Shown piece by piece: positions 1 through 41,805 of a stretch of 41,805 nucleotides of DNA. The notes below the pieces were generated by a model that saw only the letters and a list, made by a program, of their open reading frames with translations, was not told the origin of the DNA and made no database searches. The DNA lies in IMG/VR virus record IMGVR_UViG_3300028840_004839, positions 1-41,805 of that record, one strand, 5' to 3'. This DNA is from a virus. How positions within the stretch are numbered: position 1 is the first letter of the stretch; the number at the start of each line of letters is the position of its first letter. Position numbers and translations under genes: made by a program.

Positions 1-162
1 GAAGAAGAAATGGAAGTTGAAAGTCAAACTGAACCAACAGTAGTTGTGGAAGAGGTAGAAGACGTTAACACCGAAGAAATCAATTGGGATGAAATAGACC
101 CTGATGAAGTAGACATCGCTTTAGACGATGATGAAATTTTAGAAGAAAATATAGACGTATAA
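1..162 (+). CDS. C-terminal end of an acidic protein (partial, 5' end outside window)
   Basis: Frame 1 is open from the first base to a TAA at 160-162 and codes 53 residues. The tail is very acidic, with many Glu and Asp (for example INWDEIDPDEVD), and shows no domain I can name. The next gene starts one base after the stop, so this is the upstream member of the same operon. Such acidic tails occur on viral DNA-binding and scaffold proteins, but nothing here decides the role. The coding call rests on the open frame, the acidic composition and the tight spacing to the next start. Confidence 0.7.
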   Translation, partial: EEEMEVESQTEPTVVVEEVEDVNTEEINWDEIDPDEVDIALDDDEILEENIDV

Positions 163-163
163 A

Positions 164-3100
164 ATGAATACCAAGGAAAAATACAATGACATAAAGGTCT
201 CGATGTTACCTGAAAAAACACGCGACACCCTTGAGAAAATTCGTCGTGCAACGAAGGACTTTTCTATTCAAAACGACAAAGCCGATAAATATGTATCTGC
301 TGTGCATAGTAAATTGAAAAAAGAAAAGCCTCAAGGTCTGCGCAGTGAAGACAAAAAACCTGAGCCCAAAAAGGTTGAACCTAAAAAACCTGCCGCAAAA
401 AAGCCTGAGCCCAAAAAGCCTGAGCCCAAAAAGCCTGAGCCGAAAAAGCCTACTAAAACACAAACGGCTAAAGTAAAAGCAAGTTTGAGCAAATTAGATT
501 TGGCTATTGCAAATGACCCTTTATTGAAAAACATAAAAGGTACGGATAAAGTTAGGGACGCAGGAAGGAAAGCACTTCCAAAAGGAAGGCGGGTTTCCAA
601 AAAGGGAGTTAAAAACCAATATGGTACTTCAAAAGGGGGTAGAGTTTACTATGAAAACAGAGAAAATAGGAGTGACAGAAAATCACCTGAATTTAAAAAG
701 GGATATCCATACCTTGAAATGGGAGGATACACACATCCTAAAGATGAAGGTGGTGAATTCTATGTAAAAATATATACTGAGCGTGACGGTAAAATCGTGG
801 ACGTTCAAGAACGCGAGTACCGTGATAAGGATTCAGCAATGACTTTCGCTATGATGAAAGGAAACTTTTTGAATAAAGGGCAGTCGGTTTTTGTAATGGA
901 CAAAGATGGAAATACTCAATATAGAAAAGTCGGAACGGGCAAAAAGCGTCTATTTATGGCTGAGGGTGGTGAAGTAGAAGATATGATTTCAGACCTTGAA
1001 GGCGACTACATGAATGTTTACTTTATCGGTCAAGCCAAACCAAAGACTTACAGAATTTCTGAAGCAAGTATTTCAAGCCCTAAATATAGCACAAGAACGC
1101 TTACTATTGTTTCAAGCAATGGTGGTGAAAGCCGAATAGACGGAATGAGCGAAATAAAAAAATTCTTAGAGGGTAGGCAAGTTGTTGTTGCGAGTGGTGG
1201 CGAGGAATATGTGGCTGAACGCCTTTCAAACAAAATGGCTAAAGGTGGTTCTTTGGATGAAAGGATGGAATCTTTTCAAGGTACAATGAGCGATGACGCA
1301 GTGAAAAGTATTTTGGATTATGAATATCCAAACAACAGTTTTTCCGTTGAATATAATTCAGTTAACGGAACACGAGTTTATGGCGAAAAATCTAAACTTT
1401 TAAAAGCACAAGCCAAACTCAAAGATATTTATAAAATTAAAACCACTCTTGGTGGTACAAATCAAGTGGGTATGCCATATTTGGAAGTTCCTTCACAACT
1501 TGTGTATTTTGCTAAAGGTGGTAGTATTGATTCAAGGTTTAAAAGATATGCCACTTTAGATATTAACCTACTTCAATCCGAAGGCTCTATGGCTATCACG
1601 GACACTAAATTAGGTGTAATATCGGGAGAATATGAAAACGGCACTTTTACTTTTAGGAATGTTAAAGGTGAAAAGGTATTTAGTGGTAATAAAAAAGAAG
1701 CCATTGATTTTGTTAAAAACAATTACCAATTAGAACAAATGGCTAAAGGTGGTGAAATTAAAGGTTCTAATCCATCAACAGGTGAGAAATTTAGTGTTGT
1801 AACAGGGTCGTTAAAAAAAGAAGATGGAATTACATCGTTGACAATTCGTAGTTCGTATTCTTCAAGAATTTCTTCTTATGAATTAAAATTTGATGAAAAA
1901 GGATTTTTATTAAGTATTGGAGATTTTGGTAATAGCACCGATGGAACTTTCCCTGATATGGGAGGATATCAAAGTGTAAAAAGTATTGATGCTCAAAATA
2001 AAAAAGAATCTATTGACGCAATTGCCAAAATAACAAGTCCTTCATTTGCCAAAAAGGTTTATGACTATGTTCAGGAAGAAAAAATGGCTAAAGGTGGTAA
2101 AGTAAAAGGCTTTGATGCACTTTCTAAAAAGGTAGCGGCACGTTACGAAGGCAAAAAAGTACCTTCTAAATTTCAAAAGGAATATGGTAAAACCTATGAC
2201 AAGGAAGAAGCCAAAGAGGTTGGGGATAAGGTAGCCGCAAAGGTTTATCGTTTGCAACTTGCCAAAAAAGGCAAAATGGCTAAAGGTGGTGAAGTAAAGG
2301 ATTATGAAAAAATAAGCGATGAAATTCTAAAATTCCTTGAGAGTAAAAAAGGTAGAGAGGTAAAAGTTTACAATGAATTTCCAAATAAATATGGCGACAA
2401 TACAATTGATTATGTGGTCAAGTATAATATTGAAGACAGGTATAACTATGATAAACGAGAAATAAAGATAGATTTTGCTACAAAAAGACTATATATATTT
2501 GGTGGGGAAAATCAAGGGTATTTCCCTTTCAAAACAGTAAATGACATTAAGAAGATTATAAATAAGTATGCTTTTGGTGGTGACGGTCTTTATGCTATCT
2601 ATGCTAAAGGTGGTAAACTTGACCAAGGTTTCAATGACCGTTTAGACGAATCATTGGGTAATCTAAATGCTAAAGAGGCTAAGATGAAAGCCACATTTAA
2701 AGCACGTAGGGATGAATCTAAGGGAGAAAATAAAGCCGTAGGTAAAAGACCGTATAGCACTGTGAAAACTATGGATAAAATGGAAAAAGGCGGTAAAATC
2801 AAATTGCCTTACAATTTGAAGAAGTATTTCACAAAGCCAAAAGGTACGATTGAAGTAAAGATTTCTGACTTGATTCCAAATAGGGCAAGAAAAGAGGGAA
2901 TACAAAATGCCGAAAAATATATGCGTCAAGCATATGATGGCAAAATCGAAAAAAGAAAACCTATCACTATTTATAAAACGAGAAATAAGAAATATCGTAT
3001 AAAAGACGGAAATAGCACTTTCGCTGTCGCTAAAAAACAGGGTTGGGATACAATTTTTGCGACTGTCGAGAAAAATCCTAATACGACAAAAAGAGCAGAG

Positions 3101-3190
3101 GCAAGCGTATTTACAATTGCGAAACAGATTCGTAAAGAAGGTGAGCCTTGGAAAGATGCAGTTAAAAGAGCAGGACAAATGAAAAAATGA
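164..3190 (+). CDS. Multi-domain polyvalent-type protein with MAKGG spacers and C-terminal ParB-like domain
   Basis: 1008 residues. Residues 63-97 form a Lys/Pro/Glu linker (PEPKK repeats). The rest is a string of small globular segments divided by a recurring spacer of the form [MFY]-[AE]-[KE]-G-G at about residues 265, 358, 449, 526, 641, 705, 813 and 873. A short basic helical module lies at about 647-703. Residues about 893-970 look like a ParB/Srx-type domain (IEVKISDLIPN, then a conserved RIKDGNSTFAVAKKQGW). The C-terminus is a small helical module containing EPWKDAVKRAG. Family knowledge: long proteins made of many linked small domains in phages and conjugative elements have been called polyvalent proteins and are thought to be delivered with the DNA. 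Inference: the GG spacers could be processing sites that release the domains. The stop overlaps the next start by four bases (ATGA). The molecular activity of most segments is unknown. Confidence 0.85.
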   Translation: MNTKEKYNDIKVSMLPEKTRDTLEKIRRATKDFSIQNDKADKYVSAVHSKLKKEKPQGLRSEDKKPEPKKVEPKKPAAKKPEPKKPEPKKPEPKKPTKTQTAKVKASLSKLDLAIANDPLLKNIKGTDKVRDAGRKALPKGRRVSKKGVKNQYGTSKGGRVYYENRENRSDRKSPEFKKGYPYLEMGGYTHPKDEGGEFYVKIYTERDGKIVDVQEREYRDKDSAMTFAMMKGNFLNKGQSVFVMDKDGNTQYRKVGTGKKRLFMAEGGEVEDMISDLEGDYMNVYFIGQAKPKTYRISEASISSPKYSTRTLTIVSSNGGESRIDGMSEIKKFLEGRQVVVASGGEEYVAERLSNKMAKGGSLDERMESFQGTMSDDAVKSILDYEYPNNSFSVEYNSVNGTRVYGEKSKLLKAQAKLKDIYKIKTTLGGTNQVGMPYLEVPSQLVYFAKGGSIDSRFKRYATLDINLLQSEGSMAITDTKLGVISGEYENGTFTFRNVKGEKVFSGNKKEAIDFVKNNYQLEQMAKGGEIKGSNPSTGEKFSVVTGSLKKEDGITSLTIRSSYSSRISSYELKFDEKGFLLSIGDFGNSTDGTFPDMGGYQSVKSIDAQNKKESIDAIAKITSPSFAKKVYDYVQEEKMAKGGKVKGFDALSKKVAARYEGKKVPSKFQKEYGKTYDKEEAKEVGDKVAAKVYRLQLAKKGKMAKGGEVKDYEKISDEILKFLESKKGREVKVYNEFPNKYGDNTIDYVVKYNIEDRYNYDKREIKIDFATKRLYIFGGENQGYFPFKTVNDIKKIINKYAFGGDGLYAIYAKGGKLDQGFNDRLDESLGNLNAKEAKMKATFKARRDESKGENKAVGKRPYSTVKTMDKMEKGGKIKLPYNLKKYFTKPKGTIEVKISDLIPNRARKEGIQNAEKYMRQAYDGKIEKRKPITIYKTRNKKYRIKDGNSTFAVAKKQGWDTIFATVEKNPNTTKRAEASVFTIAKQIRKEGEPWKDAVKRAGQMKK

Positions 3191-4302
3191 AAACACTAAA
3201 ATTAACCAAACAAGAAGAAAAAAAATTACAGTCTCAATATAGTATGGGAAGTAATTTGATGATGCAGGATGCAATTGTCAAAGTATTTAATCCTTATGGA
3301 AGAGGCACTTGGTATCTGATAAATCAAGACCCTGAAGACAAAGATTATATTTGGGCTTTGGTTGATTTAGGTCAAGGAGTTGAAGCAGGAAGTGTTAGTT
3401 TGTCTGAGTTGATGAATGTAAGAGTTCCTGTTTTTGGGGCAAGATTGCCCTTAGAAAAAGATAAAGGATTTACTCCTACAAATGCATCTGAAATAATTCA
3501 GGGATTAATGGAAGGTCAATATTTCGAAGATGGTGGTGAAATTGAAGTAAAGGTGATTGAAGATAATCTTGGAAAAAAGTCTTATAAGGCTATTTACGAA
3601 GACTCTGATGGTGATGGAGTTCCTGATATAGATGATATTGAACCCCAAAATCCAAAAATAAGTGAAAGTGTAGAACAGGTTAAATTGAATGAAGTTTTTG
3701 ACAACATATTAAAAACCAAAAAAGAAATGAGGGGAAAGATGGATGCAACGGTTGATGAATTAGTTGAAATAGCACCAAAAGATTCCACCATTTATGCTCG
3801 AACAAAAACACCCTATTCCATTTTGAACAAGTTGGTTAACAAAAAAATGTATAATATGAAGCCGACCAAAGAGGGTGATGTTGAAGGCTTGACTGATTTG
3901 GTAGGCACAAGTATTGTCGTAGAAAATATCGAGGACATCAATAATATGAGGGATAAGTTGGATGATGAAGCATTGGGTAAAGTAATGGAACGAAAGGACT
4001 ATTATGAAAAACCGAAAGATGGCTATATGGCAATTCATTATATCATTGAAAGTAATAATGTACCTGTAGAAGTACAACTTAAAACAAGGAGACAAAAAAC
4101 CATTAATGAAGCAAGTCATAATCCATATAAATACAGAAATTTAGACTCCCAAAGATTGATGGATTTGACCAAAATGGCTGATAAAGCAGACAGGGGTGAT
4201 AAAAAAGCCCAAAGGGATTTCGAAATTATTTCTCAAGATATAAAAAGATTGGAAAAAAGCCTTTATAAAGACAAAAAACGCGGAAATAAATTACCTTCGT
4301 AA
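3187..4302 (+). CDS. DUF2958 - Asp-rich loop - RelA/SpoT-like nucleotidyltransferase
   Basis: 371 residues in three parts. Residues about 5-105 match the DUF2958 pattern (LTKQEEKKL, then VKVFNPYGRGTWYLI and WALVDLGQGVEAGSVSLSEL). Residues 137-150 are a thrombospondin-type-3-like calcium loop (DSDGDGVPDIDD). Residues about 165-320 show the RelA/SpoT synthetase signatures in order: R205..PYSIL (ATP side), D237LVG (metal), DYYEKPKDGYMAIH at 271-284 (the G-loop, like DY..PK.NGYRSLH) and E295VQLKT followed by H311 (like EVQIRT..H). The Arg usual after DxxG is a Ser here. Known for the family: transfer of pyrophosphate from ATP to GDP/GTP, and in toxic SAS members to tRNA 3' ends. There is no HD hydrolase domain. 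Which substrate this one uses cannot be told from sequence. It is co-transcribed with the MAKGG protein and has a similar spacer (FEDGGE) near residue 113. Confidence 0.8.
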   Translation: MKTLKLTKQEEKKLQSQYSMGSNLMMQDAIVKVFNPYGRGTWYLINQDPEDKDYIWALVDLGQGVEAGSVSLSELMNVRVPVFGARLPLEKDKGFTPTNASEIIQGLMEGQYFEDGGEIEVKVIEDNLGKKSYKAIYEDSDGDGVPDIDDIEPQNPKISESVEQVKLNEVFDNILKTKKEMRGKMDATVDELVEIAPKDSTIYARTKTPYSILNKLVNKKMYNMKPTKEGDVEGLTDLVGTSIVVENIEDINNMRDKLDDEALGKVMERKDYYEKPKDGYMAIHYIIESNNVPVEVQLKTRRQKTINEASHNPYKYRNLDSQRLMDLTKMADKADRGDKKAQRDFEIISQDIKRLEKSLYKDKKRGNKLPS

Positions 4303-4316
4303 TAAATGTAAAAAAT

Positions 4317-4784
4317 ATGAAAAAAATTGAAGAAATTCTCAAAGAGAAAAATGTAAAAGCAGAAGACCTTCCAAGTAAGTTACAGGAAGCGGTAAAAAAT
4401 TCCGCACTACACTTTGCTGAAATGGAAGAGGCGAACAAATCCTTAACCGAAGAATCAACGGATGAAGAAAAGCAAAATGCGAAAGAATTAGAAGATTCGG
4501 TACTTGAATTTAATCAGGAGATATCAAACGTTATCGACGATTGGTTAGATACTCAAAAGGAAGAAGTTGTGGAAGAAGTTGTGGAAGAAAAAAAGAAGGA
4601 GGAAGAAAAGCAGGAAACACCTGCACAGACTGCTCCTGAAAAACCCGAACAAAAGGTGGTTGAACCAACAGTAGAAGCAAAGCCAATTGAAAATAAAAAG
4701 AAATCAGGTTTAGGTGCTTTTTTCATTGGGGCGGCTATTTTAGTTATCACTGCGGGAGCAATAAACGTAATGAATAAAAAATAA
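4317..4784 (+). CDS. Charged coiled-coil-like protein with C-terminal membrane anchor
   Basis: 155 residues. The N-terminal half is acidic and probably helical. The middle (about 80-130) is a low-complexity Glu/Lys/Pro linker with EEVVEE repeats. Residues about 133-151 form one hydrophobic segment (GAFFIGAAILVITAGAINV) followed by MNKK, so the protein is probably tail-anchored. The stop overlaps the next start (TAATG). Function unknown. The build (soluble head, flexible linker, C-terminal membrane segment, basic tail) is the same as in many proteins of the 12.3-20.2 kb cluster, so it may be another virion membrane protein. Confidence 0.75.
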   Translation: MKKIEEILKEKNVKAEDLPSKLQEAVKNSALHFAEMEEANKSLTEESTDEEKQNAKELEDSVLEFNQEISNVIDDWLDTQKEEVVEEVVEEKKKEEEKQETPAQTAPEKPEQKVVEPTVEAKPIENKKKSGLGAFFIGAAILVITAGAINVMNKK

Positions 4785-4987
4785 TGGAGAAAATAAGGCA
4801 ACATTATTTCATTTTCGACCCACAACCCGTGCGGATTTTGGATGTGATTTATGTTGCCCCCGTTATTATTTATGCGGGAGTAAAAGGTAATTTTAATCCT
4901 TTTGTAAAATACTCTTTGATTGCAATTGGAGTGGGTACTTTTTTTTATAATGGCATAAACTATTTGAAGAATCAGAATGAAGACTAA
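4784..4987 (+). CDS. Small membrane protein, two predicted membrane segments
   Basis: 67 residues. Two hydrophobic stretches, about residues 17-33 (RILDVIYVAPVIIYAGV) and 41-58 (VKYSLIAIGVGTFFYNGI), are joined by a short loop. The C-terminus is polar (KNQNED). It overlaps both neighbours, which supports translation. I recognise no family. It could be a holin-type or virion membrane protein. Confidence 0.65.
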   Translation: MEKIRQHYFIFDPQPVRILDVIYVAPVIIYAGVKGNFNPFVKYSLIAIGVGTFFYNGINYLKNQNED

Positions 4988-5183
4988 AGATATTGTTTTT
5001 TATTCAACCCTAACTGTGTTTTCGCTTGAAGCGATATTGCATTACAATATTGGTAAAAATGGAGATAGAGAAAAAGGTAAATTTTATTTTCCAAATAGTG
5101 AAGAATTCATAAAGTTAATAGGAGTAGTTGTTGTGTTTTCATATATAAATGGAGTAGTTGTATCAAAAATATCAAAAATGTAA
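4977..5183 (+). CDS. Small membrane protein, two predicted membrane segments
   Basis: 68 residues. It starts 11 bases inside the preceding gene and ends on the first base of the next start (TAATG). Hydrophobic stretches lie at about 6-24 (IVFYSTLTVFSLEAIL) and 45-64 (FIKLIGVVVVFSYINGVVV), with a charged loop between them. No family recognised. The similar size and topology to the gene before it suggests a related role, but the two sequences are not obviously homologous. Confidence 0.6.
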   Translation: MKTKDIVFYSTLTVFSLEAILHYNIGKNGDREKGKFYFPNSEEFIKLIGVVVVFSYINGVVVSKISKM

Positions 5184-5479
5184 TGGCATATTCAATTACT
5201 CGGTATACACGACAACAAGCAAAGAAACTGGGGGTTACGGTAAAACCCTCAACCACTAAAGGTAAAAAAATTGACGTTTTCAATAAAAAAGGAGAAAAAG
5301 TCGCAAGTGTAGGAGCAATTGGATATAATGATTATCCAACTTTTATGCGTTTAGAAAGAGAAGGAAAAGTTCCTAAAGGTACAGCCAAAACTCGAAGAAA
5401 AGCGTATAAAGACAGGCATGCGAAGAATCGAAAAATTCGAGGAAGCGCAGGATACTACGCAGACAAACTTCTTTGGTAA
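5183..5479 (+). CDS. Small basic protein resembling a family shared with giant viruses (DUF5754-like)
   Basis: 98 residues, strongly basic. The N-terminal part reads ITRYTRQQAKKLGVTVKPST followed by KKIDVFNKKGEKVASVGAIG and DYPTF. The C-terminal part is a basic helix ending RHAKNRKIRGSAGYYADKLLW. From memory this pattern (KKIDVF..G..VASVGA.GY.DY, then RR..YK.RH....GS.GYYA..LLW) is found in short proteins of large DNA viruses and some phages, annotated as DUF5754. I could not check this. The excess of Lys/Arg suggests nucleic-acid binding, perhaps packaged with the DNA. It sits between small membrane-protein genes and shares TAATG junctions with both neighbours. Confidence 0.7.
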   Translation: MAYSITRYTRQQAKKLGVTVKPSTTKGKKIDVFNKKGEKVASVGAIGYNDYPTFMRLEREGKVPKGTAKTRRKAYKDRHAKNRKIRGSAGYYADKLLW

Positions 5480-5757
5480 TGAAAACATTTTTTGAAGAAA
5501 TAGGAATAAACATAGGATTATCGATAGCGGGTCTCTTTGGCTCTTTATTACTTTTAGGAAAACAAGCCGTATCAAACATGCGTTCAACTTTGGTAAGTTT
5601 GATTACGGGAGTTGCATCGGCTAATTATTTAACACCAATTGTCACCGATACGATGAAATTGAGTGAAGATTCGTATAAGTTTGGAATTGCCTTTATACTT
5701 GGATTTCTTGGATTAAAGGGAATTGAAAAAATAACTAATATAATTTTTAAAAAATGA
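5479..5757 (+). CDS. Probable holin-like membrane protein
   Basis: 92 residues from the ATG at 5479, chosen over an upstream TTG because it overlaps the preceding stop (TAATG). Hydrophobic segments lie at about residues 9-27 (INIGLSIAGLFGSLLLLGK), 36-54 (RSTLVSLITGVASANYLTP) and 66-82 (KFGIAFILGFLGLKGIE), ending in a basic tail (IIFKK). Size, three hydrophobic segments and position just ahead of an endolysin fit a phage holin. No residue-level signature proves it. Confidence 0.6.
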   Translation: MKTFFEEIGINIGLSIAGLFGSLLLLGKQAVSNMRSTLVSLITGVASANYLTPIVTDTMKLSEDSYKFGIAFILGFLGLKGIEKITNIIFKK

Positions 5758-6053
5758 AAATAATGAATCTTCTTAACTGTATTGCATGTTCATTTATTTT
5801 TTTTAACGGAACAATGTTTTACATTTATGTTTTTGGAAAAGAAAACCGAAGACTTAAATCTTTGAGTAATTTGGAAATGTTAGCCCTACGAGTAGGATTG
5901 ATTTTAATAAGTGTAGGAGGTTTCTATGAAGCCTTAATTTTTGATTATCCACCTGATTATCAAATACTTTTTAATGTGGGATTAGCCTTTGTTTTAACAT
6001 GGGCGGCTATATTTCATTATAAAACTTTTATAAAACCTAAAAAAGATGAGTAA
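5754..6053 (+). CDS. Small polytopic membrane protein in the lysis region
   Basis: 99 residues, overlapping the preceding stop by four bases (ATGA) and the amidase start by eight. Three hydrophobic stretches, about 4-26, 43-60 and 70-88, with a basic end (KTFIKPKKDE). Its place directly before the endolysin suggests a holin, antiholin or other lysis helper. It could equally be a virion membrane protein. Confidence 0.6.
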   Translation: MKIMNLLNCIACSFIFFNGTMFYIYVFGKENRRLKSLSNLEMLALRVGLILISVGGFYEALIFDYPPDYQILFNVGLAFVLTWAAIFHYKTFIKPKKDE

Positions 6054-6720
6054 ATTACCACAAAACATTAGAACAGTTTCATTTGAATCAAATGAATATT
6101 TTCAACAAGAAACTGATAAAAAACAAATATATCTTCACCATTCTGCGGGAAGAGGAAATGCTGAAAACATGTTTAAATATTGGGATACTGATAGAAGGGG
6201 TAGAATTGCAACATGCATTGGTATATCGAGTGGAAACGATGGAGGTACTGATGGTGAAATTGTTCAAGGGTTTTCAAGTAAATATTGGGGATACCATCTT
6301 GGATTAAATAATGGTCATTTTAAAAGAGAAGGACTATCCTACAAAGACTTGAATAAAATATCAATTGGTGTTGAAATTTGTTCATGGGGTGCACTTTCGT
6401 TTCGTGACGGAAAATTTTATTCTTGGGCAAATGTTGAAGTACCCAAAGAACAAGTAGATACACTTGAAACTCCTTTCAGAAATATATTGCATTTTCATAA
6501 ATACACTGACAAACAAATTGAAAGTGTTTGTGCGTTACTTTTATTTTGGAAAGACCGATACAACATTGACATTACATATAAACCCGAAAACTTTTGGGAA
6601 ATAAGTAAAAGCGCATTGAAAGGTGAAAATGGATTGTACAGTCACACTGCGGTAAGATATGACAAGTCAGATGTCTATCCTTCAAAAAAACTAATATCGG
6701 CATTAAAAAATATTTCGTAA
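6046..6720 (+). CDS. N-acetylmuramoyl-L-alanine amidase (Amidase_2-like endolysin)
   Basis: 224 residues. Zinc-ligand pattern of the Amidase_2/PGRP fold: H31-H32 in YLHHSAG, H200 in LYSHTAVR and D209 in the following KSDVYP, with the conserved IGVEIC (E110) in the core. Known for the family: it cuts the amide bond between N-acetylmuramic acid and L-alanine of peptidoglycan. There is no signal peptide, so export would depend on a holin, consistent with the small membrane-protein genes on both sides. The whole protein is taken up by the catalytic domain, with no separate wall-binding domain. Alternative: a virion lysin for entry, since no tail is seen. Confidence 0.88.
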   Translation: MSKLPQNIRTVSFESNEYFQQETDKKQIYLHHSAGRGNAENMFKYWDTDRRGRIATCIGISSGNDGGTDGEIVQGFSSKYWGYHLGLNNGHFKREGLSYKDLNKISIGVEICSWGALSFRDGKFYSWANVEVPKEQVDTLETPFRNILHFHKYTDKQIESVCALLLFWKDRYNIDITYKPENFWEISKSALKGENGLYSHTAVRYDKSDVYPSKKLISALKNIS

Positions 6721-6737
6721 ATTTGTTGAAAACCACT

Positions 6738-6968
6738 ATGAAAAAATTTCTTACGGATATGTTTTCAGGTGCAAATGGTCAAATTAGCCATAAGCGTGTT
6801 TTAGGTACAATTGGCTTTTTATCATTAGCAACGACAATGACAATCAACGGTTTGAATCCAAAAGAATTTCAACCCTCAGCAGAATTGATAACTGCTGTTG
6901 AATGGTTAACCATGTCAACGATATTTGGAACGGTGGTTGAAAAATTTTCAAAAACATCTAACACTTAA
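6738..6968 (+). CDS. Small holin-like membrane protein
   Basis: 76 residues from the ATG at 6738 (an in-frame TTG at 6723 is less likely). It begins MKKFLTDMFSG and has hydrophobic segments at about 22-40 (VLGTIGFLSLATTMTINGL) and 56-71. It follows the amidase gene directly. Short proteins with an amphipathic MKKF-type start and two membrane segments after an endolysin are often annotated as holins in Bacteroidota phages. Role inferred from size and position. Confidence 0.6.
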   Translation: MKKFLTDMFSGANGQISHKRVLGTIGFLSLATTMTINGLNPKEFQPSAELITAVEWLTMSTIFGTVVEKFSKTSNT

Positions 6969-6979
6969 TTTATAATATC

Positions 6980-7093
6980 ATGAAAAACAAAAAAGGATTA
7001 GTCCCAATGGCAGTAGGAATCGCACTATCTCTTGCGACTGTTTATGCAATTGCATACTTCGCAGGTAAGGGCTTCGAAAAGGCTAAAAATTAA
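6980..7093 (+). CDS. 37-residue single-pass membrane peptide
   Basis: ATG at 6980, TAA at 7091-7093, overlapping the next ATG (TAATG). The peptide has a basic start (MKNKKG), one hydrophobic segment at about residues 7-28 (LVPMAVGIALSLATVYAIAYF) and a basic end (FEKAKN). It is supported by filling the gap between two genes exactly and by stop/start coupling. It could be a holin spanin-like element or a minor virion membrane peptide. Confidence 0.6.
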   Translation: MKNKKGLVPMAVGIALSLATVYAIAYFAGKGFEKAKN

Positions 7094-7593
7094 TGAAGAA
7101 GGTCTTTGAGGAAATTATTAATGCATCTCAAGGACGGCATTCCGAAGGAGTTCTCTATGCAGGGGCTGTAGGGATTATATTATCAAATATTATCCCTACT
7201 CCTGCTGAGGCGGTTTTTTATTACAGAGAAAAATCTCTAAAAAAACAACTTGAAGAAGGCAAAATTTCTCCTGAAGCATATTATCGGGGAAATTATCGTT
7301 CATTGCACTATTCCAAATCAATTTGGTGGATTGGAATTTTAGCGGCAATGTATTTTCATAAAGGTAATACGCAAAGCAAAGCAATGTTTGGTTTGGCTCT
7401 TGTTGGTGGTGGTGCAGTAGCAGGATTAGTTTACAAAATGATGCGTAAAGACTTTGATGAGGTTAAAGTTGAAGTAGAAAATGCTCTTAGCACCAAGAAG
7501 GAAATAAAAGAAAAAGAAAATAATACAACTCCAAAAGTAGGAGGCACAAGAAAAGTCATACGTAGAGGAAACGTATTACAATTTGTAGGATAA
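7093..7593 (+). CDS. Membrane protein of unknown function, three hydrophobic segments
   Basis: 166 residues. Hydrophobic stretches lie at about 21-40 (LYAGAVGIILSNIIPTP), 74-88 (SIWWIGILAAMYFHK) and 98-114 (MFGLALVGGGAVAGLVY). Between the first two is a polar, aromatic region, and the C-terminal 50 residues are charged and probably cytoplasmic or lumenal. No family recognised. It sits in tight linkage with the lysis genes and the next MAEGG protein. Confidence 0.65.
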   Translation: MKKVFEEIINASQGRHSEGVLYAGAVGIILSNIIPTPAEAVFYYREKSLKKQLEEGKISPEAYYRGNYRSLHYSKSIWWIGILAAMYFHKGNTQSKAMFGLALVGGGAVAGLVYKMMRKDFDEVKVEVENALSTKKEIKEKENNTTPKVGGTRKVIRRGNVLQFVG

Positions 7594-7594
7594 A

Positions 7595-7984
7595 ATGAAT
7601 CATTTAAACGAAATAGAAAGTTCAGCACCTGCTCAAGCCACATCTCAAACTACTATGGCTCAAGGTGGGAATGTTGCACAAACGGCTGTACAAAATGCCC
7701 CATATACCCAACCCGCTATTACTCAAAATACAGCAAGTATGGCTGAAGGGGGTGAAGCATCGAGTGAAACTTCAAATAGCAATGATACAAAAAATGAATG
7801 GGGTCAATGGATAGCCATTGGTTTGATTTCATTGACTCTTGTATCTCTCATAATGCAAATTGCTGTTCACAAAAAATCTATGCAAAAAATGGATACAGAT
7901 GAAGGCGAAATTTCAAAGGATATAAAAGAATTAAAAATGAATTTGAAACGCCAAATGGGCGAAAAATATGAAGAGTTGGGTTAA
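7595..7984 (+). CDS. Single-pass membrane protein with two MAxGG spacers
   Basis: 129 residues. The N-terminal half is Ser/Thr/Gln/Ala-rich and carries MAQGGN (about residue 21) and MAEGGE (about 49), the same kind of spacer that divides the 1008-residue protein at the left end. One membrane segment follows at about 71-88 (WIAIGLISLTLVSLIMQIAV), then a charged helical tail of about 35 residues. The spacer suggests that it is handled by the same process as the large protein, for example cleavage after GG. That is inference. It overlaps the next start by 17 bases. Confidence 0.7.
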   Translation: MNHLNEIESSAPAQATSQTTMAQGGNVAQTAVQNAPYTQPAITQNTASMAEGGEASSETSNSNDTKNEWGQWIAIGLISLTLVSLIMQIAVHKKSMQKMDTDEGEISKDIKELKMNLKRQMGEKYEELG

Positions 7985-8615
7985 TGAAATAGAATACGGA
8001 AACCCATCCGACAATTTATTACCCTATTTGCAAAAGGGATATTTTGATTTTTTAATCGAACCTTTACTTAAATACCCTTTTGCTCAAAACACTTCAGATG
8101 CTACACAGGACGAAATGAGGGAATTGATTTCCTTTCAAAATGCTCCTGAACAAAAGGACGAAGAAATATTAAGTCGATTTATCAAATACGATAACGACAT
8201 GATAAATGTTTATAAAGACTATTGTAAGGATACGATAGGTGAAAATATGGATGAAGACATCGACAAGATAATTGAAGATGTTAAATATGTGATTGTTAAA
8301 TTGAAGTATAAATATCAAAGACCAAGACCGTTTCAGTTGGCGAGATATTTTAAGGCGAGATTATTCCCCTATGCTTCACAGAGTGCTCAAACTGCCTCAT
8401 ATCCTTCGGGGCACACATGTCAAGCATATACGCTTGCCGAGTACATTGGTTCAAAACATCCTGAACACTACGAATTCTTATCGGAACTATCTCACGACAT
8501 AGCCGTGAGTAGATTGTTTTTGGGTCTACATTTTTCAAGTGATAATGACTTTGGAAGATTTGTAGCCAAAAAAATAGTCAACACCAAAGAATTTGCGAGT
8601 AAGTATGGAATATGA
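7968..8615 (+). CDS. PAP2-superfamily phosphatase
   Basis: 215 residues. The three signature motifs are complete: KX6RP at K111-R118-P119, PSGH at 146-149, and SRX5HX3D at S181-R182, H188 and D192. These make the active site of type-2 phosphatidic acid phosphatases, class A acid phosphatases and vanadium haloperoxidases. I see no membrane segment, so it is a soluble member acting on a phosphomonoester or lipid-phosphate head group. The substrate is unknown. In a virus with a membrane, a lipid phosphate or undecaprenyl pyrophosphate would be possible. It starts inside the preceding gene and overlaps the next. Confidence 0.85.
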   Translation: MKSWVNEIEYGNPSDNLLPYLQKGYFDFLIEPLLKYPFAQNTSDATQDEMRELISFQNAPEQKDEEILSRFIKYDNDMINVYKDYCKDTIGENMDEDIDKIIEDVKYVIVKLKYKYQRPRPFQLARYFKARLFPYASQSAQTASYPSGHTCQAYTLAEYIGSKHPEHYEFLSELSHDIAVSRLFLGLHFSSDNDFGRFVAKKIVNTKEFASKYGI

Positions 8616-9003
8616 ATTTTTAATAACTCCTTTAGGCAAACCAAGAATGACTCAAAGGGATAAATGGTTAAATCCCGCAAGGAAGGTCGTCACAAAATAT
8701 AGACTTGCTAAACATGCTATTCAATTTTATGCATGTGAACAAAAATTTATATTGCCCGAAATAATTAATGTTACATTTGTTCTTCCCGTGTCGAAATCAT
8801 GGAGTAAAAAGAAAAAACAGCAAAGTATAGGGCAACCACATAGGCAAAAACCTGATTTAGACAATATTCTTAAATTCCTGATGGATAGTCTGTTACCTGA
8901 AGGAGGAGATGAAGTTGTTCATACAATTCATGCCAAAAAAATTTGGGGTGAAGAAGGTAAAATAATTATAGAAACAAATTGCGATGAGGTACAGAAAAAT
9001 TGA
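8605..9003 (+). CDS. RusA-family Holliday-junction resolvase
   Basis: 132 residues from the ATG at 8605, preferred over an in-frame TTG at 8593. The start PLGKPRMTQRDKW fits the RusA N-terminus. The core motif KPDLDNILK at 82-90 supplies acidic residues D84 and D86 and a lysine, and D102 after the helix completes the metal site, as in RusA (KPD.DN..K, then D). Known for the family: dimeric, Mg-dependent cutting of four-way DNA junctions, used by phages to resolve recombination or replication intermediates before packaging. It overlaps both neighbours by about 11-20 bases in a replication-type operon. Confidence 0.85.
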   Translation: MEYEFLITPLGKPRMTQRDKWLNPARKVVTKYRLAKHAIQFYACEQKFILPEIINVTFVLPVSKSWSKKKKQQSIGQPHRQKPDLDNILKFLMDSLLPEGGDEVVHTIHAKKIWGEEGKIIIETNCDEVQKN

Positions 9004-9412
9004 AAATAAACCAATTGAAAAATTATTTTCTGCATTGTCCGATACATTAAATGAAATTGGTTATATGCGAACCATTCATTTACTTCGAAAAGGACAAGAA
9101 AACATTTGGAATAGTGATATTAAAATTGCTACAGACGCTGTGTGTACAGTATTTTCAATTACACCTGATGTTTTATTTGGTAATTCAAGAAAATATCCCC
9201 GAAAATATGCTTTTGCTATTTGGGTGTATATTTCATTTAATCATTTGAACTATACACTTCCTGATTTAATGAACTACACACATAAAAGTTTATCAACAAT
9301 CAGCAAAGCAAAACAAGTAATTGATAATTTAGACGAGCAATCTGCATTTGATAGGAAAATTGAGGATAAACTTAATCAGTGTACACAAATAGTAAAAGAA
9401 AATAAAAAATAA
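8984..9412 (+). CDS. DnaA domain IV-like helix-turn-helix protein
   Basis: 142 residues. The C-terminal half (about 46-115) reads VCTVFSITPDVLFGNSRKYPRK..A..WVYISF, then HKSLSTISKAKQVIDNL. This is close in spacing to DnaA domain IV, with an F..... R...... A......Y pattern and a final segment corresponding to the DnaA DHSTVLHA..KI signature. There is no AAA+ domain. Inference: a phage protein that binds DnaA-box-like DNA, for origin recognition or regulation. Neighbours (resolvase, AT-hook protein, ATPase) fit DNA metabolism. Alternative: an unrelated helix-turn-helix regulator. Confidence 0.6.
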   Translation: MRYRKIENKPIEKLFSALSDTLNEIGYMRTIHLLRKGQENIWNSDIKIATDAVCTVFSITPDVLFGNSRKYPRKYAFAIWVYISFNHLNYTLPDLMNYTHKSLSTISKAKQVIDNLDEQSAFDRKIEDKLNQCTQIVKENKK

Positions 9413-9417
9413 ATAAA

Positions 9418-10407
9418 ATGGAAAACGATACCAACACAATCCCTGATTCCCCTTTAGAAGATTTTAATCCCTTACAGGATAATGTGCAACAGCGTGCATA
9501 CACCAAACCGAATGTGAGTGGTGAAATTGATGCTACACCAATTGAAGAACCTGTTTTTGCTCCACCATCATTTGAAGAATTGGAGAGTAAATTTTCGCAA
9601 CAGAGTGAAGAAGCCGCTCCTGCTTCTGAACCTGAAAGTGCAAATCCATATATAAATAATCTTGATTCTAAAGACCAAAAGAATGCTTCAAAAGCATTAG
9701 TTGAAGCGGTTTTAGATGGATATACCCAATTGAATAAATTTGGTAGTAAGGCGGTTCAAGTAAAAGTTGAAGTAGTTCAGCAGTTGATGCGCGAAGGTAA
9801 GATTGATAATAATCTTACGATTCCCGTAAACAATCAGAATTTACCTGTACTCGAATACATTCAAGCGTATAATGCCGAGTTAGGTGATGTTTTTGACGTT
9901 GATGAGGACTTTAAGGAAAAAGTTCGACCTGTGATGTTACGGGTTTTCATGAAGCGTAACATCGGTATGACCGATGAACAACTTTTAGCCTATTATTTCG
10001 GAGTGGATATTGTTACAAAAATTTCTGTTGGTTACAGTCTTGTAAAACAAAATAAAATGTTGATTGAATCTATGATGGATATTACTAATCAATCAAAACC
10101 TGCACCGAAACCACAAGAAAGTAGAGTTGAAGAAAAGGATAATGATTTTGATACTGAACCTCCTGCGAAAAGAAATAAAAATGAAAATTCAAAACCAAGA
10201 GAATATGTTGAACCTGAAGAAGTAATAATTGAGGAAGAAATTCAAGAAGCAGTGGAAGTTAAAACAGCAGATGAAGATGTAAAGAAAGGTCGAACAAAAG
10301 CAAAGCAACCTGAGTTTGGAGATTCTGCATTATTATCACACATGGAACAAGTTGCTACGGAAGGTCAACCAAAAAGAAAAAGAGGTCGTCCAAGAAAAAA
10401 TAAATAA
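9418..10407 (+). CDS. AT-hook protein of unknown function
   Basis: 329 residues. Residues 1-75 are acidic and proline-rich. A mostly helical core spans about 80-225. A charged linker follows, and the protein ends in KRKRGRPRKNK, a textbook AT-hook (RGRP core) that binds the minor groove of AT-rich DNA. The core shows no family I recognise. The gene lies two bases ahead of the packaging-type ATPase, so a role in handling viral DNA (genome condensation or presenting DNA to the ATPase) is plausible but unproven. Confidence 0.75.
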   Translation: MENDTNTIPDSPLEDFNPLQDNVQQRAYTKPNVSGEIDATPIEEPVFAPPSFEELESKFSQQSEEAAPASEPESANPYINNLDSKDQKNASKALVEAVLDGYTQLNKFGSKAVQVKVEVVQQLMREGKIDNNLTIPVNNQNLPVLEYIQAYNAELGDVFDVDEDFKEKVRPVMLRVFMKRNIGMTDEQLLAYYFGVDIVTKISVGYSLVKQNKMLIESMMDITNQSKPAPKPQESRVEEKDNDFDTEPPAKRNKNENSKPREYVEPEEVIIEEEIQEAVEVKTADEDVKKGRTKAKQPEFGDSALLSHMEQVATEGQPKRKRGRPRKNK

Positions 10408-10409
10408 TT

Positions 10410-11225
10410 ATGCGTGAACCATTATTAGGTGTTGCAGTAGGTAAAAAAGGAGTGGGTAAAACATTTACCACGAATAGAGTTATCAAACAATATGTGACGG
10501 GGAATCCTGCATCAGGCATTCTTCCAAGAAAAGTTTTGATAATGGATGTTAATGACGAGTATACTGAATATAAAGGTATTGCACTGAAAGACCTCATGAA
10601 GTTTTCCGTGCATCCTATAGTAGAAGCAAGACGGGTAAGACCATTTCATGCTGATGGTAGAAAAATGACCTTGGATGACCTCGCAGAAACTCTAAATTTT
10701 ATTTTAGAAGTTTTTTCAGGTGGATTATTACTGATTGAAGATATTAATCGGTTTACTTCCGATTATATGCCTCAAGATTTAATGGGAGCCATAGCAACAA
10801 ATCGACATCGCGATTTAGATATCATTCTTCATTATCAGGGAATTGGACGTGTAGGTACAAAAGTTTGGCAAAATATAAATTGGTTACGTTTTCATAAAAT
10901 AACAGAGAACGTCTCAAGACACTCCAAAAAATTTGAAGATAAGTTTGAGTTGTTGCGTATTGCAGAATTGATGGTGAATCAAAAATATTATGATGGAGAT
11001 GAACGATTTTATTTGTACGTAGATTGCGAAAATATGTTTTTGATGGGTAATGTAGACGAAAAATTATTTAATGATTCAATCAACACATATTTAGAAGAAA
11101 ACTACAGGAAAATAATTACTCCTTTACTTCAAGTACGTTTAAAAGGAAACAAAAAGAAGTATACACACGAGTCAGCAATGAAGCAAGAAACGGATAGAAT
11201 TAAGAAAATGTATTTGAAGAGATAA
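10410..11225 (+). CDS. P-loop ATPase of the FtsK/HerA type, candidate genome-packaging ATPase
   Basis: 271 residues. Walker A GKKGVGKT is at 11-18, within the first beta strand (LLGVAV). Walker B is LLLIED at 106-111. A conserved polar motif, HYQGIGR at 141-147, sits where HerA/FtsK and A32-like packaging ATPases have their sensor glutamine. There is no membrane segment, unlike inovirus Zot proteins. Known for the family: small ATPases of this type package DNA in tailless membrane-containing viruses (PRD1, PM2, STIV, P23-77 types). Position next to the capsid-candidate unit supports that. Alternative: a Zot-like morphogenesis ATPase. A terminator follows 40 bases after the stop, so this is the last gene of the left operon. 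Confidence 0.75.
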   Translation: MREPLLGVAVGKKGVGKTFTTNRVIKQYVTGNPASGILPRKVLIMDVNDEYTEYKGIALKDLMKFSVHPIVEARRVRPFHADGRKMTLDDLAETLNFILEVFSGGLLLIEDINRFTSDYMPQDLMGAIATNRHRDLDIILHYQGIGRVGTKVWQNINWLRFHKITENVSRHSKKFEDKFELLRIAELMVNQKYYDGDERFYLYVDCENMFLMGNVDEKLFNDSINTYLEENYRKIITPLLQVRLKGNKKKYTHESAMKQETDRIKKMYLKR

Positions 11226-11263
11226 TTAGATTACAAGTAATTTACCATGCGTATTTTAAATTG

Positions 11264-11290
11264 AAGCCCCAATAAAACGGGGCTTTTTTT
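11264..11290 (+). terminator. Rho-independent terminator after the ATPase gene
   Basis: A perfect 7-bp stem, AAGCCCC (11264-11270) with GGGGCTT (11279-11285), an 8-base loop and a run of T to 11290. It closes the long left operon. Confidence 0.85.
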
Positions 11291-11341
11291 GCTAAAATAC
11301 AGGTTTAATACTACGATATTATTATTGGTTAAAATATCAAT

Positions 11342-11374
11342 TTTGAGAATTGCAGAGCCTTTAAAGTATTTTTG
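11342..11374 (+). promoter_or_regulatory. Bacteroidota-type promoter of the capsid unit
   Basis: TTTG at 11342-11345 and TATTTTTG at 11367-11374 match the -33 TTTG and -7 TAnnTTTG boxes of Bacteroidota with a 21-base spacer. The region lies between a terminator and the next genes. The -7 box sits inside a perfect inverted repeat GTATTTTTGAAATAC (11366-11380), which could be an operator. Transcription would begin near 11380. The rest of the non-coding gap 11291-11341 shows nothing further. Confidence 0.65.
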
Positions 11375-11383
11375 AAATACCAA

Positions 11384-11397
11384 CAAGTCTGTACTTG
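11384..11397 (+). promoter_or_regulatory. 5' leader hairpin or operator
   Basis: A perfect inverted repeat CAAGT-CTGT-ACTTG with a 5-bp stem and 4-base loop lies just after the predicted start of transcription. As RNA it would form a hairpin at the very 5' end of the capsid message, which could protect it from decay. As DNA it could bind a regulator. Confidence 0.4.
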
Positions 11398-11416
11398 AAG
11401 GTAAAAATCATTTATT

Positions 11417-11548
11417 ATGAATATTGGAACACTAAGACAAATCGGAGGCAAAGTCCTAACCATCGTTGTAGGCGTATTGGTTGCAAATGAAATTCAAAAG
11501 CAACTTGACAAGCGTCGGACAACAATTGCAACAGAAACAAAAAATTAA
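11417..11548 (+). CDS. 43-residue single-pass membrane peptide ahead of the capsid gene
   Basis: ATG at 11417, TAA at 11546-11548. The peptide begins MNIGTLRQIGGK, has one membrane segment at about 13-24 (VLTIVVGVLVAN) and a charged tail (EIQKQLDKRR). It is the first gene after the capsid-unit promoter and lies 19 bases ahead of the capsid candidate, so it should be made in large amounts. A small abundant membrane peptide of this kind would fit a virion membrane component. No family recognised. Confidence 0.65.
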   Translation: MNIGTLRQIGGKVLTIVVGVLVANEIQKQLDKRRTTIATETKN

Positions 11549-11567
11549 ATTTTAAAAAAAAACTATT

Positions 11568-12263
11568 ATGAGTAATATTCGCAAATACCTCAACGATGCA
11601 CAGAATCGTGCGAATGAGGGCTTCGTAAATGCCGATGGCTTTTTCGATGACGATTTAAGTTTCACCGCAGGTGACGATTTCATGAGCGCAGAAGGTGCAG
11701 ATATGCCCGCTACCGCTCCAACTTCTCAACCTTACATCATTCAGGTAGCAAACACGGGTGGTGCAGTTGCTGATTTTGATGTTTTGGGTTCTTACGAATT
11801 CATCAACAATGCAGGATTCGCAGGTGGAAGTTTGACAATTGGTAACGTAACTATTAGTTCTGCTGTACCAAATGTAACTTATCAGCAAATGTTGTATCAA
11901 TTTATGAACAACCCATTTTCTGTTGGTTTGACTTACATTCAGTCAGCATCTTCTACTCAGTTACTTGAAACACTTAGTGTACAAACTAAAGACGCTAACG
12001 GTAACTTGGCACAGAAGCCATTAGTACCAACTGTTGACCCATATCAGCAACAGACTACTGTGTTGGCTATGCGTTATGGTTACAGAATTGATGGATATAC
12101 CAAAATCATTATCAATCAGATTTTGGCATCTACAACTGTTAAACTATACATGTACCCTGCTGATAACATCAACTTGGCACGTGGTTTGAGTGGTCGCGCA
12201 GTAAGCAAAGACTACAGTAGCCCTGGCATTGTAAGGTCTCAAACGGTTAAGATTAAAGGATAA
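11568..12263 (+). CDS. Candidate major capsid protein (beta-rich, possible jelly roll)
   Basis: 231 residues. After an acidic N-terminal arm (about 1-50, with VNADGFFDDD at 21-30) comes a beta-rich domain starting QPYIIQVANTGG and containing many alternating polar/hydrophobic strands, ending with VKLYMYPADN and a basic tail. No Cys, no membrane segment. Reasons for the call: it has its own promoter, a 5' leader hairpin, a downstream hairpin and the strongest terminator of the window, and it lies beside a packaging-type ATPase. The length is short for HK97 or double jelly-roll capsid proteins and closer to single jelly-roll capsid proteins, so fold and role remain inference. The acidic arm carries the ADG motif also seen in several neighbouring membrane proteins and may be processed. 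Confidence 0.65.
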   Translation: MSNIRKYLNDAQNRANEGFVNADGFFDDDLSFTAGDDFMSAEGADMPATAPTSQPYIIQVANTGGAVADFDVLGSYEFINNAGFAGGSLTIGNVTISSAVPNVTYQQMLYQFMNNPFSVGLTYIQSASSTQLLETLSVQTKDANGNLAQKPLVPTVDPYQQQTTVLAMRYGYRIDGYTKIIINQILASTTVKLYMYPADNINLARGLSGRAVSKDYSSPGIVRSQTVKIKG

Positions 12264-12277
12264 TCGGTTCTCCGATT
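12262..12277 (+). promoter_or_regulatory. Hairpin at the 3' end of the capsid message
   Basis: AATCGG (12262-12267) pairs with CCGATT (12272-12277) across a TTCT loop. It starts on the capsid stop codon and precedes the terminator by about 10 bases, so the message would end in two hairpins. It may protect the transcript. Confidence 0.45.
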
Positions 12278-12286
12278 CACTTATAG

Positions 12287-12314
12287 GGGTGGGGCATTTA
12301 CCCCACCCTTTTTT
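12287..12314 (+). terminator. Strong Rho-independent terminator after the capsid candidate
   Basis: A perfect 8-bp GC-rich stem, GGGTGGGG (12287-12294) with CCCCACCC (12301-12308), a 6-base loop and six T. No clear promoter is seen between it and the gene at 12330, so the genes downstream may depend on read-through, giving them lower expression than the capsid gene. Confidence 0.9.
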
Positions 12315-12329
12315 ATTTAAAAAACAAAC

Positions 12330-12701
12330 ATGACAATTTACGATTATATCGCACGCAATAATCCCGTTGGTGCAAAACGGACAATAGAATCATTTGGCTA
12401 TAGAGTAGTCAATCCAAAGAGTATGGGCGATAATCTTCGTATGTTGGTCGCACAAGAAGGAGAGCCCGCCCTAAAATCTGTAGTCGACTTGCACCCCGAT
12501 AAAGATTTAATTCTTGAGGTCTATGGAGAGGAAAATAAAACTCAAGAAAATTTTATTGGTGCGGATGGAATTCTTCAAAGTGCTGTTTTGAATAACAACC
12601 AACAGCAAAATGATAGTAATGCTAAATTAGCGCAACAAACTAACACGTTGATTGTAGCACTATCACTACTTGTAGTAGCAGGATTAATTTTGAAAAAATA
12701 A
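12330..12701 (+). CDS. Tail-anchored virion-type membrane protein with FIGADG motif
   Basis: 123 residues. A soluble N-terminal domain of about 70 residues (YDYIARNNPVGAKRTIESFG, later EGEPALKSVVDLHPDKDLI) is followed by FIGADGIL at about 75-82, a Gln/Asn-rich linker, and one membrane segment at about 107-121 (LIVALSLLVVAGLIL) ending in KK. The stop overlaps the next start (TAATG). The soluble domain looks conserved in style but I cannot name it. First of a run of nineteen genes of which all but one code membrane-anchored proteins. Confidence 0.75.
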   Translation: MTIYDYIARNNPVGAKRTIESFGYRVVNPKSMGDNLRMLVAQEGEPALKSVVDLHPDKDLILEVYGEENKTQENFIGADGILQSAVLNNNQQQNDSNAKLAQQTNTLIVALSLLVVAGLILKK

Positions 12702-13285
12702 TGAAACAGAAAGATATTTATGCAATTAGCGCATACACTATTGACAGTCGTCCAAAAGAAACGAGGACTTTAATTAAAAAGTATGGGGTCGCTCTTCCTG
12801 CAACTGCAAATCAAGCGGATGTAGATAAAGCATTTGCGGCACTATTGAAAACAAGCAAAACATTTAGAAAAGAATTTTCACAACTTGCTCAACAGGCTAT
12901 TTCTGAGAATAAATCATTTATAGGGTTTCTCAACTTTGCGGATGAATATAAAGGTGGAAAAAGTCTCAATGATATTTTCGTAGGAGCGAATGCGGATGGA
13001 GATAAAACAACAAATACATCAGGTGTTGGAATAAGTGATTACTTAGACCCTGATACGGTGAAAAACATTATAAATACAGGATTAAATATTTGGGCAAGTA
13101 AATCAGGAACTACCGCAGATACCTCAAGTAACATAAATGATGGAAGGAGAGATATACCAAATAATCCAAATACTCCTCCTCCTCCAAGTAAAAAAGGTTT
13201 AAGCACAGGGGCGATAGTTGGTATTTCCTTGGGTGTTTTAGGAGCATTAGGAGCAATTATATACTTTGCAACAAAGAAAAAGTAA
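12701..13285 (+). CDS. Tail-anchored membrane protein with FVGANADG motif and Pro-rich linker
   Basis: 194 residues. A helical N-terminal domain (about 1-90) is followed by IFVGANADGDK at about 91-101, a Ser/Thr/Asn-rich region, a proline linker (NPNTPPPPSKKG, about 157-168) and a single C-terminal membrane segment (about 170-190) ending KKK. Build: head, processing-like motif, flexible linker, anchor. Function unknown. Its place directly after the capsid unit suggests a virion protein reaching from the membrane, for instance at a vertex. Confidence 0.75.
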   Translation: MKQKDIYAISAYTIDSRPKETRTLIKKYGVALPATANQADVDKAFAALLKTSKTFRKEFSQLAQQAISENKSFIGFLNFADEYKGGKSLNDIFVGANADGDKTTNTSGVGISDYLDPDTVKNIINTGLNIWASKSGTTADTSSNINDGRRDIPNNPNTPPPPSKKGLSTGAIVGISLGVLGALGAIIYFATKKK

Positions 13286-13513
13286 ATGAAGAACGAGTTT
13301 CAAGATGCCATTGACAATGTAAAGGAGTTGAACCAATTTTCAACTCATGATACATTTATGGATAAATCTAAAATACTCGTAAAAGGAAGTGCTTCAGGTG
13401 CTGTGGTCGGTTTGCTTTATGGATGGTATGCAAAGAAAAATGTATATGTTATGGCAATACTTGGTGCGATAGCAGGAGGCACAATAAATTATTTTTTCCT
13501 TAAAAAAGATTAG
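13286..13513 (+). CDS. Small membrane protein with glycine-rich helical hairpin
   Basis: 75 residues, starting directly after the preceding stop. An amphipathic, charged N-terminus (about 1-30) is followed by two Gly/Ala-rich hydrophobic segments, about 34-48 (GSASGAVVGLLYGWY) and 53-70 (VYVMAILGAIAGGTINYF), with a basic turn between. Glycine spacing of this kind packs helices tightly or forms oligomers. Possible virion membrane pore or curvature protein. No family recognised. Confidence 0.65.
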   Translation: MKNEFQDAIDNVKELNQFSTHDTFMDKSKILVKGSASGAVVGLLYGWYAKKNVYVMAILGAIAGGTINYFFLKKD

Positions 13514-13514
13514 A

Positions 13515-13898
13515 ATGAAAATAGACGTACAGGATTTAAAAAATCAATATTACGCAGACAGGTATAAGGCTAAACCTGCCGTAGAGCGTTTTGCAAGGAA
13601 TGCAACTGTCATTTTACTGCGTGATGTAGGTGGATTGAAAAAAGGAGAATCTATTGATGTATTTGTGCCTTTAGACAGGAGTAATCCTTCAGTAATTACC
13701 TACTATAATCCAAAGGAAGAGGGTAAAAGATATCGATTAATAGTAAATACAGATATCGAACCACCTGTTTATAAGGATGAAGAAAAAAACGCTGAAGCAG
13801 AAGGTAAAGTAAAAGATTCGAAGAAAAACAATAACATCAATTTTGTTTATATTATTGGTGCTTTAGCACTTGGATTATTAATATTTAGAAAAAAATGA
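13515..13898 (+). CDS. Tail-anchored membrane protein, beta-rich head
   Basis: 127 residues. Residues about 1-80 look like a small beta domain (TVILLRDVGGLKKGESIDVFV, later YRLIVNTDIEPPVY). A charged Glu/Lys linker follows, then one membrane segment at about 110-123 (FVYIIGALALGLLIF) and RKK. The stop overlaps the next start (ATGA). Role unknown. The build matches the other anchored proteins in the run. Confidence 0.7.
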   Translation: MKIDVQDLKNQYYADRYKAKPAVERFARNATVILLRDVGGLKKGESIDVFVPLDRSNPSVITYYNPKEEGKRYRLIVNTDIEPPVYKDEEKNAEAEGKVKDSKKNNNINFVYIIGALALGLLIFRKK

Positions 13899-14149
13899 CT
13901 ATAGACTCAGCAGTAATTGAAAAATCCTACCAAGACCCAAATATAGTTCGACCAAGACCAACTATATTCATAGGTGCTGATGGTTCTCTTATCGTGCAAG
14001 AGGAAGTTCCTCCAATTGAGCAAAGTGAAACGCAGGAAAATAAAGTTGACGAAACAAACAAAGAAGATAAAAAAAAGGGTTCTTTACTATTAACAGGTGG
14101 AATAATTCTTGCAGGTTATATAGTTTTTAAAATAATAAAATCTAATTAA
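13895..14149 (+). CDS. Short tail-anchored membrane protein with FIGADG motif
   Basis: 84 residues. The N-terminus is 23 residues with no clear domain, then IFIGADGSL at about 24-32, an acidic Glu/Gln/Pro linker, KKKG, and one membrane segment at about 64-80 (LLLTGGIILAGYIVFKI). There is little room for a folded domain, so the motif and the anchor are nearly the whole protein. That makes it a good test case for the idea that the motif is a processing or docking site. Confidence 0.7.
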   Translation: MTIDSAVIEKSYQDPNIVRPRPTIFIGADGSLIVQEEVPPIEQSETQENKVDETNKEDKKKGSLLLTGGIILAGYIVFKIIKSN

Positions 14150-14150
14150 A

Positions 14151-14372
14151 ATGAAAATTAAAAGAGAATATATAGAGGGAGCCATACTATTAAGTGCTGT
14201 AGCCCTTGCTATTTACCTCACTAAGAAAGACAACATTTTGTCAAGTGCAAAAAGTAAAAATCCAATTCGCGTTGGTTCAGAAGCGTCATTTGAGAATTTC
14301 ACTGAAGATGAAATAACGTATGACGACGGTCTTTATGAAAACGCAAGTGGTTTGAAAGGAATAAAAATTTAA
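14151..14372 (+). CDS. N-terminally anchored small membrane protein
   Basis: 73 residues. Starts with a basic MKIKREY, then one membrane segment (about 9-24, IEGAILLSAVALAIYL), a basic turn (TKKD) and an acidic tail ending GLKGIKI. The tail contains IRVGSEASFENF, loosely like the F-x-G-A-x motif of its neighbours. Spacing to neighbours is one to four bases. No family recognised. Confidence 0.6.
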   Translation: MKIKREYIEGAILLSAVALAIYLTKKDNILSSAKSKNPIRVGSEASFENFTEDEITYDDGLYENASGLKGIKI

Positions 14373-14376
14373 AAAA

Positions 14377-14460
14377 ATGAATAAAACGACTAAAACTATA
14401 TTGACTATTGGAGTTGTAGCAGGAGTGTTATACTTTGTATTTCGTAAGCCAAAAGCATAA
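14377..14460 (+). CDS. 27-residue single-pass membrane peptide
   Basis: ATG at 14377, TAA at 14458-14460, with the next gene three bases later. The sequence has a basic start (MNKTTK), one hydrophobic helix (TILTIGVVAGVLYFVF) and a basic end (RKPKA). It would be dismissed by length alone, but it fills the gap exactly and has the same helix-plus-RK build as the larger neighbours. Probably a minor membrane peptide of the virion. Confidence 0.55.
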   Translation: MNKTTKTILTIGVVAGVLYFVFRKPKA

Positions 14461-14463
14461 ATT

Positions 14464-15063
14464 ATGAACAGGAATTACCTTATAGCGGGAGGAGCGGCAA
14501 TCGCGATTTATTTTCTTTTTTTTAGGAAAAAGAAAGATTCCGTGCCTAAAAAGAAACAACAAGGCGGTGGAGGCGGTGGGGGAGGATTTTTCCCAACAGG
14601 TGTTCCCGCATCCGATAAAGACGAAACACCCGATGAAGGTGGTACTAAAGTAGTATCAACAGGAACGGGTACTCAAGTTATAAAAGGCGAAAGCGACGTA
14701 GTAATACAAGGCAATAGACCAAGCCCCAATACAGGTGGAATACCTGATGTATCCGTCCGTCCAAATACTAATAAGACAAATACTCGAGTGAGTGGAGGTG
14801 ATGTTGTATCTACGGGTACACAAACTCAGGTGGTAAAGGGTAAAAAATCAACTACCTCCACACAAGCAGGAGGGGGAAGAGGAATCGGAACAGGAGGTGT
14901 AGCAGGTGCACGTACAGGCTTAGGTGAAGGTACATCTACAGGGCGAAATAAAAATGTTGACCCCACAAGAGGTCGTAAGGATAGACAATCAGGTTTTTTA
15001 GGAATAGACGCAAAATTTGCTGATTTTGCAGGTGATGTAACACCTAAATTTGAATTTAACTAA
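14464..15063 (+). CDS. N-terminally anchored glycine-rich protein
   Basis: 199 residues. Membrane segment at about 5-21 (YLIAGGAAIAIYFLFF), a basic stop (RKKK), then eight glycines in a row and a long low-complexity Gly/Thr/Ser region. This contains a direct repeat, VVSTGTGTQVIKGE (about 61-74) and VVSTGTQTQVVKGK (about 117-130). The C-terminus has FLGIDAKFADFAGD. The middle is probably disordered and flexible. Possible spacer or spike stalk inside the virion. Function unknown. Confidence 0.7.
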   Translation: MNRNYLIAGGAAIAIYFLFFRKKKDSVPKKKQQGGGGGGGGFFPTGVPASDKDETPDEGGTKVVSTGTGTQVIKGESDVVIQGNRPSPNTGGIPDVSVRPNTNKTNTRVSGGDVVSTGTQTQVVKGKKSTTSTQAGGGRGIGTGGVAGARTGLGEGTSTGRNKNVDPTRGRKDRQSGFLGIDAKFADFAGDVTPKFEFN

Positions 15064-15069
15064 AAGATT

Positions 15070-15345
15070 ATGATATCTGCTAATAAATTATATAAACAAT
15101 CAGGCTCTACGCTTCCATTTTCTAATTGGCTTGAAAGAGAAAAAGCGAAAGGAAAATTTATTCCACATAAAGAAGCGATGGAGGAGTTTTATAATGCAGA
15201 TGGTTCAGAACAAATACCTGAAGAGGATAAATCTCAAGAAATTAAGAAAGAAAGCGTGGACAAAAAACAAATGAATGAAAGGCTAATTAGAACAGCCTTT
15301 ATTCTTTTTTTAGGGTATTTTGTATATAAGAGTGTTAAAAAGTGA
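15070..15345 (+). CDS. Tail-anchored membrane protein with FYNADG motif
   Basis: 91 residues. The N-terminal part reads ANKLYKQSGSTLPFSNWLER, a pattern of a short helical motif, then EFYNADGSE at about 39-47, an acidic linker and one membrane segment at about 72-86 (AFILFLGYFVYKSV) ending KK. The next gene begins on GTG four bases before this stop (GTGA). Fits the same head-motif-linker-anchor plan as the other proteins here. Confidence 0.7.
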   Translation: MISANKLYKQSGSTLPFSNWLEREKAKGKFIPHKEAMEEFYNADGSEQIPEEDKSQEIKKESVDKKQMNERLIRTAFILFLGYFVYKSVKK

Positions 15346-15545
15346 AATTATCCGATAGCCAAATAAAGAAATACTTGTTAGCAGGGGGAATTCTCTTCCT
15401 GCTAATAAGGTTTCGTGATTATTGGTATCCAAAAAAGCCTTTGGACGCAGATGGTGAAGACGATAATTCAATCAATCGCGCTGTAAATCGTGTAATAAAT
15501 GGTTCAGTAAAAGTGGCATCAACGCCTGATGAATTGACTCAATGA
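15342..15545 (+). CDS. N-terminally anchored small protein with LDADG motif (GTG start)
   Basis: 67 residues from a GTG at 15342 that overlaps the preceding stop. Membrane segment at about 9-23 (KYLLAGGILFLLIRF), then YWYPKKPLDADGED and a 30-residue polar tail. The stop overlaps the protease start. No family. The DADG sequence may be a variant of the recurring motif, or chance in an acidic stretch. Confidence 0.6.
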   Translation: MKLSDSQIKKYLLAGGILFLLIRFRDYWYPKKPLDADGEDDNSINRAVNRVINGSVKVASTPDELTQ

Positions 15546-16327
15546 AACAACAAAAGATTGTAACAAGGTATGCTCCATTGACTCTATGTATAGAGTTAAG
15601 AACGGAATTTAAATCCAAAATACATTTGGTTGTTTATGATGCAAAAAATCGAAAAAGAAAGTTTACGGAGCGTTATAAAACCATTACAGGTGATGAGACT
15701 TTATTTGTTCGAATGCCCTTGTCACCTGACGTAGCGATAGTAGAAGTTTTCTCCGATAAGGGAGGGATAGCCAAAAAATCTGATAACTCGTTTGAAATTG
15801 TCAAAGTTTACAAAAAGGGATTAGAGCGAAGATTTGATGTTAATGATATTGGAAATAGGCGTATACGAAGTTTTGTGAGTTTTGCTCAAAAGTTTTCTTA
15901 CAATGTTCAAGACCTTGAACCTGAAGAAACCTATAAAAGTGATGACGGACTATACTTTATACAATTAAAACAGACCATACGCAATAATCAGGGTAAAGTT
16001 TTAAGTACACCTGCGAGGATTGGAAGAAGAACAGGAATTATACAGGTGAGTAAAAGTCAGTTCGCGGAATTTACTATTCCCATGAGAATGGCTATATTAT
16101 TACATGAATTTTCACATTTCTACTTGAATGAGAAAATGGATGATGAAATGGAAGCAGACTTGAATGGGTTGCTTTTGTACTTAGGTTTAGGATACCCGAG
16201 AATAGAAGCATACCAAGCATTTCTTGAAACCTTTAAGAATGCTCCAAACAAATTAAATAAAAACCGATATGATATGATAAATAAGTTTATCGGTGATTTT
16301 GAAAAAATGGATATAGTGATAGAATAA
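15542..16327 (+). CDS. Zinc metallopeptidase, candidate virion maturation protease
   Basis: 261 residues. HEFSH at 188-192 is a complete HExxH zinc site, followed by E204-A-D206 in DEMEADLNGL, the ExxAD-type third ligand of gluzincins (as in M48-like peptidases). Upstream is a beta-rich region of about 130 residues with no clear family. There is no signal peptide and no membrane segment, making it the only gene in the 12.3-20.2 kb run without one. Inference: it acts on the proteins coded around it. Many of them share an F-x-G/N-A-D-G motif that could be its cleavage site. Alternative: a virion-associated peptidase that opens host cell-wall peptides on entry. Confidence 0.75.
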   Translation: MKQQKIVTRYAPLTLCIELRTEFKSKIHLVVYDAKNRKRKFTERYKTITGDETLFVRMPLSPDVAIVEVFSDKGGIAKKSDNSFEIVKVYKKGLERRFDVNDIGNRRIRSFVSFAQKFSYNVQDLEPEETYKSDDGLYFIQLKQTIRNNQGKVLSTPARIGRRTGIIQVSKSQFAEFTIPMRMAILLHEFSHFYLNEKMDDEMEADLNGLLLYLGLGYPRIEAYQAFLETFKNAPNKLNKNRYDMINKFIGDFEKMDIVIE

Positions 16328-16755
16328 TGGCAGTAACTACATGGAATACAGCACCAAATTATGATGAGTGGGGATTCGATTCTTATTGGGATTGTCAGGA
16401 TTGGATTCAATACCATCAGCAATTAAAAAAGAAGTTTGGAAAGGAAAAAGCCAATTATATTTGGAATTATGCATATGCTCAAGGTTCTGCATTTTCAAGT
16501 CATTGGGATTGTCGTACAACAAACGTAAAGTTTAGAGAGTATGTTAGAAAAAATGGCTTAGACCCCTATGCAGGTGTAACTCTTCCATTAGCACCTCAAG
16601 TATTAAATTTATTTGGTTCAGGGCTTGAAACAATATCAGGATTGGGTGATTTTGTAGGTAGTGTAGGAAAGAATTTTAAAACATTAGCGTGGATAGCCGT
16701 AGGAGGTGTGGTGGTTTTTGCAGGAATAAAAATATATAAAGAAGTAAAAAAATGA
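16327..16755 (+). CDS. Trp/Tyr-rich tail-anchored membrane protein
   Basis: 142 residues. The N-terminal 85 residues are unusually aromatic and contain two WDC motifs (YWDCQDWIQYH and HWDCRTTNVKF) that could pair as a disulfide or bind metal. A linker follows, then one membrane segment at about 119-135 (LAWIAVGGVVVFAGIKI). ATG overlaps the protease stop. I recognise the style of this aromatic domain from phages of Bacteroidota but have no name or function for it. Confidence 0.7.
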   Translation: MAVTTWNTAPNYDEWGFDSYWDCQDWIQYHQQLKKKFGKEKANYIWNYAYAQGSAFSSHWDCRTTNVKFREYVRKNGLDPYAGVTLPLAPQVLNLFGSGLETISGLGDFVGSVGKNFKTLAWIAVGGVVVFAGIKIYKEVKK

Positions 16756-16901
16756 GCAAACGCCAAATATATATAGCAGGAATCATAGTAAGTGGTATTT
16801 TATTGACCATCTTAATTAAGAAAAACCTGAAAAAGGATGCTGATACTGACGATGCTGATTTACAAAAGGTTTTACGTAAAATAGATAACGCGAAAAAATA
16901 A
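16752..16901 (+). CDS. 49-residue N-terminally anchored membrane protein
   Basis: ATG at 16752 overlaps the preceding stop (ATGA), and the TAA at 16899-16901 overlaps the next ATG. Membrane segment at about 6-22 (IYIAGIIVSGILLTILI), basic stop (KKNLKK), then a short charged helix. Coding is supported by the perfect fit between neighbours. Role unknown. Confidence 0.6.
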   Translation: MSKRQIYIAGIIVSGILLTILIKKNLKKDADTDDADLQKVLRKIDNAKK

Positions 16902-17440
16902 TGAAAACAGATAAGGTCTTAAAGATAACACTCTATAGTATACTTGGGCTAAGTGCAGTATTTGGTGCGACACTTTTGTTAAAACCAAAAAAAGATGATG
17001 ATGAAGATAATGGAGATAATGGCGAAGAAGAACTTCCTGAAGGCGAAGATGAAATTAGTGAAGAGCAACGTAAGATACCTGATGGTATTCAAAAAATAAA
17101 ATCAAACGATACAGTAGCAAAGGGAACTAAAGTATTTGCTAAGTTAGATGGCATAAAAGGCAGAACCCAACCTTTTGTCAATAATGGTCTGATAAACAAC
17201 ATTGTTTGGGAAGGTGAAAATAAAGGAGAATATTTAGGAGTAGTCCAAAGCAGTAAACCCGATAGGGGTGGAATGTCAAACCTTGATGGAGAAACATACA
17301 TTTGGTTCAAAGTTAAACTTGACCCTACACCTTGGAACAGGTATAATAATACAAAAAACTTTTTTACTAAACAGCGAGATATGAATTCTCAAAATGATTT
17401 TGCGTTTTTTAGAGAAGATACTTTAACAACGAAAAAATGA
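16901..17440 (+). CDS. N-terminally anchored protein with SH3-like beta domain
   Basis: 179 residues. Membrane segment at about 8-27 (ITLYSILGLSAVFGATLLL), a long acidic linker, and a domain at about 70-145 (VAKGTKVFAKLDGIKGRT..., later EYLGVVQSS and TYIWFKVKL) that has the strand order and the closing W-x-K-V of bacterial SH3-like domains. Such domains often bind cell-wall peptides. The next gene carries a peptidoglycan-binding-like domain in the same setting, so both may help the virion contact the wall. The SH3 call is by pattern only. Confidence 0.6.
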   Translation: MKTDKVLKITLYSILGLSAVFGATLLLKPKKDDDEDNGDNGEEELPEGEDEISEEQRKIPDGIQKIKSNDTVAKGTKVFAKLDGIKGRTQPFVNNGLINNIVWEGENKGEYLGVVQSSKPDRGGMSNLDGETYIWFKVKLDPTPWNRYNNTKNFFTKQRDMNSQNDFAFFREDTLTTKK

Positions 17441-17898
17441 ATAAGAATTTAAAATACGGTTTAATATTTACAGGGGTCGTTGCAGGTTCCTATTTAATTG
17501 TAAAAATCATTCAAAATTTGAGAGGATTAGGAAAGTCAGATGCTCAAGAGGCAGAAGACCTGCTTGCAAGTTTAGAAAAAACAGGAGGCTCTACAAACAC
17601 AAACCAAACAAAGTTTATACCTTCATTTAAACTTTCAAAGAAAAATTCAAATGTGAAAAAACTTGTAGAGGATATACAATCGTATCAGAATGAGGCTGTA
17701 GATTTTGCAAAAGAGGGTAAAAAGGTGACTGTAGATGGTTTTTTTGGATATAATACTTACACGGCATTAAGAGATGAGCCGCTTGCAATAAGAACTTCGA
17801 AAATGAATGCTTTTGTATCGAACCCAACTGAGGCGGGTGCAAAAGAATTGAAACGCTCTATCGGAGGAGAACTTGGACAATTAACATTTAAAAAATAA
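17437..17898 (+). CDS. N-terminally anchored protein with peptidoglycan-binding-like domain
   Basis: 153 residues. Membrane segment at about 7-25 (YGLIFTGVVAGSYLIVKII). Residues about 64-110 read LSKKNSNVKKLVEDIQSYQN, then VTVDGFFGYNTYTALRDE. This matches the PG_binding_1 pattern of a V..LQ..L helix followed by DG.FG..T..A(L). Known for the family: binding of peptidoglycan. In a membrane-anchored virion protein this would help entry through the wall. The basic tail and the four-base overlap with the previous gene fit the operon. Confidence 0.65.
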   Translation: MNKNLKYGLIFTGVVAGSYLIVKIIQNLRGLGKSDAQEAEDLLASLEKTGGSTNTNQTKFIPSFKLSKKNSNVKKLVEDIQSYQNEAVDFAKEGKKVTVDGFFGYNTYTALRDEPLAIRTSKMNAFVSNPTEAGAKELKRSIGGELGQLTFKK

Positions 17899-18539
17899 TG
17901 GATATAGATGCTTTTTTCCCAAATGAAGATTTGTTTTACTCATTGGATGGGAATGACAAAATGAATTTTGTTGGTGCAGGACATAATGCATGGCAAAATA
18001 AAGATGAATATAAGTTTGCGCCAAAAGCACAATATGATTTTGAACCTGATGAAACATATGCTCAACTTGGTGGTTCAGGAATGGGAGCAGATACTGTGTA
18101 TTCACCAAATTATTTAAACGCATATGGTGGTGAAAATCCAAATACTTGGTCAGACTTAAGAAAAAAGAATAGAGAAGGTCACGGAACAAGAAAATATCTT
18201 GATAACCTTTCCCCTGAAGATTTAAAGGACTGTAAAAAATTAGATGCAGTTCTAAGTGCAATAAAAACCGAAATTGTAAATAATAATCGTACTGCTCTTG
18301 AAAGTAAAGCACAGGCAAGAGTAATGAAAGGTTATAATGAAGGTTTGGGCAAGGCGAAAGGTGAAATTGAGAGAATAATGAAATCTCTTAACTGTGAAAT
18401 AAAAGGAGAGGAAGAATTTATGGATACCCTTGCTGAAATTAACAAGGGCACAAAAGGTTCAAATGTAGTCCTATATGGTGGAATAGCGGTTGCCGCAATA
18501 GGATTAGGTATAGTATTGTATCGCGCATTAAAGAAATAA
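17898..18539 (+). CDS. Tail-anchored membrane protein with helical stalk
   Basis: 213 residues. The N-terminal 75 residues are acidic and aromatic, with KMNFVGAGHNAW near residue 21 and GGSGMGADTVY near 58, both loosely like the recurring motif. Residues about 95-180 are helical and charged, with two Cys (C114, C164). One membrane segment lies at about 190-208 (VVLYGGIAVAAIGLGIVLY), with the tail RALKK. Function unknown. Same plan as its neighbours with a longer stalk. Confidence 0.7.
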   Translation: MDIDAFFPNEDLFYSLDGNDKMNFVGAGHNAWQNKDEYKFAPKAQYDFEPDETYAQLGGSGMGADTVYSPNYLNAYGGENPNTWSDLRKKNREGHGTRKYLDNLSPEDLKDCKKLDAVLSAIKTEIVNNNRTALESKAQARVMKGYNEGLGKAKGEIERIMKSLNCEIKGEEEFMDTLAEINKGTKGSNVVLYGGIAVAAIGLGIVLYRALKK

Positions 18540-18540
18540 A

Positions 18541-19464
18541 ATGATTCAAAACGTAAATAAAGAATTAGGATTGGCTATGGTTGGTAAAAGTCTACCCGCA
18601 CCCAACTTGAATTATCAATTAGGATTGTCTAAAGGTCAATCCGATATGCTTTCGTTCGATGGTACTTATGTAGTTCCTTCAGATGCCGTTAGAACAGGTA
18701 ACAGCACTTTCAATAGGTATATAAACGATAGAAAAGATAAGGTTTTGTCTTTATCCAAAAAACTACAAAACGATAGAAATTCAGGAGTTTATTGGGATAG
18801 AAGAGTTTTGGATTTGGATGTAAACGAAGAGTCAATTAGGGAATTATCCAAAAGTGCTGAGGAAAAATCAAAGGAGTTCTTAAATAGAGCCAAAAAATTA
18901 CGTCAGGAGGCTATAGATGAAGAAAACGATTGGAATACTTCAGCCGCTAAGGCAAGAGAAAGAGTAGATGCCCAAATTAATACAAGTCAAAGAAATAAAA
19001 AACTTGACGATGCGGCTTATTCTAAAATCGGAGGAATTCGAGATTCATTAATTCGTCATGCTTCATATAAAGTATTAAGGGATGCATATATTAGTGAATT
19101 AGAAGTGCGACTTGACAAACAAAAACAAGTAAGGGATGCTTTAGCATCCGAAGATGTAAAAAAACTACAAAATGCATTAGGTTTAGCCACAACTGAAAAA
19201 CAAAAAAATGCCCTTCAAGCAAAAATTGACTTTGTTAAGGAATCCGAAAAGAGGCAATCAAAAATAGACACACTGACCGACCAACTTGCAGGTGCGACAG
19301 GTGAGCAAGCCGAAGCGATAAAAAATGAAATAGATGCTTTGAGAAATGAAGAAAATATTGCTCGAGGTAATTTACCCGAAGAGGCAAAACCAAATTATTT
19401 ACTGATTGGCGGTGTAGGTTTAGCCGCTTTATTAGGTGTTGTTTTGATTTTAAGAAGAAGATAA
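18541..19464 (+). CDS. Tail-anchored long coiled-coil membrane protein
   Basis: 307 residues. A non-helical N-terminal 45 residues (with MLSFDGTYVVPSDAV) precede a long charged helical region, about 50-280, with heptad-like spacing. One membrane segment follows at about 287-304 (YLLIGGVGLAALLGVVLIL), ending RRR. The largest protein in the run. A rod of this length (about 30 nm if fully helical) could act as a spacer between membrane and capsid or DNA, or as a tape. No family recognised. Adjacent genes overlap or abut it. Confidence 0.7.
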   Translation: MIQNVNKELGLAMVGKSLPAPNLNYQLGLSKGQSDMLSFDGTYVVPSDAVRTGNSTFNRYINDRKDKVLSLSKKLQNDRNSGVYWDRRVLDLDVNEESIRELSKSAEEKSKEFLNRAKKLRQEAIDEENDWNTSAAKARERVDAQINTSQRNKKLDDAAYSKIGGIRDSLIRHASYKVLRDAYISELEVRLDKQKQVRDALASEDVKKLQNALGLATTEKQKNALQAKIDFVKESEKRQSKIDTLTDQLAGATGEQAEAIKNEIDALRNEENIARGNLPEEAKPNYLLIGGVGLAALLGVVLILRRR

Positions 19465-19727
19465 TGGAAAGTTTTGAAGAATTTTTTAAATCAACAGGTA
19501 TAGACAAAGAGGATTTTGCAGATGCTCAATCTAAGGCTCAAAGTTTTGGTGAAAAATTTAAAAAAACTTTTGGACAGGAAATACAGGGACAGGTCGAAGA
19601 AGCAAAAGAAAGAGCAGAACGATTAGATGAAAAACCAAACGTAGTTACGGGTGTTCCAAATTCTTTTGTTTATTTTTTCTTGATAGCGGGAGGAATTTAT
19701 ATTATTAATAGACTAATATATAAATAG
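19464..19727 (+). CDS. Small tail-anchored helical membrane protein
   Basis: 87 residues. A charged helical head (about 1-57) resembles apolipoprotein-like amphipathic helices (EKFKKTFGQEIQGQVEEAKE). A short linker follows and one membrane segment at about 67-84 (FVYFFLIAGGIYIINRLI). Stop TAG overlaps the next GTG start. Function unknown. Confidence 0.65.
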   Translation: MESFEEFFKSTGIDKEDFADAQSKAQSFGEKFKKTFGQEIQGQVEEAKERAERLDEKPNVVTGVPNSFVYFFLIAGGIYIINRLIYK

Positions 19728-20230
19728 TGAAAAAAAGAACTATATATATTGGTGCATCTTTAGTCGCATTTAGTGTCCTTGCAAGGACTTTGTACAAAAA
19801 TATATATTTAGCCCGTCAATGGGATTTTCGTACCACGGGTTTCAGAATTGACAAATTCAAACCCCTTACTGTTACTCAAAAAATCGAATTTATAAATAAA
19901 AGTAATTTTAAACTAACTATAAAAAATATTCAATTTGGAGTGTTTTCGAATGGTATTAAAATTGGAGAAATTATTCAACTACCTGAACAAACTATATCGG
20001 GTAAAAGTTTCAGTCCGTTACAAATTACGTATGCATTGAACCCTACACTAAAGTCAGGGGAAGAAAGAAGACAATTAGAGATTCTTGCGGGAAAAGCACT
20101 TGCAAATAAAGATTTAGAATTGGACTTTGTAGGCTCGGTAGATGTTAAAGGAGTGTTTGGCTTTGTGAGAGTACCAATAAAATATTTATCAACAGGAAAA
20201 ACATTGATAAGTATTTATAAAGAAAGTTAG
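19727..20230 (+). CDS. N-terminally anchored protein with LEA-2-like beta domain (GTG start)
   Basis: 167 residues from a GTG that overlaps the preceding stop. Membrane segment at about 5-20 (TIYIGASLVAFSVLA). Residues about 40-160 have the strand pattern of the LEA type-2/WHy fold: VTQKIEFINKSNFKLTIKNI, then GVFSNGIKIGEI and a later hydrophobic strand set. Known for that fold: immunoglobulin-like beta sandwich, found in desiccation proteins and in some surface or secretion proteins. Role here unknown. It is the last gene of the anchored-protein run. Confidence 0.65.
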   Translation: MKKRTIYIGASLVAFSVLARTLYKNIYLARQWDFRTTGFRIDKFKPLTVTQKIEFINKSNFKLTIKNIQFGVFSNGIKIGEIIQLPEQTISGKSFSPLQITYALNPTLKSGEERRQLEILAGKALANKDLELDFVGSVDVKGVFGFVRVPIKYLSTGKTLISIYKES

Positions 20231-20239
20231 GCAGATTGC

Positions 20240-20257
20240 TTATTTTTGGTCAAATAA
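20240..20257 (+). promoter_or_regulatory. Possible promoter or operator ahead of the fibre genes
   Basis: TATTTTTG at 20241-20248 is a perfect TAnnTTTG -7 box, again inside an inverted repeat (TTATTT at 20240-20245 with AAATAA at 20252-20257), as in the capsid promoter. I see no good -33 box, so confidence is low. It lies in the only non-coding gap (40 bases) between the membrane-protein run and the fibre block. Confidence 0.4.
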
Positions 20258-20270
20258 ATGTGTACTATAT

Positions 20271-20648
20271 ATGAATATCAAAAAGGATTTTTTCAAGGGC
20301 ATAACTGCTTTTGCAAATAAATTTGAAGTAAAAGAATCTGAAATACAGGTTCGTCTTACCTTAAACAATCAAGAAGGTGAGCCTATAAAATATCAGGCTT
20401 GTACCAATTGGACACCCAAAGAGGACACTTCATATAATGAAGTTATGGGTAACAAGATTATAAATCTTACCGAAACAATAGTCGTTCCTATGCTTCATCA
20501 ATCAATGACTAAATGGGCAAGAACACTTGACGTTGATTTTAAAGATTTTAGCGCATTCCTATTTAAATTCAAGGACAATGTTGCCGTAGCAATGTATAAT
20601 GGAACTACGAGTGTTAAAATGTGTCCTATCGACGAATTGATGGAGTAA
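20271..20648 (+). CDS. Soluble protein of unknown function, first gene of the fibre block
   Basis: 125 residues, no membrane segment. Looks mixed alpha/beta, with [20 protein letters not shown] near the start and a helical segment around 60-90. No family recognised. Its stop overlaps the next start (TAATG), and the following two genes code fibre-like proteins, so it may be an assembly factor or base protein for the fibres. Confidence 0.65.
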
Positions 20649-21532
20649 TGAATGTTTCCAAAATTTCGCATTGGATGGTTCGTACCCTTGAGGGTAATGG
20701 GTTGGCTATTTACGTAGGAGAAGACAATCAAGTTTATCTCAAAGACCAAAACGGCACGATTCAGGCTTTAACAGACTACATAAAAAACGTCGAAGTACCT
20801 GAAGGTGGATTCCAAAGTGGTAGTTCAGGAACTTCAGGAAAGACTCACGGTACATCAGGAACTTCGGGGAAAGATGGAACTTCGGGAGTAGATGGAACTT
20901 CGGGAGTAGATGGAATTGGAATAGACGGTTCATCAGGTTCTGCGGGAACGTCGGGAACATCGGCATCAAGTGGTAGTTCGGGTAGTTCGGGCAAAAGTGG
21001 AAGCAATGGTACATCGGGAATATCGGGTTCGGTTGGAACATCAGGAACATCTGCAACTTGTGGAACCTCGGGAATTAATGGAACGATGGGTACGAGTGGT
21101 ATCAATGGAACATCAGGAACTTCAGGCATAAACGGAGACCGAGGCTTATCAGGGAAAAACGGTTCTTCAGGAACCTCGGGTCAAAAAGGAACTTCAGGAA
21201 CAAGCGGTAAAGGTTATACTGTAGGTAATGTTATATCAGGAAGCAAGACCAAAATTGATTTTACAGAAAATCAGATTGTTTCTTTATCTTTGAAAGTGAA
21301 TACAACTTTTCATTTTGTTGGATTTCCTGTAGGTATTTTTTACCTTGTAATAGAACAAGGGGTTGGAGAATATTCAATTACCTTCCCTTACGGGGTGAAC
21401 GAGTCATCGGGAAATGAATATATACCATCAAAAAGAGAATTTGCAAAAGATGTTTTACAATTAATGTGTGATGGCACAGCGTATTATATAATCGACTTTA
21501 AGAAAGACTTTAATGGCAACAACGGTAACTAA
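20648..21532 (+). CDS. Short collagen-like fibre protein
   Basis: 294 residues from the ATG at 20648. The N-terminal module (about 1-48, [16 protein letters not shown], then [17 protein letters not shown]) is shared with the next gene. Residues about 58-195 are Gly-x-y triplets rich in Ser/Thr (GTSGTSG type, also GKDGTSG, GINGTSG) with a few broken triplets. The C-terminal 100 residues form a compact beta-rich domain ending DFNGNNGN. Inference: a trimeric fibre with a virion-anchoring base, collagen-like shaft and terminal knob. The shaft resembles the giant gene at 28172 in composition. Confidence 0.75.
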
Positions 21533-22274
21533 AAGTTTGGCGAGAAATATAAAAACTGTAGAGGGCAATCCCCTTGTAGTTTTTGTTGACCAAACAGATG
21601 GAGCACTTAAAGTAAAAGATATAGATGGTATAGTTGAACCCGTCACAAATTATACGGGAAGTGGAGGCACAAGTGGTATACAAACACTTAACTCGCTCAC
21701 TAACCCAAATCAATTACTTGTAACAGGAACTTCAGGAACAGATTTCGCAATACAATCATCAGGCAATACCCATACATTTAACATGCCCGATGCAAGCACA
21801 AGTGGAAGGGGTGTTATAAATACGGGTACACAAAAGTTTGCGGGTGTGAAAACATTTGCTGATAATTCTTTTTTTGAAGGTGATGTTGATATTGCAGGAA
21901 CACTGACTGCGGAAGCAAAATCATTTTTAATTCCACATCCTGACCCGTCAAAACAAGGATGGGATTTGCAACATGGAAACTTAGAGGGTGGAGAACATGC
22001 AATATATGTTCGCGGTCATCTTCAAGGGACAAATATTATTTATCTACCAACCTATTGGAAGTTTTTAGTACACTTAAAAAGTATTACTTGTCATTTGACA
22101 AGTGCTAAAGGCGATTATCGATATTTTGTAGAAGATGTGAATTTAGAACATGTACGTATTGGTAAAAATGAAGGTGCTCTTGATACCTTCGACTGCTTTT
22201 TCTTGATTCATGCGGAACGACGAGATATCGGGAAACTAAAGGTTGAAATAACACCTATGGAAAAGCAGTATTAA
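21513..22274 (+). CDS. Fibre-like receptor-binding or collar protein
   Basis: 253 residues. The N-terminal 50 residues match the anchor module of the preceding gene ([20 protein letters not shown] then [15 protein letters not shown]). A short GTSG segment follows, then a module [20 protein letters not shown] (about 105-125) leading to [26 protein letters not shown]. The last part resembles fibre modules of tailed phages in which FxIPHPxxxGxxLxHxxLEGxExxVYxRG is found. Here the run is [19 protein letters not shown] (about 150-168). Probable structural fibre protein. It overlaps the previous gene by 20 bases. Confidence 0.7.
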
Positions 22275-24241
22275 TGAAAAGAGTTTTACATCTTGTTCCC
22301 CATTTAAGTACAGGGGGATGTCCACAATTTGCCTACGATTTAATTCGTAAGACGAAGAAATACACCGAAGCATTCGTTGTTGAGTATTCATTTATTGCAC
22401 CCGACTTTGTAGTTCAAAGAAACAAGGTTAGAGAATTAATGGGTGAAAGATTTTACTCCCTTGGAGATAATAAGGATGAAATATTTGACATAATTGAAAA
22501 TGTAAATCCCGATGTGATACACTTTCAGGAATTCCCTGAATATTTCATGGCAGACGAAATTGCTACACGTATTTACGAAAGTCAAAGGTCTTACGTTATT
22601 GTTGAAACATCACACGATTCAAGTTTTGACCCAAACCATAAAAAGTTTTTTGCAGACCACCTTGCCTTAATAAGCCAATGGCAAATTGATAAGTTCAAGT
22701 TGTACGAAATCCCAATTACTTTATTAGAAAGCGATATTGAGAAGTATCCTAAAGTGAATCGTAGTGAAGGGCTTGCTAAACTTGGTTTGTCCGACCATCA
22801 AAAGCACGTTTTAAATGTGGGATTGTGGACTTCACGAAAAAACCAAGGAGAAATAGTTGAATATGCTCGGAAAATTCAAAATAGCCACCCTAATATAATT
22901 TTTCACTTTGTAGGAAACCAAGCGGGAAATTTTGCCCACTATTGGGAACCTATTATGAAAGACCTTCCTGCTAACTGTAAAGTATGGGGAGAGCGTAGTG
23001 ACGTTCACAACTTTTATTCTTGTATGGATTTATTCTTGTTTACATCCCGTGGATTGCACGGTGATATGGAAACAAGTCCTTTAGTGCTTCGTGAAGCCAC
23101 AGGTCACGGAATGCCGATACTCATGTATAATCTACCCGTCTATCTGAATCAGTACGATGGGTTTAAAAATATTCAGTATTTAGACTTTGATAACCTTGAA
23201 CAAAACTTGCAGGACATAAAAAAAATCTTGGAATATGAAACCCCTGTAAAAGAAGAAAAACAAAAAAAGTCCAATTTTTACAGCGAACTTGATGTAGTTG
23301 AAAATCGTATTACCATTTTTCACGAAAGCAACGAAGAAAAGCAAGTATCAATTTCAATTGCTGACGTGGATACCAAGCACGCCATTTATGCGTTTGATGC
23401 ATTTTTTAATGGCAAATCAAGTGTGTGGGTAATTCCTATTCCTGCGGAAGCCCGTGATAACCTTTTAAATAAAAGTGGGTTGTTCAGGGGATATGAAATT
23501 TCAATCTACGAAAATGATAGAAAAACGCTTTTGGCAATAAACCAAGTTTTTTATAATCAACAAGATAAGAAAATAAATACCCCCTTGTTTTTAACAAATC
23601 CTTGGAACTTGACTTGGTTCAATTACAATGAAATGTTTGTAGATAAAATATATAAGGGTGTTGCAGATGATTTTGATGAATACTTCGAATCGTTTGTTGA
23701 CATAGGGGCAAACGACGGTTTATTTATTGAGTGGCTGTTGTCAGAAACCAAAGAATTTGGTAAAAAGTATTATGCTGTAGAGTGCGACCCAAGGGCGGTG
23801 AAGTTTCTCGACAAAAAATTCAATGACAGGGATGAAGTAGTTGTGGTGAATAAAGCACTTTGGAAAGAAAACGCGCAAGGACTTACGCTGAATCACGAAG
23901 GCGATACTTCTACATTGAGTTCGTTAAAAGTAGATAAATCAGGTAAAGTTTCTGTGAATGCTTGGGATTTAAAAACACTTAAAAGCAAACACAATATTAA
24001 ATACATCGATTTTCTAAAAATGGACATAGAGGGTGCTGAATATGAAGTCATTAACAGTTGGACTGAAGAAGATGTAAAGGGTATCAGAATGTTCCTTATT
24101 GAATTTCACAATAATTTGCAAAACCTAATGGATAAATTTATGCAATGGGGTTATGCCGTCAACCCACACGATGCTTCAGGTAATGCATTGAATCAAATAC
24201 AGATTCCCGACCACGGATTTTTAACAGCCAAAAAAATATAA
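22274..24241 (+). CDS. Fused GT4-type glycosyltransferase and FkbM-type methyltransferase
   Basis: 655 residues. Residues 1-320 are a GT-B glycosyltransferase of GT4 type: N-terminal VLHLVPHLSTGG, domain junction VGLWTSRKNQGEI, and a nucleotide-sugar region METSPLVLREATGHGMPIL at about 265-283. A beta module follows at about 345-460 (VSISIADVDTKHAIYAF ... NPWNLTWFNYNEMF). Residues about 470-655 are an FkbM-type methyltransferase with SAM motif VDIGANDG (475-482), ECDP (503-506) and MDIEGAEYE (583-591). Known for the families: sugar transfer and O-methylation of glycans. The beta module and methyltransferase are repeated in the next gene. Inference: decorates the collagen-like fibre coded downstream, or changes host surface sugars. 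Confidence 0.85.
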   Translation: MKRVLHLVPHLSTGGCPQFAYDLIRKTKKYTEAFVVEYSFIAPDFVVQRNKVRELMGERFYSLGDNKDEIFDIIENVNPDVIHFQEFPEYFMADEIATRIYESQRSYVIVETSHDSSFDPNHKKFFADHLALISQWQIDKFKLYEIPITLLESDIEKYPKVNRSEGLAKLGLSDHQKHVLNVGLWTSRKNQGEIVEYARKIQNSHPNIIFHFVGNQAGNFAHYWEPIMKDLPANCKVWGERSDVHNFYSCMDLFLFTSRGLHGDMETSPLVLREATGHGMPILMYNLPVYLNQYDGFKNIQYLDFDNLEQNLQDIKKILEYETPVKEEKQKKSNFYSELDVVENRITIFHESNEEKQVSISIADVDTKHAIYAFDAFFNGKSSVWVIPIPAEARDNLLNKSGLFRGYEISIYENDRKTLLAINQVFYNQQDKKINTPLFLTNPWNLTWFNYNEMFVDKIYKGVADDFDEYFESFVDIGANDGLFIEWLLSETKEFGKKYYAVECDPRAVKFLDKKFNDRDEVVVVNKALWKENAQGLTLNHEGDTSTLSSLKVDKSGKVSVNAWDLKTLKSKHNIKYIDFLKMDIEGAEYEVINSWTEEDVKGIRMFLIEFHNNLQNLMDKFMQWGYAVNPHDASGNALNQIQIPDHGFLTAKKI

Positions 24242-24246
24242 ATAAA

Positions 24247-26037
24247 ATGTTTAGAGCCGATTTTCACAAAGACGAAAACAAGATTTTCTTATACTACGAA
24301 GATGCACCTTATAAAGAAGTAAGCATTTCAGTAGCAGATGTTGACAGTAAACACGCGATTTACGCGTTTAATTCAAAGTTTGAGAATTATTCAAGCCTTT
24401 GGACTATTCCTGTTCCTGCAAACGCATTGAACCACTACAATCGTTCAGGATATTTTAGGGGATATGAAATCAGCATATACGAAACAGACCGTACTACATT
24501 AATTGAGAAACACGTCGTATGGTACAATCAGGACGCACCACATTTTGAACGTGTTATGTTTGAAACAGACCCTTGGAATCTTACTTGGATTAACTACACC
24601 GAAATGTTTGTCGAGGACTTTTATAATCCTTTGGCAATGAATATTCACGGGGTATGTTTAGACATCGGAGCAAACGACGGTTTATACACCGAATACTTGC
24701 TTCGTAATGGAGCAGAAAAGGTTTATGCTATAGAGTGTGACCCAAGGAGCGTAAAGTTCCTTAATAAGCGTTTCAATAGCGACGAGCGAGTAGTTGTAGT
24801 AGACAAAGCCCTGTTTTCAAAAAACGAAGTAGGTATGAAGTTGGCTTATAAAAATGAAACGTCAACAACGTCTTCACTTATTGATGGTGTACACAATTTT
24901 GACGATGGTCAATATTATGAAGTGAATGCTTGGGATTACAGCACCTTGCTTCGTAAAATGAATATCGACCAAGTAGACTTTTTTAAAATCGATATTGAAG
25001 GAGCGGAGTATGATGTATTTAGGTCTATGACCGATTTTCAGATTTGCCACATCAAAGCGTTTATGGTAGAAATACATTGGAACCGCGATGGAAGAATCTA
25101 TGAAATTACCAACAGGCTTCAGAGTTTGGGATATGAAATTCAGTTGCGCAGACACACGGAAGACAATGCCGTAGTTGAAAATCGAGATGAATGGGCTAAA
25201 TATGACCTTTGCACGTTTTATGCTTGGAAAAAACCTGAAACAAACCAAATCGAGGAACAAATTCAAAACAATTATGGTGGGGAAAAAACAAATGTACACA
25301 TGCATCATTTACGCACCACTTTAAATACAGACGTAGAAAAACAGAGTTTAGAAAATATAAAATTCCTATCTGAATTTTTAAGAATGGATGAAAGGTATTC
25401 AGAAATCAAATTTACTGAATACGAAAATGAGCCATATAAGGATATACCGCCAAGAGAAAATTGTGCTCGACCTGATGCGGTGAGTCTAAGACCATTTCCG
25501 AATGGTGTAAACGAAAATGGACAAACTGCATTAACTCCTGCTCATTACGGGTGTTATGATGCATTTAAGAAGGCTTTTTTAAATAAAGATAATGAATTCA
25601 GAGATACAGATTTTCACATATTTTTTGAGGGAGATGCTTTCGTTGATGATTTTGATTTGTTTGCAGATTGTTTATCGGAAATAAGCGATGCTATTAGAGG
25701 TGGTAAGTCAATAAGTTATATTTCCTTTGGAGGTGTTCATCATTTAGAAACGGGAGAAAAACTATCATATCCTGATGGTAACATTAATGGTATCGATTGG
25801 GGATATTATAGCAAACATGTACCATTTGCGCACTGCATAATTATTCCGAGCATTTACCTGCTTCAAATGAGACAAGCCTTTGAAAATGAACCTTGGGATG
25901 TAGCGGATTTATTTTTTATGAATCATTTCAAAAAATTCCCCTCACATCGTCAATTCGTGAGCAAACATCAAATAGCAAGACAGTTAAATGGGTTTTCTTT
26001 AATTGATAAAAAAGTAAAATTATATCAGCACAAATGA
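24247..26037 (+). CDS. Fused FkbM-type methyltransferase and GT25-like glycosyltransferase
   Basis: 596 residues. Residues about 20-125 are the same beta module as in the previous protein (VSISVADVDSKHAIYAFNS ... DPWNLTWINYTEMF). Residues about 130-325 are an FkbM methyltransferase (LDIGANDG at 138-145, KIDIEGAEYD at 247-256). Residues about 400-590 resemble GT25: LTPAHYGCYDAF at 429-440 corresponds to LT.GE.GC..SH, and FFEGDAFVDDF at about 459-469 to the EDDA metal motif. Known for GT25: LPS beta-galactosyltransferases and animal collagen galactosyltransferases. Both are reasonable models beside a collagen-like gene. The usual DD of the metal site is E-G-D here. Overlaps the next start by four bases. 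Confidence 0.75.
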   Translation: MFRADFHKDENKIFLYYEDAPYKEVSISVADVDSKHAIYAFNSKFENYSSLWTIPVPANALNHYNRSGYFRGYEISIYETDRTTLIEKHVVWYNQDAPHFERVMFETDPWNLTWINYTEMFVEDFYNPLAMNIHGVCLDIGANDGLYTEYLLRNGAEKVYAIECDPRSVKFLNKRFNSDERVVVVDKALFSKNEVGMKLAYKNETSTTSSLIDGVHNFDDGQYYEVNAWDYSTLLRKMNIDQVDFFKIDIEGAEYDVFRSMTDFQICHIKAFMVEIHWNRDGRIYEITNRLQSLGYEIQLRRHTEDNAVVENRDEWAKYDLCTFYAWKKPETNQIEEQIQNNYGGEKTNVHMHHLRTTLNTDVEKQSLENIKFLSEFLRMDERYSEIKFTEYENEPYKDIPPRENCARPDAVSLRPFPNGVNENGQTALTPAHYGCYDAFKKAFLNKDNEFRDTDFHIFFEGDAFVDDFDLFADCLSEISDAIRGGKSISYISFGGVHHLETGEKLSYPDGNINGIDWGYYSKHVPFAHCIIIPSIYLLQMRQAFENEPWDVADLFFMNHFKKFPSHRQFVSKHQIARQLNGFSLIDKKVKLYQHK

Positions 26038-28154
26038 AAATAGCACACATTCAGCCTTCGGTAATAAGTATACCTCCAAATGGGTGGGGCGCGATAGAAA
26101 AAATCATTTGGGAATACAAACAAGAATTAGAGAAATTAAACCACACTGTAGATATAGTCAACCTGAATGATTTTAATGCTGATACATACGATATCGTGCA
26201 TTGTCACATGTTTGACCAAGCCTTAAAACTTGCGGAAAGAAACATACCTTATTTTTACAGTCATCATGACCATCATTCTATAGTTTGGGGAAAGGAAAGT
26301 ACAAATTACCAATTGAATCTTGAGGCTATGCAAAAAGCCGAAATGGCTTTTGTACATGCAAAAAGTAGCATTGATACCTTTGAAAGAGTGCCCTTTTATT
26401 TACCTCATGGAGTAAACAGAGATTTTTTTCAATATAATATAAGAGAGAATAAATATAGACCTCAAATAATTATTGTAGGAAATAATGGTTTGGCAGGAAC
26501 TAACACCGTTTTTGACCGAAAAGGTTTTAGATATGCGATAGAAGCATGTAAAAAACTTGGACTTGAAATAACATTGGTTGCTCCAAGTAAAACTCAAATA
26601 CAATTTTTCGAAGAGAATCCTGATTTGAAATATGAAAAGTTAAAATGTATTTACGATGCTACAGAAGACCAATTGCATGAAGCCTACAAGTGTGCTGATT
26701 TGATGATACACGCTACATATGTTGAGGCAGGACATCCCCCTCTGACACCTTTAGAAGCACTTTCCTGCGGAATACCTGTGATTGGAACATATATGGGTGA
26801 AGATGTTCCCTTAATGCTTTGTGAAAGAGATACCAATAGCGTTATTGATTGCATCAATAGTATGATTCCCGTCCTTAAACAATACAGTTTAAAAGCAGAT
26901 GAAGTCGCAGAAAAATACAATTGGAAAAATATTGTACGGGATAATCTTTTGGATTATTATAATCAAAGTCTTGACCGTAAAAATATGCAAAACACGGGCA
27001 GGAGAATTTATCATCAAGCAGTGCGCAAAGAAGCGATTGATAAATTTGTTTTTAAATATATTGATGGTGCTCAGGTCGATGTGGTTGGTCAAAGTGAAAA
27101 AGAATATAAAGTCCAACAAATAAATTATTTGACGGGTGATGTCATTTTTGAAACCAACTTAAAATGTGGTATGTATGCAAAAAGTGCCAAAAGATACCAT
27201 CGCGAATGGGTTTGGAAAATTATTGATTCCGAAAATAGAGAATATCTACATCCCTTCGATGCAGAGGATAAACGAGTTTATGTGTCCATTGAATCATCTT
27301 CACTTGGAGATACACTTGCTTGGGTTCCAATAGTTGAGGAATTTCGTAAACTACACGATTGTAAACTGATTTTAAGCACACATTGGAATGATTTAGTACA
27401 GGAAGCATATCCTGAAATAGAATTTGTAAAAGCGGGTACTCCTGTTTATAATATTTATGCTCATTATCGAATTGGTTGGTTTTATGAAAACAATGGTCAA
27501 GAACCTCATTTTGGTCATCATTCAAGAGATTTTAGAAAATTTTCGTTGCAGGCAACCGCCTGTGATATATTAGGATTGCCTGATATTGAAAAAAAACCAC
27601 GTATAAAAAATATTGATACTGAAAAAATTAATAAAAAAATTGCTGTTATTGCTCCTCACGCAACAGCATGGGCTAAATATTGGCACAATTCGGAAGGATG
27701 GGAAAAAGTTATTGATTTTTTAATAGAGCAGGGTTACGAAGTATGGAATATTTCAAAAGAATCGGCTCAGGATGCATTTCACAATCAAAAATTACCACAA
27801 AGCGCATTAGACAAAGTTATTGATAAGACGGGTGATTATCCTATAGAAACAAGGATTTATCAGATAAAATGCGCATCTTTGTTTATTGGATTAGGAAGCG
27901 GACTTTCGTGGTTGGCTTGGGCTTGTGAAACCCCCGTAGTCTTGATTAGTGGTTTCTCAAAGCCCTACAGCGAATTTACGGATTGTATTCGTATATTTAA
28001 TCAAAATGTGTGTAATGGGTGCTTCAATGATTACAGGCTTGACGCAGGTAATTGGCAATGGTGTCCTAAATATGAAAATACTGCTGAACAATTTGTATGC
28101 AGTAAATCAATTACTCCCGAAATGGTAATTGATGGTATTAGGAAACTTTTGTAA
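26034..28154 (+). CDS. Fused GT4 glycosyltransferase and TibC/Aah-like heptosyltransferase
   Basis: 706 residues. Residues 1-315 form a GT4 domain (NGWGAIEK near the start, EAGHPPLTPLEALSCGIPVIG at about 231-251). Residues about 335-400 are a small beta module (FKYIDGAQVDVVG, then YAKSAKRYHREWVWKI) followed by a GT9-type domain to the end. Its C-terminal part has IGLGSGLSWLAWACETPVV (about 618-636), FSKPYSEF and four cysteines, C660-x2-C663-x13-C677-x11-C689. This combination is typical of the bacterial autotransporter heptosyltransferases (TibC, Aah), which hold an iron through four cysteines and O-heptosylate serines of repeated adhesins. Inference: target is the giant Ser/Thr-rich fibre next door. 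Confidence 0.8.
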   Translation: MKIAHIQPSVISIPPNGWGAIEKIIWEYKQELEKLNHTVDIVNLNDFNADTYDIVHCHMFDQALKLAERNIPYFYSHHDHHSIVWGKESTNYQLNLEAMQKAEMAFVHAKSSIDTFERVPFYLPHGVNRDFFQYNIRENKYRPQIIIVGNNGLAGTNTVFDRKGFRYAIEACKKLGLEITLVAPSKTQIQFFEENPDLKYEKLKCIYDATEDQLHEAYKCADLMIHATYVEAGHPPLTPLEALSCGIPVIGTYMGEDVPLMLCERDTNSVIDCINSMIPVLKQYSLKADEVAEKYNWKNIVRDNLLDYYNQSLDRKNMQNTGRRIYHQAVRKEAIDKFVFKYIDGAQVDVVGQSEKEYKVQQINYLTGDVIFETNLKCGMYAKSAKRYHREWVWKIIDSENREYLHPFDAEDKRVYVSIESSSLGDTLAWVPIVEEFRKLHDCKLILSTHWNDLVQEAYPEIEFVKAGTPVYNIYAHYRIGWFYENNGQEPHFGHHSRDFRKFSLQATACDILGLPDIEKKPRIKNIDTEKINKKIAVIAPHATAWAKYWHNSEGWEKVIDFLIEQGYEVWNISKESAQDAFHNQKLPQSALDKVIDKTGDYPIETRIYQIKCASLFIGLGSGLSWLAWACETPVVLISGFSKPYSEFTDCIRIFNQNVCNGCFNDYRLDAGNWQWCPKYENTAEQFVCSKSITPEMVIDGIRKLL

Positions 28155-28155
28155 C

Positions 28156-28179
28156 ATGAAAATAGCACCCGATGGCTAA
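28156..28179 (+). other. Seven-codon open frame, possible remnant of a glycosyltransferase start
   Basis: ATGAAAATAGCAC at 28156-28168 is identical to the first 13 bases of the gene at 26034, then runs to a stop at 28177-28179. It overlaps the start of the fibre gene. It may be the scar of a duplicated and lost glycosyltransferase gene, or a leader that couples translation. Confidence 0.3.
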
Positions 28180-31100
28180 AAACATATTGATAACTCCGTT
28201 TAGGTCAAGTACAGACCCTACGGAATTACCTAAAATAGATTTTATTAATGATACCACCGACATTGTGTTGGAGGTACAATCAAGCACAAACGCTTTAACA
28301 TTTACGGGTACTTCAGGTACTCTTTTAACTATTAATGACGACCTTACAGGTACAACAGTAGAAACTGAAAACCTAAAGGTTACGGGTTCTCTTGAAGTAC
28401 CTAACCTTACACAAGATTTAACGATAAATGATTTTGTAGTCGTTGATACATCAACAGGAGAATTTTTTCGCAGAACAGCACCCACAGGTACTTCAGGAAC
28501 AAGTGGAGAAGACGGCTCATCAGGTATTTCAGGCTCTTCGGGTACTTCAGGTACTGCGGGTACTTCTGCATCAAGTGGAAGTTCAGGAAGCGCAGGAACG
28601 TCAGGAACTTCAGGACAAACGGGGTCATCGGGGACTTCGGGAGCGGATGGAAGTTCAGGAACAAGTGGTGCAAATGGCTCAAGCGGAACATCGGGCGAAG
28701 CAGGGTCTTCAGGTACAAGCGGAGCAGATGGTTCAAGCGGTACTTCAGGTTTAGATGGAAGTTCAGGAACGAGTGGAGCGGATGGTTCATCGGGAACATC
28801 GGCATCAAGTGGAACTTCGGGAGCAGATGGAAGTTCAGGCACATCAGGAGCAACGGGCTCATCAGGAACAAGTGGTGAAAGTGGTTCTTCGGGAACGAGT
28901 GGACAAGACGGTTCCTCGGGTACAAGCGGAGAAAGCGGTTCATCAGGAACAAGTGGTGAAAGTGGTTCATCAGGTACGAGTGGACAAGATGGTTCCTCGG
29001 GTACAAGTGGGGTCGATGGTTCATCGGGTACAAGTGGTGAAAGCGGTTCTTCAGGAACGAGTGGTTCTGCGGGAGAAGACGGAACATCGGGAACATCAGG
29101 TTCATCAGCAACTTCAGGTACGTCAGGTGAATCAGGGTCATCAGGGTCATCAGGAACGAGTGGACAAGATGGTTCCTCGGGTACAAGTGGGGTCGATGGT
29201 TCATCGGGTACAAGCGGTGAAAGCGGGTCATCGGGAACAAGTGGTTCTGCGGGAGAAGATGGCACATCAGGCACATCAGGGTCTTCTGCAACTTCAGGCT
29301 CATCGGGAACAAGTGGAGCAGATGGCTCGTCGGGTACTTCAGGAGAATCGGGTTCTTCAGGTTCTTCAGCGACTTCGGGTAGTTCAGGAACATCAGGCGA
29401 AGCAGGGTCATCAGGTACAAGTGGTGCTGACGGTTCATCAGGAACGAGTGGAGCCGATGGTTCATCGGGTACAAGCGGTGAAAGCGGCTCGTCAGGAACG
29501 AGTGGAGCGGATGGTTCATCGGGCACATCGGGAGCGGATGGTTCATCGGGCACTTCGGGAGAATCAGGCTCAAGTGGTTCTTCAGGGACATCGGGTACTT
29601 CCGCAACAAGCGGCTCGACAGGAACATCGGGCTCAAGTGGTTCTTCAGCGACTTCAGGTAGTTCAGGAACATCGGGAGCAGACGGCACATCGGGTACATC
29701 AGGAATTGATGGTTCTTCAGGTACTTCAGGAGAATCAGGTTCAAGTGGTACGAGCGGAGCAAATGGCTCTTCAGGAACTTCAGGAGCAGATGGAAGTTCG
29801 GGAACTTCAGGAGAATCAGGTTCAAGTGGCACGTCAGGAGCAGATGGCTCTTCAGGAACTTCAGGAGAATCAGGCTCAAGCGGTAGCGCAGGCACATCAG
29901 GAACAAGCGGAAGCGCAGGTGAAGATGGTACAAGCGGTACTTCAGGTTCTTCTGCAACATCAGGGTCTTCGGGTTCAAGTGGCACATCGGGAGCAAATGG
30001 CACATCGGGTACATCAGGAATTGATGGTTCTTCAGGAACTTCAGGTATAGATGGTTCTTCGGGAACTTCAGGTATAGATGGTTCTTCGGGAACATCAGGA
30101 GAGTCAGGGTCAAGCGGTACGAGCGGAGCAGATGGCTCATCAGGCACATCGGGTAGCGCAGGCTCATCAGGAACTTCAGGCGTAGATGGAACAAGCGGAA
30201 CAAGCGGCTCGACAGGAACGTCGGGCTCAAGTGGTTCAACAGGAACTTCGGGTTCAGCAGGGTCTTCAGGTACGTCGGGTGAGTCAGGTTCAAGTGGAAC
30301 TTCAGGCTCATCAGGAACAAGTGGTGTAGACGGAACGTCAGGAACGTCAGCCACATCAGGAACATCGGGAGAATCAGGTTCAAGTGGAACTTCAGGTTCA
30401 AGCGGTTCAACAGGAACGAGCGGCTCAAGCGGCTCTTCTGCTACTTCAGGCTCATCAGGAGAGTCAGGTTCATCGGGAACTTCAGGCTCTTCAGGAAGTG
30501 CAGGAACAAGTGGCACATCAGGTAGTGCAGGTGAAGATGGAACATCAGGAACGTCGGGTTCATCTGCTACATCGGGTTCTTCAGGAAGCACAGGTACTTC
30601 GGGCTCATCGGGAAGCACGGGTACAAGTGGCTCTTCAGGAAATACAGGAACAAGTGGCTCAAGTGGTAGTTCAGGGACATCGGGGTCTTCTGCAACATCA
30701 GGAACGAGCGCATCGTCGGGTTCGAGCGGCACATCAGGTGCGGACGGAACAAGTGGAAGTACGGGGACATCGGGGTCTTCAGGTTCTACGGGTACGTCAG
30801 GTAGTTCGGGCTCTTCTGCTACTTCGGGGTCGTCAGGTTCGAGTGCGACATCGGGTAGCGCAGGTACATCAGGTACAGCGGCTACGTCAGGTACAAGTGG
30901 CGCAGACGGTTCAAGTGGAACAAGCGGCTCAAGTGGCTCATCAGGAGAATCAGGTTCAAGTGGCACAAGCGGAAGCGCAGGCTCAAGCGGTACAAGTGGC
31001 GCAGACGGTTCAAGTGGGACAAGCGGCTCAAGTGGCTCATCAGGAGAATCAGGTTCAAGCGGAACAAGTGGCTCAACAGGAACATCGGGTTCTACGGGTT

Positions 31101-34100
31101 CTACGGGTACAAGCGGCTCAAGCGGCTCTTCTGCTACTTCAGGTAGTGCAGGAACGGCAGGTACATCGGGAGCAGACGGTTCTTCAGGAACTGCGGGCTC
31201 TTCAGGAGAATCAGGCTCAAGTGGAACAAGCGGAAGTGCAGGTTCTTCAGGCACAAGTGGCGCAGACGGTTCTTCGGGAACATCAGGAAGCGCAGGAACT
31301 TCGGGTTCTGCGGGCACATCAGGAACATCGGCATCAAGTGGCACTTCAGGAGCAGATGGCTCATCAGGCACATCAGGCTCATCAGGTAGTACGGGTACAA
31401 GCGGTTCTTCTGCAACTTCAGGTAGTGCAGGAACATCAGGTACAAGTGGAGCAGATGGTTCAAGTGGAACAAGCGGGTCTTCGGGCTCTTCTGCTACTTC
31501 AGGAAGTGCAGGCTCATCAGGCACATCGGGTGCAGATGGCACATCAGGAACATCAGGAGAATCAGGTTCTTCGGGAACAAGTGGTAGCACAGGTTCAAGT
31601 GGTACTTCAGGAGCGGATGGTTCATCGGGAACATCGGGTTCAGCAGGCTCAAGTGGCTCATCAGGCTCTTCAGGAGAATCAGGTTCAAGCGGAACAAGTG
31701 GCTCGACAGGAACGTCGGGCTCAAGTGGTTCTACAGGAACAAGCGGGTCTTCGGGCTCTTCTGCTACTTCAGGTAGTGCAGGGACAGCAGGTACATCAGG
31801 AGCGGATGGCTCTTCGGGAACTTCAGGCTCAAGCGGGTCTTCTGCAACTTCAGGTTCGGCAGGAACATCGGGCACGGCAGGTGTAGATGGTACTTCAGGT
31901 ACAAGTGGTTCAGCAGGTTCTGCGGGTACTTCAGGAACATCGGCATCAAGTGGTACTTCAGGAGCGGATGGTTCGTCAGGAACTTCAGGCTCTTCAGGTA
32001 GTACGGGAACTTCAGGCTCTTCAGGCTCCTCTGCTACTTCAGGTAGTTCAGGTGTGGACGGTACTTCAGGAACTTCAGCAACTTCAGGTTCATCAGGAAG
32101 CACAGGAACATCGGGCTCAAGTGGAGCAGATGGTAGTTCAGGTACAAGCGGTAGCGCAGGTTCATCAGGAAGTGCGGGTACAGCAGGAACAAGTGGTGAG
32201 GATGGGACAAGCGGAACTTCGGGTTCTTCGGGTTCTTCAGGAAGCGCAGGTACAAGTGGCTCGACGGGAACGTCGGGCTCAAGTGGTTCTACAGGAACGA
32301 GTGGGTCTTCGGGTTCTTCTGCTACTTCAGGGTCAGCAGGAACAACAGGTTCAGCGGGAACATCAGGCACAAGTGGTGCAGATGGCTCTTCGGGAACATC
32401 AGGTTCTTCAGGTTCTTCTGCTACAAGCGGCTCAAGTGGTTCTACAGGTACAAGCGGCTCTTCAGGAGCAGACGGTTCATCAGGAACTTCAGGGTCTTCA
32501 GGTTCTTCTGCTACTTCAGGTAGTGCAGGGACTTCAGGCTCTTCAGGTATAGATGGTTCTTCAGGAACTTCAGGTTCAAGCGGAAGCGCGGGTACTTCGG
32601 GTTCAACAGGAACATCAGGGTCTACGGGCACAAGCGGCTCTTCAGGCTCATCGGCTACATCAGGGTCGGCAGGTTCTTCAGGTTCAAGTGGTAGTGCAGG
32701 TAGTGCAGGTACTTCAGGAACAAGTGGAGCGGACGGCTCATCGGGTACATCAGGCAGTTCAGGGTCTTCTGCAACAAGCGGTTCTTCGGGAACTGCGGGT
32801 GTAGATGGCTCTTCAGGCACATCGGGTTCTTCAGGGTCGGCAGGCACAAGTGGTTCTGCGGGCACAGCAGGAACATCAGCAACAAGCGGTTCTTCAGGAA
32901 GCACAGGAACTTCGGGTTCAAGTGGAAGCACAGGAACGAGCGGCTCAAGCGGCTCTTCTGCTACTTCAGGTTCTTCGGGCTCAAGCGCAACATCAGGTTC
33001 TTCAGGTTCTACAGGAACTTCGGGCTCAAGTGGAGCGGATGGCTCAAGTGGTACTTCAGGTAGTGCAGGTTCAAGTGGTTCTGCGGGTACTTCAGGAAGC
33101 ACAGGAACATCAGGTTCTTCAGGAAGCACAGGAACGAGCGGCTCAAGCGGCTCTTCTGCTACTTCAGGGTCAGCAGGTTCAAGTGGAAGTGCAGGAACAT
33201 CGGGCTCAAGTGGAACAAGCGGAGCAGACGGCTCAAGCGGTACATCAGGCTCGGCAGGTTCAAGTGGCTCTGCGGGAACAGCAGGAACAAGTGGTGAAGA
33301 CGGAACAAGTGGAACATCAGGTTCTTCAGGTTCTTCAGGAAGTGCAGGAACGAGTGGCTCTACAGGAACATCAGGTTCAAGTGGAAGCACAGGAACTTCG
33401 GGTTCTTCAGGCTCTACGGGTACAAGCGGCTCAAGCGGCTCTTCGGCTACGTCAGGTAGTGCAGGAACATCAGGCACATCAGGTGCGGATGGTTCTTCAG
33501 GAACAAGCGGGTCGGCAGGTTCAAGCGGAAGCGCAGGAACAAGTGGCTCCACAGGGACAAGTGGTTCTTCAGGCTCTTCAGCAACTTCGGGTTCTTCGGG
33601 CTCTACGGGTACAAGTGGTTCGAGTGGGTCTTCTGCTACTTCAGGTTCTGCGGGTTCTTCAGGAAGCGCAGGAACAAGTGGTTCGGCAGGCACATCAGGA
33701 ACAGCAGGTATAGATGGTTCAAGTGGGACAAGTGGTTCAAGCGGTAGTGCAGGAACGAGCGGTTCAGCAGGTACTTCAGGTACAGCAGGTATAGACGGTT
33801 CTTCAGGTTCAAGCGGAAGCGCAGGTTCTTCGGGTTCAGCAGGTACTTCAGGCTCTACGGGTACATCAGGTTCAAGTGGAAGCACGGGTACAAGTGGTTC
33901 TTCGGGTAGTTCTGCTACTTCAGGTTCTGCGGGTTCAAGTGGCTCTACGGGAACTTCAGGAACATCGGCATCAAGTGGTACATCAGGAGCGGATGGCTCT
34001 TCAGGTACTTCAGGAAGCGCAGGTTCAAGTGGTAGTGCGGGTACTTCGGGTTCTACGGGTACATCGGGCTCAAGTGGTTCTTCAGCCACATCAGGTTCTT

Positions 34101-37100
34101 CAGGCTCAAGTGCAACAAGTGGTTCGGCAGGTTCAAGCGGTAGCGCAGGAACGAGTGGTTCAGCAGGTACATCAGGAACAGCAGGTGCAGATGGTTCTTC
34201 AGGAACGAGCGGTTCAGCAGGTTCAAGCGGAAGCGCAGGAACATCAGGTTCAACAGGAACTTCGGGTTCAAGTGGAAGCACAGGAACTTCAGGTTCTTCA
34301 GGTAGTTCTGCTACTTCAGGCTCAAGCGGGTCAGCAGGTTCCGCGGGTACAAGCGGAAGCGCGGGTACATCAGGAACATCAGGAGCAGATGGTTCTTCGG
34401 GTACGTCAGGTAGTTCAGGTTCTTCAGGCTCTGCGGGTACAAGTGGTTCAACGGGTACTTCAGGCTCAAGTGGTTCAACAGGAACATCGGGCTCTTCAGG
34501 TTCAAGTGCTACTTCAGGTTCATCAGGTTCTTCGGGTAGTGCAGGAACAAGTGGTTCAGCAGGTACTTCAGGTACAGCGGGTGTAGACGGTTCTTCAGGA
34601 ACTTCGGGAAGCGCAGGTTCTTCAGGAACTTCAGGAAGTGCAGGTTCTTCAGGAAGTACGGGAACGAGTGGCTCAACGGGCACATCAGGTTCAAGTGGGT
34701 CTTCTGCTACTTCAGGTTCAAGTGGTTCTTCTGCAACAAGTGGAAGCGCAGGCTCAAGCGGGTCAGCAGGAACGAGTGGTTCAGCAGGCACTTCAGGCAC
34801 ATCAGGAGCAGACGGTTCTTCAGGAACTTCAGGAAGCGCGGGCTCTTCGGGTAGTGCGGGTACTTCAGGCTCTACAGGAACATCAGGTTCAAGTGGAAGC
34901 ACAGGAACTTCGGGCTCTTCAGGTAGTTCGGCTACTTCAGGCTCTGCGGGTTCAAGTGGCTCTGCGGGTACAAGCGGTTCTGCGGGTACAGCAGGTACAT
35001 CAGGAACAGCAGGTGCGGACGGTTCTTCAGGAACTTCAGGAAGTGCAGGTTCTTCAGGAAGCACGGGAACGAGTGGCTCAACGGGCACATCAGGTTCTTC
35101 GGGTTCTACAGGAACAAGCGGCTCAAGTGGTTCAAGTGCAACAAGCGGTAGCGCAGGTTCTTCAGGCTCTGCGGGTACTTCGGGTTCAGCGGGAACATCG
35201 GGTACGGCAGGTGTGGATGGTTCAAGTGGTACTTCGGGTAGCGCAGGTTCTTCAGGGTCAGCAGGAACGTCAGGTTCTACAGGAACTTCGGGCTCAAGCG
35301 GTTCTACGGGTACATCAGGTAGTTCAGGTTCTTCTGCAACAAGTGGTAGCGCAGGTTCAAGCGGAAGTGCAGGAACTTCGGGCTCTACAGGAACAAGTGG
35401 CTCTTCAGGCTCTTCAGCAACTTCAGGCTCTTCAGGTAGTTCTGCAACATCGGGTTCGGCAGGTTCAAGTGGCTCTGCGGGAACAAGTGGTTCTGCGGGT
35501 ACGGCAGGTACATCAGGCACAGCAGGTGCAGACGGTTCAAGTGGTACAAGTGGAAGTTCGGGTTCAAGTGGAAGTGCAGGAACAAGTGGTTCTACAGGCA
35601 CATCGGGCTCTTCAGGCTCTACAGGCACATCAGGCTCTTCAGGAAGTTCTGCTACAAGTGGTTCAGCAGGTTCTTCAGGAAGTGCAGGTTCTTCGGGTTC
35701 TGCGGGAACATCAGGCACAGCAGGTGCAGATGGCTCTTCAGGAACTTCAGGTAGCGCGGGCTCTTCAGGCTCTGCGGGTACTTCAGGTACATCGGCATCA
35801 AGCGGAACATCAGGAAGCGCAGGCTCAAGTGGTAGTGCGGGTACTTCAGGTAGTACGGGTACATCAGGAAGTTCAGGTTCTTCTGCAACTTCAGGTTCTG
35901 CGGGTTCTTCAGGTTCAGCGGGTACATCAGGCTCTACAGGAACTTCAGGCTCAAGCGGTTCTACGGGTACAAGTGGTACAAGTGGTTCTTCTGCAACTTC
36001 AGGTTCTGCGGGTTCTTCAGGTTCAGCAGGTACATCAGGCTCTACAGGAACTTCAGGTTCTTCAGGTAGCACAGGTACAAGCGGTTCTTCAGGGAGTTCG
36101 GCTACATCAGGAAGTGCAGGTTCTTCAGGAAGTGCGGGTACAAGTGGTAGTTCAGGCACATCGGGAGCAGACGGCTCTTCGGGTACATCAGGTAGTTCGG
36201 GCTCAAGTGGTTCTGCGGGTAGCGCAGGTACTTCGGGCTCTACAGGTACAAGTGGTTCAAGCGGCTCTACAGGCACATCAGGTAGTTCAGGTTCTTCTGC
36301 AACGAGCGGAAGCGCAGGTTCAAGCGGTAGTGCGGGAACGAGTGGTTCAGCAGGAACTTCAGGTACGGCAGGTATAGATGGTTCTTCAGGAACAAGTGGT
36401 TCTGCGGGCTCTTCAGGGTCAGCAGGTACTTCGGGTTCTACAGGAACTTCAGGGTCAAGTGGAAGCACAGGGACATCAGGCTCAAGTGGAAGTTCTGCTA
36501 CTTCGGGTTCTGCGGGCTCTTCGGGGTCAGCGGGTACTGCGGGAACGGCAGGTACTTCTGCAACAAGTGGTAGTGCAGGTTCAAGCGGTAGCGCAGGAAC
36601 ATCGGGCTCCACGGGCACAAGCGGTTCAAGTGGTTCTTCAGGAAGTGCAGGCACTTCAGGCTCTACAGGTACAAGTGGTTCTTCAGGTTCGTCAGCGACA
36701 TCAGGTTCAAGCGGTTCATCTGCTACAAGTGGTAGCGCAGGCTCTTCAGGAAGCGCAGGAACGTCAGGTTCAGCGGGTACATCAGGCACAGCAGGTGCAG
36801 ACGGTTCAAGTGGTACAAGTGGTAGCGCAGGCTCTTCAGGTAGTGCAGGTACTTCAGGTTCTACGGGAACGTCAGGTTCAAGTGGAAGCACAGGAACAAG
36901 CGGTTCTTCAGGTTCTTCTGCAACAAGCGGAAGTGCGGGTTCTTCAGGTAGCGCAGGAACATCAGGTTCGGCAGGAACATCAGCAACGTCAGGTAGTGCG
37001 GGTTCAAGCGGAAGTACAGGCTCAAGCGGTAGCACAGGAACAAGCGGTTCTTCAGGTTCATCAGCAACAAGTGGTAGCGCAGGTACTTCAGGTACAAGCG

Positions 37101-40100
37101 GTAGCGCGGGCTCTTCAGGGTCAGCAGGTACTGCGGGTACTGCGGGTACTGCGGCAACTTCAGGAACAAGTGGTTCTTCAGGTTCGTCAGCGACATCAGG
37201 TTCAAGCGGGTCTTCTGCTACTTCGGGTAGTGCGGGTACGAGCGGTAGTGCAGGTACGAGCGGGAGTGCAGGTACGTCAGGTAGTGCGGCAACTTCAGGA
37301 ACAAGTGGTTCTTCAGGTTCGTCAGCAACATCAGGTTCTTCGGGCTCTTCTGCAACAAGTGGCAGTGCAGGCTCTTCAGGAAGCGCAGGAACATCAGGTT
37401 CGGCAGGAACTTCAGGAACAAGTGGTTCTTCAGGTTCGTCAGCAACATCAGGTTCTTCGGGCTCTTCTGCAACAAGTGGCAGTGCAGGCTCTTCAGGAAG
37501 CGCAGGAACATCAGGTTCGGCAGGAACATCAGGAACAAGTGGTTCTTCAGGTTCTTCAGCAACAAGTGGTAGCGCAGGTACTTCAGGTACAAGCGGTAGC
37601 GCGGGCTCTTCAGGGTCAGCAGGTACTGCGGGTACTGCGGGTACTGCGGCAACTTCAGGAACAAGTGGTTCTTCAGGTTCGTCGGCTACTTCAGGCTCTT
37701 CGGGTTCAAGCGCAACATCAGGTTCAAGTGGAAGTACAGGAACAAGCGGTTCTTCAGGTTCTTCAGCAACAAGTGGTAGCGCAGGTACATCTGCAACAAG
37801 CGGTAGCGCAGGCTCAAGTGGAAGCGCAGGTACTTCAGGTTCTACGGGCACAAGTGGCTCATCAGGCTCTACAGGAACAAGTGGTTCTTCAGGTTCTTCT
37901 GCTACTTCAGGTTCTGCGGGCTCTTCAGGTTCAGCAGGTACTGCGGGTACTGCGGGTACAGCAGGTACATCAGCAACGTCAGGTAGTGCGGGTTCAAGCG
38001 GAAGCACAGGCTCTTCAGGCTCTACAGGAACAAGCGGTTCAAGTGGAAGCACAGGAACAAGTGGTTCGTCAGGTTCTTCAGCAACAAGTGGTAGCGCAGG
38101 TACTTCGGGTACAAGCGGTAGCGCAGGCTCAAGCGGAAGCGCAGGAACGAGCGGCTCTACGGGCACAAGCGGTTCAAGTGGAAGCACAGGAACATCAGGT
38201 TCTTCAGGTTCTTCTGCTACTTCAGGTTCTGCGGGCTCTTCAGGGTCAGCGGGTACTGCGGGTACTGCGGGTACTGCGGGTACTTCAGCGACAAGTGGAA
38301 GTTCGGGCTCAAGTGGAAGCGCAGGAACATCAGGGTCTACAGGAACATCAGCAACGTCAGGTAGTGCGGGTTCAAGCGGAAGCACAGGAACATCAGGGTC
38401 TACAGGTACAAGTGGCTCTTCGGGTTCTACAGGAACTTCAGGTTCAAGTGGTTCAAGCGCAACGTCAGGTAGTGCGGGCTCTTCAGGTTCAGCGGGTACA
38501 TCAGGTTCAGCGGGTACTGCGGGAACATCAGCAACGTCAGGCAGTGCGGGTTCAAGCGGAAGCACAGGAACATCAGGGTCTACAGGTACAAGTGGTTCTT
38601 CAGGTTCTACAGGAACTTCAGGTTCAAGTGGTTCAAGCGCAACGTCAGGTAGTGCGGGCTCTTCAGGTTCAGCGGGTACATCAGGTTCAGCGGGTACTGC
38701 GGGTACATCAGCAACGTCAGGCAGTGCGGGTTCAAGCGTCTTCAGGCTCTACGGGCACAAGTGGTTCTTCAGGTTCGTCAGCAACATCAGGTTCTTCGGG
38801 CTCTTCTGCAACAAGTGGAAGTGCAGGCTCGCAGGAACAGCGGGTACTGCGGGTACTTCGGGAACGAGCGGAAGTGCAGGTTCAAGCGGGTCTTCAGGGT
38901 CATCGGCATCATCAGGAACGTCAGGTTCTTCAGCAACGTCAGGTAGTGCAGGCTCAAGCGGAAGTACAGGCTCAAGCGGTAGCACAGGAACAAGCGGTTC
39001 TGCGGGTAGCACAGGTACTTCGGGCTCTACGGGTACTTCAGGTAGTTCGGGCTCTTCTGCAACAAGCGGAAGCGCAGGCTCAAGCGGTAGCGCAGGAACG
39101 AGCGGTTCAGCAGGAACTTCAGGCACGTCAGGTAGCGCAGGTTCTGCGGGTTCTGCGGGTACATCAGGAACATCGGCATCAAGTGGTACTTCAGGAAGTG
39201 CGGGCTCAAGCGGAAGCACAGGCTCAAGCGGAAGTACAGGGTCATCAGGAACTTCAGGTTCATCAGGTTCTTCTGCTACTTCAGGTTCTGCGGGTACATC
39301 AGCAACATCAGGTAGTGCGGGTTCAAGTGGAAGCACAGGCTCTTCGGGTTCTACAGGTTCATCAGGAACGTCAGGTTCTGCGGGAACTTCGGGAACAAGC
39401 GGTAGCGCAGGTTCAAGCGGAAGCACAGGCTCAAGTGGGTCTACGGGTTCTTCAGGAACATCAGGTTCATCAGGTTCTTCTGCGACTTCAGGTAGCGCGG
39501 GCTCAAGCGGGTCTACGGGCTCAAGCGGGTCTACGGGTTCATCAGGAACGTCAGGTTCTGCGGGAACTTCGGGAACAAGCGGTAGCGCAGGTTCAAGCGG
39601 AAGCACAGGTTCTTCAGGTTCAAGCGGTTCTTCTGCTACATCGGGTTCTTCAGGTTCTTCTGCTACAAGCGGTAGCGCAGGTTCTTCAGGAAGCGCGGGC
39701 TCAAGTGGCTCATCTGCTACTTCGGGCTCTTCGGGAACATCAGGTGCAAACGGTTCAAGTGGTTCTTCAGGAAGCGCAGGTTCAAGTGGTTCAGCAGGAA
39801 CTTCAGGCACAAGCGGCTCGGCAGGTTCGAGTGGAAGCACAGGTTCTTCGGGAAGCACGGGTACATCAGGCTCAAGCGGTTCATCTGCAACAAGTGGAAG
39901 TGCGGGTTCTTCAGGAAGCGCAGGTTCAAGTGGTTCAGCAGGCACTTCAGGCACAAGCGGAGCGAATGGCTCAAGTGGCTCAAGCGGTAGCGCGGGGACA
40001 TCAGGTAGCGCAGGAACATCAGGTACGAGCGGGTCATCAGGTTCGAGCGGAAGCACGGGCTCTTCGGGTTCAACAGGTACTTCAGGTTCTTCAGGCTCAA

Positions 40101-41404
40101 GCGCAACTTCAGGAAGCGCGGGCTCATCAGGAAGCGCAGGTTCAAGTGGCTCTTCTGCTACATCAGGTTCTTCAGGAACATCAGGAGCGAATGGCTCAAG
40201 CGGTTCTTCGGGCTCAAGTGGTTCAGCAGGCACATCAGGAACAAGCGGTTCAGCAGGTTCAAGTGGAAGCACAGGTTCTTCAGGAAGCACGGGTACATCA
40301 GGCTCAAGCGGCTCATCTGCGACAAGTGGAAGCGCGGGCTCATCAGGAAGTGCAGGTTCTTCAGGCTCTTCTGCCACATCAGGTTCTTCAGGAACATCAG
40401 GAGCAAACGGCTCAAGTGGTTCAAGCGGAAGTTCAGGTTCAAGTGGTTCTGCGGGTACTTCAGGTACAAGTGGTAGCGCAGGGTCTTCAGGAAGCACGGG
40501 CTCTTCAGGCTCTACAGGTTCAAGCGGGTCTTCAGGTTCTTCAGCATCTTCAGGAACATCGGGTTCTTCTGCGACTTCAGGTAGCGCAGGTTCTTCAGGA
40601 AGCACAGGTTCGAGCGGTTCTTCAGGTAATGATGGAGCGAATGGTTCTTCAGGAACATCGGGTTCTGCGGGGTCAAGCGCAACGAGCGGTAGCGCAGGCT
40701 CAAGCGGGTCTACGGGCTCAAGTGGGTCTACAGGTTCAAGCGGGTCTTCAGGTTCTTCAGCATCTTCAGGAACATCGGGTTCTTCTGCGACTTCAGGTAG
40801 CGCAGGCTCAAGCGGTTCTGCGGGCTCAAGTGGTTCGTCAGGTAACGACGGAGCAAACGGCTCAAGCGGAACATCAGGAAGCGCAGGCTCAAGCGGGTCT
40901 ACGGGCTCAAGCGGGTCTACGGGTTCATCAGGAACGTCAGGTTCTGCGGGAACTTCGGGAACAAGCGGTAGCGCAGGCTCAAGCGGGTCTACAGGCTCTT
41001 CAGGTTCGTCAGGTAACGACGGAGCAAACGGCTCAAGCGGAACATCAGGAAGCGCAGGCTCAAGTGGGTCTACGGGCTCAAGCGGGTCTACGGGTTCAAG
41101 CGGGTCTTCAGGTTCTTCAGCATCATCAGGAACGTCAGGTTCTTCAGCAACAAGCGGTAGTGCAGGCTCAAGCGGGTCTACAGGCTCTTCAGGTTCATCA
41201 GGTAACGACGGAGCGAATGGTTCGAGCGGTACAAGTGGCTCAAGCGGTTCTACGGGTTCGAGTGGGTCTTCAGGTAATGACGGAGCGAATGGTTCAAGCG
41301 GTACAAGTGGCTCAAGCGGTTCTACGGGTTCGAGACGGAGCGAATGGTTCAAGCGGTACAAGTGGCTCAAGCGGTTCTACGGGTTCGAGTGGGTCTTCAG
41401 GTAA
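28172..41404 (+). CDS. Giant collagen-like Gly-Ser-Thr fibre protein
   Basis: 4410 residues as read. Residues 1-104 form a head domain with phage-fibre features (NILITPFRSSTDPTELPKID, TFTGTSGTLLTINDDL). From about residue 105 nearly everything is Gly-x-y triplets with x and y mainly Ser, Thr and Ala, and no proline that I can see. The first 700 residues also hold GADG, GEDG and GESG triplets, so are acidic. The middle is nearly uncharged. GNDG and GANG triplets appear near the end. Triplets of ATS, ASS or AAT type interrupt the glycine pattern but keep the register. A frame disturbance at 38738-38830 restores itself, and one at about 41333 ends this frame at 41404 while the repeat goes on in another frame to the window edge. 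At 0.286 nm per residue a collagen helix of this size would exceed 1.2 micrometres. Role: probable virion or surface fibre. Confidence 0.8.
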   Translation: MAKNILITPFRSSTDPTELPKIDFINDTTDIVLEVQSSTNALTFTGTSGTLLTINDDLTGTTVETENLKVTGSLEVPNLTQDLTINDFVVVDTSTGEFFRRTAPTGTSGTSGEDGSSGISGSSGTSGTAGTSASSGSSGSAGTSGTSGQTGSSGTSGADGSSGTSGANGSSGTSGEAGSSGTSGADGSSGTSGLDGSSGTSGADGSSGTSASSGTSGADGSSGTSGATGSSGTSGESGSSGTSGQDGSSGTSGESGSSGTSGESGSSGTSGQDGSSGTSGVDGSSGTSGESGSSGTSGSAGEDGTSGTSGSSATSGTSGESGSSGSSGTSGQDGSSGTSGVDGSSGTSGESGSSGTSGSAGEDGTSGTSGSSATSGSSGTSGADGSSGTSGESGSSGSSATSGSSGTSGEAGSSGTSGADGSSGTSGADGSSGTSGESGSSGTSGADGSSGTSGADGSSGTSGESGSSGSSGTSGTSATSGSTGTSGSSGSSATSGSSGTSGADGTSGTSGIDGSSGTSGESGSSGTSGANGSSGTSGADGSSGTSGESGSSGTSGADGSSGTSGESGSSGSAGTSGTSGSAGEDGTSGTSGSSATSGSSGSSGTSGANGTSGTSGIDGSSGTSGIDGSSGTSGIDGSSGTSGESGSSGTSGADGSSGTSGSAGSSGTSGVDGTSGTSGSTGTSGSSGSTGTSGSAGSSGTSGESGSSGTSGSSGTSGVDGTSGTSATSGTSGESGSSGTSGSSGSTGTSGSSGSSATSGSSGESGSSGTSGSSGSAGTSGTSGSAGEDGTSGTSGSSATSGSSGSTGTSGSSGSTGTSGSSGNTGTSGSSGSSGTSGSSATSGTSASSGSSGTSGADGTSGSTGTSGSSGSTGTSGSSGSSATSGSSGSSATSGSAGTSGTAATSGTSGADGSSGTSGSSGSSGESGSSGTSGSAGSSGTSGADGSSGTSGSSGSSGESGSSGTSGSTGTSGSTGSTGTSGSSGSSATSGSAGTAGTSGADGSSGTAGSSGESGSSGTSGSAGSSGTSGADGSSGTSGSAGTSGSAGTSGTSASSGTSGADGSSGTSGSSGSTGTSGSSATSGSAGTSGTSGADGSSGTSGSSGSSATSGSAGSSGTSGADGTSGTSGESGSSGTSGSTGSSGTSGADGSSGTSGSAGSSGSSGSSGESGSSGTSGSTGTSGSSGSTGTSGSSGSSATSGSAGTAGTSGADGSSGTSGSSGSSATSGSAGTSGTAGVDGTSGTSGSAGSAGTSGTSASSGTSGADGSSGTSGSSGSTGTSGSSGSSATSGSSGVDGTSGTSATSGSSGSTGTSGSSGADGSSGTSGSAGSSGSAGTAGTSGEDGTSGTSGSSGSSGSAGTSGSTGTSGSSGSTGTSGSSGSSATSGSAGTTGSAGTSGTSGADGSSGTSGSSGSSATSGSSGSTGTSGSSGADGSSGTSGSSGSSATSGSAGTSGSSGIDGSSGTSGSSGSAGTSGSTGTSGSTGTSGSSGSSATSGSAGSSGSSGSAGSAGTSGTSGADGSSGTSGSSGSSATSGSSGTAGVDGSSGTSGSSGSAGTSGSAGTAGTSATSGSSGSTGTSGSSGSTGTSGSSGSSATSGSSGSSATSGSSGSTGTSGSSGADGSSGTSGSAGSSGSAGTSGSTGTSGSSGSTGTSGSSGSSATSGSAGSSGSAGTSGSSGTSGADGSSGTSGSAGSSGSAGTAGTSGEDGTSGTSGSSGSSGSAGTSGSTGTSGSSGSTGTSGSSGSTGTSGSSGSSATSGSAGTSGTSGADGSSGTSGSAGSSGSAGTSGSTGTSGSSGSSATSGSSGSTGTSGSSGSSATSGSAGSSGSAGTSGSAGTSGTAGIDGSSGTSGSSGSAGTSGSAGTSGTAGIDGSSGSSGSAGSSGSAGTSGSTGTSGSSGSTGTSGSSGSSATSGSAGSSGSTGTSGTSASSGTSGADGSSGTSGSAGSSGSAGTSGSTGTSGSSGSSATSGSSGSSATSGSAGSSGSAGTSGSAGTSGTAGADGSSGTSGSAGSSGSAGTSGSTGTSGSSGSTGTSGSSGSSATSGSSGSAGSAGTSGSAGTSGTSGADGSSGTSGSSGSSGSAGTSGSTGTSGSSGSTGTSGSSGSSATSGSSGSSGSAGTSGSAGTSGTAGVDGSSGTSGSAGSSGTSGSAGSSGSTGTSGSTGTSGSSGSSATSGSSGSSATSGSAGSSGSAGTSGSAGTSGTSGADGSSGTSGSAGSSGSAGTSGSTGTSGSSGSTGTSGSSGSSATSGSAGSSGSAGTSGSAGTAGTSGTAGADGSSGTSGSAGSSGSTGTSGSTGTSGSSGSTGTSGSSGSSATSGSAGSSGSAGTSGSAGTSGTAGVDGSSGTSGSAGSSGSAGTSGSTGTSGSSGSTGTSGSSGSSATSGSAGSSGSAGTSGSTGTSGSSGSSATSGSSGSSATSGSAGSSGSAGTSGSAGTAGTSGTAGADGSSGTSGSSGSSGSAGTSGSTGTSGSSGSTGTSGSSGSSATSGSAGSSGSAGSSGSAGTSGTAGADGSSGTSGSAGSSGSAGTSGTSASSGTSGSAGSSGSAGTSGSTGTSGSSGSSATSGSAGSSGSAGTSGSTGTSGSSGSTGTSGTSGSSATSGSAGSSGSAGTSGSTGTSGSSGSTGTSGSSGSSATSGSAGSSGSAGTSGSSGTSGADGSSGTSGSSGSSGSAGSAGTSGSTGTSGSSGSTGTSGSSGSSATSGSAGSSGSAGTSGSAGTSGTAGIDGSSGTSGSAGSSGSAGTSGSTGTSGSSGSTGTSGSSGSSATSGSAGSSGSAGTAGTAGTSATSGSAGSSGSAGTSGSTGTSGSSGSSGSAGTSGSTGTSGSSGSSATSGSSGSSATSGSAGSSGSAGTSGSAGTSGTAGADGSSGTSGSAGSSGSAGTSGSTGTSGSSGSTGTSGSSGSSATSGSAGSSGSAGTSGSAGTSATSGSAGSSGSTGSSGSTGTSGSSGSSATSGSAGTSGTSGSAGSSGSAGTAGTAGTAATSGTSGSSGSSATSGSSGSSATSGSAGTSGSAGTSGSAGTSGSAATSGTSGSSGSSATSGSSGSSATSGSAGSSGSAGTSGSAGTSGTSGSSGSSATSGSSGSSATSGSAGSSGSAGTSGSAGTSGTSGSSGSSATSGSAGTSGTSGSAGSSGSAGTAGTAGTAATSGTSGSSGSSATSGSSGSSATSGSSGSTGTSGSSGSSATSGSAGTSATSGSAGSSGSAGTSGSTGTSGSSGSTGTSGSSGSSATSGSAGSSGSAGTAGTAGTAGTSATSGSAGSSGSTGSSGSTGTSGSSGSTGTSGSSGSSATSGSAGTSGTSGSAGSSGSAGTSGSTGTSGSSGSTGTSGSSGSSATSGSAGSSGSAGTAGTAGTAGTSATSGSSGSSGSAGTSGSTGTSATSGSAGSSGSTGTSGSTGTSGSSGSTGTSGSSGSSATSGSAGSSGSAGTSGSAGTAGTSATSGSAGSSGSTGTSGSTGTSGSSGSTGTSGSSGSSATSGSAGSSGSAGTSGSAGTAGTSATSGSAGSSVFRLYGHKWFFRFVSNIRFFGLFCNKWKCRLAGTAGTAGTSGTSGSAGSSGSSGSSASSGTSGSSATSGSAGSSGSTGSSGSTGTSGSAGSTGTSGSTGTSGSSGSSATSGSAGSSGSAGTSGSAGTSGTSGSAGSAGSAGTSGTSASSGTSGSAGSSGSTGSSGSTGSSGTSGSSGSSATSGSAGTSATSGSAGSSGSTGSSGSTGSSGTSGSAGTSGTSGSAGSSGSTGSSGSTGSSGTSGSSGSSATSGSAGSSGSTGSSGSTGSSGTSGSAGTSGTSGSAGSSGSTGSSGSSGSSATSGSSGSSATSGSAGSSGSAGSSGSSATSGSSGTSGANGSSGSSGSAGSSGSAGTSGTSGSAGSSGSTGSSGSTGTSGSSGSSATSGSAGSSGSAGSSGSAGTSGTSGANGSSGSSGSAGTSGSAGTSGTSGSSGSSGSTGSSGSTGTSGSSGSSATSGSAGSSGSAGSSGSSATSGSSGTSGANGSSGSSGSSGSAGTSGTSGSAGSSGSTGSSGSTGTSGSSGSSATSGSAGSSGSAGSSGSSATSGSSGTSGANGSSGSSGSSGSSGSAGTSGTSGSAGSSGSTGSSGSTGSSGSSGSSASSGTSGSSATSGSAGSSGSTGSSGSSGNDGANGSSGTSGSAGSSATSGSAGSSGSTGSSGSTGSSGSSGSSASSGTSGSSATSGSAGSSGSAGSSGSSGNDGANGSSGTSGSAGSSGSTGSSGSTGSSGTSGSAGTSGTSGSAGSSGSTGSSGSSGNDGANGSSGTSGSAGSSGSTGSSGSTGSSGSSGSSASSGTSGSSATSGSAGSSGSTGSSGSSGNDGANGSSGTSGSSGSTGSSGSSGNDGANGSSGTSGSSGSTGSRRSEWFKRYKWLKRFYGFEWVFR
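33690..36830 (+). repeat. Higher-order repeat of about 198 bp (22 triplets)
   Basis: A 66-residue unit, running from GSTGTSGSSG through GSSATSGSAG and on to GTAGADGSSGTSG, recurs with G-[AVI]-D-G marks spaced near 198 bp (for example about 34180, 34378, 34573, 35005, 35205, 35518, 35715). The spacing is sometimes lengthened by extra triplets. Copies differ mainly at synonymous sites. Confidence 0.7.
37298..37535 (+). repeat. Tandem 117-bp repeat, two near-identical copies
   Basis: The stretch beginning GTCAGCAACATCAGG at 37321 is repeated from 37438 with almost no change, a period of 117 bp (39 residues). The near-identity contrasts with the codon-scrambled units around it and points to a recent duplication. 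Confidence 0.75.
38353..38738 (+). repeat. Tandem 180-bp repeat, two copies and a truncated third
   Basis: The text around GCAACGTCAGG(T/C)AGTGCGGG at 38351 recurs at 38531 and 38711, an exact period of 180 bp with few substitutions. The third copy breaks off at 38738, which is exactly where the reading frame is disturbed. Confidence 0.8.
38738..38830 (+). other. Out-of-frame segment within the collagen-like gene
   Basis: In the main frame these 31 codons read VFRLYGHKWFF and similar aromatic and basic residues, while in the frame shifted by one (codons starting at 38739) they read normal SSGSTGTSG triplets. The pattern is explained by loss of two bases (GT of a Gly codon) at 38738 and of ten bases near 38830, together twelve, so the frame returns. 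Either two real indels or an assembly error in repeats. Confidence 0.75.
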
Positions 41405-41440
41405 TGACGGAGCGAATGGTTCAAGCGGTACAAGTGGCTC
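41207..41440 (+). repeat. Tandem 72-bp repeat with one shortened unit
   Basis: GACGGAGCGAATGG starts at 41207, 41279, 41334 and 41406. The spacing is 72, 55 and 72 bases. The short unit lacks 17 bases (the segment TGGGTCTTCAGGTAATG present in the other units), which shifts the frame. Confidence 0.85.
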
Positions 41441-41805
41441 AAGCGGTTCTACGGGGTCAAGCGGGTCTACAGGTTCGAGCGGAACAAGCGGGTCTACAGG
41501 TTCAAGCGGGTCTACGGGCTCAAGCGGGTCTACGGGCTCAAGCGGTTCTACGGGCTCAAGTGGTACAAGTGGTGCAAACGGTGCTAATGGTTCAAGTGGT
41601 ACAAGTGGTGCAAACGGTGCTAATGGCTCAAGTGGTACAAGCGGTGCAAACGGTGCTGATGGCTCAAGTGGAACAAGTGGTACAAGCGGTGCAAACGGTG
41701 CTGATGGTTCAAGCGGTACAAGTGGTACAAGCGGTGCAAACGGTGCTGATGGTTCAAGCGGAACAAGTGGTACAAGCGGTGCAAACGGTGCTGATGGTTC
41801 AAGCG
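41337..41805 (+). CDS. Continuation of the collagen-like fibre gene in a shifted frame (partial)
   Basis: From the codon at 41337 the frame two bases downstream of the main one reads [16 protein letters not shown] and continues as uninterrupted triplets to the window edge, ending GTSGANGADGSS. It has no start of its own. It is the same gene after the 17-base loss at about 41333. The true gene probably runs on past 41805, so the stop at 41404 would be either a sequencing or assembly error or a real truncation. Confidence 0.65.
41571..41805 (+). repeat. Tandem 36-bp then 45-bp repeats at the window edge
   Basis: GGTGCAAACGGTGC begins at 41571, 41607, 41643, 41688, 41733 and 41778. Two periods of 36 bp are followed by periods of 45 bp, the longer unit having one extra GTS triplet. 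Copies are nearly identical, so this end of the gene looks recently expanded. Confidence 0.85.

What the first reader, a model, noticed from the sequence alone, without database searches (positions are those of the whole stretch)
26034..28154. TibC/Aah-like heptosyltransferase coded beside a giant Ser/Thr fibre
The C-terminal domain has the GLGSGLSWLAWA pattern and four cysteines spaced as in iron-containing autotransporter heptosyltransferases. Those enzymes modify many serines in repeated adhesins. Here the next gene codes thousands of Ser and Thr in repeats. A virus that glycosylates its own fibre with such an enzyme would be new to me. The N-terminal GT4 domain could extend the sugar.
Basis: partly seen in the sequence, partly recalled or inferred. 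Interest (0 to 1): 0.8.

Follow-up and report, generated by a model that had tools for sequence, protein, structure and literature searches.

The report
Phage sugar-coating enzyme for giant fibre
A bacterial virus carries, directly in front of the gene for a giant serine/threonine-rich collagen-like fibre, a relative of the enzymes that coat E. coli adhesins with heptose sugar; the same pairing recurs in many other phages and in bacterial chromosomes, so the virus probably decorates its own fibre with sugar.

Summary
The 706-aa product of 26034-28154 is a GT4 domain fused to a domain scoring 302 bits against TIGR04414 (Aah/TibC O-heptosyltransferase; cut-off 200; LPS heptosyltransferase models at most 32). 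It matches solved TibC (E 1e-53) and keeps the catalytic Asp, donor-site residues and all four iron-finger Cys. The fibre starts 17 bases downstream.

The link recurs. At least 566 viral stretches encode this domain. Of 26 dereplicated, well-flanked loci, 20 have a Ser/Thr-rich Gly-X-Y protein nearby (random viral loci 2/120). In reverse, 27 of 50 GTSG-fibre contigs carry the family (random contigs 0/45). Bacterial relatives from the same half of the tree lie within 2 kb of (Gly-Thr/Ser-Ser)n proteins in 15 of 17 loci; canonical autotransporter-type members (0/9) and LPS-type GT9 loci (0/28) do not.

Best reading: a divergent, non-autotransporter class of this family that O-glycosylates Gly-Ser/Thr tracts, here accompanied by GT4, FkbM and a GT25-like enzyme resembling collagen galactosyltransferase. 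Family, residues and linkage are shown; sugar, site and virion modification are inferred.

The parts
26034..28154 (+). GT4 + TibC/Aah-family (TIGR04414) fusion protein, 706 aa
26034..26978 (+). N-terminal GT4 glycosyltransferase domain (aa 1-315); a separate ~315-325 aa ORF just upstream of the TibC-like ORF in many relatives
   Evidence: Pfam PF13692/PF00534 above cut-off; separate ORFs in L011, L013, L019-L021 and others
27027..28145 (+). TibC/Aah-family O-heptosyltransferase domain (aa 332-704); D426=TibC D110, T544=T226, K548=K230, R607=R286, G621=P300, W626=W305, Cys 660/663/677/689
   Evidence: TIGR04414 302.3 bits; 304.5 bits on DNA; residue mapping
28172..41805 (+). Giant Ser/Thr-rich Gly-X-Y (collagen-like, nearly Pro-free) fibre; open frame to 41404, repeat continues in another frame and runs off the window; proposed acceptor
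24247..26037 (+). FkbM methyltransferase domain (aa 139-297) + GT25-like domain (aa about 345-591, nt about 25279-26019)
   Evidence: PF05050 E 2e-17; PF01755 in 30 of 33 homologues; AF2 pLDDT 88, best PDB match COLGALT1 E 7e-8
22274..24241 (+). GT4 domain (aa 168-322 matched) + FkbM methyltransferase domain (aa 476-615)
   Evidence: PF00534 E 2e-10, PF05050 E 1e-13
21513..22274 (+). 253-aa protein of unknown function, conserved in the cassette of relatives (51-72% identity)
   Evidence: phrog_28536/17490
20621..21532 (+). Smaller Ser/Thr-rich Gly-X-Y protein (303 aa); second possible acceptor, at the other end of the glycan cassette
   Evidence: PF01391 Collagen E 2.5e-15; sequence

Best explanation
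The window codes a virion-fibre glycosylation cassette. After translation in the host cytoplasm, the TibC/Aah-like domain of 26034-28154 transfers a heptose from a nucleotide-activated donor (most likely ADP-heptose) to many Ser (perhaps Thr) hydroxyls in the Gly-Ser/Thr-Ser triplets of the giant fibre 28172-41805+ and of the small collagen-like protein 20621-21532. The fused GT4 domain, the second GT4 and the GT25-like domain extend the sugar, and the FkbM domains O-methylate it. The glycan coat probably keeps a nearly proline-free Gly-X-Y fibre extended, soluble and protease-resistant, and gives the virion a sugar surface. Shown: family, conserved catalytic, donor-site and Cys residues, operon layout, and recurrent linkage to Gly-Ser/Thr tracts in phages and bacteria. 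Inferred: donor identity, acceptor residues, order of steps, function.
For: Family: TIGR04414 302 bits against at most 32 for LPS heptosyltransferase models; TibC structures E 1e-53. Residues over 80 viral homologues: catalytic Asp 80/80, W305 80/80, four Cys 80/80, K230 73/80, R286 59/80 (residues from PMC4358343). Linkage: 66%-identical relatives L001/L006-L009 have the same gene followed by a giant GTSG fibre; the isolated Microcystis phage Mel-JY01 and a 735-kb phage have the domain near GTSG proteins. 20/26 dereplicated loci with good flanks have a Ser/Thr-rich Gly-X-Y ORF (27/36 before dereplication) against 2/120 random viral loci (p 2e-17). 27/50 GTSG contigs carry TIGR04414 over cut-off against 0/45 random contigs (p 3e-10). 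Bacterial relatives: 15/17 within 2 kb of proteins with (GTS/GSS)n tracts, most with a signal peptide- or lipoprotein-like start, against 0/9 canonical and 0/28 LPS-type loci. Companion GT25-like domain resembles COLGALT1. Two of 28 TibC-carrying phage records each hold one heptose-precursor gene over its cut-off: GmhA in LR756504, RfaE domain II in G071.
Against: No biochemistry: neither the sugar nor the site is known, and TibC was found to modify Ser, not Thr (PMC4358343). 9 of 36 well-flanked viral loci have no such fibre within about 10 kb. 23 of 50 GTSG contigs lack the domain, though many are fragments, and only 16 of 28 have it within 10 kb of a known GTSG match. The hydrophobic beta-hairpin thumb tip that TibC needs for its dodecamer is not conserved (F265-V266 becomes F-H here, mostly W-H or absent in relatives). 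R286 is replaced in 21 of 80. The search pattern itself demanded the LGD and C370 motifs, so their full conservation is partly by construction. The host, and whether it makes ADP-heptose, is unknown.
Confidence: 0.75

Rival explanations
1. The enzymes modify host surface glycans (LPS, capsule) during infection, for example to block superinfection or change receptor structure; closeness to the fibre only reflects a shared host-interaction module.
For: Phages are known to carry glycosyltransferases that change host serotype (stated in PMC12619734). GT4 and FkbM domains are common in LPS and capsule loci (general knowledge).
Against: The domain is clearly on the protein-modifying side, not the LPS side. 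The same enzyme class in bacterial chromosomes sits beside proteins with Gly-Thr/Ser-Ser tracts, and LPS-type GT9 loci never do (0/28).
Confidence: 0.12
2. It is a protein O-glycosyltransferase of the fibre, but the donor is not ADP-heptose (another ADP- or nucleotide-sugar).
For: R286, which contacts adenine in TibC, is replaced in 21/80 viral homologues; the P300 position is Gly (76/80) or Ser (4/80). Most carrier phages have no heptose-precursor gene over cut-off.
Against: In the window all four donor-binding residues (T226, K230, R286, W305) are kept. Position 300 is also non-Pro in AAH, which uses ADP-heptose (PMC4358343). One carrier phage has GmhA and another RfaE domain II, both over cut-off.
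Confidence: 0.2
3. The cassette modifies a different phage protein, and the giant fibre is an unmodified structural spacer.
For: In many carriers the Gly-X-Y gene is 4-6 kb away with other genes between; some carriers show none nearby.
Against: Association is with the Gly-Ser/Thr tract itself: in bacteria the neighbours share little beyond a signal or lipoprotein start and the tract.
Confidence: 0.08

Closest known systems
TibC/Aah bacterial autotransporter heptosyltransferases (BAHT; TIGR04414; PDB 4RAP, 4RB4)
   Same: Same GT9-type domain, catalytic Asp, donor-site residues, four-Cys iron finger; linked to a repetitive Ser-rich surface protein
   Different: In a virus; partner is a Gly-X-Y fibre and not a beta-helical autotransporter; fused to GT4; lies outside the canonical clade (100/100); thumb tip not conserved
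Mycobacteriophage virion glycosylation (Freeman et al. 2023, as cited in PMC12619734 and PMC11256854)
   Same: Phage-coded glycosyltransferases decorate virion proteins
   Different: There capsid and tail-tube C-termini are modified; the paper itself was not held and the enzyme family was not compared here
COLGALT1-type collagen glycosyltransferases (GT25)
   Same: The companion domain at about 25279-26019 has the GT25-like fold; substrate here is also collagen-like
   Different: The fibre is almost lysine-free (9 Lys in 4410 aa), so hydroxylysine cannot be the main acceptor; metal motif is EGD in the alignment
Collagen-like phage proteins (for example in E. coli O157:H7 prophages, PMC3368898)
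   Same: Gly-X-Y repeats in a phage protein
   Different: Here the tract is nearly free of Pro and is Ser/Thr at about 90% of X and about 75% of Y positions, with a glycan cassette attached

Membership tests
TIGR04414 (Aah/TibC domain family, as a sequence family) | Score over the curated cut-off (200 bits) | tested here: met
   302.3 bits, aa 332-704
TIGR04414 (Aah/TibC domain family, as a sequence family) | Catalytic Asp110 and donor residues T226, K230, R286, W305 | tested here: met
   D426, T544, K548, R607, W626 in the window; TibC residues from PMC4358343
TIGR04414 (Aah/TibC domain family, as a sequence family) | Iron finger: four Cys (TibC 339, 342, 358, 370) | tested here: met
   C660, C663, C677, C689; 80/80 viral homologues
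BAHT sensu stricto (autotransporter heptosyltransferase) | Groups with the canonical autotransporter-linked clade | tested here: not met
   Canonical members form one side of a 100/100 branch; the window is on the other side
BAHT sensu stricto (autotransporter heptosyltransferase) | Partner is a type V autotransporter with beta-helix passenger | tested here: not met
   Neighbouring genes are FkbM/GT proteins and Gly-X-Y proteins; no autotransporter family among the window proteins scanned
BAHT sensu stricto (autotransporter heptosyltransferase) | Hydrophobic beta-hairpin thumb (F265-V266) needed for the dodecamer | tested here: inconclusive
   F582-H583 in the window; W-H or gap in most relatives; alignment weak there
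BAHT sensu stricto (autotransporter heptosyltransferase) | Heptose transfer to Ser; iron content; dodecamer | not testable with these tools
   needs protein chemistry
GT25 (domain at about 25279-26019) | Pfam PF01755 match | tested here: inconclusive
   30 of 33 homologues match, best E 1e-7, but the window's own sequence does not
GT25 (domain at about 25279-26019) | GT25-like fold | tested here: met
   AF2 pLDDT 88; best PDB match COLGALT1, E 7e-8, TM 0.53 by query
Collagen-like protein (fibre) | Uninterrupted Gly-X-Y triplets | tested here: met
   1259 triplets in runs of four or more; triple helix itself not tested

The most novel reading that the evidence does not exclude
There is an unrecognised, widespread second class of TibC-like protein O-glycosyltransferases, in phages and bacteria, whose acceptor is not a beta-helix but repeated Gly-Thr/Ser-Ser tracts. 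In phages it glycosylates giant nearly proline-free collagen-like fibres, so that sugar takes over the stabilising role that proline and hydroxyproline play in animal collagen.
Probability: 0.55. Interest if true: 0.9.

Novelty: new variant of a known kind. Interest (0 to 1): 0.8.

Why it matters
It would give a concrete enzyme, acceptor motif and function to glycosyltransferases that sit beside repetitive phage fibres and are now annotated only as glycosyltransferase or FkbM methyltransferase. It splits the TibC/Aah family into an autotransporter class and a Gly-Ser/Thr-tract class, predicts glycoproteins in methanotrophs and other bacteria, and offers a simple tract of the form (GTS)n as a heptosylation tag that can be tested in E. 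coli. It also proposes how very long Gly-X-Y fibres without proline could be kept extended. No paper found in the held library describes a TibC-like enzyme in a phage.

Tried and rejected
LPS heptosyltransferase origin: rejected by profile scores and by the bacterial controls. Chance co-occurrence: rejected by random viral contigs and loci and by terminase-anchored loci of relatives of Mel-JY01 (2/24). Position test inside contigs: only moderate (16/28 within 10 kb, combined p 0.002), so closeness within large phage genomes is weaker than presence/absence. Pfam on the window's GT25-like domain alone: nothing; homologues and structure were needed. PDB sequence search with its profile: nothing significant. 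C1q-like heads in fibre inserts: only sub-threshold (C1q E 0.036). Capsid candidate 11568-12263: low-confidence model (pLDDT 50) and no significant fold match. Heptose-precursor genes as a general feature of carrier phages: no, only 1 of 28 records over cut-off for GmhA and 1 of 28 for RfaE domain II. Full-length fold of the GT4-TibC protein was not run, because sequence homology to a solved structure made it unnecessary.
Full report
What is there. The window is a single viral record of 41805 bases. ORF 26034-28154 (+) codes 706 aa. It overlaps the upstream ORF (24247-26037) by four bases, and the giant fibre ORF starts 17 bases after its stop. Residues 332-704 score 302.3 bits against TIGR04414, the NCBI equivalog model for Aah/TibC O-heptosyltransferases (cut-off 200). 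LPS heptosyltransferase models reach only 12-32 bits. PDB chains of TibC match with E about 1e-53 over aa 340-704. Residues named as catalytic or donor-binding in TibC (PMC4358343) are all present in the window: D426, T544, K548, R607 and W626. The four iron-finger cysteines are C660, C663, C677 and C689. Over 80 viral homologues the catalytic Asp, W305 and the four Cys are kept in all 80, K230 in 73 and R286 in 59. The LGD and C370 motifs were part of the search pattern, so their full conservation is partly built in. N-terminal residues match GT4 families above cut-off.

Neighbourhood. Between two Ser/Thr-rich Gly-X-Y proteins (303 aa at 20621-21532; and the giant fibre from 28172) lie one 253-aa protein of unknown function and three multidomain glycan enzymes: GT4+FkbM (22274-24241), FkbM+GT25-like (24247-26037) and GT4+TibC-like (26034-28154). 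The C-terminal domain of 24247-26037 has no Pfam hit of its own. But 30 of 33 homologues match PF01755, glycosyltransferase family 25, its AlphaFold model is confident (pLDDT 88), and its best PDB match is human collagen hydroxylysine galactosyltransferase COLGALT1 (E 7e-8). The fibre frame has 1771 Ser, 651 Thr, 5 Pro and 9 Lys in 4410 aa. X positions are 59% Ser and 32% Thr; Y positions are 65% Ser and 9% Thr. Lysine is nearly absent, so hydroxylysine glycosylation is not the main chemistry.

Relatives in viruses. L001/L006-L009 (66% identity over the whole protein) repeat the order FkbM+GT25-like, GT4+TibC, giant GTSG fibre; L001 and L007-L009 also have the GT4+FkbM gene and a small Gly-X-Y protein upstream. 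In the cultured-phage collection four records carry it: a 735-kb phage (two records), Microcystis phage Mel-JY01 and a 636-kb phage. The first two phages have GTSG proteins within a few kb; the 636-kb phage has none within 20 kb. Many other carriers keep GT4a, a GT25-like domain, a separate 315-325 aa GT4b and a separate ~400 aa TibC-like ORF in this order, so the window's fusions are one arrangement of a modular cassette.

Co-occurrence tests. Of 36 TibC-like loci with at least 6 kb upstream and 5 kb downstream, 27 have a Ser/Thr-rich Gly-X-Y ORF; after dereplication 20 of 26. The same criterion gives 2 of 120 random viral loci (1.09 Mb; these loci are shorter, about 9 kb on average against about 20 kb) and 2 of 24 terminase-anchored loci from relatives of Mel-JY01. 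In reverse, contigs were picked only by a DNA pattern for G-T-S-G-S-S-type repeats: 27 of 50 records of 30 kb or more carry TIGR04414 over cut-off, against 0 of 45 random viral records of 30 kb or more. Fisher p values are 2e-17 and 3e-10; they ignore shared ancestry. Within contigs the closeness is only moderate (16 of 28 within 10 kb).

Relatives in bacteria. A genome scan gave ten bacterial-genome loci, some of which look like phage contigs (L385, L387, L390, L394). The chromosomal-looking ones (L386, L388, L391, L392) have the TibC-like gene next to or near proteins with a signal peptide- or lipoprotein-like start and tracts such as (GTS)17 or (GSS)n. Extending this with whole genomes: TIGR04414 hits fall into two groups, about 480-670 bits (canonical) and about 264-327 bits. 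Fifteen of 17 loci of the second group have, within 2 kb, an ORF with at least eight Gly-X-Y triplets that are at least 50% Ser/Thr. Canonical loci 0 of 9, LPS-type GT9 loci 0 of 28 (p 2e-11). A maximum-likelihood tree of 86 domains separates the canonical members (100/100) from viral plus second-group bacterial members, and the window sits inside a viral clade. Because bacterial loci show the same pairing without any phage fibre, the common denominator is the Gly-Ser/Thr tract, which points to the tract as the acceptor.

Mechanism. [quoted passage not shown] TibC modifies Ser (PMC4358343). I infer that the window's enzyme heptosylates Ser in the fibre's Gly-Ser/Thr-Ser triplets, that GT4 and GT25-like domains extend the sugar and that FkbM domains methylate it. 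Position 300 is Gly instead of TibC's Pro; AAH has Ser there and accepts both ADP-heptose epimers (PMC4358343), so relaxed donor stereochemistry is possible. One carrier phage has GmhA and another RfaE domain II over their cut-offs; the others would have to use the host's donor.

Membership. It is a member of the TIGR04414 sequence family. It is not an autotransporter heptosyltransferase in the strict sense: wrong clade and no autotransporter partner. I therefore file it as a new variant that works like a BAHT on a different acceptor.

Novelty. Phage virion glycosylation is known from mycobacteriophages (Freeman et al. 2023, cited in PMC12619734 and PMC11256854). No held paper was found that links TibC-like enzymes with phages or with Gly-Ser/Thr repeats. 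Absence from this library is not proof of novelty.

Limits. All functional steps are inferred. Several counts come from partial contigs, and the repeat region itself breaks assemblies. Bacterial second-group loci come from two main clades plus one outlier, so they are not 17 independent events.

Noticed in passing
window 10410-19464: The virus may be tailless: six related contigs of 52-85 kb have no terminase match (PF03237), which 11 of 12 other TibC-carrying phage records have, and the window has an AAA/HerA-like ATPase (10410-11225), a strongly conserved 231-aa protein (11568-12263) and many small proteins with one terminal membrane helix. The capsid fold test was inconclusive.
   Followed up: partly
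window 3187-4302: Unusual fusion of DUF2958 (N-terminal) with a RelA/SpoT (p)ppGpp synthetase domain (C-terminal) in a viral protein.
   Followed up: no
window 38738-38830 and 41333-41404: Apparent frameshifts in the fibre repeat: the same GSS/GTS repeat continues in another frame. Could be assembly error or real variation.
   Followed up: partly
window 28138-38565 (-): A 3475-aa open frame on the minus strand rich in P/E/V/L is a mirror of the repeat and probably not a gene.
   Followed up: no
L466: A contig from another metagenome is 98-100% identical to the window proteins from 164 to about 21529, so the virus was sampled more than once.
   Followed up: no
L386, L388, L391, L392, L454-L465: Methanotroph and other gammaproteobacterial chromosomes pair the same enzyme class with small exported-looking (GTS)n or (GSS)n proteins of unknown function.
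   Followed up: yes
window 6046-6720 and 7968-8615: Amidase_2 endolysin-like and PAP2 membrane phosphatase-like proteins.
   Followed up: no

Follow-up and report, generated by a model that had tools for sequence, protein, structure and literature searches.

The giant fibre gene and its surroundings

The stretch of DNA analysed here, hereafter the window, is the whole 41,805-base IMG/VR record of a lake virus, which is classed as linear and so is possibly a fragment. It ends in a giant open reading frame of 4,410 codons on the plus strand (28172-41404, ATG start), whose product begins with a non-collagenous region of 105 residues (28172..28486), the presumed virion anchor, and continues as an uninterrupted (Gly/Ala)-x-y repeat of 1,139 triplets (28487..38737, residues 106-3522) containing no Pro, Lys or Arg. 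An out-of-frame stretch between two indels (38738..38833, residues 3523-3554) separates this run from a second repeat part of 278 triplets (38834..41335, within residues 3555-4388), and after a third indel near 41336 the repeat is read in another frame, open to the contig end (41336..41805). Since the gene is truncated by the contig end, the C-terminus is missing in the window copy. The first break falls where a 180-nt duplication (98% identity between its copies) ends, which suggests that the out-of-frame stretch is probably an assembly error; homologues are unbroken, and two indel sites of the gene look like misassembly.

A sequence-only reading of this DNA had described a proline-free collagen-like fibre with Gly-x-y triplets continuing for more than 13 kb. 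The Gly-x-y fibre gene is real and the observation is confirmed, with intact homologues of up to 5,338 aa, though several details have to be adjusted. The triplets amount to 1,417 (1,139 + 278), but their continuity is qualified by the frame breaks, by the truncated end and by the occupancy of the first position, where 1,308 triplets have Gly and 109 have Ala (7.7%; ATS or ASS). Proline is absent from every triplet, yet the protein holds five (residues 9, 16, 20, 77 and 104), all in the N-terminal region. The x and y positions are mostly Ser, Thr and Ala, with Thr found 511 times at X vs 118 times at Y. Charge pairs had been reported as missing in the middle of the fibre, a description that proved too narrow: as the 1,139-triplet run lacks Lys and Arg throughout and its Asp and Glu dwindle to zero near the end, salt bridges are lacking along the whole run. 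The first 443 residues match Pfam Collagen (PF01391) with an E of 2e-48, and Gly recurs at each third residue over many triplets as in collagen-like proteins; helix-stabilising imino acids or charge pairs at X/Y, typical of such proteins if not strictly defining, are lacking, as the repeat has no Pro and its main run neither Lys nor Arg. The first 100 residues share 58-60% identity with the homologues in contigs G002 and G005 and 39-43% with that in G008; the N-terminal region gave no match in PHROG or INPHARED and none above cut-off in Pfam, and its predicted model is poor (pLDDT 44) and unusable for fold.

Directly upstream of the giant gene, on the same strand, lie three genes for sugar enzymes. 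GT_A (22274..24241) encodes a group 1 glycosyltransferase fused to an FkbM methyltransferase (Pfam 2.2e-10 and 1.1e-13), GT_B (24247..26037) an FkbM methyltransferase with an additional C-terminal domain (Pfam 2.3e-17), and GT_C (26034..28154), also by Pfam, a group 1 glycosyltransferase fused to a heptosyltransferase-like GT9 domain. Searches with the C-terminal part of GT_B found no match, and a by-eye assignment of this part as a collagen-galactosyltransferase (GT25) was not supported by them. The cassette is preceded on the plus strand by a second, short collagen-like fibre protein of 303 aa (20621..21532; Pfam Collagen 2.5e-15, PHROG 'collagen like minor tail' 5.6e-16) and by a fibre-like protein (21513..22274) whose N-terminus resembles that of its short collagen neighbour and which also occurs in G002, G005 and G008. 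Farther away, at 3187-4302, a RelA/SpoT-domain protein fused to DUF2958 is possibly an alarmone-type enzyme.

Codon use in the repeat shows a pattern of its own. The same amino acids return along it with freely varying third codon positions. ACC, TCC and GCC, usual elsewhere in the window genome, are nearly absent between 28487 and 38737 (11 of about 1,830 Ser-TCN, Thr and Ala codons). Codons ending in CC could pair with the GGN codons of glycine, and when codons were resampled from the usage of the virus the mRNA folded more tightly (mean -111.6 vs -89.8 kcal/mol per 300 nt observed). The rarity of CC codons together with the tighter fold of the resampled mRNA suggests selection for a translatable message. 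A bias against CC endings appeared in 50/60 viral collagen loci; CC-codon avoidance was noted, besides the window repeat, at loci L046 and L048. Codon use also accounts for a 3,475-aa antisense ORF (28138-38565, minus strand), which we rejected as a gene and regard as a by-product, given that, when the initial 10 kb of the repeat was shuffled synonymously, antisense stop-to-stop spans of 3,190-3,416 codons remained vs 3,416 observed.

Intact homologues and the carrier lineage

Relatives of the window virus were reached from the ATPase encoded at 10410-11225 and form a family of viral contigs of up to 84.7 kb. Homologues of the giant gene in G002, G003, G004, G014 and G005 are intact, with stop-free open frames of 4,190-5,345 codons; the first four contigs seem to represent a single virus recovered from several samples, and G005 a second virus. 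Three homologues were translated (5,338, 5,293 and 4,183 aa), and the open frames of G003 and G014 match that of G002 in size. Pfam Collagen matched the homologues as it did the window fibre. After the shared N-terminus they present two short collagen segments divided by a 'DGWDWGTP' domain and a C1q-like domain, the latter weakly matched (Pfam E 0.045), then a main repeat that runs unbroken for 1,141-1,511 triplets, followed by a small domain and, at the C-terminus, by Peptidase_S74 (E 4.3e-16; seen in G002, G005 and G014), a chaperone and trimer-forming module of phage fibres. From these relatives we infer an S74 end for the window copy as well. Among solved structures, the C-terminal region comes nearest to a long tail fibre distal subunit (6f45, 3.9e-12). 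Ala occupies the Gly position in 1.4-1.5% of triplets in the homologues vs 7.7% in the window.

These comparisons bear on whether the length of the gene was inflated by mis-assembly of repeats, so that the true window gene would be far shorter. Repeats are hard to assemble, indels do lie at repeat junctions in the window, and the G008 fibre is complete at 734 aa. Against this, intact frames of 4,183-5,338 aa exist in other samples, three contigs share one open length, and giant frames occur in unrelated viruses too. Between G002 and G004 the fibre genes are distinguished by a single 45-codon deletion and three synonymous sites, and between G002 and G005 by 38 indels and by 1,467 synonymous vs 416 nonsynonymous codon differences, a synonymous divergence showing that the repeat units did not arise by copying a single read. 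Inflation by mis-assembly is consequently very improbable. That gap lengths in the G002/G005 alignment are always multiples of three is in part a product of the aligner, and the real evidence lies in the unbroken run; a register kept through 38 length changes together with the synonymous excess excludes chance. A much shorter gene had been named by the sequence-only reading as the result that would overturn it; the intact genes speak against such an outcome, yet the complete 734-aa form in G008 implies that fibre length varies within the lineage and that the fibre need not be very long. Expansion of the gene apparently took place within a single branch; the long genes of the window lineage, with 1,417 to 1,599 triplets, are the longest among the collagens sampled here.

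The sugar enzymes follow the fibre within this family. The window, G002, G005 and G008 each have the fibre N-terminus, GT_A and GT_C; all three are missing from G007 and G010-G013, whose contigs reach 13-20 kb beyond the site and carry other fibres. This co-occurrence inside the lineage may represent a single gain or loss. Relatives of GT_A also adjoin other viral collagens (L142, L146 and L161). At its far end, G002 has a second large cluster resembling glycosyltransferase/FkbM genes (L051:501-6167), so that sugar chemistry takes up much of that genome. Other repetitive products were observed in the family, namely a second repeat protein with a long GSQ repeat in G002 (L051:17020-18450) and a 268-aa ORF in G010 consisting mostly of Cys-Ser repeats (SCSSCRSCSYC..., L082:6903-7709).

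As for the nature of the carrier, tblastn found no relatives of the fibre, the capsid candidate or the ATPase in 50,697 phage records, a search in which low-complexity masking may hide repeats. Terminase and portal profiles (phrog_2, which we take to be a terminase family, phrog_12, PF03237 and PF04860) matched the controls and 0/8 lineage contigs of 61-85 kb, with the caveat that the contigs are possibly incomplete and that divergent forms could have escaped detection. The capsid candidate (11568-12263, 231 aa) is highly conserved and adjoins the ATPase; its model is jelly-roll-like at low confidence (pLDDT 54), with the PRD1/PR772 major capsid proteins as best VIA-align rows at a similarity below fold-proving level (Z 5.9, 108 residues, 3.8 A). 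A second protein encoded downstream of the fibre (L047:718-1164) is homologous to it (hhalign 97.4%), and together they may represent two single-jelly-roll capsid proteins of a tailless lineage that is as yet undescribed. Around the capsid candidate lie many small proteins in which a single membrane segment is apparent. Walker motifs are visible in the ATPase, for which the comparison with FtsK/HerA-type packaging enzymes gave a weak AAA_22 match and no solved relative. Because amidase and transglycosylase genes are present in the lineage, we read it as a bacterial virus, and the carrier is here taken as a tailless, perhaps membrane-containing dsDNA virus of bacteria. Distant relatives of the capsid candidate were found in MAG contigs labelled Flavobacteriales, Gamma- and Alphaproteobacteria.

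Serine/threonine collagens and their glycosyltransferase partner

The absence of proline, to which the sequence-only reading had drawn attention, is not special in itself. When viral contigs were searched with a GTS-GSS repeat pattern and 80 loci were sampled among the matches listed, 67/80 of these Ser/Thr collagen loci had less than 1% proline, a fraction that is not a population estimate since the pattern favours Ser/Thr-rich, Pro-poor composition. Proline-free Ser/Thr collagen thus seems to be common in viral contigs, often accompanied by S74 or C1q-like domains. The sampled loci have a median of 126 triplets, a largest total of 817 and a longest run of 477, many of them ending at the locus edge. 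Larger forms were found in L267 and its copies (854 triplets, in a 3,122-codon frame lying whole inside the locus and present in about ten contigs), and in L274 (at least 956 triplets, on a 195-kb contig); contigs of the L267 and L274 types come from several samples. The window lineage is therefore extreme in length and unusual in carrier, being in kind an ordinary phage collagen fibre. Across 69 viral collagens, Glu, Val, Ile and Leu prefer X, and Asp and Asn prefer Y; a single class of triplet (G-hydrophobic-D/N) accounts for part of this asymmetry, and the search pattern itself imposes the Ser/Thr bias.

Viral relatives of GT_C number at least 333, and the best 80 of them fell into 40 clusters, 38 of them outside the own lineage. 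A Ser/Thr collagen frame lay within 10 kb of the GT_C relative in 25/38 of these clusters, with at least 100 triplets in 19 of the 25 and a distance of at most 1 kb in seven. Random viral loci, drawn by an arbitrary 14-mer and unmatched for habitat or genome size, contained such a collagen in 0/80 cases (Fisher 2e-16 vs 25/38). GT_C loci were longer than random ones, and after trimming the loci with full flanks to 8.5 kb the count was 16/40, not deduplicated. Among RecT loci from the family of the window virus, taken outside its own branch, the count was 0/30, and a second glycosyltransferase from G002 provided too few loci for use as a control. In the unrelated contigs L259-L267 and L274, giant proline-free collagens lie about 0.4 kb from a GT_C relative. 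The phrog_2 family was detected in 5/8 GT_C-collagen contigs vs 0/8 window-lineage contigs, and the capsid-candidate profile matched 0/8 GT_C-collagen contigs, which indicates that the pairing is found repeatedly among unrelated viruses, some of them tailed. In the reverse direction, GT_C was found at 1/80 collagen loci by exact peptide patterns and at 6/80 by tblastn; many such fibres hence have no detectable close GT_C, in loci that are short (mean below 9 kb). In G019, the record of L257, the phrog_2 match at 92836-94461 spans 7 TAG codons, which suggests TAG recoding.

Fibre glycosylation is the simplest reading of the GT_C-collagen pairing at the level of gene neighbourhoods, and the link of GT/FkbM genes to the fibre represents a newly found enzyme partner. 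The O-glycan stabilisation proposed as one option by the sequence-only reading thereby gains genetic support from an adjacent cassette that tracks the fibre. Host-interaction islands are common in phages, and the cassette could instead modify a host surface polysaccharide, for superinfection exclusion or receptor masking, with the fibre nearby as part of a shared island. The heptosyltransferase-like GT9 domain would suit that role; the repeated occurrence of one GT family beside Ser/Thr collagens, set against 0/80 random and 0/30 RecT loci, argues otherwise, and we hold this alternative to be rather unlikely. It covers the sugar step only and is compatible with a triple-helical fibre.

Proposed working of the fibre

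We consider it somewhat probable (roughly 0.6) that the gene encodes a trimeric, C-terminally chaperoned and probably glycosylated Gly-x-y spike on a tailless-looking virus of bacteria, 1.2-1.5 um long if extended. The trimer, the triple helix, the glycosylation, the virion location and the adhesion are all elements that we infer. The fibre would be a receptor-binding or sheltering virion spike, attached to the particle through its conserved N-terminus. The S74 intramolecular chaperone would trimerise the chains and set their register, and from this end more than 1,100-1,500 triplets would wind into a trimeric collagen-type shaft. Because such a shaft is without imino acids or salt bridges, we propose that sugars on Ser/Thr, added by the upstream GT/FkbM enzymes, probably stabilise or solubilise it. 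With a flexible sugar-coated fibre of this sort, a small particle might contact or retain host cells from some way off. Taking the standard collagen rise of 0.286 nm per residue, the collagenous part, if extended, would measure 1.37 um in G002 and at least 1.2 um in the window.

Several features count against a classical triple helix, including the lack of Pro and the near-lack of charge pairs. Ala in place of Gly destabilises classical triple helices, and its presence at 7.7% of Gly positions in the window likewise speaks against one. The same features, with Asp and Glu fading to zero, no Lys or Arg, and glycosyltransferase partner genes, would fit a disordered or loosely associated, heavily glycosylated mucin-like brush that inherited its Gly periodicity from a collagen ancestor. 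A coil, however, needs no strict Gly/Ala period, and here the period is kept over 1,511 triplets and 38 indels under purifying selection, in homologues that carry the S74 trimer chaperone; we therefore judge a brush unlikely. Bundles of polyglycine-II type, with PII helices packed in sheets within or between molecules, would likewise be served by Gly at every third residue and small side chains, and would not need Pro. Long tail fibre distal subunits can bear polyglycine-II tips, and one such subunit is the best solved relative of the homologue C-terminus. Nevertheless, X and Y are non-equivalent across 69 loci, and 1,500 unbroken triplets without turns would require lateral association, so that bundles of this type appear quite improbable. 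Periodicity under purifying selection, the S74 chaperone and the non-equivalence of x and y together favour the trimeric collagen-type helix.

BclA carries GPT triplets, with Pro and with Thr at Y. Such repeats are not found in the window fibre, which has no Pro in its triplets and Thr mainly at X, although BclA-type spore-coat collagens are likewise collagen-like filaments, and they bear sugar (PMC8968730). In Gram-positive bacterial collagens Thr is mostly at Y (PMC8968730), and stabilisation by sugars on Y-Thr is hence not directly transferable to the window fibre. Mimivirus collagens (PMC8968730) offer a precedent for virus-encoded collagen with virus-encoded modifying enzymes, but in a eukaryotic virus with hydroxylating enzymes, which were not found here. 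The EPclP fibres of E. coli O157 prophages (PMC3368898; PF01391) share the Gly-x-y shaft between non-collagenous ends, a C-terminal trimer domain, a phage adhesion role and length changes in multiples of three; they are short and charged, have Pro in near half of X and belong to tailed phages, whereas the window fibre is proline-free in its repeat, exceeds 1,100 triplets and belongs to a carrier that appears tailless. The tectivirus spike P5 (PRD1/PR772, PMC6750898) is a trimeric collagen-like stalk with C-terminal host recognition on a tailless dsDNA phage, but that stalk has about 17 residues and a TNF-like knob, in contrast to more than 4,000 residues and the S74 end of the homologues; collagen is present in the window and a TNF-like end was not identified, and at the N-terminus, where P5 has a jelly-roll penton domain, the window fibre gave a model of pLDDT 44. 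The proline-poor Ser/Thr collagens of other IMG/VR contigs are alike in GTS/GSS triplets, frequent S74 or C1q-like domains and the GT_C partner, and differ in size (median 126 triplets, maximum 817-956) and in having phrog_2 in several carriers.

Collagen stability is taught as resting on proline, hydroxyproline or ion pairs. In this lineage, more than 1,500 triplets are kept in register without proline or hydroxyproline and almost without ion pairs, by a gene that takes up about a fifth of the virus genome. A wider generalisation, in which micrometre-scale proline-free collagen with a helix stabilised by sugars is a portable fibre-GT module common to tailed phages and this tailless lineage, is tentative and on present evidence doubtful. 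The association with GT_C nevertheless provides a concrete partner enzyme and a route to finding such systems and, if the proposed working is true, a virus seemingly without a tail would bear a fibre possibly more than 10 times the size of its particle.
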